A stretch of DNA of 64,000 nt from Sinorhizobium terangae (lineage in GTDB: Bacteria; Pseudomonadota; Alphaproteobacteria; Rhizobiales; Rhizobiaceae): positions 1 to 64,000 of the forward strand of contig NZ_WITC01000078.1 of assembly GCF_009601505.1 (NCBI RefSeq), given 5' to 3'. The translations under genes and the position numbers were made by a program. The notes beneath the pieces are model-generated. The model searched no databases and was not told the DNA's origin. It saw nothing but the letters and a program-made list of their open reading frames with translations. Positions 1-64,000 of this stretch are shown piece after piece; the first letter of the stretch is position 1; each line of letters begins with the position of its first letter.

Positions 1-4
1 TAAA

Positions 5-64
5 AACATGCAGCAATTCAAAGTGCTACAGCGTCCTTTGCGCGTCTGACGCGCGGCGCTGTAG
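5..64 (+). repeat. Dispersed palindromic intergenic repeat, copy 1
   Basis: A short lead (AACATGCAGCAATTCAAAGTG) is followed by a nested palindrome. The outer arms CTACAGCG (26-33) and CGCTGTAG (57-64) enclose an inner hairpin, GCGCGTC (40-46) with GACGCGC (48-54). Related copies lie at 41322-41390 (opposite orientation) and 42565-42629. It resembles the intergenic palindromic repeats common in rhizobial genomes; the family name is not determined here. Confidence 0.75.
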
Positions 65-66
65 TG

Positions 67-130
67 GCGGTCCTTCGGGACTGCACCAAAAAGGACGCCC
101 ACGGCGGTCCCCGCTGCGGGCGTCTCTTTT
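67..130. terminator. UUCG-capped hairpin followed by terminator-like hairpin
   Basis: A 7-bp hairpin closed by a TTCG tetraloop (67-84) is followed by a second stem, GACGCCC (94-100) with GGGCGTC (118-124). A T-rich tail follows at 125-130, and an A-run at 88-92 supplies a T-run on the other strand. It could end minus-strand transcription from the gene that stops at 283, or be the 3' end of a small RNA. No coding gene is supported between 1 and 282. Confidence 0.5.
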
Positions 131-282
131 ATGTTGTGTGTCCCGAGAAGACCGGCGCTGGCTTTGGCATACCTATCGTGTCGTTCAGCCCGAACAGCAC
201 CTGCCGAGCAGCATTACCGCGGCGGGCTGGCGAAGGCGGCGAGCTCAAGAGTTGCCGCAGACGCCCTATTGGTTTGCCATCG

Positions 283-1485
283 TCAGATGCTCGAGGCGTC
301 CGACATGCGGCGGCTGACTGTGAATATCTTCTCGATCTCGGGATGAAGTTCCATGCCGAGGCCCGGACCGGGGGGAACCGTGATCATCCCGTTCGTCACC
401 TCCGGCAGCGCGGTTACAAGATCGCGATACCAGGTGTTGTAGAAGGCCCGCACGCTTTCCTGGACCAGCGCATTCGGTGCATTGAGCGACAGATGGGTCG
501 AGGCGCAGAGCACCACCGGGCCGGTGCAGTCGTGGGGGGCGACCGGCAGGTGCCAGGCTTCGGCCATCGACGCGATCTTGCGGGCTTCCGAGAGCCCGCC
601 GCACCAGGATATGTCGAGCATGACGACGCCGGCAGCGCCGGTTTCAAGATAGTCGCGGAAACCCCACCGGGTGGCGAGCGTTTCGGAAGCCGAGATCGGG
701 GCCGGGGAGACTTCGGCATAGCGCTTCAGGCTCGAAAGGCTGTCCATCTTGATCGGATCTTCATGCCAGAAGGTGTTGAAAGGGGCGAGCGCTTTGGCGA
801 TCTGCATGGCCGGCAGCAACTGCCACATGGAGTGGAACTCGACCATGATGTCCATCTTGTCGCCGACGGCCGCGCGGATCTTTTCGAAGGGAACGAGCGC
901 CCGCTTGAGGTCGGGAACCGAGATGTACTGCCCGCGCGTCTTTTCGGCGGCCGCGTCGAACGGCCAGATCTTCATGGCGGTGATGCCGTCTTCGAGCAGC
1001 GAGAGCGCCAGTTCGTCGGCGCGGTGCAGGAAGCCGTTCAGGTCGTCATAGTCCTTGCCGGTCGAAAGGCCGTAGTTGGCGGTCGTCTGGCCGGTCGCCT
1101 TCTTGATGTATTCGGTGCCGGCGCAGGTGTTATAGGTGCGGATCTCGCGGCGCGTGAAGCCGCCGAGAAGCTGGGCGATCGGCTGCCCCGTCGCCTTTCC
1201 GAAAATGTCCCAGAGCGCGATGTCGAAGGCGGAGTTGCCGCGCACTTCGGCGCCGGAGGAACGGAAGCCGATATAGCCGACGAGATCGGCCGCGAGGCGG
1301 TCGATCTCCAGCGGATCACGGCCGATCACGCGGGGCGCGATGTACTCGTGGATGTAGGCTTCGACGGTCTCCGCGCCGAAGAAGGTTTCCCCGAGGCCGG
1401 TTATGCCTTCGTCGGTATGCACGAGCAGCCAGAGGAGATTGGCGCGCTCGGCGACGCGCACGGTTTCGAGACCTGTGATTTTCAT
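283..1485 (-). CDS. Mandelate racemase/muconate lactonizing enzyme family protein (enolase superfamily)
   Basis: This 400-residue enolase-superfamily enzyme probably dehydrates or racemises a sugar acid in the cytoplasm. The expected acid/base and Mg2+ ligands can be read: K172 (AMKIWPFD), E216 (VEFHSMW), E242 (HEDP), E268 (SETL), D291 (DISWCGG) and H318 (APHD). These fit the Lys/His catalytic arrangement of the mandelate racemase subgroup. The start at MKITGLE is chosen because GGAG lies just upstream and the family N-terminus begins there; the open frame extends further upstream without homology. It is 20 bp downstream of a FadR-type regulator on the same strand, so the two probably form an operon. 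The substrate cannot be read from sequence; aldonic and aldaric acid dehydratases are the likely class. Confidence 0.85.
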   Translation of the reverse strand: MKITGLETVRVAERANLLWLLVHTDEGITGLGETFFGAETVEAYIHEYIAPRVIGRDPLEIDRLAADLVGYIGFRSSGAEVRGNSAFDIALWDIFGKATGQPIAQLLGGFTRREIRTYNTCAGTEYIKKATGQTTANYGLSTGKDYDDLNGFLHRADELALSLLEDGITAMKIWPFDAAAEKTRGQYISVPDLKRALVPFEKIRAAVGDKMDIMVEFHSMWQLLPAMQIAKALAPFNTFWHEDPIKMDSLSSLKRYAEVSPAPISASETLATRWGFRDYLETGAAGVVMLDISWCGGLSEARKIASMAEAWHLPVAPHDCTGPVVLCASTHLSLNAPNALVQESVRAFYNTWYRDLVTALPEVTNGMITVPPGPGLGMELHPEIEKIFTVSRRMSDASSI

Positions 1486-1505
1486 GGGAACTCCAGTTTC
1501 TTGGT

Positions 1506-2222
1506 TCAGGTCAGGCCGGCACGGGCGAGAGCCCTGAGGCTCTCGTCGAAATGCCGGTCCATGATGGTCGAGGCCGCCTGAGGGTCGGAGGCGGCGATCG
1601 CCTCGGCGAGGTCGAGGTGCAGGTGGTTCATGGCTTCGCGTTCGTCGTCGGTGGCACGCGCCTTCCAGCCGATCGGCCAACTCTCGACGATCACGCCCTG
1701 AAAGGCGCCGATGATGAGGGCGAAGACGGGGTTCTTCGAGGCGCGCGCGATCGCCAGATGAAGGGCGAGGTCGTTTTCCATGACGACGGCCGGCTGGTCG
1801 AGGCGGTTCTGCATGGCGCGGGCGAAACCGAGAATCGCGTCCGCCTCCTTGTCTGTGCGCAGCAGGGCGGCGAGCGTTGCCGTACGCCCCTCGATGGTGC
1901 GGCGCGCGTCATAGATCTGGCGGATGTCGATCTGGTCGGTGAACAGGCCGTGCCGGAAGGTCATGGCGATGGAACTGTCGTCGAGTTCGGCGACGGTGGG
2001 CCGCTTGCCGGCACCGAGGTCGATCAGTCGCATCGCGGCGAGCGAACGAAGGGCCTCGCGAACAACGGTGCGGGACACGTTGAGGCTTTCCGTCAGGGCT
2101 GATTCGGAGGGCAGGCGATCCCCCGGCTTCAACTGGCTTTCGCGAATGAAGGCGGAAATCTGCGAGACCGCGCCTGCGACGAGGTCGCCGGAAGATGGAG
2201 TGGCCGGGTCCGTTTCGCTCAT
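1506..2222 (-). CDS. FadR-subfamily GntR transcriptional regulator
   Basis: A 238-residue regulator with an N-terminal winged helix (about residues 10-80; SALTESLNVSRTVVREALRSL is the recognition region) and an all-helical C-terminal FCD ligand-binding domain with His/Asp/Asn-rich metal or carboxylate ligands. FCD regulators usually repress sugar-acid or carboxylate catabolic genes and are released by a pathway intermediate. It lies immediately upstream of the enolase-family gene on the same strand, so the inducer is probably that enzyme's substrate or product. A near-perfect palindrome at 2244-2262, 22 bp before its start, fits autoregulation. The ribosome binding site is weak (GATAGAG). Confidence 0.88.
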   Translation of the reverse strand: MSETDPATPSSGDLVAGAVSQISAFIRESQLKPGDRLPSESALTESLNVSRTVVREALRSLAAMRLIDLGAGKRPTVAELDDSSIAMTFRHGLFTDQIDIRQIYDARRTIEGRTATLAALLRTDKEADAILGFARAMQNRLDQPAVVMENDLALHLAIARASKNPVFALIIGAFQGVIVESWPIGWKARATDDEREAMNHLHLDLAEAIAASDPQAASTIMDRHFDESLRALARAGLT

Positions 2223-2243
2223 TCTCTATCCTATGGCTTTTGA

Positions 2244-2262
2244 AAACCTGTATTATAGGTTT
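2244..2262. promoter_or_regulatory. Probable FadR/GntR operator
   Basis: AAACCTGTATTATAGGTTT is a 19-bp palindrome with one mismatched pair, centred on 2253. It lies just upstream of the FadR-type gene start at 2222. Length and position fit an autoregulatory operator that controls both the regulator and the enolase-family gene. The assignment rests on symmetry and location only. Confidence 0.6.
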
Positions 2263-2349
2263 GTGCAAATGCCAAGGGCGAAAGGATAAGGCGAACGTAA
2301 AAAGAGGTCAGCCGTCGGCGAAGCCCGCTTGTGGACGTCGCCTGAAAGG

Positions 2350-2724
2350 TTAGCCCTCAGGTTCGTGGCAAACCGCCTCGATGTTGTGCCCGTCCGGGCC
2401 AATGACGAAAGCGGCATAGTAGTTGGCATGGTAGTGCGGGCGCAGACCAGGCGCACCATTGTCCTTGCCGCCCGCCTCCAGAGCCGCGCGATAGAACGCT
2501 TCGACTTGCTGGCGGTTCTCGGCCGTGAAGGCCAAGTGAAGATGCGCCGGCTTCTCCTCGGTTTGGTAGAGGCACAATGAAGCCTTGCCCTTTGGGCTAA
2601 GCTCGACGCCGTACGAAGGCGGCCCCTCCGCGACAACGGCTACGCCGAGCGGTTCGAGTGCCTTGAGGAAGAACGCTTTGCTCGCTGCATAGTCGCTCAC
2701 TCCGAATTTGACGTGGTCAAACAT
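2350..2724 (-). CDS. VOC (glyoxalase/bleomycin resistance) family protein
   Basis: A 124-residue protein of the vicinal-oxygen-chelate fold. It starts MFDHVKFGVSDY, the usual first beta strand, and ends with FVIGPDGHNIEAVCHEPEG, the typical strand with a metal-ligand glutamate. Paired beta-alpha-beta modules fill the length normal for a single-domain VOC protein. The start at 2724 has AGGAGA upstream; the frame extends further but without homology. Family members include glyoxalase I, dioxygenases and antibiotic-binding proteins; which applies here is not evident. It is divergent from glgE with about 190 bp between them and does not obviously belong to either flanking operon. Confidence 0.85.
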   Translation of the reverse strand: MFDHVKFGVSDYAASKAFFLKALEPLGVAVVAEGPPSYGVELSPKGKASLCLYQTEEKPAHLHLAFTAENRQQVEAFYRAALEAGGKDNGAPGLRPHYHANYYAAFVIGPDGHNIEAVCHEPEG

Positions 2725-2914
2725 GAGGTCTCCTGAAGGATGTGGCCTGCCCGACGGCATGCTCCCCGCTGCGCACCTTATAATGTCTGCTTGCGTGACA
2801 TAATCCAAGAAATCCTCCCTTGTTTGATCGCCGTAGCCAATTCGCCCCTTTTCAAAGGAACAAGCATGGTGACCTCACCGTTAGACGACAAAGGCCTGCA
2901 GCGAGGCACGACCG

Positions 2915-5900
2915 ATGAACATACGCTCCCAAGTCGTTTCGCGAATCTCGCTCTCCCAACTGCCACCGCAGATCTACTACGTGCATCCTTTGGTGTTGAA
3001 GGGGCTCGACGCGTGGAGAGAGGTTTTCACGCATGCCAAGGGCCTCGGTTTTGATACAGTGCTGACGGCACCCCTTTTTGAACGCGGCCAATATGCCAGT
3101 GTCTTCGTCACCCGGCATTTCGATCGGCTCGATCCTGAGCTGGAACTGGGTCAGTCTGTCGAGGATGGCGTCAGGGCGTTGGTTGAGGCAGCTCGGGAGA
3201 ACGATCTCAAACTCATGCTCGACCTCGTCGCGGATCGGGTGGCCGCCGACGACAAGCTTGCGGGCGCCATCATCGCCGATCCGCGCGTGGCACCGCAGGA
3301 AAGCCGCAGCCGGCGCGTCGAATTCATGGGTGAAGCCAGGTACATCGAGGACTGGCGCCGCCGTATGACCTGGCTCACGGGCCTCGGCATTGCGGGCTAT
3401 CGCTGCCTGGGGATCGGTCGCCTGGCGCCGGAGGCCTGGTACGATCTTATCGCCTCAGTCCGCAACCTGGCGCCAGAAACAATCTTTCTTGCCTGGACGC
3501 CCGGCACCGCGTTCGCAGACCGCAAGGCTCTCGACGGGGCGGGCTTCGACGGCAGCTTCTCGTCGCTTGCCTGGTGGAACCTGGAGGAACGCTGGATCAC
3601 AGACGAATATCAGATTCAGAGGCAGATCGGGTATCAGGTCACCTTCCCGGAGGCGCCGTTCGGCAGGCGGATCGCCCATGGCAGCGACGGTTGTGAAGTG
3701 CTGCAGCGCAAGGCCGTCCGCGCGCTGAAGCTGGCTTCCACATTTGCCAGCGGCCTGATGATTCCGATGGGGTTCGAATATGGTGCTGTCACGCCGCTCG
3801 ATCCGATGCATGGCGATGGAACCGGCCTGCTCGGCCTTCGCAAGCAGGGCTCGTTCGATCTTTCCGACGATATCCGCACCGTAAACGGCTGGCCCAACAA
3901 GACGGCCGCCGGCTTCGCGCGGCAGCCACTCAAGCTGATCTCCGCCAGCCAAACGCCGGCCGTCGCTCTGATGCAGACGGACGAGGCCGACATTCGCTCC
4001 TCGCAGAAAGTCCGCGTCGTTGTGCTCAACCGCGACCTCAGGCGCGTCGTCAATGCACCGTTCAACGTGTTGCGGGAGGCAGCGTCCCTGTTCCTCCCGC
4101 TCTCCGACCCGCAGGCCAAAGACGAGGTTCTCGATGCCAATCTCAAGCTGAAGCCGGGTGAACTGCGCATTTTCGAAGGACAATCATCCGTTCCGATCAT
4201 CGATGCGGTTCAAGTAACCAGTGCCGACGAGGCCGCCGCGTCTTCGAGATTGGCAATCGAGAAGATCACGCCAGCGGTCGATGACGGCCGTTTCGTCGTC
4301 AAGCGCGTTGTCGGCGAGACGGTGAAGGTCGAGGCAGATATTTTCGGCGATGGCCACGACCCGCTTTCGGCCGCCCTGCTCTGGCGAGCCGTCGACGAAA
4401 GCGGCTGGAACGAAGTTCACATGGAGCTGATCGAAAATGATCGCTGGCATGCGGAGTTCACGCCCAGGCGCCTGGGAAGGCACGAATTCGTGATTGAAGC
4501 CTGGCGCAGTCAGTTTCAGATCTTCCGCTACGAGTTCACCAAGAAGCACGAGGCGCGGCTCGACCTCCGGCTCGAAATCCAGGAGGGCATCAACCTCGTG
4601 GTAGACGCGCTCGACTACGCGCAAGGCCAGCTCAAGAGGCAGCTCAAAACCCTGTTCGACAGGCTGACGGCGGCGCAGGATATCCAGCGCATCGAAATCC
4701 TGCTGGCGGCAGAAACCGCCGAGCTGATGGCGGCGGCGGATCGACGCCCCCATCGCCTCAGGTCGCAGACCATCCCTCTTGATGCAGAGCGTCCGGCCGC
4801 CGCCTTCGCAAGCTGGTACCAGGTATTTCCACGCTCACAGAGCGGCGATCCGACCCGCCACGGCACATTCGACGACGTCATCAAGCGGTTGCCGGCCATC
4901 CGCGCCATGGGTTTCGACGTGCTCTATTTCCCGCCGATTCATCCTATCGGCAAGACCAATCGCAAGGGTCGGAACAACAGCCTGCGCGCGGCGCCGGAGG
5001 ATCCGGGCAGCCCCTATGCCATCGGCTCGCCGGACGGCGGTCACGACGCGATCCATCCTGAGCTCGGCACGTTCGAGGACTTCCGTCGTCTGGTGGACGC
5101 CGGCAGGCACGAGGGCCTGGAGATTGCGCTCGATCTCGCCATCCAGTGCTCGCCCGACCACCCGTGGCTGACACAGCATCCGGGCTGGTTCGACTGGCGA
5201 CCGGACGGAACCATTCGTTATGCGGAAAATCCACCCAAGAAGTACGAAGACATCGTCAATGTGGATTTCTATAGCTGGGACGCGATCCCGTCGCTCTGGA
5301 TCGAGCTGCGCGATATCGTGCAGAAGTGGATCGACACCGGCGTCAAACTCTTTCGCGTCGACAATCCGCACACCAAGCCCTTCCCGTTCTGGGAGTGGCT
5401 GATCGCCGATATCAGGTCGCGGCATCCGGATGTCGTCTTCCTGTCGGAAGCTTTCACCAAGCCGAAGGTGATGTATCGGCTCGCCAAGATCGGCTTTTCT
5501 CAATCGTACACCTACTTCACCTGGCGCAACACGAAGTGGGAGCTCGAGCAATACATGCGCGAGATCACCACGCAGGAACCGAAGGAGTTCTTCCGCCCGC
5601 ACTTCTTCGTCAACACGCACGACATCAACCCCGACTTCCTGCAGAACGCACCGCGTCCGGCCTATCTGGTCCGGGCGGCACTTGCCGCGACACTCTCAGG
5701 ACTTTGGGGTGTCTACAATGGCTTCGAGCTCTGCGAGGGTCGGCCGGACGCCAAGCGCAAGGAATATGCCGACTCCGAAAAGTATGAGATCCGCGCCTGG
5801 GACTACGATCGGCCGGGCAACATCAAATCCGAGATCACAATGCTCAACCGGATCCGAAAGGAAAACCCGGCCCTGCATTCGCATCTCGGCCTTGAGCTTC

Positions 5901-6169
5901 TCACCGCCTGGAACGACAACATCATGTTCTACGAGAGGATGAGTCCCGGGCGCGAGAACGCTTTGCTCATCGCCGTCAACCTCGATCCCTACAATGCGCA
6001 GGAAGCGGACGTGGAAATCCCGCTCCGGTCGTGGAACCTCCCGGACCATGGCACGCTCGACCTCGAAGACCTGATCACAGGTCGCACGTTCAGCTGGACC
6101 GGCAGGGTCCAGCACCTTCGGCTCGATCCGCATGCCGGTCTGCCGTTTGCGATCTGGCGCGTGAGATAA
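2915..6169 (+). CDS. glgE: Alpha-1,4-glucan:maltose-1-phosphate maltosyltransferase with N-terminal amylase-like extension
   Basis: GlgE transfers maltose from maltose-1-phosphate to the non-reducing end of alpha-1,4-glucan. The C-terminal part, about residues 440-1084, is the canonical enzyme: a beta-rich N domain, then a GH13 barrel with nucleophile D816 (FRVDNPH), acid/base E845 (LSEAF) and D903 (NTHDINPD). The first roughly 430 residues form a second GH13-like module that lacks these catalytic residues: the region expected to hold the nucleophile reads GYRCLGIG and the acid region reads FLAWTPGT. At 1084 residues the protein is much longer than actinobacterial GlgE (about 670), a layout known in proteobacteria. 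Start at 2915 has GAGG 8 bp upstream. It leads the glgE-treS-glgB operon, with 15 bp to treS. Confidence 0.93.
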   Translation: MNIRSQVVSRISLSQLPPQIYYVHPLVLKGLDAWREVFTHAKGLGFDTVLTAPLFERGQYASVFVTRHFDRLDPELELGQSVEDGVRALVEAARENDLKLMLDLVADRVAADDKLAGAIIADPRVAPQESRSRRVEFMGEARYIEDWRRRMTWLTGLGIAGYRCLGIGRLAPEAWYDLIASVRNLAPETIFLAWTPGTAFADRKALDGAGFDGSFSSLAWWNLEERWITDEYQIQRQIGYQVTFPEAPFGRRIAHGSDGCEVLQRKAVRALKLASTFASGLMIPMGFEYGAVTPLDPMHGDGTGLLGLRKQGSFDLSDDIRTVNGWPNKTAAGFARQPLKLISASQTPAVALMQTDEADIRSSQKVRVVVLNRDLRRVVNAPFNVLREAASLFLPLSDPQAKDEVLDANLKLKPGELRIFEGQSSVPIIDAVQVTSADEAAASSRLAIEKITPAVDDGRFVVKRVVGETVKVEADIFGDGHDPLSAALLWRAVDESGWNEVHMELIENDRWHAEFTPRRLGRHEFVIEAWRSQFQIFRYEFTKKHEARLDLRLEIQEGINLVVDALDYAQGQLKRQLKTLFDRLTAAQDIQRIEILLAAETAELMAAADRRPHRLRSQTIPLDAERPAAAFASWYQVFPRSQSGDPTRHGTFDDVIKRLPAIRAMGFDVLYFPPIHPIGKTNRKGRNNSLRAAPEDPGSPYAIGSPDGGHDAIHPELGTFEDFRRLVDAGRHEGLEIALDLAIQCSPDHPWLTQHPGWFDWRPDGTIRYAENPPKKYEDIVNVDFYSWDAIPSLWIELRDIVQKWIDTGVKLFRVDNPHTKPFPFWEWLIADIRSRHPDVVFLSEAFTKPKVMYRLAKIGFSQSYTYFTWRNTKWELEQYMREITTQEPKEFFRPHFFVNTHDINPDFLQNAPRPAYLVRAALAATLSGLWGVYNGFELCEGRPDAKRKEYADSEKYEIRAWDYDRPGNIKSEITMLNRIRKENPALHSHLGLELLTAWNDNIMFYERMSPGRENALLIAVNLDPYNAQEADVEIPLRSWNLPDHGTLDLEDLITGRTFSWTGRVQHLRLDPHAGLPFAIWRVR

Positions 6170-6184
6170 GGCAGGAGAAAGAAA

Positions 6185-9100
6185 ATGGACATGGTGATCA
6201 CAAGCCGCGACCAGGGGCAGGATCAGACCAGCCCGCAAGAACCCGATCCCCTGTGGTATAAGGACGCGCTCATCTACCAACTTCATATCAAGTCGTTCTT
6301 CGATGCCAATAACGACGGTATCGGGGACTTCAAGGGCCTTCACGAGAAGCTCGACCATATCGCTTCGCTTGGCGCCAATACCATCTGGCTCTTGCCCTTC
6401 TTTCCGTCCCCGCGTCGCGACGACGGATACGATATCGCCGACTACACCAATGTCAGCACGGACTACGGCACGGTGGAGGAGTTCACGGCTTTCGTGGAAG
6501 CCGCGCATCGACGCGGGCTCCGGGTGATCATCGAGCTCGTCATCAACCATACGTCCGACCAGCATCCATGGTTCCAGCGGGCGCGGCGCGCGCCCCCCGG
6601 CTCGCCGGAGCGGGACTTCTATGTCTGGTCGGATACCGATCAGAAGTTCCCCGAAACCCGGATCATCTTCCTCGACACCGAAAAGTCCAACTGGACATGG
6701 GATCCGGTCGCCGGCGCTTATTATTGGCACCGGTTCTATTCCCACCAGCCCGACCTCAATTTCGACAATCCGTTGGTGCTGGAGGAGCTTTTGGGTGTGA
6801 TGCGCTTCTGGTTGGAGACCGGCATCGACGGCTTCCGGCTCGACGCGATCCCTTACCTGGTGGAACGAGAGGGCACGATCAACGAGAATCTGCCCGAGAC
6901 GCATGCGATCCTGAAGAAGATCCGTGCGGCCCTTGATTCCACCCATCCCGGCAAGATGTTGCTTGCCGAGGCCAATCAATGGCCGGAGGACACGCGCGAC
7001 TATTTCGGCGACGGCGATGAATGCCACATGGCCTTCCACTTCCCGCTCATGCCGCGCATGTACATGGCGATCGCCAAGGAAGACCGCTTCCCGATCACCG
7101 ATATCATGCGGCAGACGCCGGAAATCCCTGAGACGTGCCAATGGGCGATCTTCTTGCGGAACCATGACGAGCTGACGCTGGAGATGGTGACCGATGAAGA
7201 GCGCGATTATCTCTGGAACATCTATGCCACCGACCGTCGAGCCCGCATCAATCTCGGGATCCGGCGCCGTCTTTCGCCGCTCATGGAGCGCGATCGCCGT
7301 CGCGTCGAGTTGATGAACGCACTCTTATTTTCCATGCCCGGCACGCCTGTGATCTATTACGGCGACGAGATCGGCATGGGTGACAATATCTATCTCGGCG
7401 ACCGCGACGGTGTGCGCACGCCCATGCAATGGTCGCCGGACCGCAACGGCGGTTTTTCCAAGACGGATCCGGCACGGCTTGTGCTTCCGCCCATCATGGA
7501 CCCGCTTTACGGCTTTGAGGCAGTCAATGTCGAGGCACAGGGCGCCGATGCTCATTCGCTGCTCAACTGGACACGGCGCATGCTGGCGCTGCGCAGCAAG
7601 CATTCGGCATTCGGGCGCGGTTCCCTAAGGTTCCTCTCGCCCGGCAACAGGAAGATTCTTGCCTATCTCCGCGAATATCGCGAGGACACGATCCTCTGCG
7701 TCGCCAACTTGTCGCGCCTGCCCCAGGCCGTCGAACTCGACCTTGCGAACTTTGCCGGCCGCACCCCCATCGAGTTGACCGGCATGTCGCCGTTCCCGCC
7801 GATCGGGCAGCTCACCTACATGCTCACTCTGCCCCCCTATGGCTTCTTCTGGTTCCTGCTCGCGAAGGAGGCGGACGGCCCCGCCTGGCGCGCCGAACCA
7901 CCGGAACAGATGCAGGACATGGTGACTATGGTGGTACGCCGCAACCTGCAGGAACTGGTCGATGAGCCGCGGCTATCAGGCACGCTCTCGAACGAGATAC
8001 TGCCAGCCTATCTTGGCAGGCGGCGTTGGTTCGGCGCCAAGGGCGAGAAGCTGAGGCATGCCTCGCTCGTCGTCGCCACGCCAATTCCCTTCGCCCGTGA
8101 CCTCTCGCTTGGAGAGGTGGAAGCCGAACTCGACGGCCGCAAGGACACCTATTTGCTGCCACTTGCGGTGTCGTGGGATGACGGGCAGCCAACGGCGCTT
8201 GCGCAACAACTCGCGCTTGCCCGCCTCCGCCAGGGCCGCCGCGTCGGATTTTTGACCGACGGCTTTGCGATAGAGGCGTTGGCACGCAGCGTCATCCGCG
8301 GACTGCGCGAACGAGCGGTGATCTCCGACCGGGCGGGCACGCTCGAATTCCTCGGCACGGATCTGCTCGACCGCATGAGCATGAACGACGACCTGCCGGT
8401 GCGTTGGCTCTCAGCCGAGCAATCCAACAGTTCGCTCATCATCGGCGAGATCGCGATGGTGAAGCTCATCCGCCACGTCCTGCCGGGTGTCCATCCGGAG
8501 GTGGAGATGACGCGCCATCTGACGGAAATCGGATATGGGAACACCGCACAGTTGCTCGGCGAAGTGGGGCACACGACGCCGGACGGCTGCCGTTGCACAT
8601 TGATCATCGTACAAGGAGCGATCCGCAATCAAGGCGATGCCTGGAACTGGATGCTCAGCAACCTGCGCCGCGCGATCGACGAGGTGATGGTGACCGGTGT
8701 CGAGGCAGACATGGCAGATGAGTACTTCAGGCCGCTCGTGGATTTCGCCGCGACGATTGGCAGGCGGCTCGGCGAATTGCATGTGGCGCTGGCACAACCG
8801 ACCGAAAACGAGGATTTCAAACCGGTCCGCATGTCCAAGGAGGATGCCGGACGGTGGGGCGATGCCGTGAAGAAGCAAATTCAGGAAAGCCTCGCCCTCC
8901 TCGAGGAGATCCAGGAAAGCCTCGCTCCAGAAGTTGCCCAGCAGATCGGACCGCTCGTCGCACGACGCGAGGAGCTTTTGAAGTTGGCCGGGCACCTGTC
9001 AAAGGCCGCGGCAGGCACGCTGATGACCCGCAATCACGGCGACTTCCATCTGGGCCAGGTTCTGGTTGCGGAAGGTGACGCCTATATCATCGATTTCGAG

Positions 9101-9502
9101 GGCGAACCCGCCCGCGATCTCGCTGAGCGCCGCGCCAAGACCAATCCGCTGCGGGATGTTGCGGGGCTACTGAGATCGCTGAGCTATCTTGCAGCGGCCG
9201 CCAATCTCGAGCGGGAGCTGGTGAGCGAGGTGGACGATCGAAGACATGCCGCGCTCGTGGCGCGCTTCGTCGAAATGGCGGAACCTGCCTTCCTCGAAGG
9301 TTATCTCGACGCCATCGGCAAGACGCGAGAACTCAGCTTACGTCCGGTTTCGCGCGGTCGCATCCTCGACCTCTTCCTGCTGGAGAAGGCGGCCTACGAG
9401 ATCGCCTATGAAGCGCGCAATCGCCCCACCTGGCTGCCGCTGCCGCTTGCCGGCTTCTCGGCTATCGCATCGAGACTCTTGGAGACGTCGCATGAGATAT
9501 GA
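6185..9502 (+). CDS. treS: Trehalose synthase-maltokinase fusion (TreS-Mak/Pep2)
   Basis: A bifunctional 1105-residue protein. The N-terminal GH13 domain (about 20-560) interconverts trehalose and maltose; its catalytic triad is D220 (GFRLDAIP), E262 (LLAEANQW) and D328 (RNHDEL). The C-terminal domain (about 600-1105) is a maltokinase of the aminoglycoside-phosphotransferase fold, with catalytic-loop D953 (NHGDFHLGQ) and Mg2+-binding D970 (IIDFEGEP), and it makes maltose-1-phosphate for GlgE. Fusion of the two steps is common and implies substrate channelling. AGGAGA lies 8 bp before the ATG. The stop overlaps glgB by 11 bp, so translation is probably coupled. Cytoplasmic. Confidence 0.93.
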
Positions 9503-11699
9503 GCGCGCAGACCTGATGATCGGCACCGTCGCTGAAGGCCTCCAGGCTCTCGTCGAAGGCCGGCATGGCGATCCTTTCTCCATCCTCGGTCGTCATCGAT
9601 ATGACGATCTCAACGTCGTAAGGGCCTTGCTGCCCGGCGCCGTCTCCGTGGACGTGGTCGAGTCCGATACCAACCGCGCGCTGACGCGGCTGGAGCTGAT
9701 TCATGAGGGCGGCCTTTTCGCCGGTGCGATCGGCAGCGTGGCCAGTTACCGCCTTCGCATCCACTGGCCTGATGCCGTGCAGGAGACGGAGGATCCTTAT
9801 TCATTCGGCCTTTTGCTCGGCGACCTCGATCTGCACCTGATCTCTCAGGGCACCCACTACGATCTTGGCCGCACACTTGGCGCCATTCCGATGGACGTCG
9901 ATGGTGTGCAGGGCGTGCGCTTTTCCGTATGGGCACCGAATGCGCGGCGGGTTTCCGTCGTCGGCGATTTCAACAGTTGGGATGGCCGCCGACATCCGAT
10001 GCGACTGCGGCCGTCAGCGGGCATATGGGAAATCTTCATTCCGCGCCTCACGCATGGAGAGCGCTATAAATACGAGCTGCTCGACGCTCACGGCAATCTC
10101 CTGCCTCAGAAAGCAGACCCGGTTGCCCGCGCCAGCGAAGCCGCACCCTCGACGGCTTCGATCGTCGCGTCGTCCAAACCTTTCCGCTGGAGCGACGAGG
10201 ACTGGATGCGCGCCCGCCGCGCCGAGCGATCGATCAACGGAGCAATCTCGGTCTATGAGGTGCATCCCGGGTCCTGGCTGAGGATCACCGAGGAGGGAAA
10301 CCGGCCGCTCGACTGGGTCGAGCTCAGCCAGCGGCTGATTCCCTATGCGCGGGATCTCGGCTTCACCCACATCGAATTCCTGCCGATCATGGAACATCCC
10401 TTCGGCGGCTCCTGGGGCTACCAGCCGCTCGGCCTCTTCGCTCCCACCGGTCGTTACGGCACGCCGGAGGATTTTGCCTACTTCGTCGACCGCTGCCATG
10501 CCGCGGACATCGGCGTCATCCTCGACTGGGTGCCGGCCCATTTTCCCACCGATGTCTGGGGGCTCGCCCGTTTCGACGGCACCGCGCTCTACGAGCATGA
10601 GGATCCGCGTGAGGGCTTCCACCGCGACTGGAACACGCTGATTTACAATCTTGGCCGCAACGAGGTGAAAGGATTCCTGATTGCCAGCGCGCTGGAATGG
10701 CTGGAGCATTATCACGTGGATGCGTTGCGCGTGGACGCAGTCGCCTCGATGCTCTACCGGGACTACAGCCGTGAGGAGGGTCAATGGATACCAAATCAAT
10801 ACGGCGGTCGCGAGAGCCTCGAAGCAGTGGAGTTCTTGAAGCACCTGAACAGCATCATCCATCAGCGCTTCCCCCATGCCTTCACCGCCGCGGAAGAGTC
10901 GACCGCCTGGCCGGATGTGACCAAGGCGCCCGAGGAGGGCGGCCTCGGCTTTGATTTCAAGTGGAACATGGGTTGGATGCACGACACGCTGCACTACATG
11001 CAGGAGGATCCAGTCTACCGCAAATACCACCACGGCGCGATGACCTTCGGCATGATCTACGCCTATTCCGAACGGTTCATGCTGCCGCTCTCCCATGACG
11101 AGGTCGTGCACGGCAAAGGTTCCTTGCTCGGGAAGATGCCCGGCGACCAGTGGCAGAGGCTGGCGAACCTGCGCGCCTATTACGCCTTCATGTGGGGTCA
11201 TCCAGGCAAGAAACTGCTCTTCATGGGCGGCGAGCTTGCCCAGGAAGCCGAATGGAGCCATGACGGCTCCGTTCATTGGGACCTGCTCGACCGGCCCGAT
11301 CATGCGGGCATTCAGCAACTGATCCGCGATCTTAATGGGCTTTATGTGCGAGAACCTGCGCTTCAGTTCGGCGACCTTGACCCGGCTGGCTTCGAATGGG
11401 CGGTTGCCGACGACGCGGAAAACTCCATCTACGGCATGCTCCGCAGCTCACAGGACCGCTCCTCGCATATCCTCATCATGTCCAACTTCACGCCGGTGCC
11501 GCGGCATGATTATCGCGTTGGCGTGCCGATAGAAGGACGCTTTGAGGTGGTGCTCAACACCGATGCCGCGATCTATGGAGGATCCAATCTCGGCCAGGCT
11601 GAAGCCTGGGCTGAACGCCATCCGGCGCATGGCAGGGACTTCTCCATCCTTCTTACACTGCCGCCGCTCGCGACGATCTTCCTGCGGTGGAAGCGGTAG
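9492..11699 (+). CDS. glgB: 1,4-alpha-glucan branching enzyme
   Basis: GlgB (735 residues) cuts alpha-1,4 chains and re-attaches them as alpha-1,6 branches, making more acceptor ends for GlgE. Order: N1/N2 carbohydrate-binding modules (about 1-220; [20 protein letters not shown]), GH13 barrel with nucleophile D415 (LRVDAVASM), acid/base in AEEST (468-469) and the SHDEVVHGK loop, then a C-terminal beta domain. The length is normal for the family. The start MRYERADLM is used because it overlaps the treS end by 11 bp; the upstream part of the same frame is antisense-like sequence inside treS. It ends the operon. No glgA, glgC or glgX is present in the window, which fits a GlgE-route glucan system. 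Confidence 0.94.
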
Positions 11700-11815
11700 G
11701 AGGTCCGACCGGATGGGCTTGCGAAAGTCATCACGCACTTCAGCGAGGGATCGTCAAACGCGCGTTCGGCGCATCACGCCTTGCTCCTGCACATCATCCC
11801 GTATTGGCGAATCGT

Positions 11816-12757
11816 CTACCTGAATTCGATCGCGGCCGCCCCGCTGGAACGGGCGGTGGGGGCAGCGGTCCCGTCGTCAGCGCTCGCGTGCTTTTTCAGT
11901 TCGCTCATGAGATCCCGCACAATCTTCGAAGGCCGCCCGTTTGGCGGCAACAGCAGGAGTGTACGAAAATAGACGGCCCGTTCAAACGGGCGAATGACGA
12001 TATTTTTGCCGAGAAATGGTTCGGCCGTGATCGGGTTCACTACGCCGCAACCCAGCCCCGCATTCACCATCGCGCATATCGTCGTCGAGTAGGGCGTCTC
12101 AAGCACGATCTTCGGCTTCACCGCCTCAGCCTCGAAGATCGCGTCAATCTGCCTCCGGGTGGTGTCCTCCGGGGCGAGTGCGATGAAGGCTTCGCCATGC
12201 AGGTCCTGGGGACATATGACCGTCCGCTCCGTCAGGTGGTGATTGGCTGGCAATGCAATGGCCGTGCGATAGTTCGCGAAAGGCTGAGCGTCGACACCGG
12301 CCAAATCGATCTCATCGGCCGCCAGGCCGATATCGAATTGCCCGGAGCTAACGAGATCCTTCACCATCGAGGACATTCGGGCCTGGAATGTAATCGCCAC
12401 TTCGGGGTGCCGTTTTTGAAACGCGTAGAGCGCCTTTGGAACAACATTGGTGCTGAGTGCCGAAAGACTGGCCAGTCGAATTTCCCCGGAGCCGAAATCG
12501 CGAATGCGTGCCGCTGCGCTGCGCAGATGAATAAGTCCCGTGAAGGACTGCTCGACCTCGCGAAAGAAAAGCTGCGCCTCCGAAGTCGGCACCAGCCGTC
12601 CATTGATCCGATGGAAGAGTGCAAGCCCGGTGCCGCGCTCGAGTTCCTGGATGGCTTTGCTGACAGCCGGCTGCGAAATCCTCAGGACTTCGGCGGCGCG
12701 TGAGGCTGTGCCATTGGTCATCACTGCATGGAAAACTTCGATCTGACGCAGATTCAT
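11816..12757 (-). CDS. LysR-family transcriptional regulator
   Basis: A 313-residue LysR regulator: N-terminal HTH (MNLRQIEVFHAVM to about residue 60, with ASRAAEVLRISQPAVSKAI) and a periplasmic-binding-type effector domain (about 90-295). The start at MNLRQ is chosen over an ATG 21 bp upstream because LysR proteins normally begin a few residues before this motif. It is transcribed divergently from a PLP-dependent lyase and a peptide-type ABC importer. A direct repeat in the 106-bp gap is a candidate binding site. The likely role is activation of the divergent operon in response to its sulfur amino acid or peptide substrate; this is inferred from context. Confidence 0.9.
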   Translation of the reverse strand: MNLRQIEVFHAVMTNGTASRAAEVLRISQPAVSKAIQELERGTGLALFHRINGRLVPTSEAQLFFREVEQSFTGLIHLRSAAARIRDFGSGEIRLASLSALSTNVVPKALYAFQKRHPEVAITFQARMSSMVKDLVSSGQFDIGLAADEIDLAGVDAQPFANYRTAIALPANHHLTERTVICPQDLHGEAFIALAPEDTTRRQIDAIFEAEAVKPKIVLETPYSTTICAMVNAGLGCGVVNPITAEPFLGKNIVIRPFERAVYFRTLLLLPPNGRPSKIVRDLMSELKKHASADDGTAAPTARSSGAAAIEFR

Positions 12758-12781
12758 GGATTTCCCTATAACCCACAAGAA

Positions 12782-12817
12782 TAGACGGCATCGATCTTAA
12801 TATTAGACGGAATAGAT
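12782..12817. promoter_or_regulatory. Direct repeat in LysR divergent intergenic region
   Basis: TAGACGGCATCGAT (12782-12795) and TAGACGGAATAGAT (12804-12817) match at 12 of 14 positions and start 22 bp apart, about two helical turns. They lie between the divergent lysR and lyase starts, where a LysR-type recognition/activation pair would be expected. Confidence 0.45.
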
Positions 12818-12863
12818 AGCCAACTGCTTAAATCCTCCTTGCAACGAAGAGGAGCAGACAGGA

Positions 12864-14051
12864 ATGAAGGATCACACGACGTGTGTGGTGACGCCGAAGG
12901 TAAAGACCGATGGCTTCGATCCGCTCGGGGTCGCAGTCCATCGCGGCTCGACGATCACGTTCAGGTCCGCCGAGGAATACGCCAACCGCGCTGCGCGCGG
13001 CATGGACGGTTATTCCTACGGCCTGTACGGAACACCAACGACACGCACGCTGGAGCGAAAGATTACTCAATTGGAGCAGGGCGCCAGGACGTTCCTGACA
13101 CCCTCCGGACAAGCTTCAAATGCAATCTCGATGGTCGCGTTTGTTGGGGCAGGGGACAAGGTTCTCATTGCAGACAACTGCTACCCTCCAGTTCGCGATT
13201 TCGCGACCAATGACCTGAAACGTCTCGGGGTGACTGCAGGCTTCTATGATCCCTCCTCGCCGCGCGATCTTGAGCGTCGCATCGACGATCGGACACGAAT
13301 GGTCTGGTGCGAGTCTCCCGGCTCGACCACAATGGAAATCCAGGACCTGCCAGCAATCGTCGAGATCGCCCATGGTGCAGGTGCGCTTGTCGGATGCGAC
13401 AACACGTGGGCGACGCCGCTCAACTACAAGCCGCTGTGTCATGGCGTTGATATCGTCACGGAGGCTTTGACGAAATACGTGTCCGGCCACTCCGACGTCC
13501 TCATGGGATCCATCACAGTGTCCACAGAGGCCCTCGCCGGTTCGATACGCGGGGTGCTGGGACGATACGGGATCGGGGTGTCACCGGACGACGCGGCGTT
13601 GGTGCTGCGCGGCATGGAAACCCTCCCTGTCAGGCTTGCTTATGCATTCGAGTCTGCGTTGGAACTGGCAGCGATTTTCCGTGACCATCCGCTCGTCGAT
13701 CGTGTCCTGTTCCCGCCGATGCCTGGCTGCCCGGGACATGAACTCTGGAAGCGTGACTTTCTTGGCGCAAGCGGCGTTTTCAGCGTGGTGTTCAAGCCTG
13801 AAGTATCCGCCCACGTCGCCGCAACGCTAGACACACTGCAGGTCTTCGCGATTGGGGCATCCTGGGGCGGCACGCGCAGTCTTGTTGCGCCGATGCAGGT
13901 GCGGGCAAATCGAAGCGCAACCGAATGGACGGATGACGACCTGCTTCTGCGCGTCAGTGCAGGCCTTGAGGCGCGCGAGGACTTGCGCGCTGACATCGAG
14001 CGGATGCTTGCCGCCTTGGAGGAGAAAGCCGCCGTGCGCGGCGCCTGGTAA
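12864..14051 (+). CDS. PLP-dependent Cys/Met metabolism enzyme (cystathionine beta-lyase type)
   Basis: A 395-residue fold-type I PLP enzyme of the Cys/Met metabolism family. The Schiff-base lysine is K204 (EALTKYVSGHSD), the pyridine-nitrogen aspartate is D179 (GCDNTWATP), and the SGQASNA segment (81-87) binds the cofactor phosphate. The C-terminal signature ASWGGTRSLV is the one seen in MetC-like beta-lyases, so C-S cleavage of cystathionine or a cysteine conjugate, giving pyruvate, ammonia and a thiol, is the best guess. AGGAG precedes the ATG. The next four or five genes encode a peptide-type importer in the same direction, suggesting that the enzyme cleaves an imported sulfur compound. 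Gamma-lyase or racemase activity cannot be excluded. Confidence 0.85.
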   Translation: MKDHTTCVVTPKVKTDGFDPLGVAVHRGSTITFRSAEEYANRAARGMDGYSYGLYGTPTTRTLERKITQLEQGARTFLTPSGQASNAISMVAFVGAGDKVLIADNCYPPVRDFATNDLKRLGVTAGFYDPSSPRDLERRIDDRTRMVWCESPGSTTMEIQDLPAIVEIAHGAGALVGCDNTWATPLNYKPLCHGVDIVTEALTKYVSGHSDVLMGSITVSTEALAGSIRGVLGRYGIGVSPDDAALVLRGMETLPVRLAYAFESALELAAIFRDHPLVDRVLFPPMPGCPGHELWKRDFLGASGVFSVVFKPEVSAHVAATLDTLQVFAIGASWGGTRSLVAPMQVRANRSATEWTDDDLLLRVSAGLEAREDLRADIERMLAALEEKAAVRGAW

Positions 14052-14103
14052 CCGCGCTGGAGAGAGCGCAATACACACTCAACAACAAAAGAGGGGAATG
14101 AAG

Positions 14104-15702
14104 ATGAGTAAGAGGATTTCGTCGTTCACAATAAACCGACGCCATTTCCTGGGCGGATTGTCAGGGATTGTCTGTGTCACGGCGGGTGCAAGCTTGCTTC
14201 CCCGCATCGCATCGGCAGCAGTGGAGGAGGGCACACTAAAGGTGGCCATCGCCAAGGCTGCCGGCGATCTCAATCCGCACAAATACACCGGCCTCTTTGC
14301 CGTGCAGGATCTCCTGTTCGAGCCGCTGTTCAAATACGCTCATGACGGGAGCATCGAGCCCGGCCTGGCGACGGAATGGTCGGTGGAAGACGGCGGCAAG
14401 TTGCTGAACATTACGCTTCGCGAGGGCGTGACTTTCCACGACGGGGCGCCTTTTGATGCCGCGGCGCTCAAATGGAATCTCGACCGTTGGATCGGAATCG
14501 AAGCCAACAACTGGATGAACTCGTCGCGTCTTTTCGCCGGCCTTGACATCGTCGACGACCATCATGTGCGAATTCTGTTCCGCGAACCGGTGCTTGGTCT
14601 CCTGCAGGAGTTTTCCTATGTTCGGCCCGTCCGCTTCCTGAGCCCGCATTCGGTCGGCGAAGATGGAAGCTACAAGGAGCCCATTGGAACCGGTCCATGG
14701 CGCCAGGGCAGCAGTAGCAACGAGGCAAGCCTCTTCGAGCGCTACGAAGACTATTGGGGTGACAAGCCCGCCTTCCCGAAACTCGAAGTTAGAGTTCTGC
14801 CGGACTCCCGCGGTCGCATGGCAGCGCTCAGAGCTGGTGATATCGACCTGATCGGGGGTGCGTTCGCGTCGCCGCTCACCGCTACGGAGGCGCAAACCCT
14901 GAGTGCAGCGGGCGTCCAAGTCGTGATCGATCCGGGCACCACGACGATGGTGATGGCTTTCAATCCCGATCGTGTAGACGCTTTGAAGGATCCCACGGTA
15001 CGCAAGGCTATCAATATCGGCATCGATCGAACGGCGATCTCCCAGGTTCTTTATCGCGGCCTTGCGGCTTCTACTGGAAACCTGTTCTCGCCGAACGTGC
15101 CGATGTCGGGCAACCGCTACGAAACGCCGGTCCGCGACATCGAGGCAGCGAAGGCCCTCCTTGAGGAAGCAGGCTGGACCGGTGAACCGGTGCGTTCGAA
15201 GAACGGCCAGCAACTGGCGCTCGAACTCGTCGTCAGCGAGGAGCAGATTCCGGGCTCTCGGTCCGTGGCCGAGGTCATCCAGTCAGAGTTGATGGAGCTT
15301 GGCATCCAGGTGACGATCCGCTCGGTCGATCACGCGTCACGGCACAGCGATATCCCCGAACGCAAATTCGATCTCGCCTTCTTTCAGACCTTCGGCGCTC
15401 CTTACGAGCCGTTCGGTACGATCGTCGGGCTGTTCCTTTCGACTTACGACAATGGCGTCGACGGAAAGCTGTTCATCGATGCGGAGCATCTTGACCCGCT
15501 GGTGACGGCCGCAATGTCTGCGTCGGAAGACGAAATGGGTGCAGCGCTTCAGAAAGTCTACGACTGGCTGCACGATAATGACGCGATCGCACCGCTCCTG
15601 CTTGTACCGGGCATCTGGGCCCATTCGGACCGCGTCAGCGGCTTCGAGGGTCCAGCGACCGAATACGACATGCCCTACGAGCACATTTCGCTGGTGGAAT
15701 GA
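14104..15702 (+). CDS. ABC transporter substrate-binding protein, family 5 (peptide/nickel type)
   Basis: A 532-residue extracytoplasmic receptor of the DppA/OppA family. It starts MSKRISSFTINRRHFLGGLSG, with a twin-arginine motif (RRHFLGG) and an AxA-type cleavage site near residue 37, so it is probably exported folded by Tat. The family-5 signature is around GLATEWSVEDGGKLLNITLR and GVTFHDGAPFDA. The ATG at 14104 is preferred over the one at 14098 because GAGGGG then sits 7 bp upstream instead of 1. It is the first transport gene after the lyase gene (52 bp) and is followed by two permeases and two ATPases. Ligand unknown; it could be a peptide or a thiol conjugate. Confidence 0.88.
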   Translation: MSKRISSFTINRRHFLGGLSGIVCVTAGASLLPRIASAAVEEGTLKVAIAKAAGDLNPHKYTGLFAVQDLLFEPLFKYAHDGSIEPGLATEWSVEDGGKLLNITLREGVTFHDGAPFDAAALKWNLDRWIGIEANNWMNSSRLFAGLDIVDDHHVRILFREPVLGLLQEFSYVRPVRFLSPHSVGEDGSYKEPIGTGPWRQGSSSNEASLFERYEDYWGDKPAFPKLEVRVLPDSRGRMAALRAGDIDLIGGAFASPLTATEAQTLSAAGVQVVIDPGTTTMVMAFNPDRVDALKDPTVRKAINIGIDRTAISQVLYRGLAASTGNLFSPNVPMSGNRYETPVRDIEAAKALLEEAGWTGEPVRSKNGQQLALELVVSEEQIPGSRSVAEVIQSELMELGIQVTIRSVDHASRHSDIPERKFDLAFFQTFGAPYEPFGTIVGLFLSTYDNGVDGKLFIDAEHLDPLVTAAMSASEDEMGAALQKVYDWLHDNDAIAPLLLVPGIWAHSDRVSGFEGPATEYDMPYEHISLVE

Positions 15703-15712
15703 GGAGGAGACG

Positions 15713-16648
15713 GTGATCCGCTTTATCGTCAAAAGAGCACGCAATGCCGTCATCCTTTTGTTTCTGGCATCGCTGCTCTGCTTTACGCTGGTGGTTTCAG
15801 CGCCAGGCAATGTGGCAATCCTGATTGCCGAGTTGAGGACGCCGACGGCCACCAAGGAGGACATCGCCAAGGTGGCAGAGGAGATCGGCCTCAACAAGCC
15901 GCTTCTTATCCGCTACGCCGACTGGCTGACGGGCGCGGCGCAGGGAGATTTCGGGATCTCTTATAAAACCGGCGAGGAGGTCGGTGCGTCGCTCAGAAGC
16001 CGGCTATCGGTGACAGCGACGCTCGTCGCCGGAGGGGCGGCCGTCGCCTTCGTGCTCAGTCTCGTCCTCGGATTTGCTGGCGCGCTCGCTGCCCACCGGC
16101 TTCCCGACCACCTGACGCGGGGGCTGGCGCTTCTCGGCGCCTCCACGCCCTCCTTCTTCGTGGGAGCGTTGCTGGTCTATGCCTTCTCGGTGTCGCTGCG
16201 GCTCTTTCCTACTTTCGGCTACGACGGGTTTGCAAGCTTCATTCTTCCATGGCTCACGTTGGGGTTTCTGCCGGCCGCGGTGCTCAGCCGCGTAATCCGC
16301 GTCGGGCTGGAAGAAGTCATGGCGCGTCCTTTTGTCCAGACGGCCATGAGCAAAGGCTTCAGCCGCCCTCGTATTCTCATTCGAGACGCGCTTCCCAACA
16401 TCGCCCCCACCTACCTTAACGCGCTTGGCACCCAAGTGGGCGTTATGGTGGTCGGAGCAGTGGTTGTTGAGCCGCTCTTTGCCTGGCAGGGGATCGCGGA
16501 CCTGTTTCTCACCGGTGTGCGTTTCCGCGACTTCATGGTGGTGCAGGCCTGTCTGCTGATCTTCATCACCTTCTTCATCATTTTGAACGTGATCGTCGAC
16601 ATTGCGATGATGCTTACCGATCCTCGTCAGCGTCGTCAGAGGACCTAA
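15713..16648 (+). CDS. ABC transporter permease, DppB/OppB type
   Basis: A 311-residue inner-membrane permease starting at GTG (VIRFIVKRARNAVILLF), with GAGGAGG just upstream and 10 bp after the receptor gene. About six membrane segments are visible: one near residue 10-30, a long first periplasmic loop, then five C-terminal helices. The cytoplasmic EAA-like loop (EEVMARPFVQTAMSKGF and after) contacts the ATPases. It forms a heterodimer with the next permease. The N-terminal topology is the usual B-type peptide permease arrangement. Confidence 0.9.
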   Translation: MIRFIVKRARNAVILLFLASLLCFTLVVSAPGNVAILIAELRTPTATKEDIAKVAEEIGLNKPLLIRYADWLTGAAQGDFGISYKTGEEVGASLRSRLSVTATLVAGGAAVAFVLSLVLGFAGALAAHRLPDHLTRGLALLGASTPSFFVGALLVYAFSVSLRLFPTFGYDGFASFILPWLTLGFLPAAVLSRVIRVGLEEVMARPFVQTAMSKGFSRPRILIRDALPNIAPTYLNALGTQVGVMVVGAVVVEPLFAWQGIADLFLTGVRFRDFMVVQACLLIFITFFIILNVIVDIAMMLTDPRQRRQRT

Positions 16649-16650
16649 TC

Positions 16651-17544
16651 ATGAATATTGCTTCCACGTTCCTCGGAGCGCTGAAACGGATGCCGCGCGC
16701 AGCGGTAGTGGCCATCGGCTTCTTCGTTTTTGCAGGCGCTTTCGCGCCGTTCCTTGCGCCACACGACCCGAACGCTCAAAACCTGCTGATTGCGGGAGAG
16801 GGCCCGTCAACGGCGCATTGGCTCGGCGTCGACCACCTCGGACGCGATACCCTGAGCCGCCTCATAATGGCTGCTCGCACTTCGCTCGTCGGCGTGTGCC
16901 TGGTGCTGGCCCTGGCCCATTCGATCGGCATCGCCATCGGCACGATTGCGGGTTATCGGCGCGGCTGGACGGATGAGGTCCTGATGCGCATCGTCGACGT
17001 CGGTCTCGCCATCCCCAGCTTGATTGTTTCGCTGGCGGTGATTGGCATCTTCGGGGCGAGCTATTGGAATATGATCCTCGCGCTGGCGCTCGCGTGGTGG
17101 CCGGGCAGTGCGCGCATCAGTCGAGCAGTTGCCGTGAACGCCATGAACAGGCCGCACATGGAAGCGCTGCGAGTTCTCGGTGCCAGCCCTTTGCGTATCT
17201 ATTTCGTTCATTTGCTGCCGGCGACCCTCGGTGCTGTGCTTGTCTATGCCACGGCTGATGCCGGCGCCGTTGCGCTCGCCATTGCCACCTTGAGCTTCCT
17301 CGGACTCGGCATCCAGCCACCGACTCCGGAATGGGGACAGATGCTGGTCGACGCGCTTCCGTATCTGGAGGCCGATCCAAGACAAGTGATGCTGCCCGGA
17401 ATTGCGCTGACCTTGGCGGTGATCGGGTTCAACATTCTCGGCGAAGCCGTTGCTCTGAACCGTGTGCCGAAACCGCTTGGCTCCGCTCTGCTCGCCAGCC
17501 GCCGCCGTGTAACGGCACTCTGGACAAAGGAAACTGCCGTATGA
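16651..17544 (+). CDS. ABC transporter permease, DppC/OppC type
   Basis: A 297-residue permease that pairs with the upstream B-type subunit. It has the C-type N-terminus, with one helix followed by the APFLAPHDPNAQN periplasmic segment, the HWLGVDHLGRDTLSRL signature typical of DppC/OppC, and the EAA loop near NRPHMEALRVLGASPLRIY. It begins 2 bp after the preceding stop and overlaps the next gene by 4 bp (ATGA), so translation is coupled through the operon. Confidence 0.91.
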   Translation: MNIASTFLGALKRMPRAAVVAIGFFVFAGAFAPFLAPHDPNAQNLLIAGEGPSTAHWLGVDHLGRDTLSRLIMAARTSLVGVCLVLALAHSIGIAIGTIAGYRRGWTDEVLMRIVDVGLAIPSLIVSLAVIGIFGASYWNMILALALAWWPGSARISRAVAVNAMNRPHMEALRVLGASPLRIYFVHLLPATLGAVLVYATADAGAVALAIATLSFLGLGIQPPTPEWGQMLVDALPYLEADPRQVMLPGIALTLAVIGFNILGEAVALNRVPKPLGSALLASRRRVTALWTKETAV

Positions 17545-18542
17545 CCAAGCAACCGCTTCTCGAGGTCACGAACCTTACCGTCGATCTTTTGACAGCACAG
17601 ACAGCCGTGCGTCCCGTCGATGGTGTCAGCTACAGTCTCAATCGCCGCGAAACCTTGGCAGTCGTGGGGGAGAGCGGCAGCGGCAAGACCGTGATGAATT
17701 TCGCCCCGCTCGGCCTTGCGCCTATCGGTGTGGTGGCGGATGTATCGGGTTCGATCCGATTTGATGGAATGGAACTCGTCGGTGCTGGCGAGGACAGCCT
17801 TCGAGCCTTGCGAGGCAAATCGGTCGGTTTCATCTTTCAGGATCCGATGAGTGCGCTCAATCCCGCTCGTGCCATCGGAAGGCAGATTGCCGAGATGGCG
17901 GAATATCATCTCGGCATGACCGCAAGGGCGGCCGAAGCGCGGGCGCTCGACCTCATTCGCTTGGTCGGAATTTCAGATCCGTCCGCGCGACTGAGGCAAT
18001 ATCCGCACGAACTATCCGGCGGTCTGCGTCAGCGCGTCATGATCGCGATTGCCGTTGCCGCGGAACCCAAGCTTCTGATCGCCGACGAGCCGACGACCGC
18101 ACTCGATGTGACCGTCCAGGCCCAGATCCTGAAGCTTCTCAAGGAGATCCAGGCAAAACTGGAAATGGCGATGGTGCTGATCACCCATGACATGGGCGTG
18201 GTCGCAAGTGCGGCCGACCGCGTCGTGGTGATGTATGCCGGACGCAACGTCGAAACAGGGCCTGTCGAAAAGGTTCTGGTGAGCCCACGGCATCCCTATA
18301 CGATGGGTCTGATCGACGCGATTCCAAGTCGGTCGGATCCGGTCGGAGCGCCGTTCCGCGGCTTGCCCGGAATGCCGCCGGTGCTTTCTGCGCCCATTCC
18401 AGGCTGCGCTTTCGAACCACGCTGTCCACATTCAGTGCCGGCGTGCCGCACACATCGTCCCAAACTCGAACGCACCGTTGATGCGGCCATATTAGCTGCC
18501 TGTCCGGTGCTCAACACAAGCTGCAAGGAACGCATCGGATGA
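17541..18542 (+). CDS. ABC transporter ATP-binding protein, DppD/OppD type
   Basis: A 333-residue ATPase with Walker A GESGSGKT, Q-loop IFQDPMSALNP, signature LSGGLRQRVMIA, Walker B LLIADEPTTALD and switch histidine in THDMG. The C-terminal oligopeptide-transporter extension carries the CAFEPRCPHSVPAC cysteine motif found in OppD/DppD. It starts at the ATG overlapping the permease stop and overlaps the following ATPase by 4 bp. It powers import in a heterodimer with the next gene. Confidence 0.92.
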   Translation: MTKQPLLEVTNLTVDLLTAQTAVRPVDGVSYSLNRRETLAVVGESGSGKTVMNFAPLGLAPIGVVADVSGSIRFDGMELVGAGEDSLRALRGKSVGFIFQDPMSALNPARAIGRQIAEMAEYHLGMTARAAEARALDLIRLVGISDPSARLRQYPHELSGGLRQRVMIAIAVAAEPKLLIADEPTTALDVTVQAQILKLLKEIQAKLEMAMVLITHDMGVVASAADRVVVMYAGRNVETGPVEKVLVSPRHPYTMGLIDAIPSRSDPVGAPFRGLPGMPPVLSAPIPGCAFEPRCPHSVPACRTHRPKLERTVDAAILAACPVLNTSCKERIG

Positions 18543-19537
18543 AACCTGTTCTGGAAGTTGACCATCTTGTTACGAGTTTCACCGGAACCGTCAGGGGTAA
18601 GCCGGTAAAGGCGGTCGATGATGTATCGATCGCTCTTCATCCGGGCGAGATCGTTGGACTGGTCGGCGAATCGGGATGCGGAAAGTCGACGTTGGGGCGC
18701 TCTATCGTCGGTCTTGAAACGCCAAGATCGGGAAAGGTCGTCCTGGATGGCGTCGATCTTGGTTCCCTGTCCGGCAAGCGATTACGCGAAGCACGTCGTG
18801 CGATCCAATATGTGTTTCAGGACCCCTATGCCTCCCTCAATGACCGCCAGACCATCGGTGAAGCCATTGAAGAAGCACTCATCATCGGCGGGATGACCTC
18901 TGCGGAGAAGCGCATAGCACGTACAGCGGAACTGCTCGATCAAGTCGGACTCGCTGCAGCGGTGCGTGACCGGTTCACACGCGAGCTTTCCGGTGGGCAG
19001 CGGCAGCGCGTCGCAATTGCCCGTGCGCTCGCGGTAGAGCCGCGAGTGCTGATCTGCGACGAGCCGGTCAGCGCGCTCGATCTGTCAATCCGTGCGCAAG
19101 TTATGAACCTGTTCTTGAGTTTGCGGCAGGACCTCGGCGTGGCCTGCCTGTTTATCGCGCATGATCTGGCGCTCGTCCGGCAGGCGGCCACGCGCGTCTA
19201 TGTGATGTACCTCGGCAAGATCGTCGAGCTTGGTCCCTCGGCAGAACTTTATGAGCGGCCGAGTCATCCGTACACACAGCTCCTTTTGGCGTCGGTACCA
19301 GACGCGAACCCGATCGTGGAACGACAGCGCAAGGTTCCACTGATAGCGGGCGAAATTCCAAGCCCGACTAACCCGCCGTCCGGCTGCCGTTTCCGGACAC
19401 GGTGCCCGCTCGCGGTTGATGCTTGCGCGCAAACGCCGCCACTGCACACGACCGTGTCGCCGGCGCATACTGCCGCCTGCATTTTTGCCAAGGAACTTTA
19501 CGCCGGCCAAGTGAGTGCGATTCAACTGCCCGCGTGA
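18539..19537 (+). CDS. ABC transporter ATP-binding protein, DppF/OppF type
   Basis: A 332-residue partner ATPase: Walker A GESGCGKST, Q-loop VFQDPYASLND, signature LSGGQRQRVAIARAL, Walker B VLICDEPVSALD and switch AHDLA. The C-terminal cysteine segment CRFRTRCPLAVDAC is typical of OppF. It is the last gene of the lyase/peptide-importer operon and is followed 19 bp later by a strong hairpin with a T-run, so the operon ends here. Confidence 0.92.
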   Translation: MKPVLEVDHLVTSFTGTVRGKPVKAVDDVSIALHPGEIVGLVGESGCGKSTLGRSIVGLETPRSGKVVLDGVDLGSLSGKRLREARRAIQYVFQDPYASLNDRQTIGEAIEEALIIGGMTSAEKRIARTAELLDQVGLAAAVRDRFTRELSGGQRQRVAIARALAVEPRVLICDEPVSALDLSIRAQVMNLFLSLRQDLGVACLFIAHDLALVRQAATRVYVMYLGKIVELGPSAELYERPSHPYTQLLLASVPDANPIVERQRKVPLIAGEIPSPTNPPSGCRFRTRCPLAVDACAQTPPLHTTVSPAHTAACIFAKELYAGQVSAIQLPA

Positions 19538-19556
19538 CGGGGATTGGCGAAAAACA

Positions 19557-19586
19557 GTGCCGGCCTCGCGGGGCCGGCGCTTTTTT
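19557..19586. terminator. Rho-independent terminator, probably bidirectional
   Basis: The stem GCCGGCC (19559-19565) / GGCCGGC (19572-19578), extendable by two outer pairs, is followed by TTTTTT (19581-19586). An A-run at 19550-19554 gives a T-run on the other strand. It sits between the convergent oppF-type gene and the lacI-type gene and can serve both. Confidence 0.85.
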
Positions 19587-19598
19587 CGCTCCTCTGCG

Positions 19599-20693
19599 TC
19601 AGCGCCTGCGTGCGGACGCGTGCGAGAGCATCGCGGTCGTCCCCCGTTGGACCAGCGGCCCATCGACCTTGATCGTCATGGGACGCGGCCTTTTTCCATG
19701 GATCGCCATATCGATCAGGATTTCCGCCGCCTTCTGGCCCATTTCATAGTTCGGCAGCACCAGCGTCGAGAGTGGCGGATGCGTGTAGCGCGCAAGTTCC
19801 TGATCGTCGTAGCCCATCACCGACAGGTCCTCTGGCACGCGCAGCCCGCGCTCGGAAGCTGCCTCCAGCACGCCGATCGCCATCAGATCGTTGCCGCAGA
19901 AGATCGCGGTCGGGGGATTTTCCATGGCGAGCAGATCGAGGCCCGCCTCGTAGCCGCGTAGCGGCAGCCAGTCGCCGTCGCGCACCAATGCCTCGTCGAA
20001 GGCGACGTCGGCCGTGGCGAGCGCCTGCTTGTAGCCCTTGAGGCGGTCGACCGCGGCGTCCATCCACGGTTCGCCGTTGATGAAGCCGATGCGTCGATGT
20101 CCGAGCGAGGTCAGATGCGCCGTTGCCGCGAAGCCGCCGGCGACCTCCCCCGGCACGATTGCCATATGCTGGCGCGGCTCGGCATAGCAGTTCAACAGCA
20201 CAGTCGGAATGTTCGCGAGTTCGGGCGGGACGCTCACCTTGCGGGTGAAGATGGTCGCGTAGATGACGCCGGCGATCGCCGGGTCACGCAAAACGGCGCG
20301 CAGCACCGCGCTCTCCAGGTCAGGGTTGGAACGGGTCGCGTGGGCGGAGACGAGCAGGCCCTGCTCGAATGCATAGTCGCGAATCCCGTCGAGGCTGACG
20401 ACCGGATGCGGGCTCGTGGAGATCTCGTCGACGACGAAAGCGATCGTATCCTTCTCGATCGCGGGCGCTTGGGCGAGATCCTGTCTTGTGTTGGGCAGCC
20501 TGTAGCCGATCTTTTGCGCTGCCTCGCGCACGCGCGCCCTGGTTTCAGCCGAAATGCGGGCGCCGGACATTTCGTTGAGAACGAGGGACACGCTCGACTG
20601 CGACACGCCGGCGATGCGCGCCACGTCCGTCATCGTCGGCCGGCCACCGCTCGCTTCCTTCCGTGTCACGTTGCGCCCGTTGTCTTTTGCCAT
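19599..20693 (-). CDS. LacI-family transcriptional repressor
   Basis: A regulator of about 364 residues. The LacI HTH begins at [21 protein letters not shown], with the hinge helix near [18 protein letters not shown], followed by a periplasmic-binding-protein-like sugar-binding core (about 75-340). The start [11 protein letters not shown] is chosen because GGGGG lies upstream; an ATG 45 bp further out has no clear ribosome binding site. It is divergent from a sugar ABC importer, and two palindromic operators lie in the intergenic gap. It most likely represses that operon until the imported sugar or a derivative binds. Confidence 0.9.
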
Positions 20694-20740
20694 TTCGGCC
20701 CCCTGCCGGCGCTGCAGCGCCGCATTGATTTTTTGCAAGT

Positions 20741-20777
20741 GCTAATAACTTTAGCCTTGACTGCTAATATTATTAGC
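20741..20777. promoter_or_regulatory. Paired LacI-type operators
   Basis: GCTAATAACTTTAGC (20741-20755) and GCTAATATTATTAGC (20763-20777; a perfect odd palindrome) share the half-site GCTAA/TTAGC. Their centres are 22 bp apart. They lie between the divergent lacI-type gene and the sugar-binding protein gene, as expected for repression of both. Confidence 0.75.
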
Positions 20778-20854
20778 GCAAGGTTTGCCCATGTGAAGCA
20801 CAAAGTGCTCGCATCCGGTAGAGGAGTACCGGCAAACCGGGAGGAGAACTCACG

Positions 20855-21838
20855 ATGAACAGGATTTCACGTCGCGCCTTCATGCTTGCCGCTACGGCGG
20901 CCGGCGCAATCGCCGTTGCCGGCACGGTCGCCTTCGCTGAGCTGCCGACGCTGGCACAGAAGGAAACATACAAGGTCGGCTTCGCACAGACGGAGTCCAA
21001 CAATCCCTGGCGCATCGCCCAGACCAACAGCATGAAAGCCGAAGCTGAAAAGCTCGGCCATCAGCTGGTCTACACCGATGCCGCGGGATCCGCCGCCAAG
21101 CAGGTGGCCGACGTCAACTCGATGATCGCACAGGGCGTCGATCTGATCTTCCTCGCACCGCGCGAAGAAAAGCCCCTGATCCCGGCGGTCATGGCCGCCA
21201 AGAAGGCCGGCATTCCCGTCATCCTGCTCGACCGTAGCGTCGACCCGGCGCTTGCAAAGGCCGGGGAGGACTATGTCACATTCATCGGCTCGGATTTCAT
21301 CGAGGAAGGAAAGCGCGTTGCCGAGTGGCTGGTCAAGAATGCCAACGGCAAATCCAAGATCATCGAGCTTGAAGGGACAACCGGCTCATCACCCGCCAAT
21401 GACCGCAAGAAAGGCTTCGACGAGGCCATCAAGGCGGCAGGTGGTTTCGAGATTGTTGCCTCGCAGACGGGCGATTTCGCACGCGACAAGGGCAGGCAGG
21501 TCGCCGAAGCCCTGCTGCAGGCACACCCGGACGCCGATATCGTCTATGCGCACAACGACGAAATGGCGATCGGCGCCATTGCCGCCATCGAAGCGGCCGG
21601 CAAGGTTCCGGGCAAGGACGTGCTGGTCCTGTCGATCGACGGCGGCAAGGAGGCGGTTCAGGCCGTGATCGATGGAAAGATCGCGGCGGTCGTCGAATGC
21701 AACCCGCGCTTCGGGCCTAAGGCTTTTGAGACGATGCTGCGCTATGCCAAGGGTGAGAAGATCGATCCCTGGGTCATAAATGAGGACAAGTTCTACGACT
21801 CGTCCAACGCGGCGGCCGAACTCGCCAACGCTTACTGA
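20855..21838 (+). CDS. Sugar ABC transporter substrate-binding protein (YtfQ/RbsB-like)
   Basis: A 327-residue periplasmic receptor. The N-terminus has a twin-arginine motif (ISRRAFMLA), a hydrophobic core and an AFAE cleavage region near residue 28, suggesting Tat export. The mature part matches the family of the E. coli galactofuranose receptor YtfQ more closely than RbsB: KVGFAQTESNNPWRIAQTNS, APREEKPLIPAV and GIPVILLDRSVD are the recognisable segments. GGAGGAG is upstream. The gene order receptor-ATPase-permease-permease equals that of ytfQRT-yjfF. The ligand is probably a furanose or other aldose; it is not fixed by sequence. A stable stem-loop follows the gene. Confidence 0.88.
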   Translation: MNRISRRAFMLAATAAGAIAVAGTVAFAELPTLAQKETYKVGFAQTESNNPWRIAQTNSMKAEAEKLGHQLVYTDAAGSAAKQVADVNSMIAQGVDLIFLAPREEKPLIPAVMAAKKAGIPVILLDRSVDPALAKAGEDYVTFIGSDFIEEGKRVAEWLVKNANGKSKIIELEGTTGSSPANDRKKGFDEAIKAAGGFEIVASQTGDFARDKGRQVAEALLQAHPDADIVYAHNDEMAIGAIAAIEAAGKVPGKDVLVLSIDGGKEAVQAVIDGKIAAVVECNPRFGPKAFETMLRYAKGEKIDPWVINEDKFYDSSNAAAELANAY

Positions 21839-21853
21839 CACCTGCCTTATCCC

Positions 21854-21880
21854 GGCCGGCGCGGCAATGCCGCTCCGGCC
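21854..21880 (+). other. Intercistronic stem-loop after the sugar-binding protein gene
   Basis: GGCCGG (21854-21859) pairs with CCGGCC (21875-21880) and the inner GCGGC with GCCGC around an AAT loop. No T-run follows. Such hairpins after receptor genes usually stabilise the upstream mRNA and attenuate expression of the membrane components. Confidence 0.5.
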
Positions 21881-21984
21881 ATTGGCGCGATGCAACGAAA
21901 GCTCGGCGTGATACAATCAGCTATGCCCAGGCGGCAATTGTCGGCGGTCGGCGGCAGAAGACAGATCGGCATCCGGAGGGACTA

Positions 21985-23478
21985 ATGCTTCTGTCCATGC
22001 AGGGCATTTCCAAGTCGTTCAATGGCATTCCCGCGCTGCGCTCGGCGTCGCTCGAAGTGGGCGAAGCCGAGGTGATGGCGCTTGTCGGGCAGAACGGCGC
22101 CGGCAAGTCGACACTGATCAAGATTCTCACCGGCGCCTACCGGCGGGACGAGGGGTCGATCGTCTTTGGCGGAAACGAGGTCTCTTTCTCCATGCCCGCG
22201 GAGAGCCAGGCCCAGGGTATCGCGACCATCTACCAGGAGATCAACCTCGCGCCGCAACGTTCCGTTGCCGAAAACATCTATCTGTCGCGCGAGCCGCGCC
22301 GGTACGGCTTGATCGATCGCCGGGCAATGCGAGAGGGTGCCACTGCGGTCCTTAGAACCTTCAACCTGGAGATCGATGTCGAGGCGCCGGTCGCGCGCTT
22401 CAGCGCCGCCACCCGTCAGATGGTGGCGATCGCCCGGGCCGTCACGCAAAACGCGCGGCTGGTCATCATGGACGAACCGACCTCGTCTCTCGATGAACGG
22501 GAAGTGGCCATTCTTTTCGAGACGATCCGAACGCTGAAGCGCCGCGGCGTCTCGGTCATCTTCATCGGCCATCGTCTCGACGAGCTCTACCGGATCTGCG
22601 ACCGCGTCACTATCATGCGTGACGGGAAGACCGTCGCCACGAGCGCAATGGCGGACATGCCCAAGCTGGCCCTGGTGCGGCACATGCTGGGAAAGGAGCT
22701 TGCGGCTTTCGAGGCGATCGCGAAGGACGCCGACGAGAGCACGCAGAGATCCGTGCGATTGTCGGTAGAGAATGCCGGCTCCGGCGTCCGTGTCCGCGAT
22801 GTCAGCCTTACGGTTCGCGAAGGGGAAATCTCAGGCCTTGCCGGCTTGCTCGGCTCCGGCCGAACAGAAACCGCGAACCTGATCTTCGGCGCCGATCGGA
22901 TGGAACGCGGCGAAATCCGCTACGATGGCGAACCGCGCTCGTATCGCCAGCCCGCGGACGCCATCGCCGACGGCATTGGGTTCGTTTCCGAAGACCGGAA
23001 GGTCGACGGCATCATCCCCGACATGAGCATCCGCGAAAACATGACGCTCGCGCTTTTGCCGAAACTGAACCGCGCCGGCATCATCGACCATGCACGCCAG
23101 GACGAAATCGTCGAGCGCTATATCTTGGCGCTCGGGATCAAATGCGCCTCGCCCGACCAGCCGATCAAGGAACTTTCCGGCGGCAACCAGCAGAAGGTCC
23201 TGCTGGGCCGATGGCTCTGCACGGATCCGAAGCTCTTGATCGTCGACGAGCCGACCCGCGGCATCGACATCGGCGCGAAATCGGAAATCCTCCGCCTCTT
23301 GCGTCGGCTCGCCGATGAAGGTCTGGGGGTCCTGATGATTTCGTCGGAACTCGAGGAACTGTTGGCCGCAGCCGACCAGGTTACCGTCCTCAGCGACGGA
23401 ACCTCGGTTGCCGTCCTCCCGCGCAAGGACTTGAGCGAGGCGGCGCTTTTCGCCGCCATGGCGCACCAGGTGGAATAG
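21985..23478 (+). CDS. Sugar ABC transporter ATP-binding protein (double NBD, RbsA/YtfR type)
   Basis: A 497-residue protein with two fused nucleotide-binding domains. NBD1 has Walker A GQNGAGKST (35-43), a degenerate signature (FSAATRQMVAIARA) and Walker B VIMDEPTSSLDE. NBD2 has the usual altered Walker A (LLGSGRTE), an intact signature LSGGNQQKVLLGRWL and Walker B LIVDEPTRGID. This asymmetric pattern is standard for RbsA, MglA and YtfR. GGAGGG precedes the ATG. It energises the two permeases encoded immediately downstream. Confidence 0.93.
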   Translation: MLLSMQGISKSFNGIPALRSASLEVGEAEVMALVGQNGAGKSTLIKILTGAYRRDEGSIVFGGNEVSFSMPAESQAQGIATIYQEINLAPQRSVAENIYLSREPRRYGLIDRRAMREGATAVLRTFNLEIDVEAPVARFSAATRQMVAIARAVTQNARLVIMDEPTSSLDEREVAILFETIRTLKRRGVSVIFIGHRLDELYRICDRVTIMRDGKTVATSAMADMPKLALVRHMLGKELAAFEAIAKDADESTQRSVRLSVENAGSGVRVRDVSLTVREGEISGLAGLLGSGRTETANLIFGADRMERGEIRYDGEPRSYRQPADAIADGIGFVSEDRKVDGIIPDMSIRENMTLALLPKLNRAGIIDHARQDEIVERYILALGIKCASPDQPIKELSGGNQQKVLLGRWLCTDPKLLIVDEPTRGIDIGAKSEILRLLRRLADEGLGVLMISSELEELLAAADQVTVLSDGTSVAVLPRKDLSEAALFAAMAHQVE

Positions 23479-23479
23479 C

Positions 23480-24484
23480 ATGACGACGATCGAAACGCAG
23501 GCCGGCGCAAACACCGTCCCCTCGGGCAAACGTTTCTTCAGTTTGGCCGGGCGCTACGGCACATTCGCCGCCTTCCTTGCGCTGATCCTGTTCAACGTCG
23601 TCTTCACGCCGAACTTCCTGTCGCTGCAGACGCTCAACGTCAATCTCACCCAGGTTGCGACCATCGTGATCGTCGCGATCGGCATGACGTTGGTGATCGC
23701 CACCGGCGGCATCGATCTCTCCGTCGGCTCGCTGATGGCGATTGCCGGCGCCCTTGCACCGATGATCTTCATGGGAACGCTCTTTCCGATTGCCAACATG
23801 CCGGTCGCGGTGGCGCTTGCGCTCGTTATGCCGGTCGCCGTCACCGGACTGCTCGGTCTGTTCAACGGCTTTCTGGTCACCCGCTTTGCGATCCAGCCGA
23901 TCATCGCGACGCTCGTGCTCTTTATCGCCGGCCGCGGCATCGCGCAGGTCATGACCAACGGCAACCTGCAGGTTTTCAGGAACGAAGGTTTCCAGTTCAT
24001 CGCGATGGGACGCGTCGCCGGCATTCCCGCGCAGGTGATCCTGATGGCGGTGATCGCGGCGATAGCCTGGGCGGCGATCCGCTACACGGTCTTCGGGCGG
24101 CAGATCATCGCGGTCGGCGGCAACGAGAAGGCAGCCCGGCTAACCGGCATTCCCGTGCACCGCGTCAAGCTCTTCGTCTACATGATCAGCGGCGCGCTTG
24201 CGGGGGTTGCCGGCCTGATCGTCGTCGCGCGCAATTCCGCGAGCGACGCCAACCTCGTCGGTCTCGGCATGGAGCTCGATGCGATCGCCGCAGTCGCCGT
24301 CGGCGGCACGCTGCTGACCGGAGGCCGGGCGAATATCATCGGCACGGTGATCGGCGCGCTGGTCATCCAGCTCGTGCGCTACACCCTGCTTGCCAACGGT
24401 GTCCCCGACGCCGCCGCGCTGATCGTCAAGGCGGCTCTGATCGTGCTTGCGGTGTTCATCCAGCAGCGCGCCGGAAAGTCGTGA
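23480..24484 (+). CDS. Sugar ABC transporter permease (RbsC/YtfT type)
   Basis: A 334-residue integral membrane protein of the BPD_transp_2 family with about 8-10 helices. The conserved segments GMTLVIATGGIDLSVGS (about 71-87) and GGTLLTGGRANIIGT (about 275-289) are the family hallmarks. It starts 1 bp after the ATPase stop. It pairs with the next permease to form the channel. Confidence 0.92.
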   Translation: MTTIETQAGANTVPSGKRFFSLAGRYGTFAAFLALILFNVVFTPNFLSLQTLNVNLTQVATIVIVAIGMTLVIATGGIDLSVGSLMAIAGALAPMIFMGTLFPIANMPVAVALALVMPVAVTGLLGLFNGFLVTRFAIQPIIATLVLFIAGRGIAQVMTNGNLQVFRNEGFQFIAMGRVAGIPAQVILMAVIAAIAWAAIRYTVFGRQIIAVGGNEKAARLTGIPVHRVKLFVYMISGALAGVAGLIVVARNSASDANLVGLGMELDAIAAVAVGGTLLTGGRANIIGTVIGALVIQLVRYTLLANGVPDAAALIVKAALIVLAVFIQQRAGKS

Positions 24485-24495
24485 AGGAGGTATCG

Positions 24496-25482
24496 ATGAA
24501 CGCGTTGCTCAAGGCTCTTGCGCTCAGATCTCCCGGCGACATGGCTCGTCTCGGCGTCATCCTGGCGCTGCTCGGCCTGATCCTGTTCGGAGCGCTGCGC
24601 TACGACAATTTCCTGTCTCAATACAACATCCTGAGCTTCCTGCGTTACAACTCGATGTTCGCCCTGATCGCGCTCGGCATGGCCTTCGTCATCATGACCG
24701 GCGGCATCGATCTCTCCGTCGGCGGCGCGGCGGCCATGGCGAGCGTTATCGCGGCGCTGTTGTCGCCCCATCACTGGGCGGCAGGTCTTTTCGGCGGTAT
24801 CGCGGCGGGCCTTGCCGTCGGCGCGCTCAACGGCTTCATCGTCACCGCCATGCGCATCCAGCCCTTTATCGCGACGCTCGCGACCATGCTTGCGGCCTAC
24901 GGGACCGCCTTGCTGCTTGCCGGCAATCAGTCGGTTTCGGTTTCCTACGACAGCGGCTTCACGGAGATTGGCCAGGGCGATTTTTTGGGCTTTCCCATCC
25001 CGGCCTGGATTGGCCTTCTCGCCTATATCGCCGGATGGCTGGTGCTGGAGCGCCTGCCCATCGGCCGTCACATGCTGGCGATCGGCGGCGGCGAGGCGAC
25101 GGCTGCGCTGATGGGTCTCAAGGTCAGGCGAACGCTCATCGCCGTCTATCTCGGCTCCGGCGCGCTGGCGGGGCTTGCCGGAGTCATACTTGCTTCGCAG
25201 TTCGGCGCCGGTCAGCCTACCGAAGGTGTCGGCTGGGAACTCTTTGCGATCGCCTCCGTGGTGGTCGGCGGCACGCTTTTGACCGGCGGCTCCGGCTCCG
25301 TCGGCGCGACGCTGGCGGGCGCGCTGCTGCTGGCGATGGTGTTCAACATCCTGAATTTCGAGAACGGCCTCGGGTGGATTTCGCTTTCCGCCTATTGGCA
25401 ATCCGTCATCCGGGGCGGCTTTCTACTCATCGTCGTTGTCCTTCAGGCACGATTAATGTCGCGCCGAGAGGAAAAGGCATGA
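24496..25482 (+). CDS. Sugar ABC transporter permease (RbsC/YjfF type)
   Basis: A 328-residue second permease of the same family, with GMAFVIMTGGIDLSVGG and GGTLLTGGSGSVGAT. The ATG at 24496 is chosen over an in-frame GTG at 24481 because AAGGAGG (24484-24490) sits 5 bp before it. The presence of two different permeases, rather than one homodimeric RbsC, matches the ytfT-yjfF arrangement. Confidence 0.91.
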   Translation: MNALLKALALRSPGDMARLGVILALLGLILFGALRYDNFLSQYNILSFLRYNSMFALIALGMAFVIMTGGIDLSVGGAAAMASVIAALLSPHHWAAGLFGGIAAGLAVGALNGFIVTAMRIQPFIATLATMLAAYGTALLLAGNQSVSVSYDSGFTEIGQGDFLGFPIPAWIGLLAYIAGWLVLERLPIGRHMLAIGGGEATAALMGLKVRRTLIAVYLGSGALAGLAGVILASQFGAGQPTEGVGWELFAIASVVVGGTLLTGGSGSVGATLAGALLLAMVFNILNFENGLGWISLSAYWQSVIRGGFLLIVVVLQARLMSRREEKA

Positions 25483-25539
25483 GGCGTGGTCGAGACCGAC
25501 GCTCCGCGCCGGGGAGACCCGAAACGAAGAGGAGATGCA

Positions 25540-26382
25540 ATGCAAACGGCAAATACACACGAAGCCGACTTTGATTTCGCTGCGGCCGTCGAAACCCTGC
25601 AGCGGGACGGCGTCACCGGGCTGAAAGGTGCCTTCTCGCGTGAATGGGCGGAGGCGATGCGCGAGGACATGATGACAGCGTTCTGGTCCGCCATTCAGCG
25701 GCCGGGCGGCGCCGTCGGTCGTGGCCCGCGGCGTTGGTATGTCGAGATACATCCGCAGGATTTTTCCGGCTTCGTCGATCTCGTTACCCACCCCTTTGTC
25801 GTCGGCATGTGCGAGGCGGTTCTCGGCCCCGACTACCAGATCGTCGAAATCGGTTTCGACGTGCCGTTTCAAGGCGCCAAATACCAGCCGTGGCATCGCG
25901 ACTTCCCTTCGCCGCCCGACACCTATGTCGAGCATCGCATCACTTCGCTTGCCTTCAACCTGACGGGCGTCGACGTCACCGAGGACATGGGCCCGTTCGA
26001 GGTCGCTCCGGGCACACAATGGCTCGACGGTCGCGAATGGAAACACGAGATGTTTCCGCCCAAGGAAGAGTGGCCCGAGTTTCAGAAGCTCGCGACCCGC
26101 AAATATCCGAAGCTCGGCGATATTTCGTGCCGCTCCGCGCTCACCATCCATCGCGGGACGGAGCACGGCTCCCCGATCGCCCGCCCCGTCATGGTTCTCG
26201 GCGCCGACGCACCCGGCGCAGGCCACGCGGAATTGCACGACATGATGGTGACCAAGGACTATTACGACGCCCTGCCGGAGGCGGTGAAGAAACATCTGGT
26301 GTGCAGGGTTGTCGAAGAGTTGATCCCGGTCACTCAGAAGCATGATATCGAAGGTTTGGTGATGGGTTCGACACCGACCTGA
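25540..26382 (+). CDS. Phytanoyl-CoA dioxygenase (PhyH) family oxygenase
   Basis: A 280-residue Fe(II)/2-oxoglutarate-dependent oxygenase candidate. The facial-triad HxD is H119-R-D121 (PWHRDF), and the distal histidine is H204 or H209 in IHRGTEHGS. A nearby arginine could bind 2-oxoglutarate. Family members hydroxylate very different small molecules, so the substrate is unknown. GAAGAGGAG precedes the ATG. It is 57 bp downstream of the sugar importer and in the same direction, which suggests that it acts on the imported compound or a derivative, for example by oxidative removal of an alkyl group. That role is inference. Confidence 0.85.
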   Translation: MQTANTHEADFDFAAAVETLQRDGVTGLKGAFSREWAEAMREDMMTAFWSAIQRPGGAVGRGPRRWYVEIHPQDFSGFVDLVTHPFVVGMCEAVLGPDYQIVEIGFDVPFQGAKYQPWHRDFPSPPDTYVEHRITSLAFNLTGVDVTEDMGPFEVAPGTQWLDGREWKHEMFPPKEEWPEFQKLATRKYPKLGDISCRSALTIHRGTEHGSPIARPVMVLGADAPGAGHAELHDMMVTKDYYDALPEAVKKHLVCRVVEELIPVTQKHDIEGLVMGSTPT

Positions 26383-26470
26383 TCGCCTTGCAACACGCAG
26401 CGCCGCGCGCCTTATCAGACGAGCGCCTTGAGGGCTTGGCGACTTCAACGGGCGATCGCGTGGTGCCCGT

Positions 26471-27382
26471 TTACGGACGCTGCGCGCCGTTCGTCTTCAC
26501 ATAGATCGAATAGAGCGACTGGGTGGCGGTGATGAAGAGGCGGTTCTTCTTCGGGCCGCCGAAGGTGAGGTTCGATACCGTCTGCGGCACCAGGATCTTG
26601 CCGAGCAGCTTGCCATCCGGTGCAAAGCAATGGACTCCGTCGGCCGCGCTGCACCACAGGTTCCCGACAACGTCAAAGCGGAAGCCGTCCGGATTGCCGC
26701 TGTCGATGGAGCAGAAATAGCTGCCGTTGCCCAGTGTGCCATCTCCGGCCACATCGAAAACTCGGATATGGCTCGGGACCTCATGCTCGGCCGATCCGGA
26801 GTCGGCGATATAGAGCCGCTTTTCATCTGGCGAGAAGGCGAGGCCGTTCGGCTGGATGAAATCGGTGACCACGGCGACGATTGCGCCCGACACGGGGTCG
26901 ATGCGATAGACGTTACGCGTCTCCTGTTCGGGCTCTGCCTTGTGGCCTTCATAGTCCGAGATGATGCCGTAGGTCGGGTCGGTGAACCAGATCGAGCCGT
27001 CGGAGCGCACGACAACGTCATTTGGCGAGTTCAGCCGCTTGCCCAGGTAGCTGTCGGCGAGCACGGTAATGCGGCCGTCATATTCGGTGCGCGTCACGCG
27101 CCGCCCTCCGTGTTCACAGGAGATCAGCCGGCCCTGAAGGTCACGCGTATTGCCATTCACATAATTGGAGGGTGAGCGGAAGACCGAGGCGTGCCCTTCC
27201 GGCGACCAGCGCATCATCCGGTCGTTTGGAATATCGCTCCAGATCAGACAATTGAGGTCGGAAAACCAGACCGGCCCTTCCGCCCAACGGCAGCCGCGAT
27301 AGAGCTCTTCCAGCGCGGCGCTGCCAACGATCAGGGAAATAAAACGTTCGTCGCGGATGTCGTAAAGCGGGTTTTCGGCCAA
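26471..27382 (-). CDS. SMP-30/gluconolactonase family protein
   Basis: A six-bladed beta-propeller lactonase of about 303 residues. Metal-ligand motifs are visible: E in AEGPVWFSD, N in NSPNDVVV, N in PNGLAFSPD and D in LYIADS. It would hydrolyse a sugar lactone to the acid. The start is set at a TTG (LAENPLYDIRDE) because GGGAGGAA lies 8 bp before it; an ATG 30 bp upstream (27412) has no ribosome binding site. It converges on the sugar importer/oxygenase operon and probably belongs to the same pathway, but its control is separate. Confidence 0.85.
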   Translation of the reverse strand: MAENPLYDIRDERFISLIVGSAALEELYRGCRWAEGPVWFSDLNCLIWSDIPNDRMMRWSPEGHASVFRSPSNYVNGNTRDLQGRLISCEHGGRRVTRTEYDGRITVLADSYLGKRLNSPNDVVVRSDGSIWFTDPTYGIISDYEGHKAEPEQETRNVYRIDPVSGAIVAVVTDFIQPNGLAFSPDEKRLYIADSGSAEHEVPSHIRVFDVAGDGTLGNGSYFCSIDSGNPDGFRFDVVGNLWCSAADGVHCFAPDGKLLGKILVPQTVSNLTFGGPKKNRLFITATQSLYSIYVKTNGAQRP

Positions 27383-27555
27383 AGCGCTATTCCTCCCACG
27401 TCCTGCTGCCATTTCGCAGCGTCAAATCACACGGGGCCCACCGGCCCGGCTGCGCACAGCGATTGTGTCTGAGGAGTATCAATCTCATTGCTGACACTCA
27501 AGCAAGCGCGCGTGCGCCGCGCTCACTCATGGATATCTTTTTCCCCAGATGGTCG

Positions 27556-28095
27556 TCATGACTTCGAAGCCAGAGCAGTCGCCTCCTGTCTGATGAGCCG
27601 CCAGCGTTCCAACTCGAGCATGGCATCGGGGAGGGCGCGGTGGGGCCTTGTCGCTGGCTGCGTACGCGCCGTGACCGCTGACACGATTTCAGCAACGACC
27701 GTCTCGGCTACGTCGCGACCAAGCACAGCTCTCGCGGCGTCGGCAAAGGCGTCATCGGACACGTTGAGCCGAAGAGCATGCCGCGGAAAACCCGCGGCTC
27801 GCAGGAGCACGCTGAGCCACTTGCCATCCCAGGACGGCGCGCTCGCATACAACCGGTGGCCGGACAGGCTCTCCACCATTTCGGCCGCGATGATGTCGAC
27901 GGATACACCCTCCGTCTCGAGTTGGCTTCTCGATATCCCGTGCACGGCTTCAGGCTCCGCGGCCCAATCGTCCCATGCGGCAGCCGGGCGGATAAGGCTC
28001 GTCCGCGCGTCGCCATTCTCGAACACCCAGGCGACTTCAATCGGAAAGCTGTTTTTCGCAAGCGACGATGCTTCGAAGTCCAGGAACACGATCAT
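27556..28095 (-). CDS. DEDDh-type 3'-5' exonuclease-like protein
   Basis: A 179-residue RNase H-fold exonuclease of the DnaQ-like superfamily. Exo I is D6-x-E8 (FLDFEASSL) and Exo III is the H-x4-D element HRALPD, as in the DEDDh class. The middle aspartate lies in the Exo II region but is less clear. No polymerase or other domain is attached. Stand-alone members of this family trim RNA or DNA ends. The neighbours do not suggest a specific process. Confidence 0.78.
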   Translation of the reverse strand: MIVFLDFEASSLAKNSFPIEVAWVFENGDARTSLIRPAAAWDDWAAEPEAVHGISRSQLETEGVSVDIIAAEMVESLSGHRLYASAPSWDGKWLSVLLRAAGFPRHALRLNVSDDAFADAARAVLGRDVAETVVAEIVSAVTARTQPATRPHRALPDAMLELERWRLIRQEATALASKS

Positions 28096-28243
28096 TCAAG
28101 CTACCTAGAGCCGTCTTGGCGCATGCATCCCCGCATTAAGCCCAACCGGCGCGGCTCGGTCAGGGCACGCAACTGAGCACATCGCTTTCCGGTTCGATCA
28201 ACCATTTCCGCAAATGATGGTGGCGAGGGAACCCAAGAGGCCA

Positions 28244-29263
28244 TCAAATGGAAATGTGCTTCACGCCGGCTGTTGCAAGCGCTTGATCATCGACAGCATA
28301 GTCAAAGTAGTGCGCAGGATACACGGCGAGCTGGGGAAGCACCTCCCGCCAGTCCCGGTCTTGCGTCGCTGCGATCAGCCAGCGCACGGCGCGCCCGACT
28401 CCTTCTGCATAGGTTGCTTTGCTCGGAACAGAAGAGGCGCAGACGATCGGCTTTTCGACCGACCACGGCGTTACGCCGCGGGTCGGAGGATAGGGCACGT
28501 CGGGAAGCCCCAGAAGATCGGCATGCCGGTCCATGGAATCCATGATCGCGCGAGCAATTTCAGCGACCGTCGGCGCGTCGGCGTCCACGACGTTCAGCAC
28601 CTGCGACTGGTCGGAGTTCAGCGAGAAACACACCGCCTCAGCGATCGCCTGCGTCGAGGTCGTCTGAAACCGGCTACGGCCGCCATAGGCAAGCGGGATG
28701 CGCCTGCGACCATCGAGCAGACGCTTTACGAACCACCATTCCCTCGCGTGCTTGCTGTAAGGGCCGTGGATCGCGCAGGGTCGCAAGATCGTGACCGTAG
28801 CGCTCGCTCCATCCAGGATACGACGTTCGATCGCGGCTTTTCTCGTTGAATAGGTCTGTGGTCCCGGTTCCACCGTGCGGTGATTCTCGTGGATCGGCAC
28901 CGGGAAGGCGGGAAAGCCGCACTGACTTGCCTCGTCAAGCGTCCGGCCCTGCGCATCGCAGTAAACGCTGGCGCTGGAGATCACAGCCAGGCGTCCGACA
29001 TCATCCTGTAGCTCCAGCAACTGATCAGCATGTCGTTGATCAAAGGCGATGCAGTCGAGTAGCAAATCCGCTCCGCCCGCAAGCGCTTTGCGAAATGCAT
29101 CGCGGTCCTCGCGATCTACGCCAACGTGCTGCCACGGACCAGAGATTGGCGGCGGCGCTCGACTGACCAGCCGAACCTCCCAACCGTCGCGGGCGAGGCG
29201 CTCCGCCACGGCAAGGCCGATCTGACCGGTCCCTCCGATGATAGAAGCAGTGGACATGGCCAT
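28244..29263 (-). CDS. NAD-dependent epimerase/dehydratase family protein
   Basis: A 339-residue extended-SDR protein. The Rossmann motif is IIGGTGQIGLAVAE (about 8-21). The catalytic tyrosine/lysine is in TYSTRKAAIE, and the serine in ISSASVY. The C-terminal region fits a nucleotide-sugar or small-molecule reductase/epimerase. Two ATGs (29263 and 29257) are possible and neither has a good ribosome binding site. It is 148 bp from the exonuclease gene and 86 bp from the ProC-like gene, all on the minus strand, so its operon membership is unclear. Substrate unknown. Confidence 0.82.
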   Translation of the reverse strand: MAMSTASIIGGTGQIGLAVAERLARDGWEVRLVSRAPPPISGPWQHVGVDREDRDAFRKALAGGADLLLDCIAFDQRHADQLLELQDDVGRLAVISSASVYCDAQGRTLDEASQCGFPAFPVPIHENHRTVEPGPQTYSTRKAAIERRILDGASATVTILRPCAIHGPYSKHAREWWFVKRLLDGRRRIPLAYGGRSRFQTTSTQAIAEAVCFSLNSDQSQVLNVVDADAPTVAEIARAIMDSMDRHADLLGLPDVPYPPTRGVTPWSVEKPIVCASSVPSKATYAEGVGRAVRWLIAATQDRDWREVLPQLAVYPAHYFDYAVDDQALATAGVKHISI

Positions 29264-29349
29264 ATGGTTTCATACTGCGGCATTGCCGTCCATGCATGCT
29301 GGTTCTGATTGTCGTTACCATGCGGAAGCGGTCGTGAGCTTACGCCGTG

Positions 29350-30114
29350 TTATCCTTGGACACGGCGCAGCACCCGCTCGAGCGCATCAGTCAGCACCCG
29401 TGTTCCGCCGTGGTCGAAATCTTCGAAAACCTGCTCATTCAAGCCGCCTGGCGTCGAAAACTCACGCCTCAAAATGTCCAGTGGCGTTTGATCGGCGCGG
29501 ACCGCTGTCTGCGCCAGGCTCGCAAAGAGCGGCGCCAGATAGCTACGTGCCTTCTCGCGGGCCATACCTTTCTCGGCCAGCCAATCGGTCGTGCGATCGA
29601 GGATGCCGAAGTAGGTTCCCATCAGGGAACTGGCGACGGCGAGCAGGTCATATTCGTCCTTCGTCTCGCATTCCACTGCACGGCCGATCGCGGCGAAGAT
29701 CGCGGCAATCCGGGCGTTGGGCGGGTAAATCGCGGTAACGCCTTGCCGGTCGGCGACGAAGGGGAGCGGGATCGCCTGGGTGAGTTCGACCTCTTCCCCG
29801 ATCCAGGTCATGAGCTTCGAACGATCCGTTGCCGCGATGACGCTGACGATGGTCTGGCCCTGCCGGAACGCCAGTCCGCCGATAACCTCTTCCGCGATCT
29901 GCGGCCGGACGGCGAGAAACAGAATGTCGGTCTTATCGACGACTTCCTGATTGTTCTTGGCGATCCGCACCGACGGAAACCGGCCCGCGAGCCGCGCGGC
30001 GGTCTCGCGGTTGCGCGGCGAGACGAGGATCTCCGCGACATCAAGATCGGAGCCGGCGATGCCCGTTACCATCGCCTCGGTAATCGCACCTGTGCCAACG
30101 AAACCGATACGCAT
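29350..30114 (-). CDS. Pyrroline-5-carboxylate reductase-like protein (ProC family)
   Basis: A 254-residue NAD(P)H-dependent reductase of the ProC family: Rossmann start MRIGFVGTGAITEAM, nucleotide segment LVSPRN, then a helical C-terminal dimerisation domain ending in the family motif RREFSTPGGLNEQVFEDF. Its ATG directly abuts the stop of the GntR regulator, so the two are co-transcribed and probably translationally coupled. ProC reduces pyrroline-5-carboxylate to proline. In a hydroxyproline-type cluster, a related cyclic imine such as a hydroxylated pyrroline is plausible, which is inference. Confidence 0.85.
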   Translation of the reverse strand: MRIGFVGTGAITEAMVTGIAGSDLDVAEILVSPRNRETAARLAGRFPSVRIAKNNQEVVDKTDILFLAVRPQIAEEVIGGLAFRQGQTIVSVIAATDRSKLMTWIGEEVELTQAIPLPFVADRQGVTAIYPPNARIAAIFAAIGRAVECETKDEYDLLAVASSLMGTYFGILDRTTDWLAEKGMAREKARSYLAPLFASLAQTAVRADQTPLDILRREFSTPGGLNEQVFEDFDHGGTRVLTDALERVLRRVQG

Positions 30115-30834
30115 CTATTCCGCTGCCTTTCGCCGCCCGAGAGAGACGTCCGTCGTGTAGTTCTCGCGCATGAAGTCGATGAAGTTCTGCTGGAATTGGC
30201 GCGTGTGGGCGTGGGCCAGCTCGTCGGCGAGGTCGACGTTCTTCGCCCGGATCGCCTCGAGCATCTGGTTGTGCTCGTCGGTCAGGAGATAGCCTTCATG
30301 CGTTCGTTCCAGATATTCGAAATGCAAGTGCAGCATGCGCTGGCCCTGGTTCAACAGCCGCTCGTAGAACGAAGCAAGGTAGAGATTCTTGCCGGCATGG
30401 GCGATCGCCAGGTGGAATTGCTTGTTCGCTTCCGACATCTGCAGGTGGTTGCCGGTTTTCACGGCCGCCTCGAATTCCTTCTGCCGCCTGGCGATCGCCT
30501 TCAGATCGGCGTCGGTCCTGAGCTCCGCTGCAAGCCGCGTGTTCATACGCTGCGCGATGTCGAGCGCCTCCACATATTTCGGGAAGGTTGCGACCTCGAT
30601 CGGGGCCACGATCGTGCTGCGGTTCGACAGCGTGACGACCAGCTCTTCGCCGGCGAGCCTGATCAATGCTTCGCGGACGGGCGAGCGGGACATGTCGAAC
30701 CGTTCGGCGAGCGTATTCTCGTCAAGGAGCTGGCCGGGGGGCAGCGTGAGCGCCAGGATCTCGTTTCTCAGCGTCTCGTAGACGCTTTTCCAGCCCGTAC
30801 CCTTGGCCCGCTTGGTTTCCGCTTCGTCAGACAC
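30115..30834 (-). CDS. GntR/FadR-family regulator of the hydroxyproline-type cluster
   Basis: A 239-residue FCD-type GntR regulator: winged helix about 15-80 (NTLAERFDMSRSPVREALIRL) and a helical FCD ligand domain. It is divergent from the ABC importer and catabolic genes, in the position held by hypR in Sinorhizobium meliloti, where HypR represses hydroxyproline catabolism. Two similar imperfect palindromes in the 199-bp divergent gap are candidate operators. The match to HypR is by family and context; the inducer is therefore expected to be a hydroxyproline isomer. Confidence 0.87.
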   Translation of the reverse strand: MSDEAETKRAKGTGWKSVYETLRNEILALTLPPGQLLDENTLAERFDMSRSPVREALIRLAGEELVVTLSNRSTIVAPIEVATFPKYVEALDIAQRMNTRLAAELRTDADLKAIARRQKEFEAAVKTGNHLQMSEANKQFHLAIAHAGKNLYLASFYERLLNQGQRMLHLHFEYLERTHEGYLLTDEHNQMLEAIRAKNVDLADELAHAHTRQFQQNFIDFMRENYTTDVSLGRRKAAE

Positions 30835-30912
30835 TTAGGTCCCTTTCCCATCATCCGGATTCATAAGGCCAGATTGGTCCTGCGCTGACAATGTAATTTT
30901 TCCGCTTGACTT

Positions 30913-30957
30913 TGTCGACACAAAGACGACATCATCTCGTGTCGACTTAGAGACGAC
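30913..30957. promoter_or_regulatory. Two repeated GntR-type operator candidates
   Basis: TGTCGACACAAAGACGAC (30913-30930) and TGTCGACTTAGAGACGAC (30940-30957) match at 14 of 18 positions or better and start 27 bp apart. Each is an imperfect inverted repeat, GTCGNC...GNCGAC. They sit in the divergent regulator/importer promoter region, as expected for a GntR repressor controlling both directions. Confidence 0.6.
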
Positions 30958-31033
30958 ACCAAATCGACGAAGATCGGCTGAAGCCGACGAGAGGAACCGC
31001 GCGTTACGCGCACGTCAAACAGAGGAACTGACG

Positions 31034-31867
31034 ATGCTGTCGAAGATGCTTTCGCCCGTCCTGCGGGCGCTGCCTGCGCTTGCCCTGATCACTGGTCTTT
31101 CAACCACCACTGCTTCCGCCCAAACGGCCGATGGCTATTGGCAAGGCGTGCAGAAGGCAGGCGTCCTTCGTTGCGGCGCGGCCGTTGCCCCGCCCTATGT
31201 CATGCGCGACCCGGCGAGCGGCGAATATTCCGGCTTCTTCGCCGATCTCTGCCGCGAATTCGCGGACGCCTTGAAGGTCAAGCCGGAGTTCGTCGATACG
31301 ACCTGGGACAACATCGTCGCCGGCCTGCAGGCGGGAAAATGGGATGTGTCGCTCGCGCTGAACAGGACGCCCGCCCGCGCGATGGCCGTGCAGTTCTCGA
31401 TTCCCGCGATGGAGTACCAGATCTCGCTTGCCTACAATAAGGGGAACCCGAAGATCCCGGCCGGAGCGACCGCGGTTGCCGATATCGACAAGAAGGACGT
31501 GACGCTGGCGGTGATGTCGGGGACCGCCCAGGACAAGGCGATCACGGCCGCGGTTAAGAACGCAACGATCCTCCGGTTGCCGGGCAATGACGAAACGCGT
31601 CTCGCCGTCGTCTCGCGGCGTGCTGACATCCTCGTCGATGCCTCCGACACCAATCAGCTTTTCACCCAGTCCAACCCTGACTGGGCAGTAGCGCTCAATC
31701 CGAAACCGGCGCTGGCAAAGCAAGGCGTCGCCTTCGGCTTGCCGCATCAGTTGTCGGCCGCCGATGTCGAGGTGGTGAACATTTTCCTCGAGGAAAAGGT
31801 CGCAACCGGTCACGTGGACGAACTGATCCGCAAGGCTGTCGATCAGGTGTTGAAGAGCACGCAGTGA
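31034..31867 (+). CDS. Amino-acid ABC transporter substrate-binding protein (family 3), HypM-like
   Basis: A 277-residue periplasmic receptor. A Sec signal peptide covers about residues 1-29, ending ASAQ, followed by the family-3 start VLRCGAAVAPPYVMRD and SGFFADLCREFADALK. GAGGAAC precedes the ATG. It opens the importer operon opposite the GntR regulator. Family-3 receptors bind polar amino acids, and the enzymes downstream point to a hydroxyproline isomer or close relative as ligand. A GC-rich stem-loop separates it from the ATPase gene. Confidence 0.87.
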   Translation: MLSKMLSPVLRALPALALITGLSTTTASAQTADGYWQGVQKAGVLRCGAAVAPPYVMRDPASGEYSGFFADLCREFADALKVKPEFVDTTWDNIVAGLQAGKWDVSLALNRTPARAMAVQFSIPAMEYQISLAYNKGNPKIPAGATAVADIDKKDVTLAVMSGTAQDKAITAAVKNATILRLPGNDETRLAVVSRRADILVDASDTNQLFTQSNPDWAVALNPKPALAKQGVAFGLPHQLSAADVEVVNIFLEEKVATGHVDELIRKAVDQVLKSTQ

Positions 31868-31876
31868 CGACAGCCC

Positions 31877-31903
31877 GGCCGGGCGCGGGCACCGTGCCCG
31901 GCC
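31877..31903 (+). other. Intercistronic stem-loop after the receptor gene
   Basis: GGCCGGGC (31877-31884) pairs perfectly with GCCCGGCC (31896-31903) around an 11-nt loop. It is followed by pyrimidine-rich sequence but no clean T-run. It is likely an mRNA-stabilising or attenuating hairpin that keeps receptor expression above that of the membrane subunits. Confidence 0.5.
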
Positions 31904-31938
31904 ACGTTCACCCCTTCTTTTGACCAGTGAGATCGGCA

Positions 31939-32718
31939 ATGACCATGTCCTTCAGTGCCCCCCTTGTCAAAATCCAGTCGCTTCACAAGAGCTACGGACC
32001 GCACATCCAGGTTCTCAAGGGCCTCGACATCGAAATGAAGCCCGGCGAAAGGGTGGTCGTCATCGGCCCGAGCGGCGGCGGCAAGAGCACGCTGCTGCGC
32101 GTGATGATGGGCCTCGAGAAGATCGACCGCGGCTCGATCAGCTTCGGCGGCAAGCCCTATATCTCGTCTCAGGGGACCGACAAGAAAACCGTGATCGACA
32201 CCGAGGTGCGGCGCTCGATCGGCATGGTGTTCCAGCACTACACGCTGTTCCCGCATCTCACCGTCATCCAGAACCTGATCCTTGCGCCTTGCAAGGTCAG
32301 GGGTGAAAACAAGGGCAGTGCCACCAGGCGCGCTGAGGCGCTGCTCGAGCGTTTCGGGCTTGGTGCGAAAGCGGGTGGTTACCCGGCGCAGCTTTCCGGC
32401 GGGCAGAAACAACGCGTGGCGATCGCCCGCGCCCTGATGCTCGATCCGAAACTGATGCTGTTCGATGAAGTGACCTCGGCCCTCGATCCCGAACTGGTTG
32501 CCGAGGTCGAGCAGGTCATCCTGCAGCTTGCCCGCCAGGACATGCCGATGATGATCGTCACCCACGACATGTGGTTTGCGAAGAACATCGCCTCGCGGGT
32601 GATCTTCTGCGCCGGCGGCGTGGTCGTCGAGGATGGGCCGCCGGAGCAGGTGCTCGGCTCGCCCAAGGAAGAGCGCACCCGCGAGTTCATCGATCGCGTC
32701 TTCCATATCCGGCACTAG
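31939..32718 (+). CDS. Amino-acid ABC transporter ATP-binding protein, HypN-like
   Basis: A 259-residue polar-amino-acid-type ATPase: Walker A GPSGGGKST, Q-loop VFQHYTLFPH, signature LSGGQKQRVAIARAL, Walker B LMLFDEVTSALDPE, switch THDM. The ATG at 31939 is preferred over a GTG 12 bp upstream; neither has a strong ribosome binding site. It works with the two small permeases that follow. Confidence 0.92.
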   Translation: MTMSFSAPLVKIQSLHKSYGPHIQVLKGLDIEMKPGERVVVIGPSGGGKSTLLRVMMGLEKIDRGSISFGGKPYISSQGTDKKTVIDTEVRRSIGMVFQHYTLFPHLTVIQNLILAPCKVRGENKGSATRRAEALLERFGLGAKAGGYPAQLSGGQKQRVAIARALMLDPKLMLFDEVTSALDPELVAEVEQVILQLARQDMPMMIVTHDMWFAKNIASRVIFCAGGVVVEDGPPEQVLGSPKEERTREFIDRVFHIRH

Positions 32719-32727
32719 GAGGGCGAG

Positions 32728-33390
32728 ATGGGTTACTCCTTCGACTTCCAGTCCATCTCCTTCGCGCCGCTCTGGGAGGGACTGATCGTCACTCTTGAGC
32801 TGACGGTTGCCGCCAATCTGATCGGCGTGGTGCTCGGCTTTCCGCTGGCGCGTCTCATCATGAGCCGCCTCGCGCCGATCCGGCTTCCGGCGATGCTTTT
32901 CGTCGAATTCTTTCGCTGCACGCCGGCGATCGTGCAGATCGTCTGGTTCTTCTACTGCGTGCCGATGCTGTTCAACGTCTTTCTCGGTTCGATGACGATG
33001 GGCATCCTGGCGCTCGGCCTCAACCTGATGGCTTTCAATGCCGAGGCCTATCGCGCCGCGATCCAGGCCGTTCCGCGCGAACAGCTCGATGCCGGCATTG
33101 CACTCGGTCTCAATCCGCTCCAGCGCACGCTCTATATCGTGCTGCCGACGGCGGTTCGCGCCTCTGTCCCCGTGCTGCTCACCAACGGCATCGGCATCTT
33201 TCAGCAGACCGCCCTGGTCGCAATCGTCGCCGTGCAGGACCTCATGTACCAGGCGAAGACGCTTGCGACCGAGACCTATCGGCCGATCGAGACCTTCACC
33301 ATCGTCGCGCTCGTCTACTTCGCCGTCTCGTTCCCCGTCTCCCAGATCGTCGGCTACCTCGAGCGCCGCCGCCAGCTGATGATGAGCTGA
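32728..33390 (+). CDS. Amino-acid ABC transporter permease, HypP-like
   Basis: A 220-residue HisM/HisQ-family permease with about five membrane helices. The EAA-type cytoplasmic loop is near AYRAAIQAVPREQLDAGIALGL. GGAGGGCGAG precedes the ATG, 9 bp after the ATPase stop. It pairs with the next gene product to form the membrane channel. Confidence 0.92.
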   Translation: MGYSFDFQSISFAPLWEGLIVTLELTVAANLIGVVLGFPLARLIMSRLAPIRLPAMLFVEFFRCTPAIVQIVWFFYCVPMLFNVFLGSMTMGILALGLNLMAFNAEAYRAAIQAVPREQLDAGIALGLNPLQRTLYIVLPTAVRASVPVLLTNGIGIFQQTALVAIVAVQDLMYQAKTLATETYRPIETFTIVALVYFAVSFPVSQIVGYLERRRQLMMS

Positions 33391-33401
33391 GGAGAAGACC
33401 C

Positions 33402-34067
33402 ATGGCTCTCGACTTCTCCATCGTCCTTCGCTTCCAGAATGCGCTCGCGCTCGGTCTCTGGATGACGATCAAGCTGACGCTGATCTGTGTCGTTCTCGGC
33501 TGCAGCCTCGGTTTCTTCATCGGCCTCGCCCGGACATCGCGCAGCGCCATTCTGCGCGCGGTTTCCAGCGTCTATGTCGAGTTCTTCCGCGGCACGCCGG
33601 TGCTCGTCCAGCTCTTCTGGATCTTCTTCTGCCTGCCGCTGATCCTCGGCGTCGAGCTCTCCAATCTAACCTCCGGCGTGATCGCACTCACCCTCTATAT
33701 GGGTGCGATTACCAGCGAGACCTTTCGGGCGTCGTTGAAATCAATCGGGCCGGAGCAGCTCGATGCCTCTGTCGCGCTGGGCCTTTCGCGCCGCGTCCAG
33801 GTAACGAGCGTCATCCTGCCCCAGGCGGTGCTGCGCGCCGTCCCGACGCTTCTCTCCAACTGCGTCAGCCTGTTCAAGGAAAGCGCGCTCGTCTCCGCCG
33901 TCGGCATGGCCGACCTGATGTTCGTCGGCCAGAACATTTCCAACAACACGGCGCGCCCGATCGAGGTGCTGACGGTGGTCGCCCTGATCTACTTCGTCAT
34001 CGCTTTTCCTCTGACCCGTGCCGTCACGCTCGTCGAGCGGCGCGTGCTTGCCAAACTCGCGATCTGA
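33402..34067 (+). CDS. Amino-acid ABC transporter permease, HypQ-like
   Basis: A 221-residue partner permease of the same HisMQ family, with VYVEFFRGTPVLVQLFW near residue 60 and the EAA loop ETFRASLKSIGPEQLDASVA. GAGGAGA is upstream, 11 bp after the previous stop. Receptor, ATPase and two permeases make a complete type I importer. Confidence 0.92.
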   Translation: MALDFSIVLRFQNALALGLWMTIKLTLICVVLGCSLGFFIGLARTSRSAILRAVSSVYVEFFRGTPVLVQLFWIFFCLPLILGVELSNLTSGVIALTLYMGAITSETFRASLKSIGPEQLDASVALGLSRRVQVTSVILPQAVLRAVPTLLSNCVSLFKESALVSAVGMADLMFVGQNISNNTARPIEVLTVVALIYFVIAFPLTRAVTLVERRVLAKLAI

Positions 34068-34097
34068 TCGCGGCCGAATTTGAAAAGGAGACCTTCG

Positions 34098-34976
34098 ATG
34101 AAACTCTCTGGCGTTATGCCCGCCCTCATCACCCCGTTCGACGCGAACAATAGGGTCGACTTCAAGGCTTTTGAAAAGCTTCTGGCACATCTGCGGGAGG
34201 CCGGTGTCACCGGCTGGGTTCCGAACGGCTCGACCGGGGAGTATTTCAGCCAGTCCACGGAAGAGCGACGCGATGTGCTGCAATTCGTCAAGGATTTTGC
34301 CAGGCCGGGCGAAACTCTGATCGCCGGCACAAATGCGCCCGCCACCCGCGAGGTTATTGAGCAGACCGCGATCGCCAATGAGATCGGCTATAACACTGTG
34401 CTACTCGCGCCGCCATTCTACACCCGGCCGACGCAAGCCGAACTGATCCGGCATTATGAAACCGTCCTCGACGCCGTCGACGTGAACCTGGTCCTCTATT
34501 CCTATCCGGCCAAGGATGGCTCGGACATCAGTTTCGAGCTGATGGACCATTTCGCCGACAATCCGCGGGTGATCGGGATCAAGGAAAGCTCGGGCGTTTT
34601 GCAGCGCGCGATCGACATCGCCAGCCGCTACGAAGGCCGCATTCAACTGGTTTCCGGCTCGGACGACATCGCGCTCGACTTCATGTTCTGGGGAGCAGAA
34701 AGCTGGATCTGCGGGCCGGCGAACTGCATGGCCAAAGCCTGCTGCGATCTTGATAGCATCTTCAGATCCGGCGATCTCTCCAAGGCGCGGGCGCAGATGA
34801 AAACGCTCTACCGGGCGATGAACATCCTCGAAAGCGGTAAGTTCGTGCAGAAGATCAAATATGGCTGCGAGCTTCAGGGCCTGCCCATGGGCGAGTGCCG
34901 CGCGCCGCTCGGACCGCTGACCGACGATGAAAAGGCCGAGTTCCGGGCAGCCATGGAGCCGATCCTGAACTGGTAA
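34098..34976 (+). CDS. DapA/dihydrodipicolinate synthase-family protein, probable pyrroline-4-hydroxy-2-carboxylate deaminase
   Basis: A 292-residue class I aldolase-fold enzyme. The Schiff-base lysine is K162 (VIGIKESSG), the proton-relay tyrosine is Y134 (VLYSYP), and the substrate-carboxylate loop is GSTGEYF (44-50). In hydroxyproline pathways a DapA-family member (HypD/LhpC) converts delta-1-pyrroline-4-hydroxy-2-carboxylate to 2-oxoglutarate semialdehyde and ammonia. The flanking oxidase, dehydrogenase and epimerase support that assignment over lysine biosynthesis. AAGGAG sits 7 bp before the ATG; an in-frame TTG 18 bp upstream is less likely. Confidence 0.8.
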   Translation: MKLSGVMPALITPFDANNRVDFKAFEKLLAHLREAGVTGWVPNGSTGEYFSQSTEERRDVLQFVKDFARPGETLIAGTNAPATREVIEQTAIANEIGYNTVLLAPPFYTRPTQAELIRHYETVLDAVDVNLVLYSYPAKDGSDISFELMDHFADNPRVIGIKESSGVLQRAIDIASRYEGRIQLVSGSDDIALDFMFWGAESWICGPANCMAKACCDLDSIFRSGDLSKARAQMKTLYRAMNILESGKFVQKIKYGCELQGLPMGECRAPLGPLTDDEKAEFRAAMEPILNW

Positions 34977-35039
34977 TCGCCGCCGGAGGGTGTGGAAATT
35001 GCCCTCCAGCTCTCCAACCTGTTTTGTCGAGGACAGCTC

Positions 35040-36275
35040 GTGTCTCCTATCGCAGTCGTCGGCGCCGGTGTGATCGGCGCGACCATCGCTTTCGAGCTTC
35101 AGCGTCGCGGACGGAGCGTCGTGCTGATCGACCGGGAAGGCCCCGGCAAGGGCGCTTCCTACGGCAACATGGCCTCGATCGCCGTCACTGAGTTCATGCC
35201 CGCATCGCGGCCGGGAATCTGGGCGCAGATGCCGACGTGGCTCCTCGATCCGGAGGGGCCGGTGCGCATCCGGCCGTCCTACCTGCCGAAACTCATGCCC
35301 TGGTTCCTGCGCTTCCTGGCGGCGAGCCGGCCGTCGCGCGTGCGAAAATTGGAAGCAGCAGGCGCGGTGCTTTGCCGCCGTGTCCACGAAGACCTCGATT
35401 TCCTTCTCAAGGCGGCCAGTCTGTCCGACATGCTGACGGCGGAGGGATGTCTGAGCCTCTATGCGAACGAGGCCGAGTTCAGGGCGGATCGCGAGCATAT
35501 CGAAGTCCTGGAGCGCTTCGGCTTCCGCCACGAAGTCTTGAGCGGGAACGCGATCCGCGACCTTGAGCCTGCAGTGACGTCAAAAATCGAAAAAGCGGTG
35601 CTCTTTCCCGACAACCGTTCGATCCGCGACCCGTACCAACTGGTCGTCAAGCTTAGCGAAAAGTTTCTCTCGTCGGGCGGAAGGATCGAGCAGGGCGAGG
35701 TTATCGGCTTCGATCACGGCGGCGGCGTCAAGGCTGTCCGCCTCAAGGATGGCCGCTCGATAGCTGCTTCGGAAATCGTGCTTGCAGCCGGTGCCTTTAC
35801 CTGCAAGCTGTCGCGGCTGCTCGGCGAGCCGATCCCGCTCGAAACCGAGCGCGGCTACCACACCCAGATCATGGCTCCGGGCATTTCGATGCGCCACTCG
35901 ATCATCTGGCCGGCGCGCGCCTTCATGGTGACGCCGACGGCCGGCGGCATTCGCGTCGGCGGCACGGTGGAGATGGCTGGGCTCGACGCCGCGCCGGACT
36001 ATCGGCGGGCGAAAGTGCTCGTCAAGCGCGCGAAGGGGGCCCTGCCGGATCTGCGGGTCGAAAAGGCGACGGAATGGATGGGCCATCGCCCGGCGCTTCC
36101 CGATACGGTGCCGATCATCAGCCCTTCGGCAAAGCACCGTGGCGTCTTTTATGCCACCGGCCACGGCCATCTGGGCCTCACCTACGCGGCGACGACCGCG
36201 CGGCTGGTCAGCGATCTCGTGACCGGTGCGCCGCCGCCGATCGATCTCAAACCATATCGCGTCGACCGGTTCTGA
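35040..36275 (+). CDS. FAD-dependent D-amino-acid dehydrogenase family (DadA-like), probable D-hydroxyproline oxidase
   Basis: A 411-residue FAD oxidoreductase of the DAO family. The dinucleotide motif is VVGAGVIGATIAFE near the N-terminus, DREGPGKGASYGN follows, and the C-terminal GHGHLGLTYAATTARLVSDL closes the FAD site. GTG is used as start (VSPIAVVGAG), with GAGG 7 bp upstream, giving the usual DadA length; the frame continues upstream without homology. In the hydroxyproline route it would oxidise cis-4-hydroxy-D-proline to pyrroline-4-hydroxy-2-carboxylate (HypO role). It is a single-chain enzyme, unlike the multi-subunit LhpB complex of some pseudomonads. Confidence 0.82.
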   Translation: MSPIAVVGAGVIGATIAFELQRRGRSVVLIDREGPGKGASYGNMASIAVTEFMPASRPGIWAQMPTWLLDPEGPVRIRPSYLPKLMPWFLRFLAASRPSRVRKLEAAGAVLCRRVHEDLDFLLKAASLSDMLTAEGCLSLYANEAEFRADREHIEVLERFGFRHEVLSGNAIRDLEPAVTSKIEKAVLFPDNRSIRDPYQLVVKLSEKFLSSGGRIEQGEVIGFDHGGGVKAVRLKDGRSIAASEIVLAAGAFTCKLSRLLGEPIPLETERGYHTQIMAPGISMRHSIIWPARAFMVTPTAGGIRVGGTVEMAGLDAAPDYRRAKVLVKRAKGALPDLRVEKATEWMGHRPALPDTVPIISPSAKHRGVFYATGHGHLGLTYAATTARLVSDLVTGAPPPIDLKPYRVDRF

Positions 36276-36311
36276 CGTCAGGCCCGCCAGCGAGGAATCA
36301 AGGAGTGAACC

Positions 36312-37787
36312 ATGCGCAGTGAACTCTACATCGATGGAAAATGGACAGCGGCATCAAGCGGCGCGATGTTCGATGTCGTCAATCCGGCGACGGAAGAAGT
36401 GATCCACGAGGTCGCCGCGGCCACGGCGAAGGACGTAGATCTCGCCGTGAAGGCGGCGCGTCGCGCCTTCGACAAGGATGGCTGGCCGAAGCTGTCGGGC
36501 GCGCAACGGGCAAAATATTTGCGCGCCATCGCTGACGGCATCCGGGCGCGACAGGCGGAAATCGCCCGTCTCGAAGTCATCGACAACGGCAAGCCGTTTC
36601 CGGAGGCCGATTGGGATGTCGCCGATGCGGCCGGCTGCTTCGATTTCTATGCGGGGCTTGCCGAGCAGTTCGACAACAATCCGGAAGAGCCGATCGCGCT
36701 TGCCGATGCTCGCTTTACCTCCAAGGCGGTCAAGGAGCCGATCGGCGTCGCCGGTGCGATCATCCCCTGGAACTACCCGCTTCTCATGGCGGCCTGGAAG
36801 GTGGCGCCGGCGCTTGCCGCCGGCTGCACGGTCGTGCTGAAGCCGGCCGAAGTGACGTCGCTGACGGCGCTCGAACTCGCGGCGATCGCCGACGAGACGG
36901 GCTTGCCGCCGGGCGTGCTCAATATCGTCACCGGGTCCGGCTCGGTCGCCGGACAGGCGATCATCGACCACAGGCAAGTCGACAAGCTCGCCTTCACCGG
37001 CTCCGGCCCGGTCGGCTCGAAGATCATGGCGGCCGCAGCTCGCGACATCAAGCGCGTCAGCCTCGAACTCGGTGGCAAGTCGCCCTTCGTCGTCTTCGAC
37101 GATGCCGATATCGACGAGGCGGTCGAATGGATCATGTTCGGCATCTTCTGGAACCAGGGGCAGGTCTGCTCCGCCACATCGCGCGTCCTCGTGCAGCAGG
37201 GCATCTACGACCGCCTGCTGGCGCGACTTGTCGAAGAAACGAAGAAGATCAGGATCGGCAATGGTCTCGAAGAGGGCGTGCTGCTCGGGCCGCTGGTCTC
37301 CAGGCGCCAGCACGAGCAGGTGGTCGCTGCGATCGAAGCGGCGAAAGCTGCCGGGGCGACTGTCGCCTGCGGCGGGAAGCGCCCGGAAGGCTTCGAGAAA
37401 GGCTACTATCTCGAGCCGACGATCCTGACCGAAGCGCCGTTGGAGAGTGATGCCTGGCGCGAGGAGATTTTCGGCCCGGTCGTCTGCATCCGTCCGTTCG
37501 CAACCGAAGAGGAGGCGATCGAGCTTGCCAACGATTCCCGCTTCGGCCTCGCCGCAGCGGTGATGTCGAAGGACGATGTCCGCGCCGAACGGGTCGCGAG
37601 CGCCTTCCGCGCCGGCATCGTCTGGATCAACTGCTCGCAGCCGACGTTCACTGAGGCACCCTGGGGCGGCTACAAGGAATCGGGCATCGGCCGCGAACTC
37701 GGCCGCTGGGGCCTCGAAAACTATCTCGAGACGAAACAGATCACCCGTTTTGCCACCGGCGAGAAGTGGGGGTGGTACCTCAAATGA
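36312..37787 (+). CDS. Aldehyde dehydrogenase family protein, probable 2-oxoglutarate semialdehyde dehydrogenase
   Basis: A 491-residue NAD(P)+-dependent aldehyde dehydrogenase: cofactor-binding segment IPWNYPLLMAAWKVAPALA, general base E252 (LELGGKSP), nucleophile C286 (NQGQVCSATSR) and EEIFGPVV. Sequence features such as WGGYKESGIGRELG resemble betaine-aldehyde dehydrogenases, but the neighbours point to oxidation of 2-oxoglutarate semialdehyde to 2-oxoglutarate, the last step of hydroxyproline breakdown. AAGGAG precedes the ATG. Its stop overlaps the epimerase start by 4 bp. A general amino-aldehyde role is the main alternative. Confidence 0.83.
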   Translation: MRSELYIDGKWTAASSGAMFDVVNPATEEVIHEVAAATAKDVDLAVKAARRAFDKDGWPKLSGAQRAKYLRAIADGIRARQAEIARLEVIDNGKPFPEADWDVADAAGCFDFYAGLAEQFDNNPEEPIALADARFTSKAVKEPIGVAGAIIPWNYPLLMAAWKVAPALAAGCTVVLKPAEVTSLTALELAAIADETGLPPGVLNIVTGSGSVAGQAIIDHRQVDKLAFTGSGPVGSKIMAAAARDIKRVSLELGGKSPFVVFDDADIDEAVEWIMFGIFWNQGQVCSATSRVLVQQGIYDRLLARLVEETKKIRIGNGLEEGVLLGPLVSRRQHEQVVAAIEAAKAAGATVACGGKRPEGFEKGYYLEPTILTEAPLESDAWREEIFGPVVCIRPFATEEEAIELANDSRFGLAAAVMSKDDVRAERVASAFRAGIVWINCSQPTFTEAPWGGYKESGIGRELGRWGLENYLETKQITRFATGEKWGWYLK

Positions 37788-38836
37788 ATGGCTCCGTCTC
37801 CATGAACTGGACCCGCTCCCTTGACCTGCTGTTGGTCCATTGCCAGGGCGAGATCGGCAAGGTGATCGTCGGTGGTGCGCCGGAAATTCCGGGCGCGACC
37901 ATGCTCGACAAGATGAACCACATCAACGCGGTCGACGACAGCCTGCGCCGCTTCGTCACGTTCGAACCGCGCGCGAGCGTCGCCATGTCGATCAATCTGC
38001 TCGTCGCGCCGACGCGGCCCGGTACCGATGCAGGCGTCATCGTGCTGCAGGCCGACCGTGCCCATCCGATGTCTGGCAGCAATTGCATATGCGTCGTGAC
38101 CGCTCTGCTCGAAAGCGGCCAAGTTGCTATGCAGGAACCGGAAACGATCGTCCGGCTCGACACGCCGGCCGGCTTGATCGTCGCCCGCGCCGCCTGCCGC
38201 GATGGCCGCTGTCTGTCCGTCAGCCTCGACAATGTGCCGAGTTTCGCCGAGGCGCTGGACCGGGAGGTCGAGACGCCGCGATGGGGTCGCATCAAGGCCG
38301 ATATCGCCTTTGGCGGCGTCTACTACGCGATCGTCGATGTCGACCAGATCGGCGTCGAGATCGCGCCGGCGCATGCGCGCTATCTGGCGGAGGCGGGGAT
38401 AGAGCTGAAGTCGCTTCTCGCCGAGCAGATGACCGTGCGCCATCCAGAACTTACGGGTATCGACGAGATCGCCTATGTGATGTTCCGCGCACGGGACCCG
38501 GACGGCGCCGTGCGCACCTGCACGACGTTGAAGCCGGGGCGCGTCGACCGGTCGCCCTGTGGCACGGGAAGCTCCGCAAACCTGGCGACGCTCCATGCCC
38601 GCGGCGAGGTCGCCATTGGAGATCGGCGGATATCGCGCTCGATCATCGGCGGCGAATTCATTGCCGAGGCGATCGGTACGGCGGAGGTCGGCGGCCGACC
38701 TGCAGTGCTGCCGCGGATCACCGGGCGCGGCTGGATCTATGGTCGGGAGCAGCTCCGCATCTCCAGCGACGACCCGTTCAGAAGCGGCTTTGCGCTCTCC
38801 GACAGCTGGGGACCGCAGGTCGATATGCTGGGCTGA
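37784..38836 (+). CDS. Proline racemase family protein, probable hydroxyproline 2-epimerase with Ser/Cys active site
   Basis: A 350-residue member of the proline racemase superfamily, which uses two opposed acid/base residues for stereo-inversion at C-alpha. The second catalytic cysteine is present as C259 (SPCGTGSSAN). The first position, Cys in proline racemase and most 4-hydroxyproline epimerases, is serine here: S97 in HPMSGSN. Dehydratase members instead change the second Cys to Thr, so dehydration is less likely. The pathway context suggests trans-4-hydroxy-L-proline to cis-4-hydroxy-D-proline. The ATG at 37784 overlaps the dehydrogenase stop (ATGA); a second ATG at 37802 is possible. 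Confidence 0.82.
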   Translation: MNGSVSMNWTRSLDLLLVHCQGEIGKVIVGGAPEIPGATMLDKMNHINAVDDSLRRFVTFEPRASVAMSINLLVAPTRPGTDAGVIVLQADRAHPMSGSNCICVVTALLESGQVAMQEPETIVRLDTPAGLIVARAACRDGRCLSVSLDNVPSFAEALDREVETPRWGRIKADIAFGGVYYAIVDVDQIGVEIAPAHARYLAEAGIELKSLLAEQMTVRHPELTGIDEIAYVMFRARDPDGAVRTCTTLKPGRVDRSPCGTGSSANLATLHARGEVAIGDRRISRSIIGGEFIAEAIGTAEVGGRPAVLPRITGRGWIYGREQLRISSDDPFRSGFALSDSWGPQVDMLG

Positions 38837-38849
38837 AGGAGAAATGGCG

Positions 38850-39611
38850 ATGTCTGCAAAATCTCTCGCGGGCCAACACGTGCTTGTCACGGGCGCTTCC
38901 GGTGGGATCGGGGCTGCGATCGTCGAGCGGCTGGCGAAGGAGGGCGCACGCCCGATCATCCATTACGGCCGCGACAGGGCGGCGGCCGAGGCGCTGCTCG
39001 CGCGGATTTCCGGCAATGGGCGGATCGTCCAGGCCGACCTTTCCAACACCGACGGGGCCTTCGAGCTCTGGCGGAAGGCGGAGGTCGAGGCAGGCCGCAT
39101 CCACGCGCTGGTCAACAATGCCGGCATCCGCACCGAGGTTTCGATCGACGCGGGCTGCGACGCCTGGAGGGACGCCTGGCGACAAGAGTTCCAGGTGAAT
39201 TTCTTCGCCGCCGCCGATCTCTGCAAGGAGGCACTCAGGCACTTCAAGGCGCATGCCGGCGGCCGCATCGTCAATATGGCCAGCCGCGCGGGCCAGCGCG
39301 GCTATGCGGCCGATGCGATGCCCTATGGCGCGACCAAGGCGGCACTGATCAATCTCACGAAATCGATCGCGCGCAGCTTCGGCGGGGACGGCGTCGTTGC
39401 GGTGGCGATCGCGCCCGGCTGGGTGAAGACGGAGATGGCCGAGGACTTTGTCGCGAAATTCGGCAAGCAGGCCGCTGTCGCCGACATACCGATCGGCGAG
39501 ATGGCAGATGTCTCGGAAATCGCCGAGCTCGTTGCCTTCGCGCTCAGGCCATCGCAGCGTTCGCTGAATGGCGCAACGCTCGACGTCAATGGCGGCAGCT
39601 ACATTCGTTAG
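38850..39611 (+). CDS. Short-chain dehydrogenase/reductase (SDR), first of tandem pair
   Basis: A 253-residue classical SDR: cofactor motif VTGASGGIGAAIVE (13-26), NNAG (89-92), and the S145-Y159-K163 triad (NMASRAG and PYGATKAA). The C-terminus LNGATLDVNGGSYIR is typical. The ATG at 38850 is chosen because AAGGAG lies 8-9 bp upstream; an ATG 6 bp earlier is too close to it. It follows the epimerase by 13 bp and is probably in the same operon. Its step in hydroxyproline use is not known; oxidation or reduction of a hydroxylated ring or side product is possible. Confidence 0.86.
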   Translation: MSAKSLAGQHVLVTGASGGIGAAIVERLAKEGARPIIHYGRDRAAAEALLARISGNGRIVQADLSNTDGAFELWRKAEVEAGRIHALVNNAGIRTEVSIDAGCDAWRDAWRQEFQVNFFAAADLCKEALRHFKAHAGGRIVNMASRAGQRGYAADAMPYGATKAALINLTKSIARSFGGDGVVAVAIAPGWVKTEMAEDFVAKFGKQAAVADIPIGEMADVSEIAELVAFALRPSQRSLNGATLDVNGGSYIR

Positions 39612-39628
39612 ATCTCAAGGAGCGGAAC

Positions 39629-40384
39629 ATGATGAGATTAGAGGGCAGGGTCGCGGTCGTTACCGGCGGGGGCGGAGGAATCGGTTCCGCCATATCGCGG
39701 CGGCTGGCGGAAGAGGGCGCGTTGGTGGTGGTCTCCGACGTCAACGCCGATGCGGGGAGGACCGTCGCCGCCGAAATCGTCGCGGCTGGTGGCTCCGCCG
39801 TCGCCATCGCCGCTGACATTTCTCATAAGGAGCCCTGCTTCGGGCTGATCGCCGAGACATTTGCGCTGAAGAAACGCATCGACATTCTCGTCAACAACGC
39901 CGGTATAAATCGGCGCGGCAACCTGTTGTCACTGACCGACGACGACTGGCACGCGAGCTTCGCGGTCAATCTCGATTCGATGTTCCATCTCTGCCGCGCC
40001 GCCATCCCGCACATGATCGAGGCAGGCGGCGGCGCGATCGTCAACACCGCCTCGCAATGGGGCCTCTACCCGGCGCCGAACCACATCGCCTACAACACCA
40101 CAAAGGCCGCGGTTGCGGCTTTCACGCAGAACCTCGCCCGCGACTATGCCCCGCACAAGGTCCGCGTCAACGCGGTCTGCCCCGGCGAAATCCACACGCC
40201 CATGCTCGAGGCGGGGGTTAAGCGCTCGGGGCGCACTATCGCCGACCTCGACAAGCTTGTGCCGTTCGGCCGGATCGGCAAGCCGGAGGAAGTTGCCGCG
40301 CTTGTCGCCTTTCTCGCATCCGATGAGGCAGCCTTCATGTGCGGCTCGCTCGTCGAGATAACGGGTGCTCAGGCGGTTGCTTGA
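39629..40384 (+). CDS. Short-chain dehydrogenase/reductase (SDR), second of tandem pair
   Basis: A 251-residue classical SDR: VTGGGGGIGSAISR (11-24), NNAG (89-92), catalytic S142-Y155-K159, and VCPGEIHTPM after the catalytic region. AAGGAG is upstream, 17 bp after the first SDR. The two SDRs are clearly different in sequence, so they are not a recent duplication. It is the last gene of the cluster; the following gene is on the opposite strand. Substrate unknown. Confidence 0.86.
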   Translation: MMRLEGRVAVVTGGGGGIGSAISRRLAEEGALVVVSDVNADAGRTVAAEIVAAGGSAVAIAADISHKEPCFGLIAETFALKKRIDILVNNAGINRRGNLLSLTDDDWHASFAVNLDSMFHLCRAAIPHMIEAGGGAIVNTASQWGLYPAPNHIAYNTTKAAVAAFTQNLARDYAPHKVRVNAVCPGEIHTPMLEAGVKRSGRTIADLDKLVPFGRIGKPEEVAALVAFLASDEAAFMCGSLVEITGAQAVA

Positions 40385-40454
40385 AGTGGCGAGCGGCAGC
40401 AACGGGCCGATCATTCAGGTTCCGTCTATCGCAGTCGGCTGGAAGAGACCATCG

Positions 40455-40808
40455 CTATTCAAGGTCCTCTTGCACAAATTTGCTCGCGACATGGAGATCC
40501 GTCGTCTCCAGGCGACCGGGACCCAGGTTGACAAATTTGTGTGGCGTGTTCGCAGGCCCGAAGACGATCTGCCCCGAAGTGGCTTCTAGCTGCTGGTCGC
40601 CAACGGTAAACAGAGCCCGGCCTTGGCGAACGATAAAAACTTCATCATACGGATGCTTGTGGAGTTTGGGGCCTCGGCCGATTTCATCAGTTGTGTAGAA
40701 GATAACGGAGATGTCGGTGCCAAACACGTTACCTTCGAATCCACCTTTCCAAACGTCCTCCTTTTCAGCCCATTGAGCACGGTTCAGGAGTGCCGGTTTC
40801 TTTTGCAT
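40455..40808 (-). CDS. Cupin-domain protein
   Basis: A 117-residue single-cupin protein. Motif 1 is KLHKHPYDEVFIVRQGRA, with its two His, Glu and a following Gly, and motif 2 is FGPANTPHKFVN. The metal ligands (H, H, E, H) are therefore intact. It starts at ATG 40808 with AGAGGAAC upstream. It converges on the SDR genes with 70 bp between and has no operon partner. Small cupins serve as isomerases, dioxygenases or sensors; no function can be assigned. Confidence 0.83.
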   Translation of the reverse strand: MQKKPALLNRAQWAEKEDVWKGGFEGNVFGTDISVIFYTTDEIGRGPKLHKHPYDEVFIVRQGRALFTVGDQQLEATSGQIVFGPANTPHKFVNLGPGRLETTDLHVASKFVQEDLE

Positions 40809-41120
40809 GCATGTTCCTCTTGATGTCTCAACACCTCTTCAACATGACAATGCTTCCTCAAGTTACGTTGAGGTCAACGGTTGATTTCAACGTTCCGGTC
40901 ACTTGGTCGGAATTCCAGTCGCTGCGTGCCTCCGCCGCCAATTTGAGGCTTCTGAGGTAAAGCCGAGTCCCACAGGAGCCGTCACCTGAGGGGAAGGTCC
41001 ACATCGGGGCCTGGCTGCCGAGCGGTTGACAGAGCCATGCAGGTGGGCGTGAGATGGCTTGAGAACTGTGGCTCCGCGGCGACCGCAAGATTTTATCAGG
41101 AAAGAGATCGGGTCGGGCGG

Positions 41121-41321
41121 AGCTCTTCACATCTTGATGAGGACAAGGCCATCGCAGCTTCCAAGAGGCACCTGACGGCCTCTCAGGCGGGAAGTATCGC
41201 CGCAGCCGCAGGCGTCTCAAGATGCGTTCCCATGCATTTCTCGCCCCGCTATCTCGGTCGAGAGCAATTGTTGTTGGACGAGTTTCGGAGGGGACTTACC
41301 ACAGGACTCGCCACCCTCTGA
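41121..41321 (+). pseudogene. C-terminal remnant of an RNase Z-like metallo-beta-lactamase-fold protein
   Basis: Translation of this stretch gives HLDEDKAIAASKRHLTASQA followed by AAGVSRCVPMHFSPRYLG, which matches the C-terminal end of RNase Z/ElaC-like proteins (the HLTARQAG and HFSPRY motifs). The N-terminal part with the HxHxDH metal-binding motif is absent upstream; the preceding 300 bp gives no matching translation in any frame. It is best read as the tail of a deleted gene. It abuts a repeat mosaic that begins at 41322, which may mark the breakpoint. Confidence 0.55.
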
Positions 41322-41390
41322 CTACAGCGCCGCGCGTCTTTTCAGACGCACAAAGGACGCTGTAGCCCTTTGAGAAATCATGCTGTCTCA
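41322..41390 (-). repeat. Dispersed palindromic intergenic repeat, copy 2 (inverted)
   Basis: CTACAGCG (41322-41329) to CGCTGTAG (41358-41365), with an inner GCGTC/GACGC hairpin and the GCATGATTT-type flank, is the reverse complement of the element at 5-64. It is followed by two further inverted repeats, forming a mosaic up to 41486. Confidence 0.75.
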
Positions 41391-41486
41391 TGCATGTCAC
41401 CCAAAAGTGTGCAGCCGTATCGGGACAGCGACATGCAAGAAAGCCATGGCCTAACGCGTCGCATCAGTCCGATTGAACGCGACGCG
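41391..41486. repeat. Two further inverted repeats of the intergenic mosaic
   Basis: TGCATGTC (41391-41398) pairs with GACATGCA (41430-41437), and CGCGTCGC (41455-41462) pairs with GCGACGCG (41479-41486). The second sits immediately after the stop of the SPW-repeat gene (minus strand) and may also end its transcript. Similar modules recur in rhizobial intergenic DNA. Confidence 0.6.
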
Positions 41487-41488
41487 CT

Positions 41489-41848
41489 TCAAGCATGCGA
41501 CTGTGGGTGGCGATAGTCCCAGACAGCCCAGGCCGACAATGCTGCGACGAGCACGCCGAGGATGACGTGTGTCCACATCGCGTTCATGTTTGCCATGAAG
41601 CCGAGCAGCCAGGGAGAAACGATCAGCCAGAGGCCGATCACCATGTTCACCCATTCCTCCCATTCTGCGAAGGCTGAAAGCGCAGCAATCGCCAGCGCGC
41701 CGAGCACGATGCCGGCGATCCAGGCATTCCAGGTCGGCACGGCGTCAACCGCAAAACCGATGACCCAGGGAGAGAGGAACAAGCACACCCCAAGGACCAG
41801 GTTGGCCCAGTCCTGAGCCCTTTTTCCCGCAATGAGAGTGTTTGGCAT
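41489..41848 (-). CDS. SPW-repeat family membrane protein
   Basis: A 119-residue membrane protein with four hydrophobic helices arranged as two copies of the SPW motif: LFLSPWVIGFA and LIVSPWLLGFM, each preceded by a NLVLGVCL- or NMVIGLWL-type helix. The family is common in bacteria and archaea; its function is unknown. The start MPNTLIAG is preferred because GGAGGT lies 5 bp upstream. The gene is isolated: an RNase Z remnant and repeats lie on one side and an 0.8-kb gap without a supported gene on the other. Confidence 0.85.
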   Translation of the reverse strand: MPNTLIAGKRAQDWANLVLGVCLFLSPWVIGFAVDAVPTWNAWIAGIVLGALAIAALSAFAEWEEWVNMVIGLWLIVSPWLLGFMANMNAMWTHVILGVLVAALSAWAVWDYRHPQSHA

Positions 41849-42538
41849 GACAACCTCCACGTATGAAGTTTGGCCAAAGCGTCACCCTCGCGTGCGCCTG
41901 ACGTTTCAGCTCCGCTGCATCGGTCGCACGGTCGCTGTAACGCTTTGAATTGCTAGGTTAATTTTACGCTCAAATCGAGCTCAATTCAAGAATCCCGCAA
42001 CCCACGAATTTTATGGATTGTTCACCCGAAATCCGCGGCTCAGTTCCCTGATACCGTGGTTGACGTGTTTGTCCCGGCGGATAACCATCGCCAGTGAGCA
42101 CAGCGGCCACACCGTTCAGAGACCCGCCAACTTGCTCAGGTCGTCGATCGCGCCCGGTGCCGCGGCGAGAACGGCGGCGCCCTTGGTCAGGCGCTCGCCC
42201 TCGACGGGGACGGACAGGTACCAGCCGCCCGCTGATGATGGCAATGCCGAAGGCGATTGACGACGTTCGCCCAGCCGGTAGAGGCGATCGCCCGGGAGGC
42301 GGTGACATGGTTCGGCAAGGAGAGCGCGGAAGATCCTTCCGCGCCAAATCATCGGTTTGACTGAACGCCGATCTCGCCTGGCGCTCCTCCGTCTGTGGCG
42401 GGTAGGCCCCGCAAATTCCGGACGCGCCGGCTGGCAATCGCGATCCAACGGGCGCATGCTGGCCGCTATCGCCCTCGATGATTGGCGATGCGAGCGCGCC
42501 GTCGCACTCTTCGCTGCTCGAGGGCGGTCTTCGGAATA
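41849..42538. other. Intergenic stretch without a supported gene
   Basis: No reading frame here has a family motif together with a start and ribosome binding site. Open frames exist on both strands but look like non-coding GC-rich sequence: arginine- and proline-rich, without domain signatures. It may contain a decayed gene, but I cannot identify one. Confidence 0.4.
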
Positions 42539-42574
42539 CTGCATGTTTAAATCGGAGCCGATTTAAACATGCAG
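42539..42574. repeat. Perfect 16-bp inverted repeat
   Basis: CTGCATGTTTAAATCG (42539-42554) and its exact reverse complement (42559-42574) flank a 4-bp loop, GAGC. The right arm overlaps the start of repeat copy 3. It is AT-rich compared with the surroundings and contains TTTAAA in each arm. Confidence 0.8.
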
Positions 42575-42629
42575 CAATTCAGAGTGCTGCAGCGACCGTT
42601 CTGCGCCTGAAAAGCGCACGGCGCTGCAG
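42565..42629 (+). repeat. Dispersed palindromic intergenic repeat, copy 3
   Basis: AAACATGCAGCAATTCAGAG, followed by CTGCAGCG (42588-42595) and the matching CGCTGCAG (42622-42629), is the same element as at 5-64 and in the same orientation. The arms have changed in a compensatory way (CTACAGCG/CGCTGTAG to CTGCAGCG/CGCTGCAG), so the base pairing is kept. Confidence 0.8.
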
Positions 42630-42656
42630 GATCAATCAGAACCCGAGGAGGTTGCT

Positions 42657-42866
42657 GTGAGCGGGCACGTCTACAAGAAGATAGAGTTGATCGGAAGTTC
42701 AGAGGCCTCGGTTACCGACGCCATCGAAACGGCGATTTCACGGGCCTCGAAAACCATGCGCAATCTCGACTGGTTCGAGGTCGACCAGATTCGGGGGCAG
42801 ATCGTCAACGGGGAGGTGGCGCATTATCAGGTCGTCATGAAGGTGGGCTTCCGCCTCGATGATTGA
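42657..42866 (+). CDS. Dodecin-family flavin-binding protein
   Basis: A 69-residue dodecin. MSGHVYKKIELIGSSEASV, the helix TDAIETAISRASKTMRNLDW and the strand ARAHYQVVMKVGFRLDD-like C-terminus follow the family pattern; the flavin-stacking tryptophan is W39 (LDWFEV). Dodecins form hollow 12-mers that bind and buffer flavins such as FMN or riboflavin. The start is GTG with GAGGAGG about 6 bp upstream. The repeat upstream ends 27 bp before the start. Monocistronic. Confidence 0.9.
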   Translation: MSGHVYKKIELIGSSEASVTDAIETAISRASKTMRNLDWFEVDQIRGQIVNGEVAHYQVVMKVGFRLDD

Positions 42867-42910
42867 TGCGCGCGGCCGATGGCATCCGGTGCCGGCGACC
42901 CTTGCTTAAA

Positions 42911-43072
42911 AGAGAGCCCTCCCCAACCCAACAAGGGGGAGGGGCTTACGATGCAGCGCCCGCTCCGTCTCGGCCCCGACGGTTCCATGGTTTGAGGGTG
43001 CTGGAGATTGGCACCTGCGTTGGCCGCGCGTGCCAAACTCCTCCCCCTTGTGAGGACGGTTGGGGAGGGGTC
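42911..43072. repeat. Inverted pair of REP-like elements (BIME/MITE-like)
   Basis: CCCTCCCCAACC...ACAAGGGGGAGG (42918-42944) recurs inverted at 43038-43070 with a short insertion. Each arm is itself a hairpin (CCCTCCCC/GGGGAGGG), and the two arms can pair with each other. The enclosed roughly 95 bp are unique within the window. The layout resembles paired REP sequences or a small non-autonomous element. Confidence 0.65.
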
Positions 43073-43170
43073 TTGATTTCGGACGCACCGTAGCCGGTCC
43101 CCTTCCTTTACATTTCGGCTTCCCATGCGCACACTCGCGCCCCAGGAAGGCGTTCCGTTGGGAGGCGGTC

Positions 43171-45057
43171 ATGTTTTCACATTCCGACCATATCCGCGAA
43201 ATCGAGCGCGTCGGCCGTGGCCTTCCGAGCAGTCGCGACGATATGGTCGTCAAATCCTGGCGACGCTGCCTGGAGCATCACCGCCTCGACCCGGCGCAGG
43301 CTTGCGAGGCCTATATCGTACCGGAGACGCGGCTCAAGGAGCATCGCCAGCAATCGGAAGACCTGATCACCATCGCCCGCTCCGGTCTCGAGCATCTGTT
43401 CCGGCAGGTGGCGGGCCAGAACTATGTGCTCCTGCTCTCCGACCGGCAGGGCGTGACTGTCGAGTTCCTTGGCGACCCGCTCTTCAACAACAGCCTTCGC
43501 AAGGCGGGCCTCTATCTCGGTTCCGAATGGTCCGAATGGCGCGCCGGAACCTGCGCTGTCGGCGCCTGCATCGAGACGGGCGAGGCGTTGACGATCCACC
43601 AGACCGACCACTTCGACAACACGCACACGCCGCTCTCCTGCACGGCGGCGCCGATCTACGACATCCACGGCGAACTTTCGGCCGTCCTCGACATCTCGCT
43701 GTTGAGCTCACCGATCCTGAAGGCAAGCCAGAACCTGGCGCTTCATCTCGTCACCGCCAGCGCAAGGCGGATCGAGCTCGCCAATCTCATGGCTCAGGCT
43801 CGGCACCAATGGGTGCTGCGTTTCTCGCGCTCGCCGGAATTCCTCGACGTCGATCCGGAGGCGGCGATCTCGATCGATGGTCTTGGGCGGATTGCCGGCA
43901 TGACCCATGGCGGGGCGAAGATCCTCGCCCGATCGACCGGGCTTGACTGGCGTGATCCGCGCCAACTCATCGGCGAGCCGGTATCGCGCTTCCTCGACCT
44001 GGAGATCGACGACCTTCCCGAGCTCACGCGCCGTCGGCCGACGCAGGAGCGGCTCGTTTTCGCCCGCGACGGCAATGCGCTCTTTGCCCATGCCATCGAG
44101 CCGCATTCCGGCATCCGCGCGCCGGGCGTCTCGCGCGCTCAGATCCCGCCGCCGCTGCGCCGGCTCGGCGGCGATGCGCCCGAAATCGTCGCATTGCAGG
44201 CAAAGGCCGCGAAACTCGCCCGCACGGGGCTGCCGATCCTCATCCAGGGCGAGACCGGGACTGGCAAGGAATACCTGGCGCGCGCCATCCACGAGGGCAG
44301 CGGCCTCAACGGCCGATTCGTCGCCATCAATTGCGCGGCAATCCCCGAGCAACTGATCGAGAGCGAGCTCTTCGGCTATCTGCCGGGCGCCTTCACCGGC
44401 GCGTCCGCCAAAGGCCGCAAGGGCCTGATCGAGCAGGCGGACGGCGGCACGCTTTTTCTTGACGAGATCGGCGACATGCCTCTTGGACTGCAAAGCCGCC
44501 TGCTCCGGGTGCTGGCCGAGCGCGAAGTGCTTCCGGTCGGAGGCACGGTGCCGCGACCGGTCCAGATCAGGATCGTTTCGGCCTCGCATCGGCCGTTGCA
44601 GGCGCTGGTCTCGCAAGGCGCCTTTCGAGAGGATCTCTATTACCGGCTGAACGCTGCAACGCTCTCGGTCCCGCCGCTGAGAGACAGACGGGATTTCGAC
44701 TGGGTGCTGGAGCAGATCCTGAAGCGGCATTCCGGTGCTCAAGGTGATCTGGCGTTCTCTCCGGCCGCGCTGGTCGCCCTCAAGGCGCATGATTGGCCGG
44801 GAAACATTCGCGAACTCGACAACGCCGTCGCGGTTGCGGCGGCGCTAGCCGATGGCTCTGTCATCGAAGTTTGCGATCTTCCGGACTATCTCGTAGCGAA
44901 GATCGAGCCGGACGAGGCGGGCAATGCGGGGACGGCGTTAAGCCTGATGCTCGACGCCTGCAACTGGAACATTTCCGAGGCGGCCCGCCGTCTAGGCCTC
45001 GACCGCTCGACGGTGCATCGGCAGATCAGGCGCTATCACCTGAAGCCGCATCGGTAA
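43171..45057 (+). CDS. Sigma-54-dependent transcriptional activator, AcoR type
   Basis: A 628-residue activator: N-terminal GAF sensor (about 60-210), a short PAS-like linker (about 240-300), a sigma-54 AAA+ domain (about 335-550) and a C-terminal Fis-type HTH (NISEAARRLGLDRSTVHRQI). AAA+ motifs: Walker A GETGTGKE, the sigma-54 contact loop GAFTGAS, Walker [12 protein letters not shown] and the arginine-finger region. There is no receiver domain, so it senses a ligand directly through GAF, as AcoR does. GGGAGG precedes the ATG. The next gene, a flavin monooxygenase, has a -24/-12 promoter and is the obvious target. Confidence 0.9.
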   Translation: MFSHSDHIREIERVGRGLPSSRDDMVVKSWRRCLEHHRLDPAQACEAYIVPETRLKEHRQQSEDLITIARSGLEHLFRQVAGQNYVLLLSDRQGVTVEFLGDPLFNNSLRKAGLYLGSEWSEWRAGTCAVGACIETGEALTIHQTDHFDNTHTPLSCTAAPIYDIHGELSAVLDISLLSSPILKASQNLALHLVTASARRIELANLMAQARHQWVLRFSRSPEFLDVDPEAAISIDGLGRIAGMTHGGAKILARSTGLDWRDPRQLIGEPVSRFLDLEIDDLPELTRRRPTQERLVFARDGNALFAHAIEPHSGIRAPGVSRAQIPPPLRRLGGDAPEIVALQAKAAKLARTGLPILIQGETGTGKEYLARAIHEGSGLNGRFVAINCAAIPEQLIESELFGYLPGAFTGASAKGRKGLIEQADGGTLFLDEIGDMPLGLQSRLLRVLAEREVLPVGGTVPRPVQIRIVSASHRPLQALVSQGAFREDLYYRLNAATLSVPPLRDRRDFDWVLEQILKRHSGAQGDLAFSPAALVALKAHDWPGNIRELDNAVAVAAALADGSVIEVCDLPDYLVAKIEPDEAGNAGTALSLMLDACNWNISEAARRLGLDRSTVHRQIRRYHLKPHR

Positions 45058-45084
45058 GAGTGGCGTCACCCGATTCTGGAGGGC

Positions 45085-45156
45085 ACCTGCAACAGGTCGG
45101 GCGCCTCACTTGTGGCGACCGCATCGAGGCGTGCAACAGTCCTAATTCCTCCTGTT
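45085..45156 (+). promoter_or_regulatory. Candidate upstream activating sequences for the AcoR-type activator
   Basis: ACCTGCAACAGGT (45085-45097) is a perfect inverted repeat. The core TGCAACAG recurs at 45132-45139, 44 bp downstream, and is followed by an AACAG...CTGTT inverted repeat ending at 45156. They lie about 35-110 bp upstream of the -24 element, a usual place for activator binding. Confidence 0.45.
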
Positions 45157-45191
45157 CCTGAAAACATTGCGGTTTTCCTGGCTGCGACGCT

Positions 45192-45207
45192 TGGCACGGC
45201 CATTGCA
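45192..45207 (+). promoter_or_regulatory. Sigma-54 (-24/-12) promoter of the flavin monooxygenase gene
   Basis: TGGCACGGCCATTGCA has the invariant GG and GC at the correct spacing (TGGCAC-N5-TTGCA). Transcription would start near 45218, about 90 bp before the ATG. The same arrangement occurs before dctA in this window. Confidence 0.85.
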
Positions 45208-45307
45208 CATCGCTGTTCGACCGCAGCGGCAGCGCTGCGCAGAAATACCCTCGCCGGCGGATGAGGAGTCGCCCGCGAGCCAGGCCCAACGAAGAGGAGG
45301 AGATCTC

Positions 45308-47110
45308 ATGCTTGAAGAAAGTCCCAGCACCCGCGTTGACAGCGCGCTCGCCAAGCTCGGCAGGGCGCTCGAACAGGGCGATATCGAGGCCGCCGTCAAC
45401 CTGTTCCAGGCGGACTGTTACTGGCGCGACCTCGTCACGTTTACCTGGAACATCAGGACGATGGAGGGGCGGGACCAGATCCGCGACATGCTGACGAGCC
45501 AGCTCGCAGTGGTGAAGCCGGCGCAGTTTCGTCACGACCCGAACGAACAGGCGAGCGGCGCAGACGGCGTAACCGACGGATGGTTCGAATTCGAGACGGA
45601 CGTGGCGCGGGGCTACGGCCATATCCGGTTAAAGAACGGTCTGATCTGGACGCTTCTCACGACGATGACCGAGCTTAAAGGGCACGAGGAGCCGAAAGGC
45701 CTCAGGCGACCACTCGGCGCCGAGCACGGTCACGACCCCAATCGCCGGACGTGGACGGAAAAGCGCGAGCGGGAGGCGGCCGACCTCGGCTACGCGACGC
45801 AACCCTACGTCGTCATCATCGGCGGCGGCCAGGGCGGCATCGCGCTCGGCGCGCGCCTGCGTCAACTGAACGTGCCGGCGATCATCATCGAGAAGAACGA
45901 ACGCCCGGGCGACAGCTGGCGCAAGCGCTACAAGTCGCTCTGCCTGCACGATCCGGTCTGGTACGACCATCTGCCTTATATTCCCTTCCCGGAGAACTGG
46001 CCGGTCTTCGCGCCGAAGGACAAGATCGGCGACTGGCTGGAGATGTATACCAGGGTGATGGAGCTCAACTACTGGGGCTCGACCACCTGCAAATCCGCCA
46101 AGTACGACGAGCAGGCGAAGGAGTGGTCGGTGGTCGTCGAGCGCAACGGCGAGGAAGTCGTGCTTCGGCCGAAGCAGCTCGTGCTCGCGACCGGCATGTC
46201 GGGCAAGCCGAACATTCCGAAACTCAAGGGCCAGGACGTCTTCAAAGGCGAACAGCAGCATTCGTCTGAGCATCCGGGTCCGGACGCCTATAGCGACAAA
46301 AAGGTGGTCGTGATCGGCTCCAACAATTCCGCGCATGATATCTGCGCGGCGCTTTGGGAAGGCGGTGCCGACGTGACGATGGTGCAGCGTTCGTCGACGC
46401 ACATCGTGCGTTCGGACACGCTGATGGATATCGGGCTCGGGGAGCTCTATTCCGAGCGGGCGGTTGCCGCCGGCATGACGACGCGCAAGGCGGACCTGAT
46501 CTTCGCATCGCTGCCCTATCGGATCATGCACGAGTTCCAGATTCCGCTTTACGAGAAGATGCGCGAGCGCGACGCCAAGTTCTATGCCGATCTGGAAAAG
46601 GCCGGCTTCATGCTCGACTGGGGCGCCGACGGTTCCGGCCTGTTCATGAAATATCTGCGCCGTGGGTCCGGCTACTACATCGACGTCGGCGCCTGCGATC
46701 TCGTCATCGACGGCAGCATCAAGCTGAAATCGGGCTCCGACGTCAGCCACCTGACGGAAGATGCCGTCGTCCTGAAGGACGGCACCGAGATTCCGGCCGA
46801 CCTCGTTGTCTACGCCACCGGTTATGGCTCGATGAACGGTTGGGCGGCCGACCTCATCTCCAAGGAGGTCGCCGACAAGGTCGGCAAGGTCTGGGGCCTC
46901 GGCTCCGATACGCCGAAGGATCCGGGTCCCTGGGAGGGCGAGCAGCGCAACATGTGGAAGCCGACGCAGCAGGAGGCGCTCTGGTTCCACGGCGGCAACC
47001 TGCATCAGTCACGACATTATTCGCAGTATCTTTCACTGCAGCTGAAGGCCCGCTGCGAAGGCATTCCGACGCCGGTCTACGGTCTCCAGGAGCGTCATCA
47101 CCTCGGTTGA
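45308..47110 (+). CDS. Flavin-containing monooxygenase with N-terminal NTF2-like domain
   Basis: A 600-residue protein. Residues about 10-130 form a SnoaL/NTF2-like domain (ALEQGDIEAAVNLFQADCYW; TMEGRDQIRDML). From about 165 it is an FMO/Baeyer-Villiger-like monooxygenase: FAD motif IIGGGQGG (171-178), an FMO-type fingerprint FKGEQQHSSEH (312-322), NADPH motif VIGSNNSAHDI (335-345) and YATGYGSMNGW. It would use NADPH and O2 to oxygenate a carbonyl or heteroatom. GAGGAGGAG precedes the ATG. It is controlled by the sigma-54 promoter at 45192-45207 and probably by the upstream AcoR-type activator. Substrate unknown. Confidence 0.88.
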   Translation: MLEESPSTRVDSALAKLGRALEQGDIEAAVNLFQADCYWRDLVTFTWNIRTMEGRDQIRDMLTSQLAVVKPAQFRHDPNEQASGADGVTDGWFEFETDVARGYGHIRLKNGLIWTLLTTMTELKGHEEPKGLRRPLGAEHGHDPNRRTWTEKREREAADLGYATQPYVVIIGGGQGGIALGARLRQLNVPAIIIEKNERPGDSWRKRYKSLCLHDPVWYDHLPYIPFPENWPVFAPKDKIGDWLEMYTRVMELNYWGSTTCKSAKYDEQAKEWSVVVERNGEEVVLRPKQLVLATGMSGKPNIPKLKGQDVFKGEQQHSSEHPGPDAYSDKKVVVIGSNNSAHDICAALWEGGADVTMVQRSSTHIVRSDTLMDIGLGELYSERAVAAGMTTRKADLIFASLPYRIMHEFQIPLYEKMRERDAKFYADLEKAGFMLDWGADGSGLFMKYLRRGSGYYIDVGACDLVIDGSIKLKSGSDVSHLTEDAVVLKDGTEIPADLVVYATGYGSMNGWAADLISKEVADKVGKVWGLGSDTPKDPGPWEGEQRNMWKPTQQEALWFHGGNLHQSRHYSQYLSLQLKARCEGIPTPVYGLQERHHLG

Positions 47111-47125
47111 TTGGCGATGCACAGC

Positions 47126-47302
47126 CTAACTGTCCAGATTGAGCGAAAGCTGTGCGCCGCCACGCTTCAGCACGGGCAGGGGCGGGGTCAATTGAATCCG
47201 CCCGAAGATCTGTCTGCGCCGTTCTTCCTCGCGCTCTCGCCGGACGCGAGAAGCAGCAACGACGGCCATGGCGCGGTTTATGACTTCTTCGGCATGGGTC
47301 AT
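47126..47302 (-). CDS. Small hypothetical protein
   Basis: A 58-residue open frame starting MTHAEEVINRAMAV and containing a basic/acidic central segment (RVRREREEERRRQ), likely helical. GGAGAG lies about 4-6 bp before the ATG, which is the main reason for accepting it. No family is recognised. It sits between the flavin monooxygenase and katG, opposite in strand to the former. Confidence 0.4.
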   Translation of the reverse strand: MTHAEEVINRAMAVVAASRVRREREEERRRQIFGRIQLTPPLPVLKRGGAQLSLNLDS

Positions 47303-47469
47303 GATAGCTCTCCGAATGTTCACGTTATGTTCTCATTTGGGAACCGCGTTGTCAACCGCCGTCCACAAGCCTCGTGTGCGTGCTTGGCCATCGTAAGCTG
47401 GCACTTGAGAATGCCTATTGAGTGGAGCTTTGGTTCAACTTTTCTGGGCTGATTCACAACCCGAATTGT

Positions 47470-47494
47470 GGGTCCCGGCAAGTTGCCGGGACCC
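47470..47494. terminator. Perfect hairpin downstream of katG
   Basis: GGGTCCCGGCAA (47470-47481) and TTGCCGGGACCC (47483-47494) form a perfect 12-base inverted repeat with a single central base. It lies 55 bp after the katG stop on the minus strand. There is no T-run, so termination is likely but not certain. Confidence 0.55.
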
Positions 47495-47548
47495 GTCTCT
47501 CATATTTATGCACCGACCCGTACACCGGTACGGCCGATTCGACCCGGA

Positions 47549-49945
<2,397 letters not shown>

Positions 49946-50015
49946 TTAATCACTCTAGCAAAAGGGTTCCATTAATTTAAGTTGGATTTCCTGATCGCTG
50001 CGATAAGATGAAGTT

Positions 50016-50948
50016 ATGATCAATTTCACACTCAAGCAGCTTCGCTATTTCGAGGCATTGGCCCGATACGGCCATTTCGGGCGCGCGGCGGATGCCTGCG
50101 CAATCTCTCAACCCGCATTGTCGGTGCAGATCAAGGAACTGGAGGAAGCACTGGGCACGGAGCTCTTTGAACGAGGCGCGCGCCAGGTTCGGCTCAGCAG
50201 TTTCGGAGAGGTGCTTGCCCAGCGCGTGCGCGACATCCTGCGCTCGGTCGATGAACTTGCCGATCTGGCGCGCGCTTCGCAGAACCGGCTGGCGGGACGG
50301 CTGCGGATCGGCGTCATTCCGACGGTGGCTCCCTACCTGCTGCCCAGGATTATAGGCAATCTCACCCGCATGTATGATGGGCTCGATATCAACGTGCGCG
50401 AGACGCTGACGTCGAAGCTGGTTCAGGACCTGTTGGAGGGCCGGCTCGACACGGCCATCGTGGCACTGCCGATCTCCGAACCGTCCTTGACCGAGGTTGC
50501 GCTCTTCGAGGAGAATTTTGTGCTCGTTCGGCCGGATGACGACGAGGGAAAGCCGGTGCCCAGTCGCGAAAGCTTGCGTGAAATGCGGCTGCTTCTGCTT
50601 GAGGAGGGCCATTGCTTTCGCGACCAGGCCCTGTCCTTCTGCAATATGCGCTCGGCGCTGCCGCGGGAATTGCTGGACGGCAGCTCCCTGTCCACGCTGG
50701 TCCAGATGGTCAGCGCCGGCATCGGTGTCACGCTGATCCCGGAGATGGCCGTACCGGTGGAAACGCGCTCGGCATCGGTGTCTGTTGCCCGCTTCGAGAG
50801 CCCCCAGCCCTCGCGCACGATCGGCATGATCTGGCGCAAGACGAGCCCCTTGGCCAAGCAACTGCTGCAGATTTCAGAAGTCGTTCGCCAATGCGCGGAT
50901 AAGATGCCGGCGAGATCCGGATCGGCGGTGAGAGCAGGGTCTGATTGA
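50016..50948 (+). CDS. oxyR: Hydrogen-peroxide-responsive LysR regulator OxyR
   Basis: A 310-residue LysR-family regulator with HTH at about 1-60 (FGRAADACAISQPALSVQIK) and the redox-sensing pair C200 and C209 (EEGHCFRDQALSFC), matching Cys199/Cys208 of E. coli OxyR. Peroxide forms a disulfide between them and switches DNA binding. The start is immediate and gives the family N-terminus. Divergence from katG confirms the assignment. A strong hairpin follows 32 bp after the stop. Confidence 0.94.
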   Translation: MINFTLKQLRYFEALARYGHFGRAADACAISQPALSVQIKELEEALGTELFERGARQVRLSSFGEVLAQRVRDILRSVDELADLARASQNRLAGRLRIGVIPTVAPYLLPRIIGNLTRMYDGLDINVRETLTSKLVQDLLEGRLDTAIVALPISEPSLTEVALFEENFVLVRPDDDEGKPVPSRESLREMRLLLLEEGHCFRDQALSFCNMRSALPRELLDGSSLSTLVQMVSAGIGVTLIPEMAVPVETRSASVSVARFESPQPSRTIGMIWRKTSPLAKQLLQISEVVRQCADKMPARSGSAVRAGSD

Positions 50949-50980
50949 ATCATTGTTACAACTGCCGAGCACCGGACGGC

Positions 50981-51014
50981 ACCCCCCTCTGCCCGGCAGG
51001 GCAGAGGGGGGTGT
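50981..51014. terminator. Perfect 15-bp hairpin after oxyR
   Basis: CACCCCCCTCTGCCC (50981-50995) pairs without mismatch with 51000-51014 around a GGCA tetraloop. It lies between convergent genes. No T-run follows, so it is a stable stem-loop that may end or protect the oxyR transcript. Confidence 0.6.
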
Positions 51015-51077
51015 CAACGCCGCCGCGTTCCAAATTTCCGCCGCTGCAGCATGATCCGATTGCGTTTGGATTGCGCT

Positions 51078-51107
51078 GATGCCCGGCCGGAGTGGCGGCC
51101 GGGCATC
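51078..51107. terminator. Perfect 12-bp hairpin after the aldehyde-oxidoreductase gene
   Basis: GATGCCCGGCCG (51078-51089) and CGGCCGGGCATC (51096-51107) form a perfect stem with a 6-nt loop. It starts 5 bp after the minus-strand stop at 51113. No T-run follows. Confidence 0.6.
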
Positions 51108-51112
51108 GGAGA

Positions 51113-53329
51113 CTATGCGTTGAGCGATTTTGAGAACGGCATGACGCGGATCCGCTTGCCGAGCGCCTTGTAGGCGGCATTGGCAACGGCCGGGCCGATC
51201 GGCGGAACCCCAGGTTCGCCGATGCCGGAGGGCGGATTGGCCGAGGGCACGATGTGGACTTCGACCTTCGGCATGGAGTCGATCCTGAGCGGCGTATAGA
51301 CGTCGAAATTGCCCTGATCGACCTTGCCGTCCGTCAGCGTGATTTCCTCGCCCAGAATGGCGCCGAGCCCGAAGCCGATGCCGCCCTCGACCTGGGCGCG
51401 GACCTGGTCCGGGTTGATCGCCAGACCGCAATCAACGGCGGCGACCACGCGTTCGACCTTGATGCCGCCATTCCCGTCCGTCGATACCTCGGCGATCTGT
51501 GCCACCACGGAGCCGAAGCTTTCTGCGAGGGCGACACCGCGAAAGCGGCCTTCGGGCAACGGCTTCTGCCATTCCGCCTTGTCCGCCGCCAGCTTGAGCA
51601 CGGTTGCGTGGCGCGACTCTGGCTCGAGCAAGGACAGACGGAATTCCACCGGATCGCGTCCCGCCGCTTCGGCTACCTCGTCGAGGAAGGTTTCGGCGGC
51701 AAAGGCGGTATGCGTCGAGCCGACCGAACGCCACCAGAGAACGGGAACACCGACGTCGGTGGTGGTGAGGCCGACTGTCTGGTTGGGGATGCCATAGGGC
51801 AGGTTGCTCGCCCCTTCGACCGACGTCGGGTCGACCCCGTTTTTGACCATCCCCTCGAACGCCGTCTTCGCCATGATGGACTGGCCGACGATGTGATTGT
51901 TCCAGGCGACGAGCTTTCCGTCCGCATCGATGCCAGCCTTGAGGGTGTGCACATAGGCGGGGCGATAGCGGCCCGCGCGCATGTCGTCCTCGCGCGTCCA
52001 CTGCACCTTTACCGGGGCACGGAACCCGATCGCCTTCGCCGCATGCACGGCCTCGACGACGACATCGCCGTCGAAGACGGCCCGCCGGCCGAAGCTGCCG
52101 CCCGACTTCATGACGTTCAGGCGGACCTTGTCGGGGGCGATTCCGGCGATCTCGCCGGCAAGCTTCTGGTAGACGTCCGGGAACTGGTGTCCGCCCCAGA
52201 CCTCGAGCGTGCCGTCCTCATTCATGCGCGCGACGGCATTCAGCGGCTCCAGGGCGGCGTGCGCGAGATAGGGGAACTCGAAGCTCGCTTCGATGACCTT
52301 CGCCGCCTGCGCAAAGGCGGCATCGGCGTCGCCCTCCTTGCGGGCAACCGCCGCCGGGGTCTTTTTCGCGAGATCGCGGTACGTGGACATGACCGCCTGC
52401 GTGCCGCGCTTTTCCGCCGCCGCGTCGTCCCACTCCACCTTGACTGCCTCGCGCCCCTTGATCGCCGCCCACATGTGTTCGCCAATCACCGCAATTCCCC
52501 GCGGAGTTTCGACGACGTCGACTACGCCCTTGATGCCGCGGGCGGCAGAGGGGTCGAAGGACTTCGCCTTCGCGCCGAAGAGGGGCGGGTGGATCATCAC
52601 GGCCGTCAGCATGCCGGGCAGCTTGACGTCGATCGTATATTGCTCCGTCCCGTTCGTTTTGCGGGCGCTGTCGAAACGCTTCAGGCCGGCATTGCCGATC
52701 AGCTTCCAGTCGCCCGGCTGTTTGAGCTTCACATCTGTCGGCGCCGGCATCGCCGCCGCCCTGGCGGCAAAGACGCCGAAGCCGCCGCTCTTGCCCGAGG
52801 GATGAGCAAGAATGCCGTTCTCGACGGTGATTTCCGCCGCATCGACGCCCCACTCGGAGGCCGCCGCAGCGACAAGCATGGCGCGGGCCGCGGCACCCGC
52901 CTTGCGATAGCGCTCCCACGAGGACGCCATCGAGGTCGAACCTCCGGTTGCCTGGATTGCACCGCCGAAGGCGAGATTGCCGTAGGCCTTGATATTGCCG
53001 GCGGCACCCTTCACGTCGATCGCCGACCAGTCTGCATCGAGTTCTTCCGCCACCAGCGTGGCGAGGCCGTTATAGGAGCCTTGCCCCATTTCGAACTGCG
53101 ATGAAAGGACGGTCACCTTTCCATCGCCGTCGATTATCAGATAGGGCGAAAAGGAATGCGCGCCTTCTGCCGATGTCGTCTCGGCGGCCGCCGCCGGCGA
53201 TGCATGCAGGAGGTGGAAGCCGACGGCGATGCCGGTGCCGGCAGCGAGCGCGCCAATGAGGAACTGCCGCCGCGACGCCTCAACCCGTGCAGCGGGGAGG
53301 GTAACCGATTGCATCAGTCTCGGGATCAT
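51113..53329 (-). CDS. Molybdenum-cofactor aldehyde oxidoreductase large subunit (IorB-like)
   Basis: A 738-residue molybdopterin-binding subunit of the xanthine oxidase family. A twin-arginine signal ([14 protein letters not shown], about 18-31) shows Tat export, so the enzyme works in the periplasm, as in isoquinoline 1-oxidoreductase-type enzymes. Moco-binding elements include [27 protein letters not shown] and, near the C-terminus, the catalytic glutamate in [17 protein letters not shown] precedes the ATG, 3 bp after the true end of the small-subunit frame. It would hydroxylate an aldehyde or N-heterocycle with water as oxygen donor. Its electron-transfer partner gene is interrupted by a stop codon. 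Confidence 0.88.
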
Positions 53330-53332
53330 GGC

Positions 53333-53791
53333 TCAGCCCTCCAGGCGCTTTGCGGCTTCATGAATGCCGGCTCGGATTCGATGATAGGTCGCGCAGCGAC
53401 AGAGATTGCCCGCCATTGCGGCGTCAATGTCCTCGTCGCTGGGCTTCGGATTGCTGGTCAGAAGATCTGTCGCCGACATGATTTGTCCCTACTGACAGTA
53501 GCCGCACTGCGGCACGTCGAGATCGGCCCAGACGGCCTGGACCGCTTCCGCGACCTTGCCCTTGAGCCCCTCGATGGTGGTTACCTCAGCTCCTTCGATG
53601 TCGCCGATGAGCGTCTGGCAGGACCGGACCGGCGCGCCATCGACATAGACCGTGCAGGCGCCGCATTGCGCCATGCCGCAACCGAACTTCGTACCTGTCA
53701 GTCCCACAAGATCGCGGATCACCCAGAGAAGCGGCATATCCGCCTCGGCTTCGACCGAGTGCTTGACGCCGTTGATCGTCACAATTGCCAT
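53333..53791 (-). pseudogene. 2Fe-2S subunit of aldehyde oxidoreductase (IorA-like), interrupted by in-frame TAG
   Basis: The frame from MAIVTINGVKHSVEAEAD runs to CGYCQ and then meets TAG (complement of 53489-53491; codon 101). In the same frame the sequence continues perfectly as the rest of the subunit: [20 protein letters not shown], then [11 protein letters not shown], ending EAAKRLEG and a stop at 53333. Most relatives have Ser at the interrupted position (CGYCQSGQIM), one base from TAG. The first cluster ligands (GCGMAQCGAC) are before the stop, but the CRC pair of the second cluster is after it, so the truncated 100-residue product lacks a complete electron path. GAGGAG precedes the ATG. 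It could be a recent null mutation, readthrough or a sequencing error. Confidence 0.82.
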
Positions 53792-54017
53792 GGTGGTCTC
53801 CTCGCGTTGGGCGCAGCTCTCGGCTTGGGAGATGCCGGTTCGTGCGCCGCAGCCATTCGCCAGGCTGCGGCCAGAGCTTAGAAGACCATACCGCGGCCCG
53901 GTAGAGTCGATCCTGTCGGATTGTTGCCTATTCCTGTCGACTTGACGCAATTGTGATCATGGTGACGCCGCCACGTCGAGCCAAGCGAATCGATTTGAGT
54001 GCCGCACCGCGCCGTTT

Positions 54018-54974
54018 CTAGTCGATCGAGTCGCGCCTGTTCGGCTCGCTGGAGTTCAGGATCGACCTGATGTCCCTTATCGGCGGATGGCCGAAAGCAC
54101 GTCGATATTCCCGGCTGAATTGCGTCGGGCTCTCGTAACCGACGCGTGCGGCGGCCGTCGCTGCGTCGAGCGACTGCGACAGCATCAGGTCCCGTGCGTG
54201 ATGCAGGCGCAGGTGCTTCTGGAACTGCAGCGGGCTCATTGCGGTCATCGCGCGGAAATGGTGGTGGAGCGTCGAAACGCCCATGTTCGCAACCTCTGCC
54301 AACTCCTCGACGCGCAACGGCCGGGCATAATTTTCCTTCAACCATGCCACCGCCTTTGCGACGCGGTTGCTGTTGGTGCCGGCGAGCGCGAAGCGCCGAA
54401 GCCGCGTCCCTTGCTCGCCGGTAAGCAACCGGTAGAGGATCTCATTGTGAATATGATTGGCAAGGAAAGGGATGTCCGCCGGCGAGTTCACCAGCGAAAT
54501 CAGTCGCAACAGCGCGTCGAACAATTCCGGTGTCGCGGCGCCGACGACGACGCCGAGGTCGCGTTCGGGCATGTCCGCTGGCTGTATGTCGTGATCGGTG
54601 ATGATCCTGCGCAGTTTCTCCAGATCAAGGCGCAGGGTCGCGGCCACATAAGGCTCGCCCTCGCTCGCCTCGCAGATCTGGCCGGTCATGGGCAAGCCGA
54701 TGGCGGTCACGAAGAAGCAGGACTCGTCGTAGACGAGCGTTTCGTTGCCGACCTTGACGCGCTTGCTACCCTTGACGATCAGCGACAGGCTCGGTTCCGA
54801 GACACCGGAAAACGGCCCGGCCGGCTCGATGACGCGGTAGAGGACGAGCCCCGGGATCGGATGGCTGTAGCGAACCCCGTCCCACGGCAGTTGCGAGAGC
54901 TTGTCGAGAATTCGCGTGCGAAGGGGCGCTGTTTCTTCGCGCAGGTCGCGCTTCTGCATGCTTGCCTCGCTCAT
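54018..54974 (-). CDS. AraC-family transcriptional regulator
   Basis: A 318-residue regulator with an N-terminal AraC-type cupin-like domain (LVLYRVIEPAGPFSGVSEPS; SLIVKGSKRVKVGNE) and a C-terminal double HTH (VEELAEVANMGVSTLHHHFR; DAATAAARVGYESPTQFSRE). It resembles the YqhC-like group, which often respond to aldehydes. It is upstream of, and in the same direction as, the aldehyde-oxidoreductase genes with about 226 bp between, so it may control them. The start is uncertain: MSEAS at 54974 is used; MQKRD at 54959 has a better GAGG, and an ATG at 55004 is also in frame. Confidence 0.85.
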   Translation of the reverse strand: MSEASMQKRDLREETAPLRTRILDKLSQLPWDGVRYSHPIPGLVLYRVIEPAGPFSGVSEPSLSLIVKGSKRVKVGNETLVYDESCFFVTAIGLPMTGQICEASEGEPYVAATLRLDLEKLRRIITDHDIQPADMPERDLGVVVGAATPELFDALLRLISLVNSPADIPFLANHIHNEILYRLLTGEQGTRLRRFALAGTNSNRVAKAVAWLKENYARPLRVEELAEVANMGVSTLHHHFRAMTAMSPLQFQKHLRLHHARDLMLSQSLDAATAAARVGYESPTQFSREYRRAFGHPPIRDIRSILNSSEPNRRDSID

Positions 54975-55098
54975 TGCCGTATCTTTATTGGGCCGTCTCT
55001 TCATTGGCGTTCGACCGCTAAGCTTATCACAATATTTTGATCTCGACACGATTAGGCAACCGCCAACCAGCAATGCTGCCCGATATCTCTTCCCAATT

Positions 55099-56469
55099 TC
55101 AGGCTCGATTGTCCGACGGCGCAGCCCGCTCTGCATAGTCCGCCCGGTTGATGCCGTGGCGTTGCAGCTTGTCATAGAAGGTCTTGCGCGGAATGCCGAG
55201 CGCTTCCAGCGTTTCCTTGACGTCACCCCGATGCGCCGTCAGGGCTTCCTTCAGGATCTCGGCCTCGTAGCGCTCCAGCCGCTCCGGAAGCGATGCCCCG
55301 GCATCGGCCGCAGGCGGGAGCGGGTTGCCGAGGTTTCCTTCAACACCAAGCGCCACACGCTCCGCAAAATGCGACAGCTCGCGCACATTGCCGGGCCAGG
55401 AATGCGACATCAGGTGTTGCTGGACAGCCAGAGACACCGACGGAACGTCACGCTCGAAACGTTCCGCCGCCCGGCTCAGGAAATGCGAGAAGAGCAGCGG
55501 AATATCCTCGCGCCGCTCGCGCAGCGGCGGGATCGAAAGCGTCACGACATTCAGCCGGTAGTAGAGGTCTTCACGAAAGTCGCCGCGCTCCGCGGGATCG
55601 CCGAGGTCGACCTTGGCGGCGGCAACGACCCGGATGTCGACCGGCCGCGTCTCGTTGGTGCCGAGCGGAGTGATCTCCCGCGCTTCGAGCACGCGCAGCA
55701 TCTTTACCTGGGTTGCCGGCGGCATCGCCTCGATCTCGTCGAGAAACAGCGTGCCGCCGCTTGCATGCTCGATCCGGCCGATCCGCTTTTTCACGGCTCC
55801 GGTGAAGGCGCCCGGCTCGTGACCAAAGAGCTCGCTTTCGATGACCGTTTCGGGGAGCGCGCCGCAGTTGAGGGCTACGAAATTGCCGTTCCTGCGTCGG
55901 CTCCACTGGTGAAGCAGGGTCGCGACCACCTCCTTGCCGCTGCCGGTCTCACCGGCGACAAGCACGTCGACGTCGGTGTCGGCAATGTGTTTCAGCGTCT
56001 GTCGCAACCGTTCCATCACCGCTGTCTGGCCGATCAGCGGCAGGCTGTCGGAGGCGGCTTCCGCCGCGCGGCGCAGCGCCCGGTTCTCCATCACCAGGCG
56101 GCGCTTCTCCTCGGCGCGGCGCGCGCTCTGGACCAGCCGATCGGCGGCAAAGGGCTTGGCGATAAAATCATAGACCCCATCCTGAATGGCCTGCACGGCC
56201 ATCGGAATGTCGCCGTGTCCAGTGACCAGAATGACGGGAAGATCCGGGTCGAGGGCCGCCACCTTCTGGAAGAAAGCGAGCCCGTCGAGGCCCGGCATGC
56301 GGATATCGCTGATGACGACCCCGTCGAATTCGGGGTTGAGCGCGTCAAGCGCCTCGATGGCGCTGGCAAAGGGCGAGACCGTGAATCCGGCGAGCTCCAG
56401 GGTCTGCTGCATCGCCTTGCGCAGGTCGCGGTCGTCGTCGATCAGGAACACGGATGCGGCGTCGCTCAT
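55099..56469 (-). CDS. dctD: C4-dicarboxylate transport transcriptional activator
   Basis: DctD (456 residues) is an NtrC-family response regulator. The receiver domain (1-120) has phospho-acceptor D55 ([10 protein letters not shown]); the sigma-54 AAA+ domain follows with Walker A GETGSGKE (173-180), GAFTGA and [10 protein letters not shown]; the C-terminal Fis-type HTH is [20 protein letters not shown]. Phosphorylated by DctB, it activates dctA from upstream sites. It overlaps dctB by 4 bp (ATGA), so they form a coupled two-gene operon divergent from dctA. Confidence 0.95.
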
Positions 56470-58334
56470 TGTGCTTGAGCCTTCTTCAAATGGACTGTGA
56501 ATGTGGTTCCGGAGGCGCTCGTCTCGACCGCGATGTCGCCGCCATAGTCGGCGACGATCTCCTTGGAGATCGCGAGCCCGAGACCGAGTCCGTCGTCCTT
56601 CGAGGTATTGAAGGGCGTGAAAAGCTCATCGCGGATATCCTCCGGAATGCCGGGACCATTGTCCGCGACCGTCAGTTCGATGCCACGCCCGGTTTCCGCG
56701 CACCGCACGCTGATCTCGCCGTTTTCGGCGCCGCCGAGCGCTTCCAGCGCATTCTGGAGAAGGTTGATCAGCACCTGTTCCAGGCGAATGCGATTGCCCA
56801 TGGCTTTGAGCCCATTCGGGGGAAGAGAGATCCTGATCGTGTCCATGCGACCGGCAAAGCGGCTGCGAAGCAGAAGCATCGCCCCTTCGACGACGTCGCG
56901 CATCTCGGTCGGCTCGGCGACGAAGTTTCCCTTGCGGGCGAACCGGCGCAACTCGTCGGTGATTGTTCCGACGCGCTCGGTAAGCTCGGCGATGCTGGTG
57001 AGGTTTTCCGCCGCGGTCGCGCTTTGGCCGCGATCGAGAAAGGTGCGGGCGTTGTCGGCATAGGCGCGGATCGTGGCGACGGGCTGGTTGATTTCGTGCG
57101 CGACGCCGGCGGCGACCTGCCCGAGGATCGCCAGCCGGTTGGCCTGCACGAGATCCTGCTGAACGGCCTGCAGCTTTTCAGTCGTCTGGCGATGGTCGGC
57201 GATTTCCGTTTCGAGGCGGTCGCGGGCCATGGTGAGGTCACGCGTCCGCTCCTCGACGCGCGCCTCCAGCTCGTTGCGTGCTGCGCGTTCCGTCGCCGAA
57301 CGCAGAGCGATCGTCTGGCGCCGGCGCATGAGAAAGGCCGCAAGCGCAAGCAGGGGAACCAGGATCGCGAGCATCTCAAGCCTTGCATCGCGTGCGCCGG
57401 CCGACAGTGCCGGGGTAAGCGGCGACAATTGCTCCAGCCGCCAGTTCGTCGACGGCACCAGCGTTTCGACGCGCAGGAACGTCTCGGCGCGGCTGCCTGG
57501 AAGCAGGGCATCGAGGGTGGAGGAGCCATCGGCCTTCGCTTCGATCTGGCTGAAGGGCAGCGGCAGCAAGGGCGCGTCGCCGAATTGCAGGCTTTCACGG
57601 ATCGACGCCAGACGGTCCTCGGGAATTTGCTTCGTCGTCATGAAGCGCCAGGAGGGGATGCTGGTGATGATGACGATGCCCCGTCGGTCGGTGACATAGA
57701 CGGGCTTGCCCGTGCTCGCCCAGTCGGCTTCGACGCCGTCGAACTCGAGTTTGGCGACGATCACTCCGATCGGCCCCGACGGCCCGTCGATCCGCCGGGA
57801 AATGTAGAGGCCCGGCCGCTTGCTGACCGTCCCCATGGCGAAATGCTCCGCCTGGCCATCGCGGATCGCCAGCCGGAAATAGTCGCGAAAACCATAATTG
57901 CTTCCGACGAAACTCGTCGGCTCCCGCCAATTGCTCGCGGCGATAGCGACGCCGTCCAGCCCGATCAGATAGACGACCGCTGCGCCGGCACTTGCGGCAA
58001 GCTCTTCGAGCTTGCGGTTGATCTGGTCGAGTGAGCGCGCGTCCGGCGTCAGAAGCGACTGGCGGATCGCCGTGTCGTCGGCGAGCACCAGCGGCAGCGC
58101 GCGCTGTTTTTCGACGACGGCACGCAGCAGCGATGCCTTGAGGCTGGCATCGATACGGCTTTGTTCAGCGAGCGCGCCGAGCGCATTTGTCCGGCCATAT
58201 TCGCCTGCGGCGAGGAAGCCGAACGCAAGTAGCGCGACCGCGACGAGCGCGAAGATCGACCACGACCGCCGGGCGCGGCGCTGGAGATCGCCCAGATCAT
58301 TTTTGAGGGGAATGGTCATGGCGACATTGTGCAT
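56466..58334 (-). CDS. dctB: C4-dicarboxylate sensor histidine kinase
   Basis: DctB (622 residues) has a transmembrane helix near residue 25-45, a periplasmic double-PAS (sCACHE) sensor region (about 50-300; [20 protein letters not shown]), a second helix near 325-340, a coiled-coil linker ([20 protein letters not shown]), a HisKA domain with the phospho-histidine in [14 protein letters not shown], and HATPase with [18 protein letters not shown] and [11 protein letters not shown]. It senses succinate, fumarate or malate in the periplasm, with DctA modulating it. Two start ATGs are possible (58334 and 58319); neither has a strong ribosome binding site. Confidence 0.94.
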
Positions 58335-58371
58335 CTTTTCGCCCAGCCTGCCAATTCATCTGTGCGGATTT

Positions 58372-58387
58372 CCGCCCAACTTGGCGT
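58372..58387 (+). promoter_or_regulatory. Candidate DctD upstream site
   Basis: GTGCGGATTTCCGCCC contains the inverted repeat GCGGA-TT-TCCGC (58374-58385) about 65 bp upstream of the dctA -24 element. A second GTGCGCGCG-like element is at about 58433-58442. The position and tandem layout fit DctD binding; the assignment is inferred. Confidence 0.45.
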
Positions 58388-58451
58388 GAATTATGAGGCG
58401 CTGAAAACTAAAGAGATTAAGAATCAACGGTTTGTGCGCGCGCCTCTGATC

Positions 58452-58467
58452 TGGCACGCCTGTTGCA
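58452..58467 (+). promoter_or_regulatory. Sigma-54 (-24/-12) promoter of dctA
   Basis: TGGCACGCCTGTTGCA matches the sigma-54 consensus with correct GG/GC spacing. Transcription would start near 58478, about 85 bp before the dctA ATG. This is the known type of control for dctA in rhizobia. Confidence 0.92.
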
Positions 58468-58563
58468 ATTCCCTCCGCATGACAGCGGGTGCTGTCGTTC
58501 TTCGGAAAAGTGGCCTGGGAGGCCCGGCACATTGCCGGACTAGGCCCCGCGTGGAGGATTATC

Positions 58564-59889
58564 ATGATCGCAGAACATTCCGCGGAGGTCCGCGGCAAGA
58601 CACCCCTTTATCGGCATCTCTATGTCCAGGTCCTCGCGGCGATCGCTGCGGGAATCCTGCTCGGGCATTTCTATCCGGACATTGGCACCGAGCTCAAACC
58701 GCTCGGCGACGCCTTCATCAAGCTCGTCAAGATGATCATCGCGCCGGTCATCTTCCTGACGGTCGCGACCGGCATTGCCGGCATGACCGATCTCGCCAAG
58801 GTCGGGCGCGTCGCCGGCAAGGCGATGATCTACTTCCTGACCTTCTCGACCCTCGCGCTCATTGTCGGTCTCATCGTCGCGAATGTAGTTCAGCCCGGCT
58901 CCGGCATGCATATCGATCCGGCTTCGCTCGATATGAAGGCGGTCACCACCTATACCGAGAAGGCGCATGAGCAGTCGGTCACCGGCTTTCTCATGAACAT
59001 CATTCCGACGACGCTGATCAGCGCTTTCGCCGAGGGCGACATCCTGCAGGTGCTGTTCATCTCGGTCCTCTTCGGCATCGCCCTTGCGATGGTCGGCGAA
59101 AAAGCCCAGCCGGTTGTCGATTTCCTGCATGCGCTGACGTTGCCGATTTTCCGCCTGGTGGCGATCCTGATGAAGGCCGCCCCGATCGGCGCCTTCGGTG
59201 CGATGGCCTTCACCATCGGCAAGTACGGCGTGGCGTCGATCGCAAATCTCGCGATGCTGATCGGCACCTTCTATCTCACGTCGTTCCTCTTCGTCTTCAT
59301 CGTGCTTGGCGCCGTGGCGCGCTACAACGGCTTCTCGATCGTCGCGCTCATCCGCTACATCAAGGAAGAACTGCTGCTCGTGCTCGGCACGTCCTCCTCG
59401 GAGGCGGCACTGCCGGGCCTGATGAACAAGATGGAGAAGGCAGGCTGCAAGCGCTCGGTCGTCGGCCTTGTCATCCCGACCGGCTATTCCTTCAACCTCG
59501 ACGGCACCAACATCTACATGACGCTTGCCGCGCTCTTTATCGCGCAGGCGACCGATATTCCGCTCTCCTTCGGTGATCAGATCCTCCTGCTGCTCGTCGC
59601 CATGCTGAGCTCGAAGGGCGCTGCCGGCATCACCGGCGCGGGTTTCATCACGCTGGCCGCGACGCTTTCGGTCGTCCCCTCCGTACCGGTCGCCGGCATG
59701 GCGCTGATCCTCGGTATCGACCGCTTCATGTCGGAATGCCGCGCGCTCACCAACTTCGTCGGCAATGCGGTCGCAACGGTCGTCGTGGCGAAATGGGAAG
59801 GCGAATTGGATCAGGCGCAGCTTTCCGCCGCACTCGGCGGTGAGACGGCAACTGACACCATTCCGGCGGTCATCCAGCCCGCCGAATAA
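58564..59889 (+). CDS. dctA: C4-dicarboxylate/H+ symporter
   Basis: DctA (441 residues) is a DAACS-family inner-membrane symporter for succinate, fumarate and malate, essential for nitrogen-fixing symbiosis in known rhizobia. It begins [20 protein letters not shown] and shows about eight helices plus the two re-entrant loops; the substrate-site motifs are the serine-rich [14 protein letters not shown] and [13 protein letters not shown]. The start at 58564 has GGAGG upstream and gives the usual DctA length. It is divergent from dctBD and followed by a strong terminator. Confidence 0.96.
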
Positions 59890-59926
59890 GTTGCCTCCCA
59901 GGGCAACGCACGACAAGTGCGGCTTG

Positions 59927-59960
59927 GCGCGGTCTGGTTTCCCAGGCCGCGCTCTTTTTT
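59927..59960 (+). terminator. Rho-independent terminator of dctA
   Basis: GCGCGGTCTGG (59927-59937) pairs with CCAGGCCGCGC (59942-59952; one G-U) around TTTC and is followed by TCTTTTTT. It lies 38 bp after the dctA stop. Confidence 0.9.
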
Positions 59961-60030
59961 GCGCAAGGGGACTATTGGCGGCAAGCGACCGCCTCTGGAA
60001 CGACCCCTCCAAAGGGTCCGTGCAGCTTCC

Positions 60031-60951
60031 TCAAATCCCGTGCAGCACCTGCGTCGCCTTGACGGCGGCTGACGCGCGGTTTTCGACGCCGAGCTTCACG
60101 TAGATCTGTTCGAGATGCTTCGTCACCGTGCGGGCGCTTAAGCCGAGGATCTCGCCGATATCGCGGTTGGACTTGCCCTTGGCTATCCACGAGAGCACCT
60201 CGGACTCGCGCTGCGTCAGCAGGAAATGCTGGCGCAGCATCTCGTCGTCGCTGATGCCGTGCTCGGCGGTCAGGCGGAAGAGATATTCGTTCGCGCCGAT
60301 GGCGCCGAGATAGGAAATCTGCAGGCCCGTCTGGCCCGCCTGCTGCAGCGTGAAACTACCCTGACCGGAGCCTTGCTTTTCCCGTTGCCGCATCCATTCG
60401 GCGATGCGGGCGGTCACGACCGCAAGCCCGTCGTCGCTTCCCGTTGCGGCATTGACGAGTCGCGTCGCCTGCGGCGTCGACCAGCGGACGCCGCCGTCGC
60501 CGCGCACGGCAAGCAGGTGCCGCCCGGCCGCATCGAGCGCAACCCGTGCGCTCTGGGCGGAACGGGCATTGGAGAGATGGACGCGAATGCGGGCTCTCAG
60601 TTCGTCGATGTTGATCGGCTTGGTGAGATAGTCGACGCCACCGGCTTCGAGCGCGCGCACCACGTGCTCCGTCTCGGTCAGCCCGGTCATGAACACCACC
60701 GGAACCTGGGTGACGGAGGCGTTTGCCTTCAGCCGGACGCAGGTATCGAAACCGTCCATCCCGGGCATCACGGCATCGAGCAGGATGATGTCGGGGGTGA
60801 TGCGGTCGGCAATATTCAGGGCGGCGTTGCCGGATGTGGCGATCAGCACCGAAAAGCCGGACTGTTCCAGGGCTTCGGTCAGGAAGCCGAGTGCCTCAGG
60901 CGAATCGTCGACCAGGAGGACGATGTCGCGCGGATTGGCGGGTTCAGCCAC
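60031..60951 (-). CDS. LuxR-type two-component response regulator
   Basis: A 306-residue regulator: receiver domain 1-125 with phospho-acceptor D59 (IILLDAVMPGMDGF) and K in LTKPINI, a central roughly 90-residue PAS-like segment (about 135-225), and a LuxR HTH (TQRESEVLSWIAKGKSNRDI; GLSARTVTKHLEQIYVKLG). The start is GTG at 60951 with GGGGAGG upstream. It overlaps the hybrid kinase stop by 8 bp, so the two are co-translated partners. The inserted central segment makes it longer than ordinary NarL-type regulators (about 210). Target genes are unknown. Confidence 0.9.
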   Translation of the reverse strand: MAEPANPRDIVLLVDDSPEALGFLTEALEQSGFSVLIATSGNAALNIADRITPDIILLDAVMPGMDGFDTCVRLKANASVTQVPVVFMTGLTETEHVVRALEAGGVDYLTKPINIDELRARIRVHLSNARSAQSARVALDAAGRHLLAVRGDGGVRWSTPQATRLVNAATGSDDGLAVVTARIAEWMRQREKQGSGQGSFTLQQAGQTGLQISYLGAIGANEYLFRLTAEHGISDDEMLRQHFLLTQRESEVLSWIAKGKSNRDIGEILGLSARTVTKHLEQIYVKLGVENRASAAVKATQVLHGI

Positions 60952-63900
60952 GGGTCTCGGCCTCCCCTGCCGTCATCTGCCTCAGGAAGGCATCGTAGCC
61001 GGAAAGGTCGAAGGCACGGACATAGGCGCGCACCGCTTCCGCAAAAGCCTGGTTCTCGGGGTTCAGGGCAATCTCCGTCAGCTTCGCCTCAATGCCCCGG
61101 ACGTAGCCGATTTCCCCGAGCCGGATCAATTCCTCCACATGGTGGTGTCCGGGACTGGTCACGGGATCGGCCTTGCCGCCGGCGTGCCTGCCATCGTCCT
61201 CATGAATCCATTCGAGGCCGAGATGGATCGCCAGCTTGTCGACGAGCTGGCGGACGCCAAATGGCTTAGCAAGCGTGTCGTTGTGGCCGCTTGCGGCACC
61301 GGCGGACGATCCGTCACCGATATTGGCCGACAGCATGATCGCCGGCGCGGTCTGGCCGCTTTCGCGCAATCGCGTCACCAGTTCCCAGCCGTTCATGCCA
61401 GGCATGGAGATGTCGATCAGGAACAGGTCGGGCTTGATGTCCTCGATCAGCGCCAGGCAGTCCCGGCCGCTCGCTGCCGTCAGCACGACGAAATCGAGCG
61501 GGGTAAGCACCTCGCGCATCAGACCGCGGTGATCCTCGTTGTCATCGACCACGACGACAGTGCGGCGCGCGCCCTTGTAGGAGCGGATCCGGCGCACCGG
61601 GTCGTTGAGCGCCGCCGGCCGGTCGACGGCGGAGAGCATCAGGCGGACGCGGAAGGCGGTGCCCTTCTCCCTTTCGCTGGTGACGGAGATCTCGCCACCG
61701 AGCGTCTGGGTGAGCAGGCGCGTGATGGTCAGGCCAAGCCCCAGCCCGGGCATGCGATGTTCCGCCTCGCCGCGCTGGAACGGATCGAAGATCCGCGGGA
61801 GGTCCTTGTCGCTGATGCCGCGGCCGCTGTCCTCGATCGTGAAGGTGGCGACCTGATTGCGATAGCCGACGTCGAGGTGGATGCGGCCGCGTTCGGTAAA
61901 CTTCAGCGCATTCGAGAGGAGATTGACGAGGATCTGTCTCAGCCGCTTCTCGTCCGTCCGCACATATTGCGGTAGCGACGCTGCCCGGTCGTGTTCGAAG
62001 GCGATGCCCTTGGCCTGGGCTTGCGGGCGGAACATGTCGACGATCTGGTCGAGGAAATCGTGAATGTTGATCTCGTTTGAGTAGACCTGCAGCTTGCCGG
62101 CTTCGATCTTGGATATGTCGAGCAGGCCGTCGATGAGGCCCGAAAGGTGATCGGCGCTGCGCTTGATCACCTTGATCGCCCCCTGTCGTGAGGGCGGTAT
62201 GGTCTCGTCGCGTTCGAGGATCTGCGCATAGCCGAGCACGGCGTTGAGCGGCGTGCGCAGTTCGTGGCTCAAGCCCACGACATAGCGGCTCTTTGCCCGG
62301 TTCGCCGCCTCCGCCGCTTCCTTCGCGTTCTGAAGCGCCGCGTCGGTCTTCTTGTGGGCGGCGATTTCCTTCAGAAGCAGTGTGTTCTGGCGCGAGGACT
62401 CTTCCTCCGCAACGACGCGGCTGTCATGGGCGAGCACGTAGAACCAGCAGACGACGCCAGTCACGATCGCGAAGACGAAGAAGACGACCGCAATCGTGCG
62501 TTCGACGACGGCCGCAGTCTCGGGCGAGGCGGCGGTCGTCTGATGCGCGATCATCGCGAGAATGAGGCCGATGCCGGCGATCGAGAGAATGGCGGAGATC
62601 GCGTAGCGGCCGAGCCTCGTGGCGAGCTTTGCGGTCACCGCCTCCGGCAGAATCGTCTTTGCGATCGTCGCGATCTGCGTGTTCAGCCGCGCTTTCGGCT
62701 TGCACATGTCGTGGCAGCGGCTATCGAGCGAGCAGCAGAGCGAGCAGATTGGCGCGGCATAGGCCGGACACCAGGCCATGTCCTCCGGCTCGAACGGATG
62801 TTCGCAGATCGAGCAGGTGATCTCGCTCTCCCGGAACCAGCTCTTGCGCGGCTTGCGGGCGAGATAGAACTTTCCGTCCGTTGCCCAGGCAATCAGCGGC
62901 GAGGCGATGAAGGCCGTGACGAGCGCGATATAGGGGGCGAGGGAGGCGGCGATATCGCCGAAGGCACCGAAATGTGCCGTCAGTGCGAGGATTACCGAGA
63001 TCCCCATGGTGCCGAGACCGACGGGATTGATGTCGTAAAGATGCGCGCGCTTGAACTCAATGCCGGGCGGTGACAAGGCCAGCGGCTTGTTGACGAAGAG
63101 ATCGGCCGAGATGGTGCAGAGCCAGGCCATGGCGATGATCGAGAAGATGCCGAGCGTCTCCTCGAGCATCCGGTAGATGCCGAGCTCCATCAGGAGGAGT
63201 GCGATCGTCACGTTGAAGACCAGCCAGATGACGCGGCCGGGGTGGCTGTGGGTGAGCCGTGAGAAGAAATTCGACCAGGCAAGCGAGCCGGCATAGGCGT
63301 TCATCACGTTGATCTTAAGCTGCGAGATGACCACGAAGGCGACCATCAGAAGCAGTACTGCCGTATCCGACGGAAAAATGTAGCCGAAGGCGGTGTAGTA
63401 CATCTGTGCCGGGTCGGCGGCGCGTGTCGAAGGCACGCCGGCACTGAGCGCCAGCACGACAAGAAACGACCCCGCCAGCAGCTTCGGTGCACCGACGATC
63501 ACCCAGCCGGAACCGGCGAGAAAGACCGCGATACGGTGGTGCAGTCTCCTTTGGCCGTCCGGCGGCAGGAAGCGGAGGAAGTCCACCTGCTCGCCGATCT
63601 GCGCCATCAGCGCGAAGATCACCGCGGAGGCCGCTCCGAATTCAATGAGATCGAAGGGCGCAATGGTGCCGGCAGGACCGGAGGCATGGTGGATGCCGGA
63701 ATAGGCAAGCCACAGCCCAACCTTGTCCCAGTCGGCGAGCGCGATGAAGGCGAAGGGCAGGATGTTGAGCACGATCCAGAAAGGCTGCGTCATCAGTTGG
63801 AACTTGCTGATGAGGCGCACACCGTGGGTAACGAGCGGGATCACCGCGACGGCGCTGATGATGTAGCCGATCCAGAGCGGCACGCCGAGGGCAAGCTCCA

Positions 63901-64000
63901 GCGCCCCGGACATGATCGACGCCTCGATCGCAAAGAGGATGAAGGTGAAGCTGGCATAGATCAGCGAGGTGATCGTCGAGCCGATGTAGCCGAAGCTCGC
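60944..64000 (-). CDS. Permease-linked hybrid histidine kinase, 5' end beyond the window
   Basis: The frame is open to the window edge (at least 1018 codons), so the N-terminus is missing. Order from the visible N-terminal side: a multi-helix NCS1/solute-symporter-like permease domain; a cysteine-rich linker (codons at 62699-62822) with CxxC, a lone C, CSLCC and two more Cys; further helices; a coiled-coil; HisKA with phospho-His at 62264-62266 (GLSHELRTPLN); HATPase (NLLSNALKFT, GLGLGLTI); and a receiver with Asp at 61412-61414 (LIDISMPGMNG). It presumably senses transport or binding of a small solute, with phosphorelay to the adjacent LuxR-type regulator. Similar permease-kinases are known, but their ligands are mostly not. 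Confidence 0.88.
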   Translation of the reverse strand, partial: ASFGYIGSTITSLIYASFTFILFAIEASIMSGALELALGVPLWIGYIISAVAVIPLVTHGVRLISKFQLMTQPFWIVLNILPFAFIALADWDKVGLWLAYSGIHHASGPAGTIAPFDLIEFGAASAVIFALMAQIGEQVDFLRFLPPDGQRRLHHRIAVFLAGSGWVIVGAPKLLAGSFLVVLALSAGVPSTRAADPAQMYYTAFGYIFPSDTAVLLLMVAFVVISQLKINVMNAYAGSLAWSNFFSRLTHSHPGRVIWLVFNVTIALLLMELGIYRMLEETLGIFSIIAMAWLCTISADLFVNKPLALSPPGIEFKRAHLYDINPVGLGTMGISVILALTAHFGAFGDIAASLAPYIALVTAFIASPLIAWATDGKFYLARKPRKSWFRESEITCSICEHPFEPEDMAWCPAYAAPICSLCCSLDSRCHDMCKPKARLNTQIATIAKTILPEAVTAKLATRLGRYAISAILSIAGIGLILAMIAHQTTAASPETAAVVERTIAVVFFVFAIVTGVVCWFYVLAHDSRVVAEEESSRQNTLLLKEIAAHKKTDAALQNAKEAAEAANRAKSRYVVGLSHELRTPLNAVLGYAQILERDETIPPSRQGAIKVIKRSADHLSGLIDGLLDISKIEAGKLQVYSNEINIHDFLDQIVDMFRPQAQAKGIAFEHDRAASLPQYVRTDEKRLRQILVNLLSNALKFTERGRIHLDVGYRNQVATFTIEDSGRGISDKDLPRIFDPFQRGEAEHRMPGLGLGLTITRLLTQTLGGEISVTSEREKGTAFRVRLMLSAVDRPAALNDPVRRIRSYKGARRTVVVVDDNEDHRGLMREVLTPLDFVVLTAASGRDCLALIEDIKPDLFLIDISMPGMNGWELVTRLRESGQTAPAIMLSANIGDGSSAGAASGHNDTLAKPFGVRQLVDKLAIHLGLEWIHEDDGRHAGGKADPVTSPGHHHVEELIRLGEIGYVRGIEAKLTEIALNPENQAFAEAVRAYVRAFDLSGYDAFLRQMTAGEAETRG

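Follow-up and report, generated by a model that had tools for sequence, protein, structure and literature searches.

Sinorhizobium terangae is a soil bacterium that nodulates legumes. We analysed a stretch of 64,000 nucleotides (hereafter the window) from an S. terangae draft genome of 7.08 Mb in 139 contigs (completeness 100%, contamination 0.89%). In the right-hand part of the window lies a pair of genes predicted to encode a periplasmic molybdenum-containing oxidoreductase with a small 2Fe-2S subunit and a large molybdopterin-binding subunit. The large-subunit gene is intact and the small-subunit gene is interrupted by a premature TAG (Table 1). Our conspecific comparison draws on one other S. 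terangae genome, that of strain CB3126, where the same region is carried by plasmid pCB3126_1 (NZ_CP121660.1, 2,093,508 bases) at 97.0% identity over 2001 bases.

Table 1. Features at and around the interrupted small-subunit gene, in window coordinates.
Feature	Position	Strand	Basis
Molybdopterin-binding large subunit, intact, 738 aa, twin-arginine start	51113..53329	-	Open frame, Pfam
2Fe-2S (Fer2 + Fer2_2) subunit gene, 152 codons plus TGA, broken by TAG at codon 101	53333..53791	-	Sequence, Pfam, intact orthologues
Premature TAG, codon 101; Ser codon (TCN) in 29/29 other genus loci read; change on the window branch	53489..53491	-	Codon comparison
Predicted truncated product, 100 aa, with the whole N-terminal Fer2 cluster and half of the second (CGYC)	53492..53791	-	Sequence, Pfam, cysteine positions
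Orphaned C-terminal 51 codons with CRC motif, in frame	53333..53488	-	Versus CB3126: 3 synonymous, 0 missense
Possible restart frame, ATG 9 nt past the TAG, 48 aa (speculative)	53333..53479	-	Sequence; weak ribosome-site pairing
AraC-family regulator (AraC_N + HTH), upstream, same direction; start codon chosen by us	54018..54959	-	Frame, Pfam

The small-subunit gene begins with an ATG at the complement of 53789-53791 and ends with a TGA at 53333-53335. A first-pass annotation of this DNA had reported the in-frame TAG, with the remainder of the frame intact and ending 3 bp ahead of the large-subunit ATG. Inspection of the sequence and a search of the strain's own genome confirmed the TAG, which lies between CGYCQ and GQIMSATD and is followed by 51 sense codons in frame; a three-base spacer, GCC, lies between the TGA and the start codon of the large subunit at 53329. 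When the stop is represented as X, the whole frame matches both Fer2 (37 bits) and Fer2_2 (94.5 bits) above the Pfam cut-offs, the domain set of a 2Fe-2S subunit of xanthine-oxidase-type molybdenum hydroxylases, whereas the 100-residue piece upstream of the TAG retains Fer2 and scores 26.7 bits for Fer2_2, below the cut-off of 30.3. The frame specifies eight cysteines, at residues 38, 43, 46, 58, 96, 99, 131 and 133. From the known fold we take the four N-terminal cysteines to hold the first cluster and C96/C99 together with C131/C133 to hold the second. Six of the eight precede the TAG and two (C131/C133) follow it, such that not all eight are found on one translated chain, and the first-pass annotation was right that only one complete cluster is encoded ahead of the stop.

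The large subunit is encoded by a single open frame that contains a twin-arginine start (SRRQFL), MoCoBD_1 (136 bits) and MoCoBD_2 (99 bits) domains and, near the C-terminal end, a GIGEPG motif. The earlier description of this subunit as intact with a Tat start therefore stands; that the catalytic glutamate which it mentioned is the one in GIGEPG is presumed from what is known of the family. The gene pair is bordered by a convergent LysR-type regulator and by the AraC-family regulator, and none of its immediate neighbours is a gene for a cytochrome subunit.

The AraC gene is 92.6% identical to its CB3126 counterpart, compared with ~98% in the flanking genes, and differences rise at about 54.2-55.2 kb, which suggests local allele exchange around window positions 54000-55200. 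Domain matches between 55099 and 59889 indicate a sigma-54 response regulator and a sensor kinase adjoining a dicarboxylate symporter, an arrangement that we take to be DctBD/DctA-like. On a larger scale, ~10 kb of the window (30516-40705) has no match in the 75-kb CB3126 region compared, and identity to CB3126 is 99.3% to the left of this segment (2314-30515) and 96.8% to its right (40706-64000). This mosaic suggests an insertion together with recent recombination.

For both subunits the closest solved relative by sequence is the aldehyde dehydrogenase of PDB entry 8gy3. The small subunit corresponds to chain B (E = 1.1e-53 over residues 6-150, with the intact CB3126 orthologue as query) and the large subunit to chain C (E = 7.3e-78 over residues 16-732). 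The 8gy3 enzyme has the same CGYCQSGQIM motif as the window family. It presumably also has a cytochrome subunit, whereas the window pair has no directly adjacent gene for one and its small subunit is interrupted. In its make-up the window pair also resembles the two-subunit molybdenum hydroxylases of the IorAB (isoquinoline 1-oxidoreductase) type, which combine a small 2Fe-2S subunit with a large molybdenum subunit and have no adjoining gene for an FAD subunit. All NCBIfam matches of the small subunit (17) and of the large subunit (13) fell below their cut-offs, so that neither PaoABC nor any other named enzyme was reached. The literature, covered largely through article listings, yielded no functional data on the gene and no paper for SMb20343; PMC10880074 names an S. 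meliloti SMb20342-20343 operon, which may or may not correspond to the window gene.

To place the TAG in context we compared codon 101 among relatives at increasing distance. Relative to CB3126, in which codon 101 is TCG, the small-subunit gene has nine synonymous differences (six of them before the TAG), no missense difference and one nonsense difference, and beyond the TAG the frame shares 98% identity with its uninterrupted CB3126 counterpart, which is more than chance would give. A search of 33 genomes of the genus returned matches in 32, including the window's own (G022 had no match), and the stop was present in none of the other 31 orthologues. Codons could be read at 30 genus loci, with G003 and G031 left out of this reading (the G031 match covers residues 2-126): the window has TAG and the other 29 specify serine, through TCG in 18, TCC in 10 and TCA in one. 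The stop was likewise absent from the 28 family orthologues other than the window's that were recovered when 297 genomes were searched (29 matched at a strict limit), four of these 28 being genus members already counted. Among the best 80 of at least 586 relatives in a species-wide contig collection, none has the stop, the CGxC...CxC stretch is whole in all, and the residue at codon 101 is Ser in 70, Ala in 8 and Pro in 2. A pattern representing the stop at this site matched twice among 178 loci, both times in the window's own genome. A search of plasmids matched 79 records, and the alignment at codon 101 covered one of these, that of CB3126.

These counts bear out the first-pass annotation's view that serine is usual at this position, with its TCG codon one base away (position 53490). 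That annotation had left a choice between recent loss, readthrough and a wrong base. It had also proposed that TCG in close relatives would, given clean reads, favour a recent null allele, and that a stop shared by several relatives would instead point to functional readthrough. The codon in CB3126 favours the null allele, on that same proviso of clean reads, and the lack of the stop from every relative examined argues against functional readthrough.

With a more distant genome of the genus (G028) as outgroup, the stop is placed on the window's own branch. Besides the stop, the small subunit gained three synonymous changes on this branch, while the large subunit gained 17 that are synonymous and two that are missense. 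On the CB3126 branch the small subunit shows six synonymous changes; the large subunit shows 17 synonymous changes and one missense change (the large-subunit figures exclude five differences not placed on either branch). The counts on the two branches are comparable, so the window branch carries no surplus of amino-acid changes. The gene pair thus shows no sign of relaxed selection following the appearance of the TAG, indicating that the stop is either very young or not real.

A stop that is not real could be a wrong base in the draft consensus, or a mutation confined to the sequenced culture, with the enzyme intact in the natural strain. Such an origin is compatible with the assembly being a draft in many contigs and with the change being a lone substitution, and the lack of decay elsewhere in the small-subunit gene or in the large subunit fits an error as well as it fits a very young mutation. 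With regard to the quality of the surrounding sequence, however, apart from the TAG no internal stop occurs in the window's copies of the 11 likely genes compared between 45 and 64 kb, nor does any frameshift relative to CB3126, and the completeness and contamination ratings of the genome are good. Moreover, strain-private nonsense alleles are common, and substitution errors that create stops should be rare in modern drafts. We consider an error or culture mutation unlikely, though it is the leading alternative.

The gene-by-gene comparison covered 13 named frames between 41 and 64 kb, comprising the 11 likely genes and two frames of uncertain status, one of which (42992-45057) differs from CB3126 by four synonymous and 20 missense changes and a 1-base gap. 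Relative to the more distant G028, katG has short gaps at its edge and the symporter gene has them near its start; the G028 response regulator has a stop at codon 455. A cruder comparison of the whole window with CB3126, in which open reading frames were defined by length alone, gave four stops and several frameshifts. Two of the four stops fall in the minus-strand frame 45026-47017. We rejected these as instances of gene loss and took the frame to be non-coding, because it lies opposite a likely gene on the plus strand (45167-47110) and shows 44 missense against five synonymous differences. Two minus-strand frames of unsure gene status, 16004-16810 and 29040-29387, are open in CB3126 and have a stop in the window; the length-changing differences between 1 and 43 kb are of similarly unsure meaning.

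If the stop is real, it might still be read through, by suppression or by recoding, to give a full-length subunit. The frame downstream of the TAG is intact and identical at the protein level to that of CB3126, and an in-frame TAG followed by an intact frame is also what is seen in genes with natural TAG readthrough or recoding (pyrrolysine being one example). The window gene differs from these in that its stop is not conserved in any relative examined, no tRNA with a CTA anticodon was found and release factor 1 is present. Using ARAGORN, we found no CTA anticodon among the tRNAs at 49 places identified with Rfam. This set also contained no tRNA-Ile(GAT) or tRNA-Ala(TGC), indicating that the draft misses some tRNA genes, and a suppressor tRNA could have been missed with them; such a tRNA is nevertheless unlikely. 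The genome encodes a release factor 1 that scores above its cut-off, and TAG also terminates the neighbouring AraC gene in the window strain and its orthologue in CB3126, for which reasons we rejected the notion that TAG no longer serves as a stop codon. Conserved readthrough was rejected as well, since the stop is private to the window strain among the relatives examined. A scan of the window gave no Rfam match at or above a gathering score. Taken with these observations, readthrough of any kind strikes us as very improbable. Separately, the genome contains a selenocysteine tRNA with anticodon TCA (contig C39:9492-9582), and TGA recoding may occur in this organism.

The remaining alternative is that a single mutation has split the gene, with translation stopping at the TAG and restarting at the in-frame ATG downstream, such that chains of 100 and 48 residues would together rebuild a subunit with two clusters. 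Besides the position of this ATG, such a fission would be helped by the mutation itself, which slightly strengthens the computed pairing with the anti-Shine-Dalgarno sequence (-5.2 versus -4.7 kcal/mol). This pairing is, however, far weaker than that at the start of the small subunit (-8.8 kcal/mol) or of the large subunit (-9.8 kcal/mol), and the second cluster would need to be assembled from two chains. In addition, the methionine in question is part of the GQIMSA motif and is present in 30 of the 30 genus loci read, and a residue common to all of these loci was not made for a restart. We accordingly attach hardly any weight to a split but functional subunit.

We think it probable, with good though not complete confidence, that the locus holds a very recent, strain-private null allele created by a TCG to TAG change at codon 101. 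Judged from the sequence comparisons, the gene is probably a nonsense pseudogene: intact alleles exist in the conspecific (the one other S. terangae genome) and in related genomes, and the stop is derived. It shares with ordinary strain-specific nonsense pseudogenes a private stop, intact alleles in conspecific and related genomes and an otherwise undecayed frame, and differs from them only in its recency. The single substitution would have arisen on the window strain's own lineage, and its recent origin is suggested by the lack of further visible decay in the gene or in its partner, the large subunit. Ribosomes would be expected to halt after residue 100, and the second 2Fe-2S cluster, deprived of two of its four cysteines, would then fail to form. 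In the molybdenum hydroxylase fold family electrons run from the molybdenum site via both 2Fe-2S clusters. The molybdenum-containing large subunit would consequently be left with no outlet for electrons, and probably with no proper assembly partner, and the periplasmic oxidoreductase would be inactive in the window strain.

A second, related enzyme is encoded elsewhere in the same genome. Contig C92 carries an open pair (3468-6116, minus strand) that specifies a complete periplasmic molybdenum enzyme, with a small subunit of 152 aa that is 63% identical to the window's and a large subunit of 717 aa that is 38% identical. The pair is followed by a gene for a small protein that has no Pfam match, and whose CB3126 copy contains two CxxCH motifs. 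The counterpart of this locus in CB3126 (approximately 5597-7571 of the matching stretch) is without ~4.6 kb present on C92 (5444-10079); the gap takes away the small subunit together with ~60 N-terminal residues of the large subunit and is followed by a change of frame. No small subunit with more than 48% identity was found in CB3126 other than the orthologue of the window gene. It thus appears from these comparisons that, of the two related enzymes, each strain has lost a different one. Resting on two strains, this pattern is an observation and not evidence of compensation; it fits oxidations that are dispensable and perhaps dependent on substrate.

The interruption is most likely a case of ordinary strain-specific gene loss, and offers a clear-cut instance of a loss-of-function allele of very recent origin. 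An annotation guided by the large subunit, which is intact, would wrongly count the enzyme among those of the window strain if the allele is indeed null.
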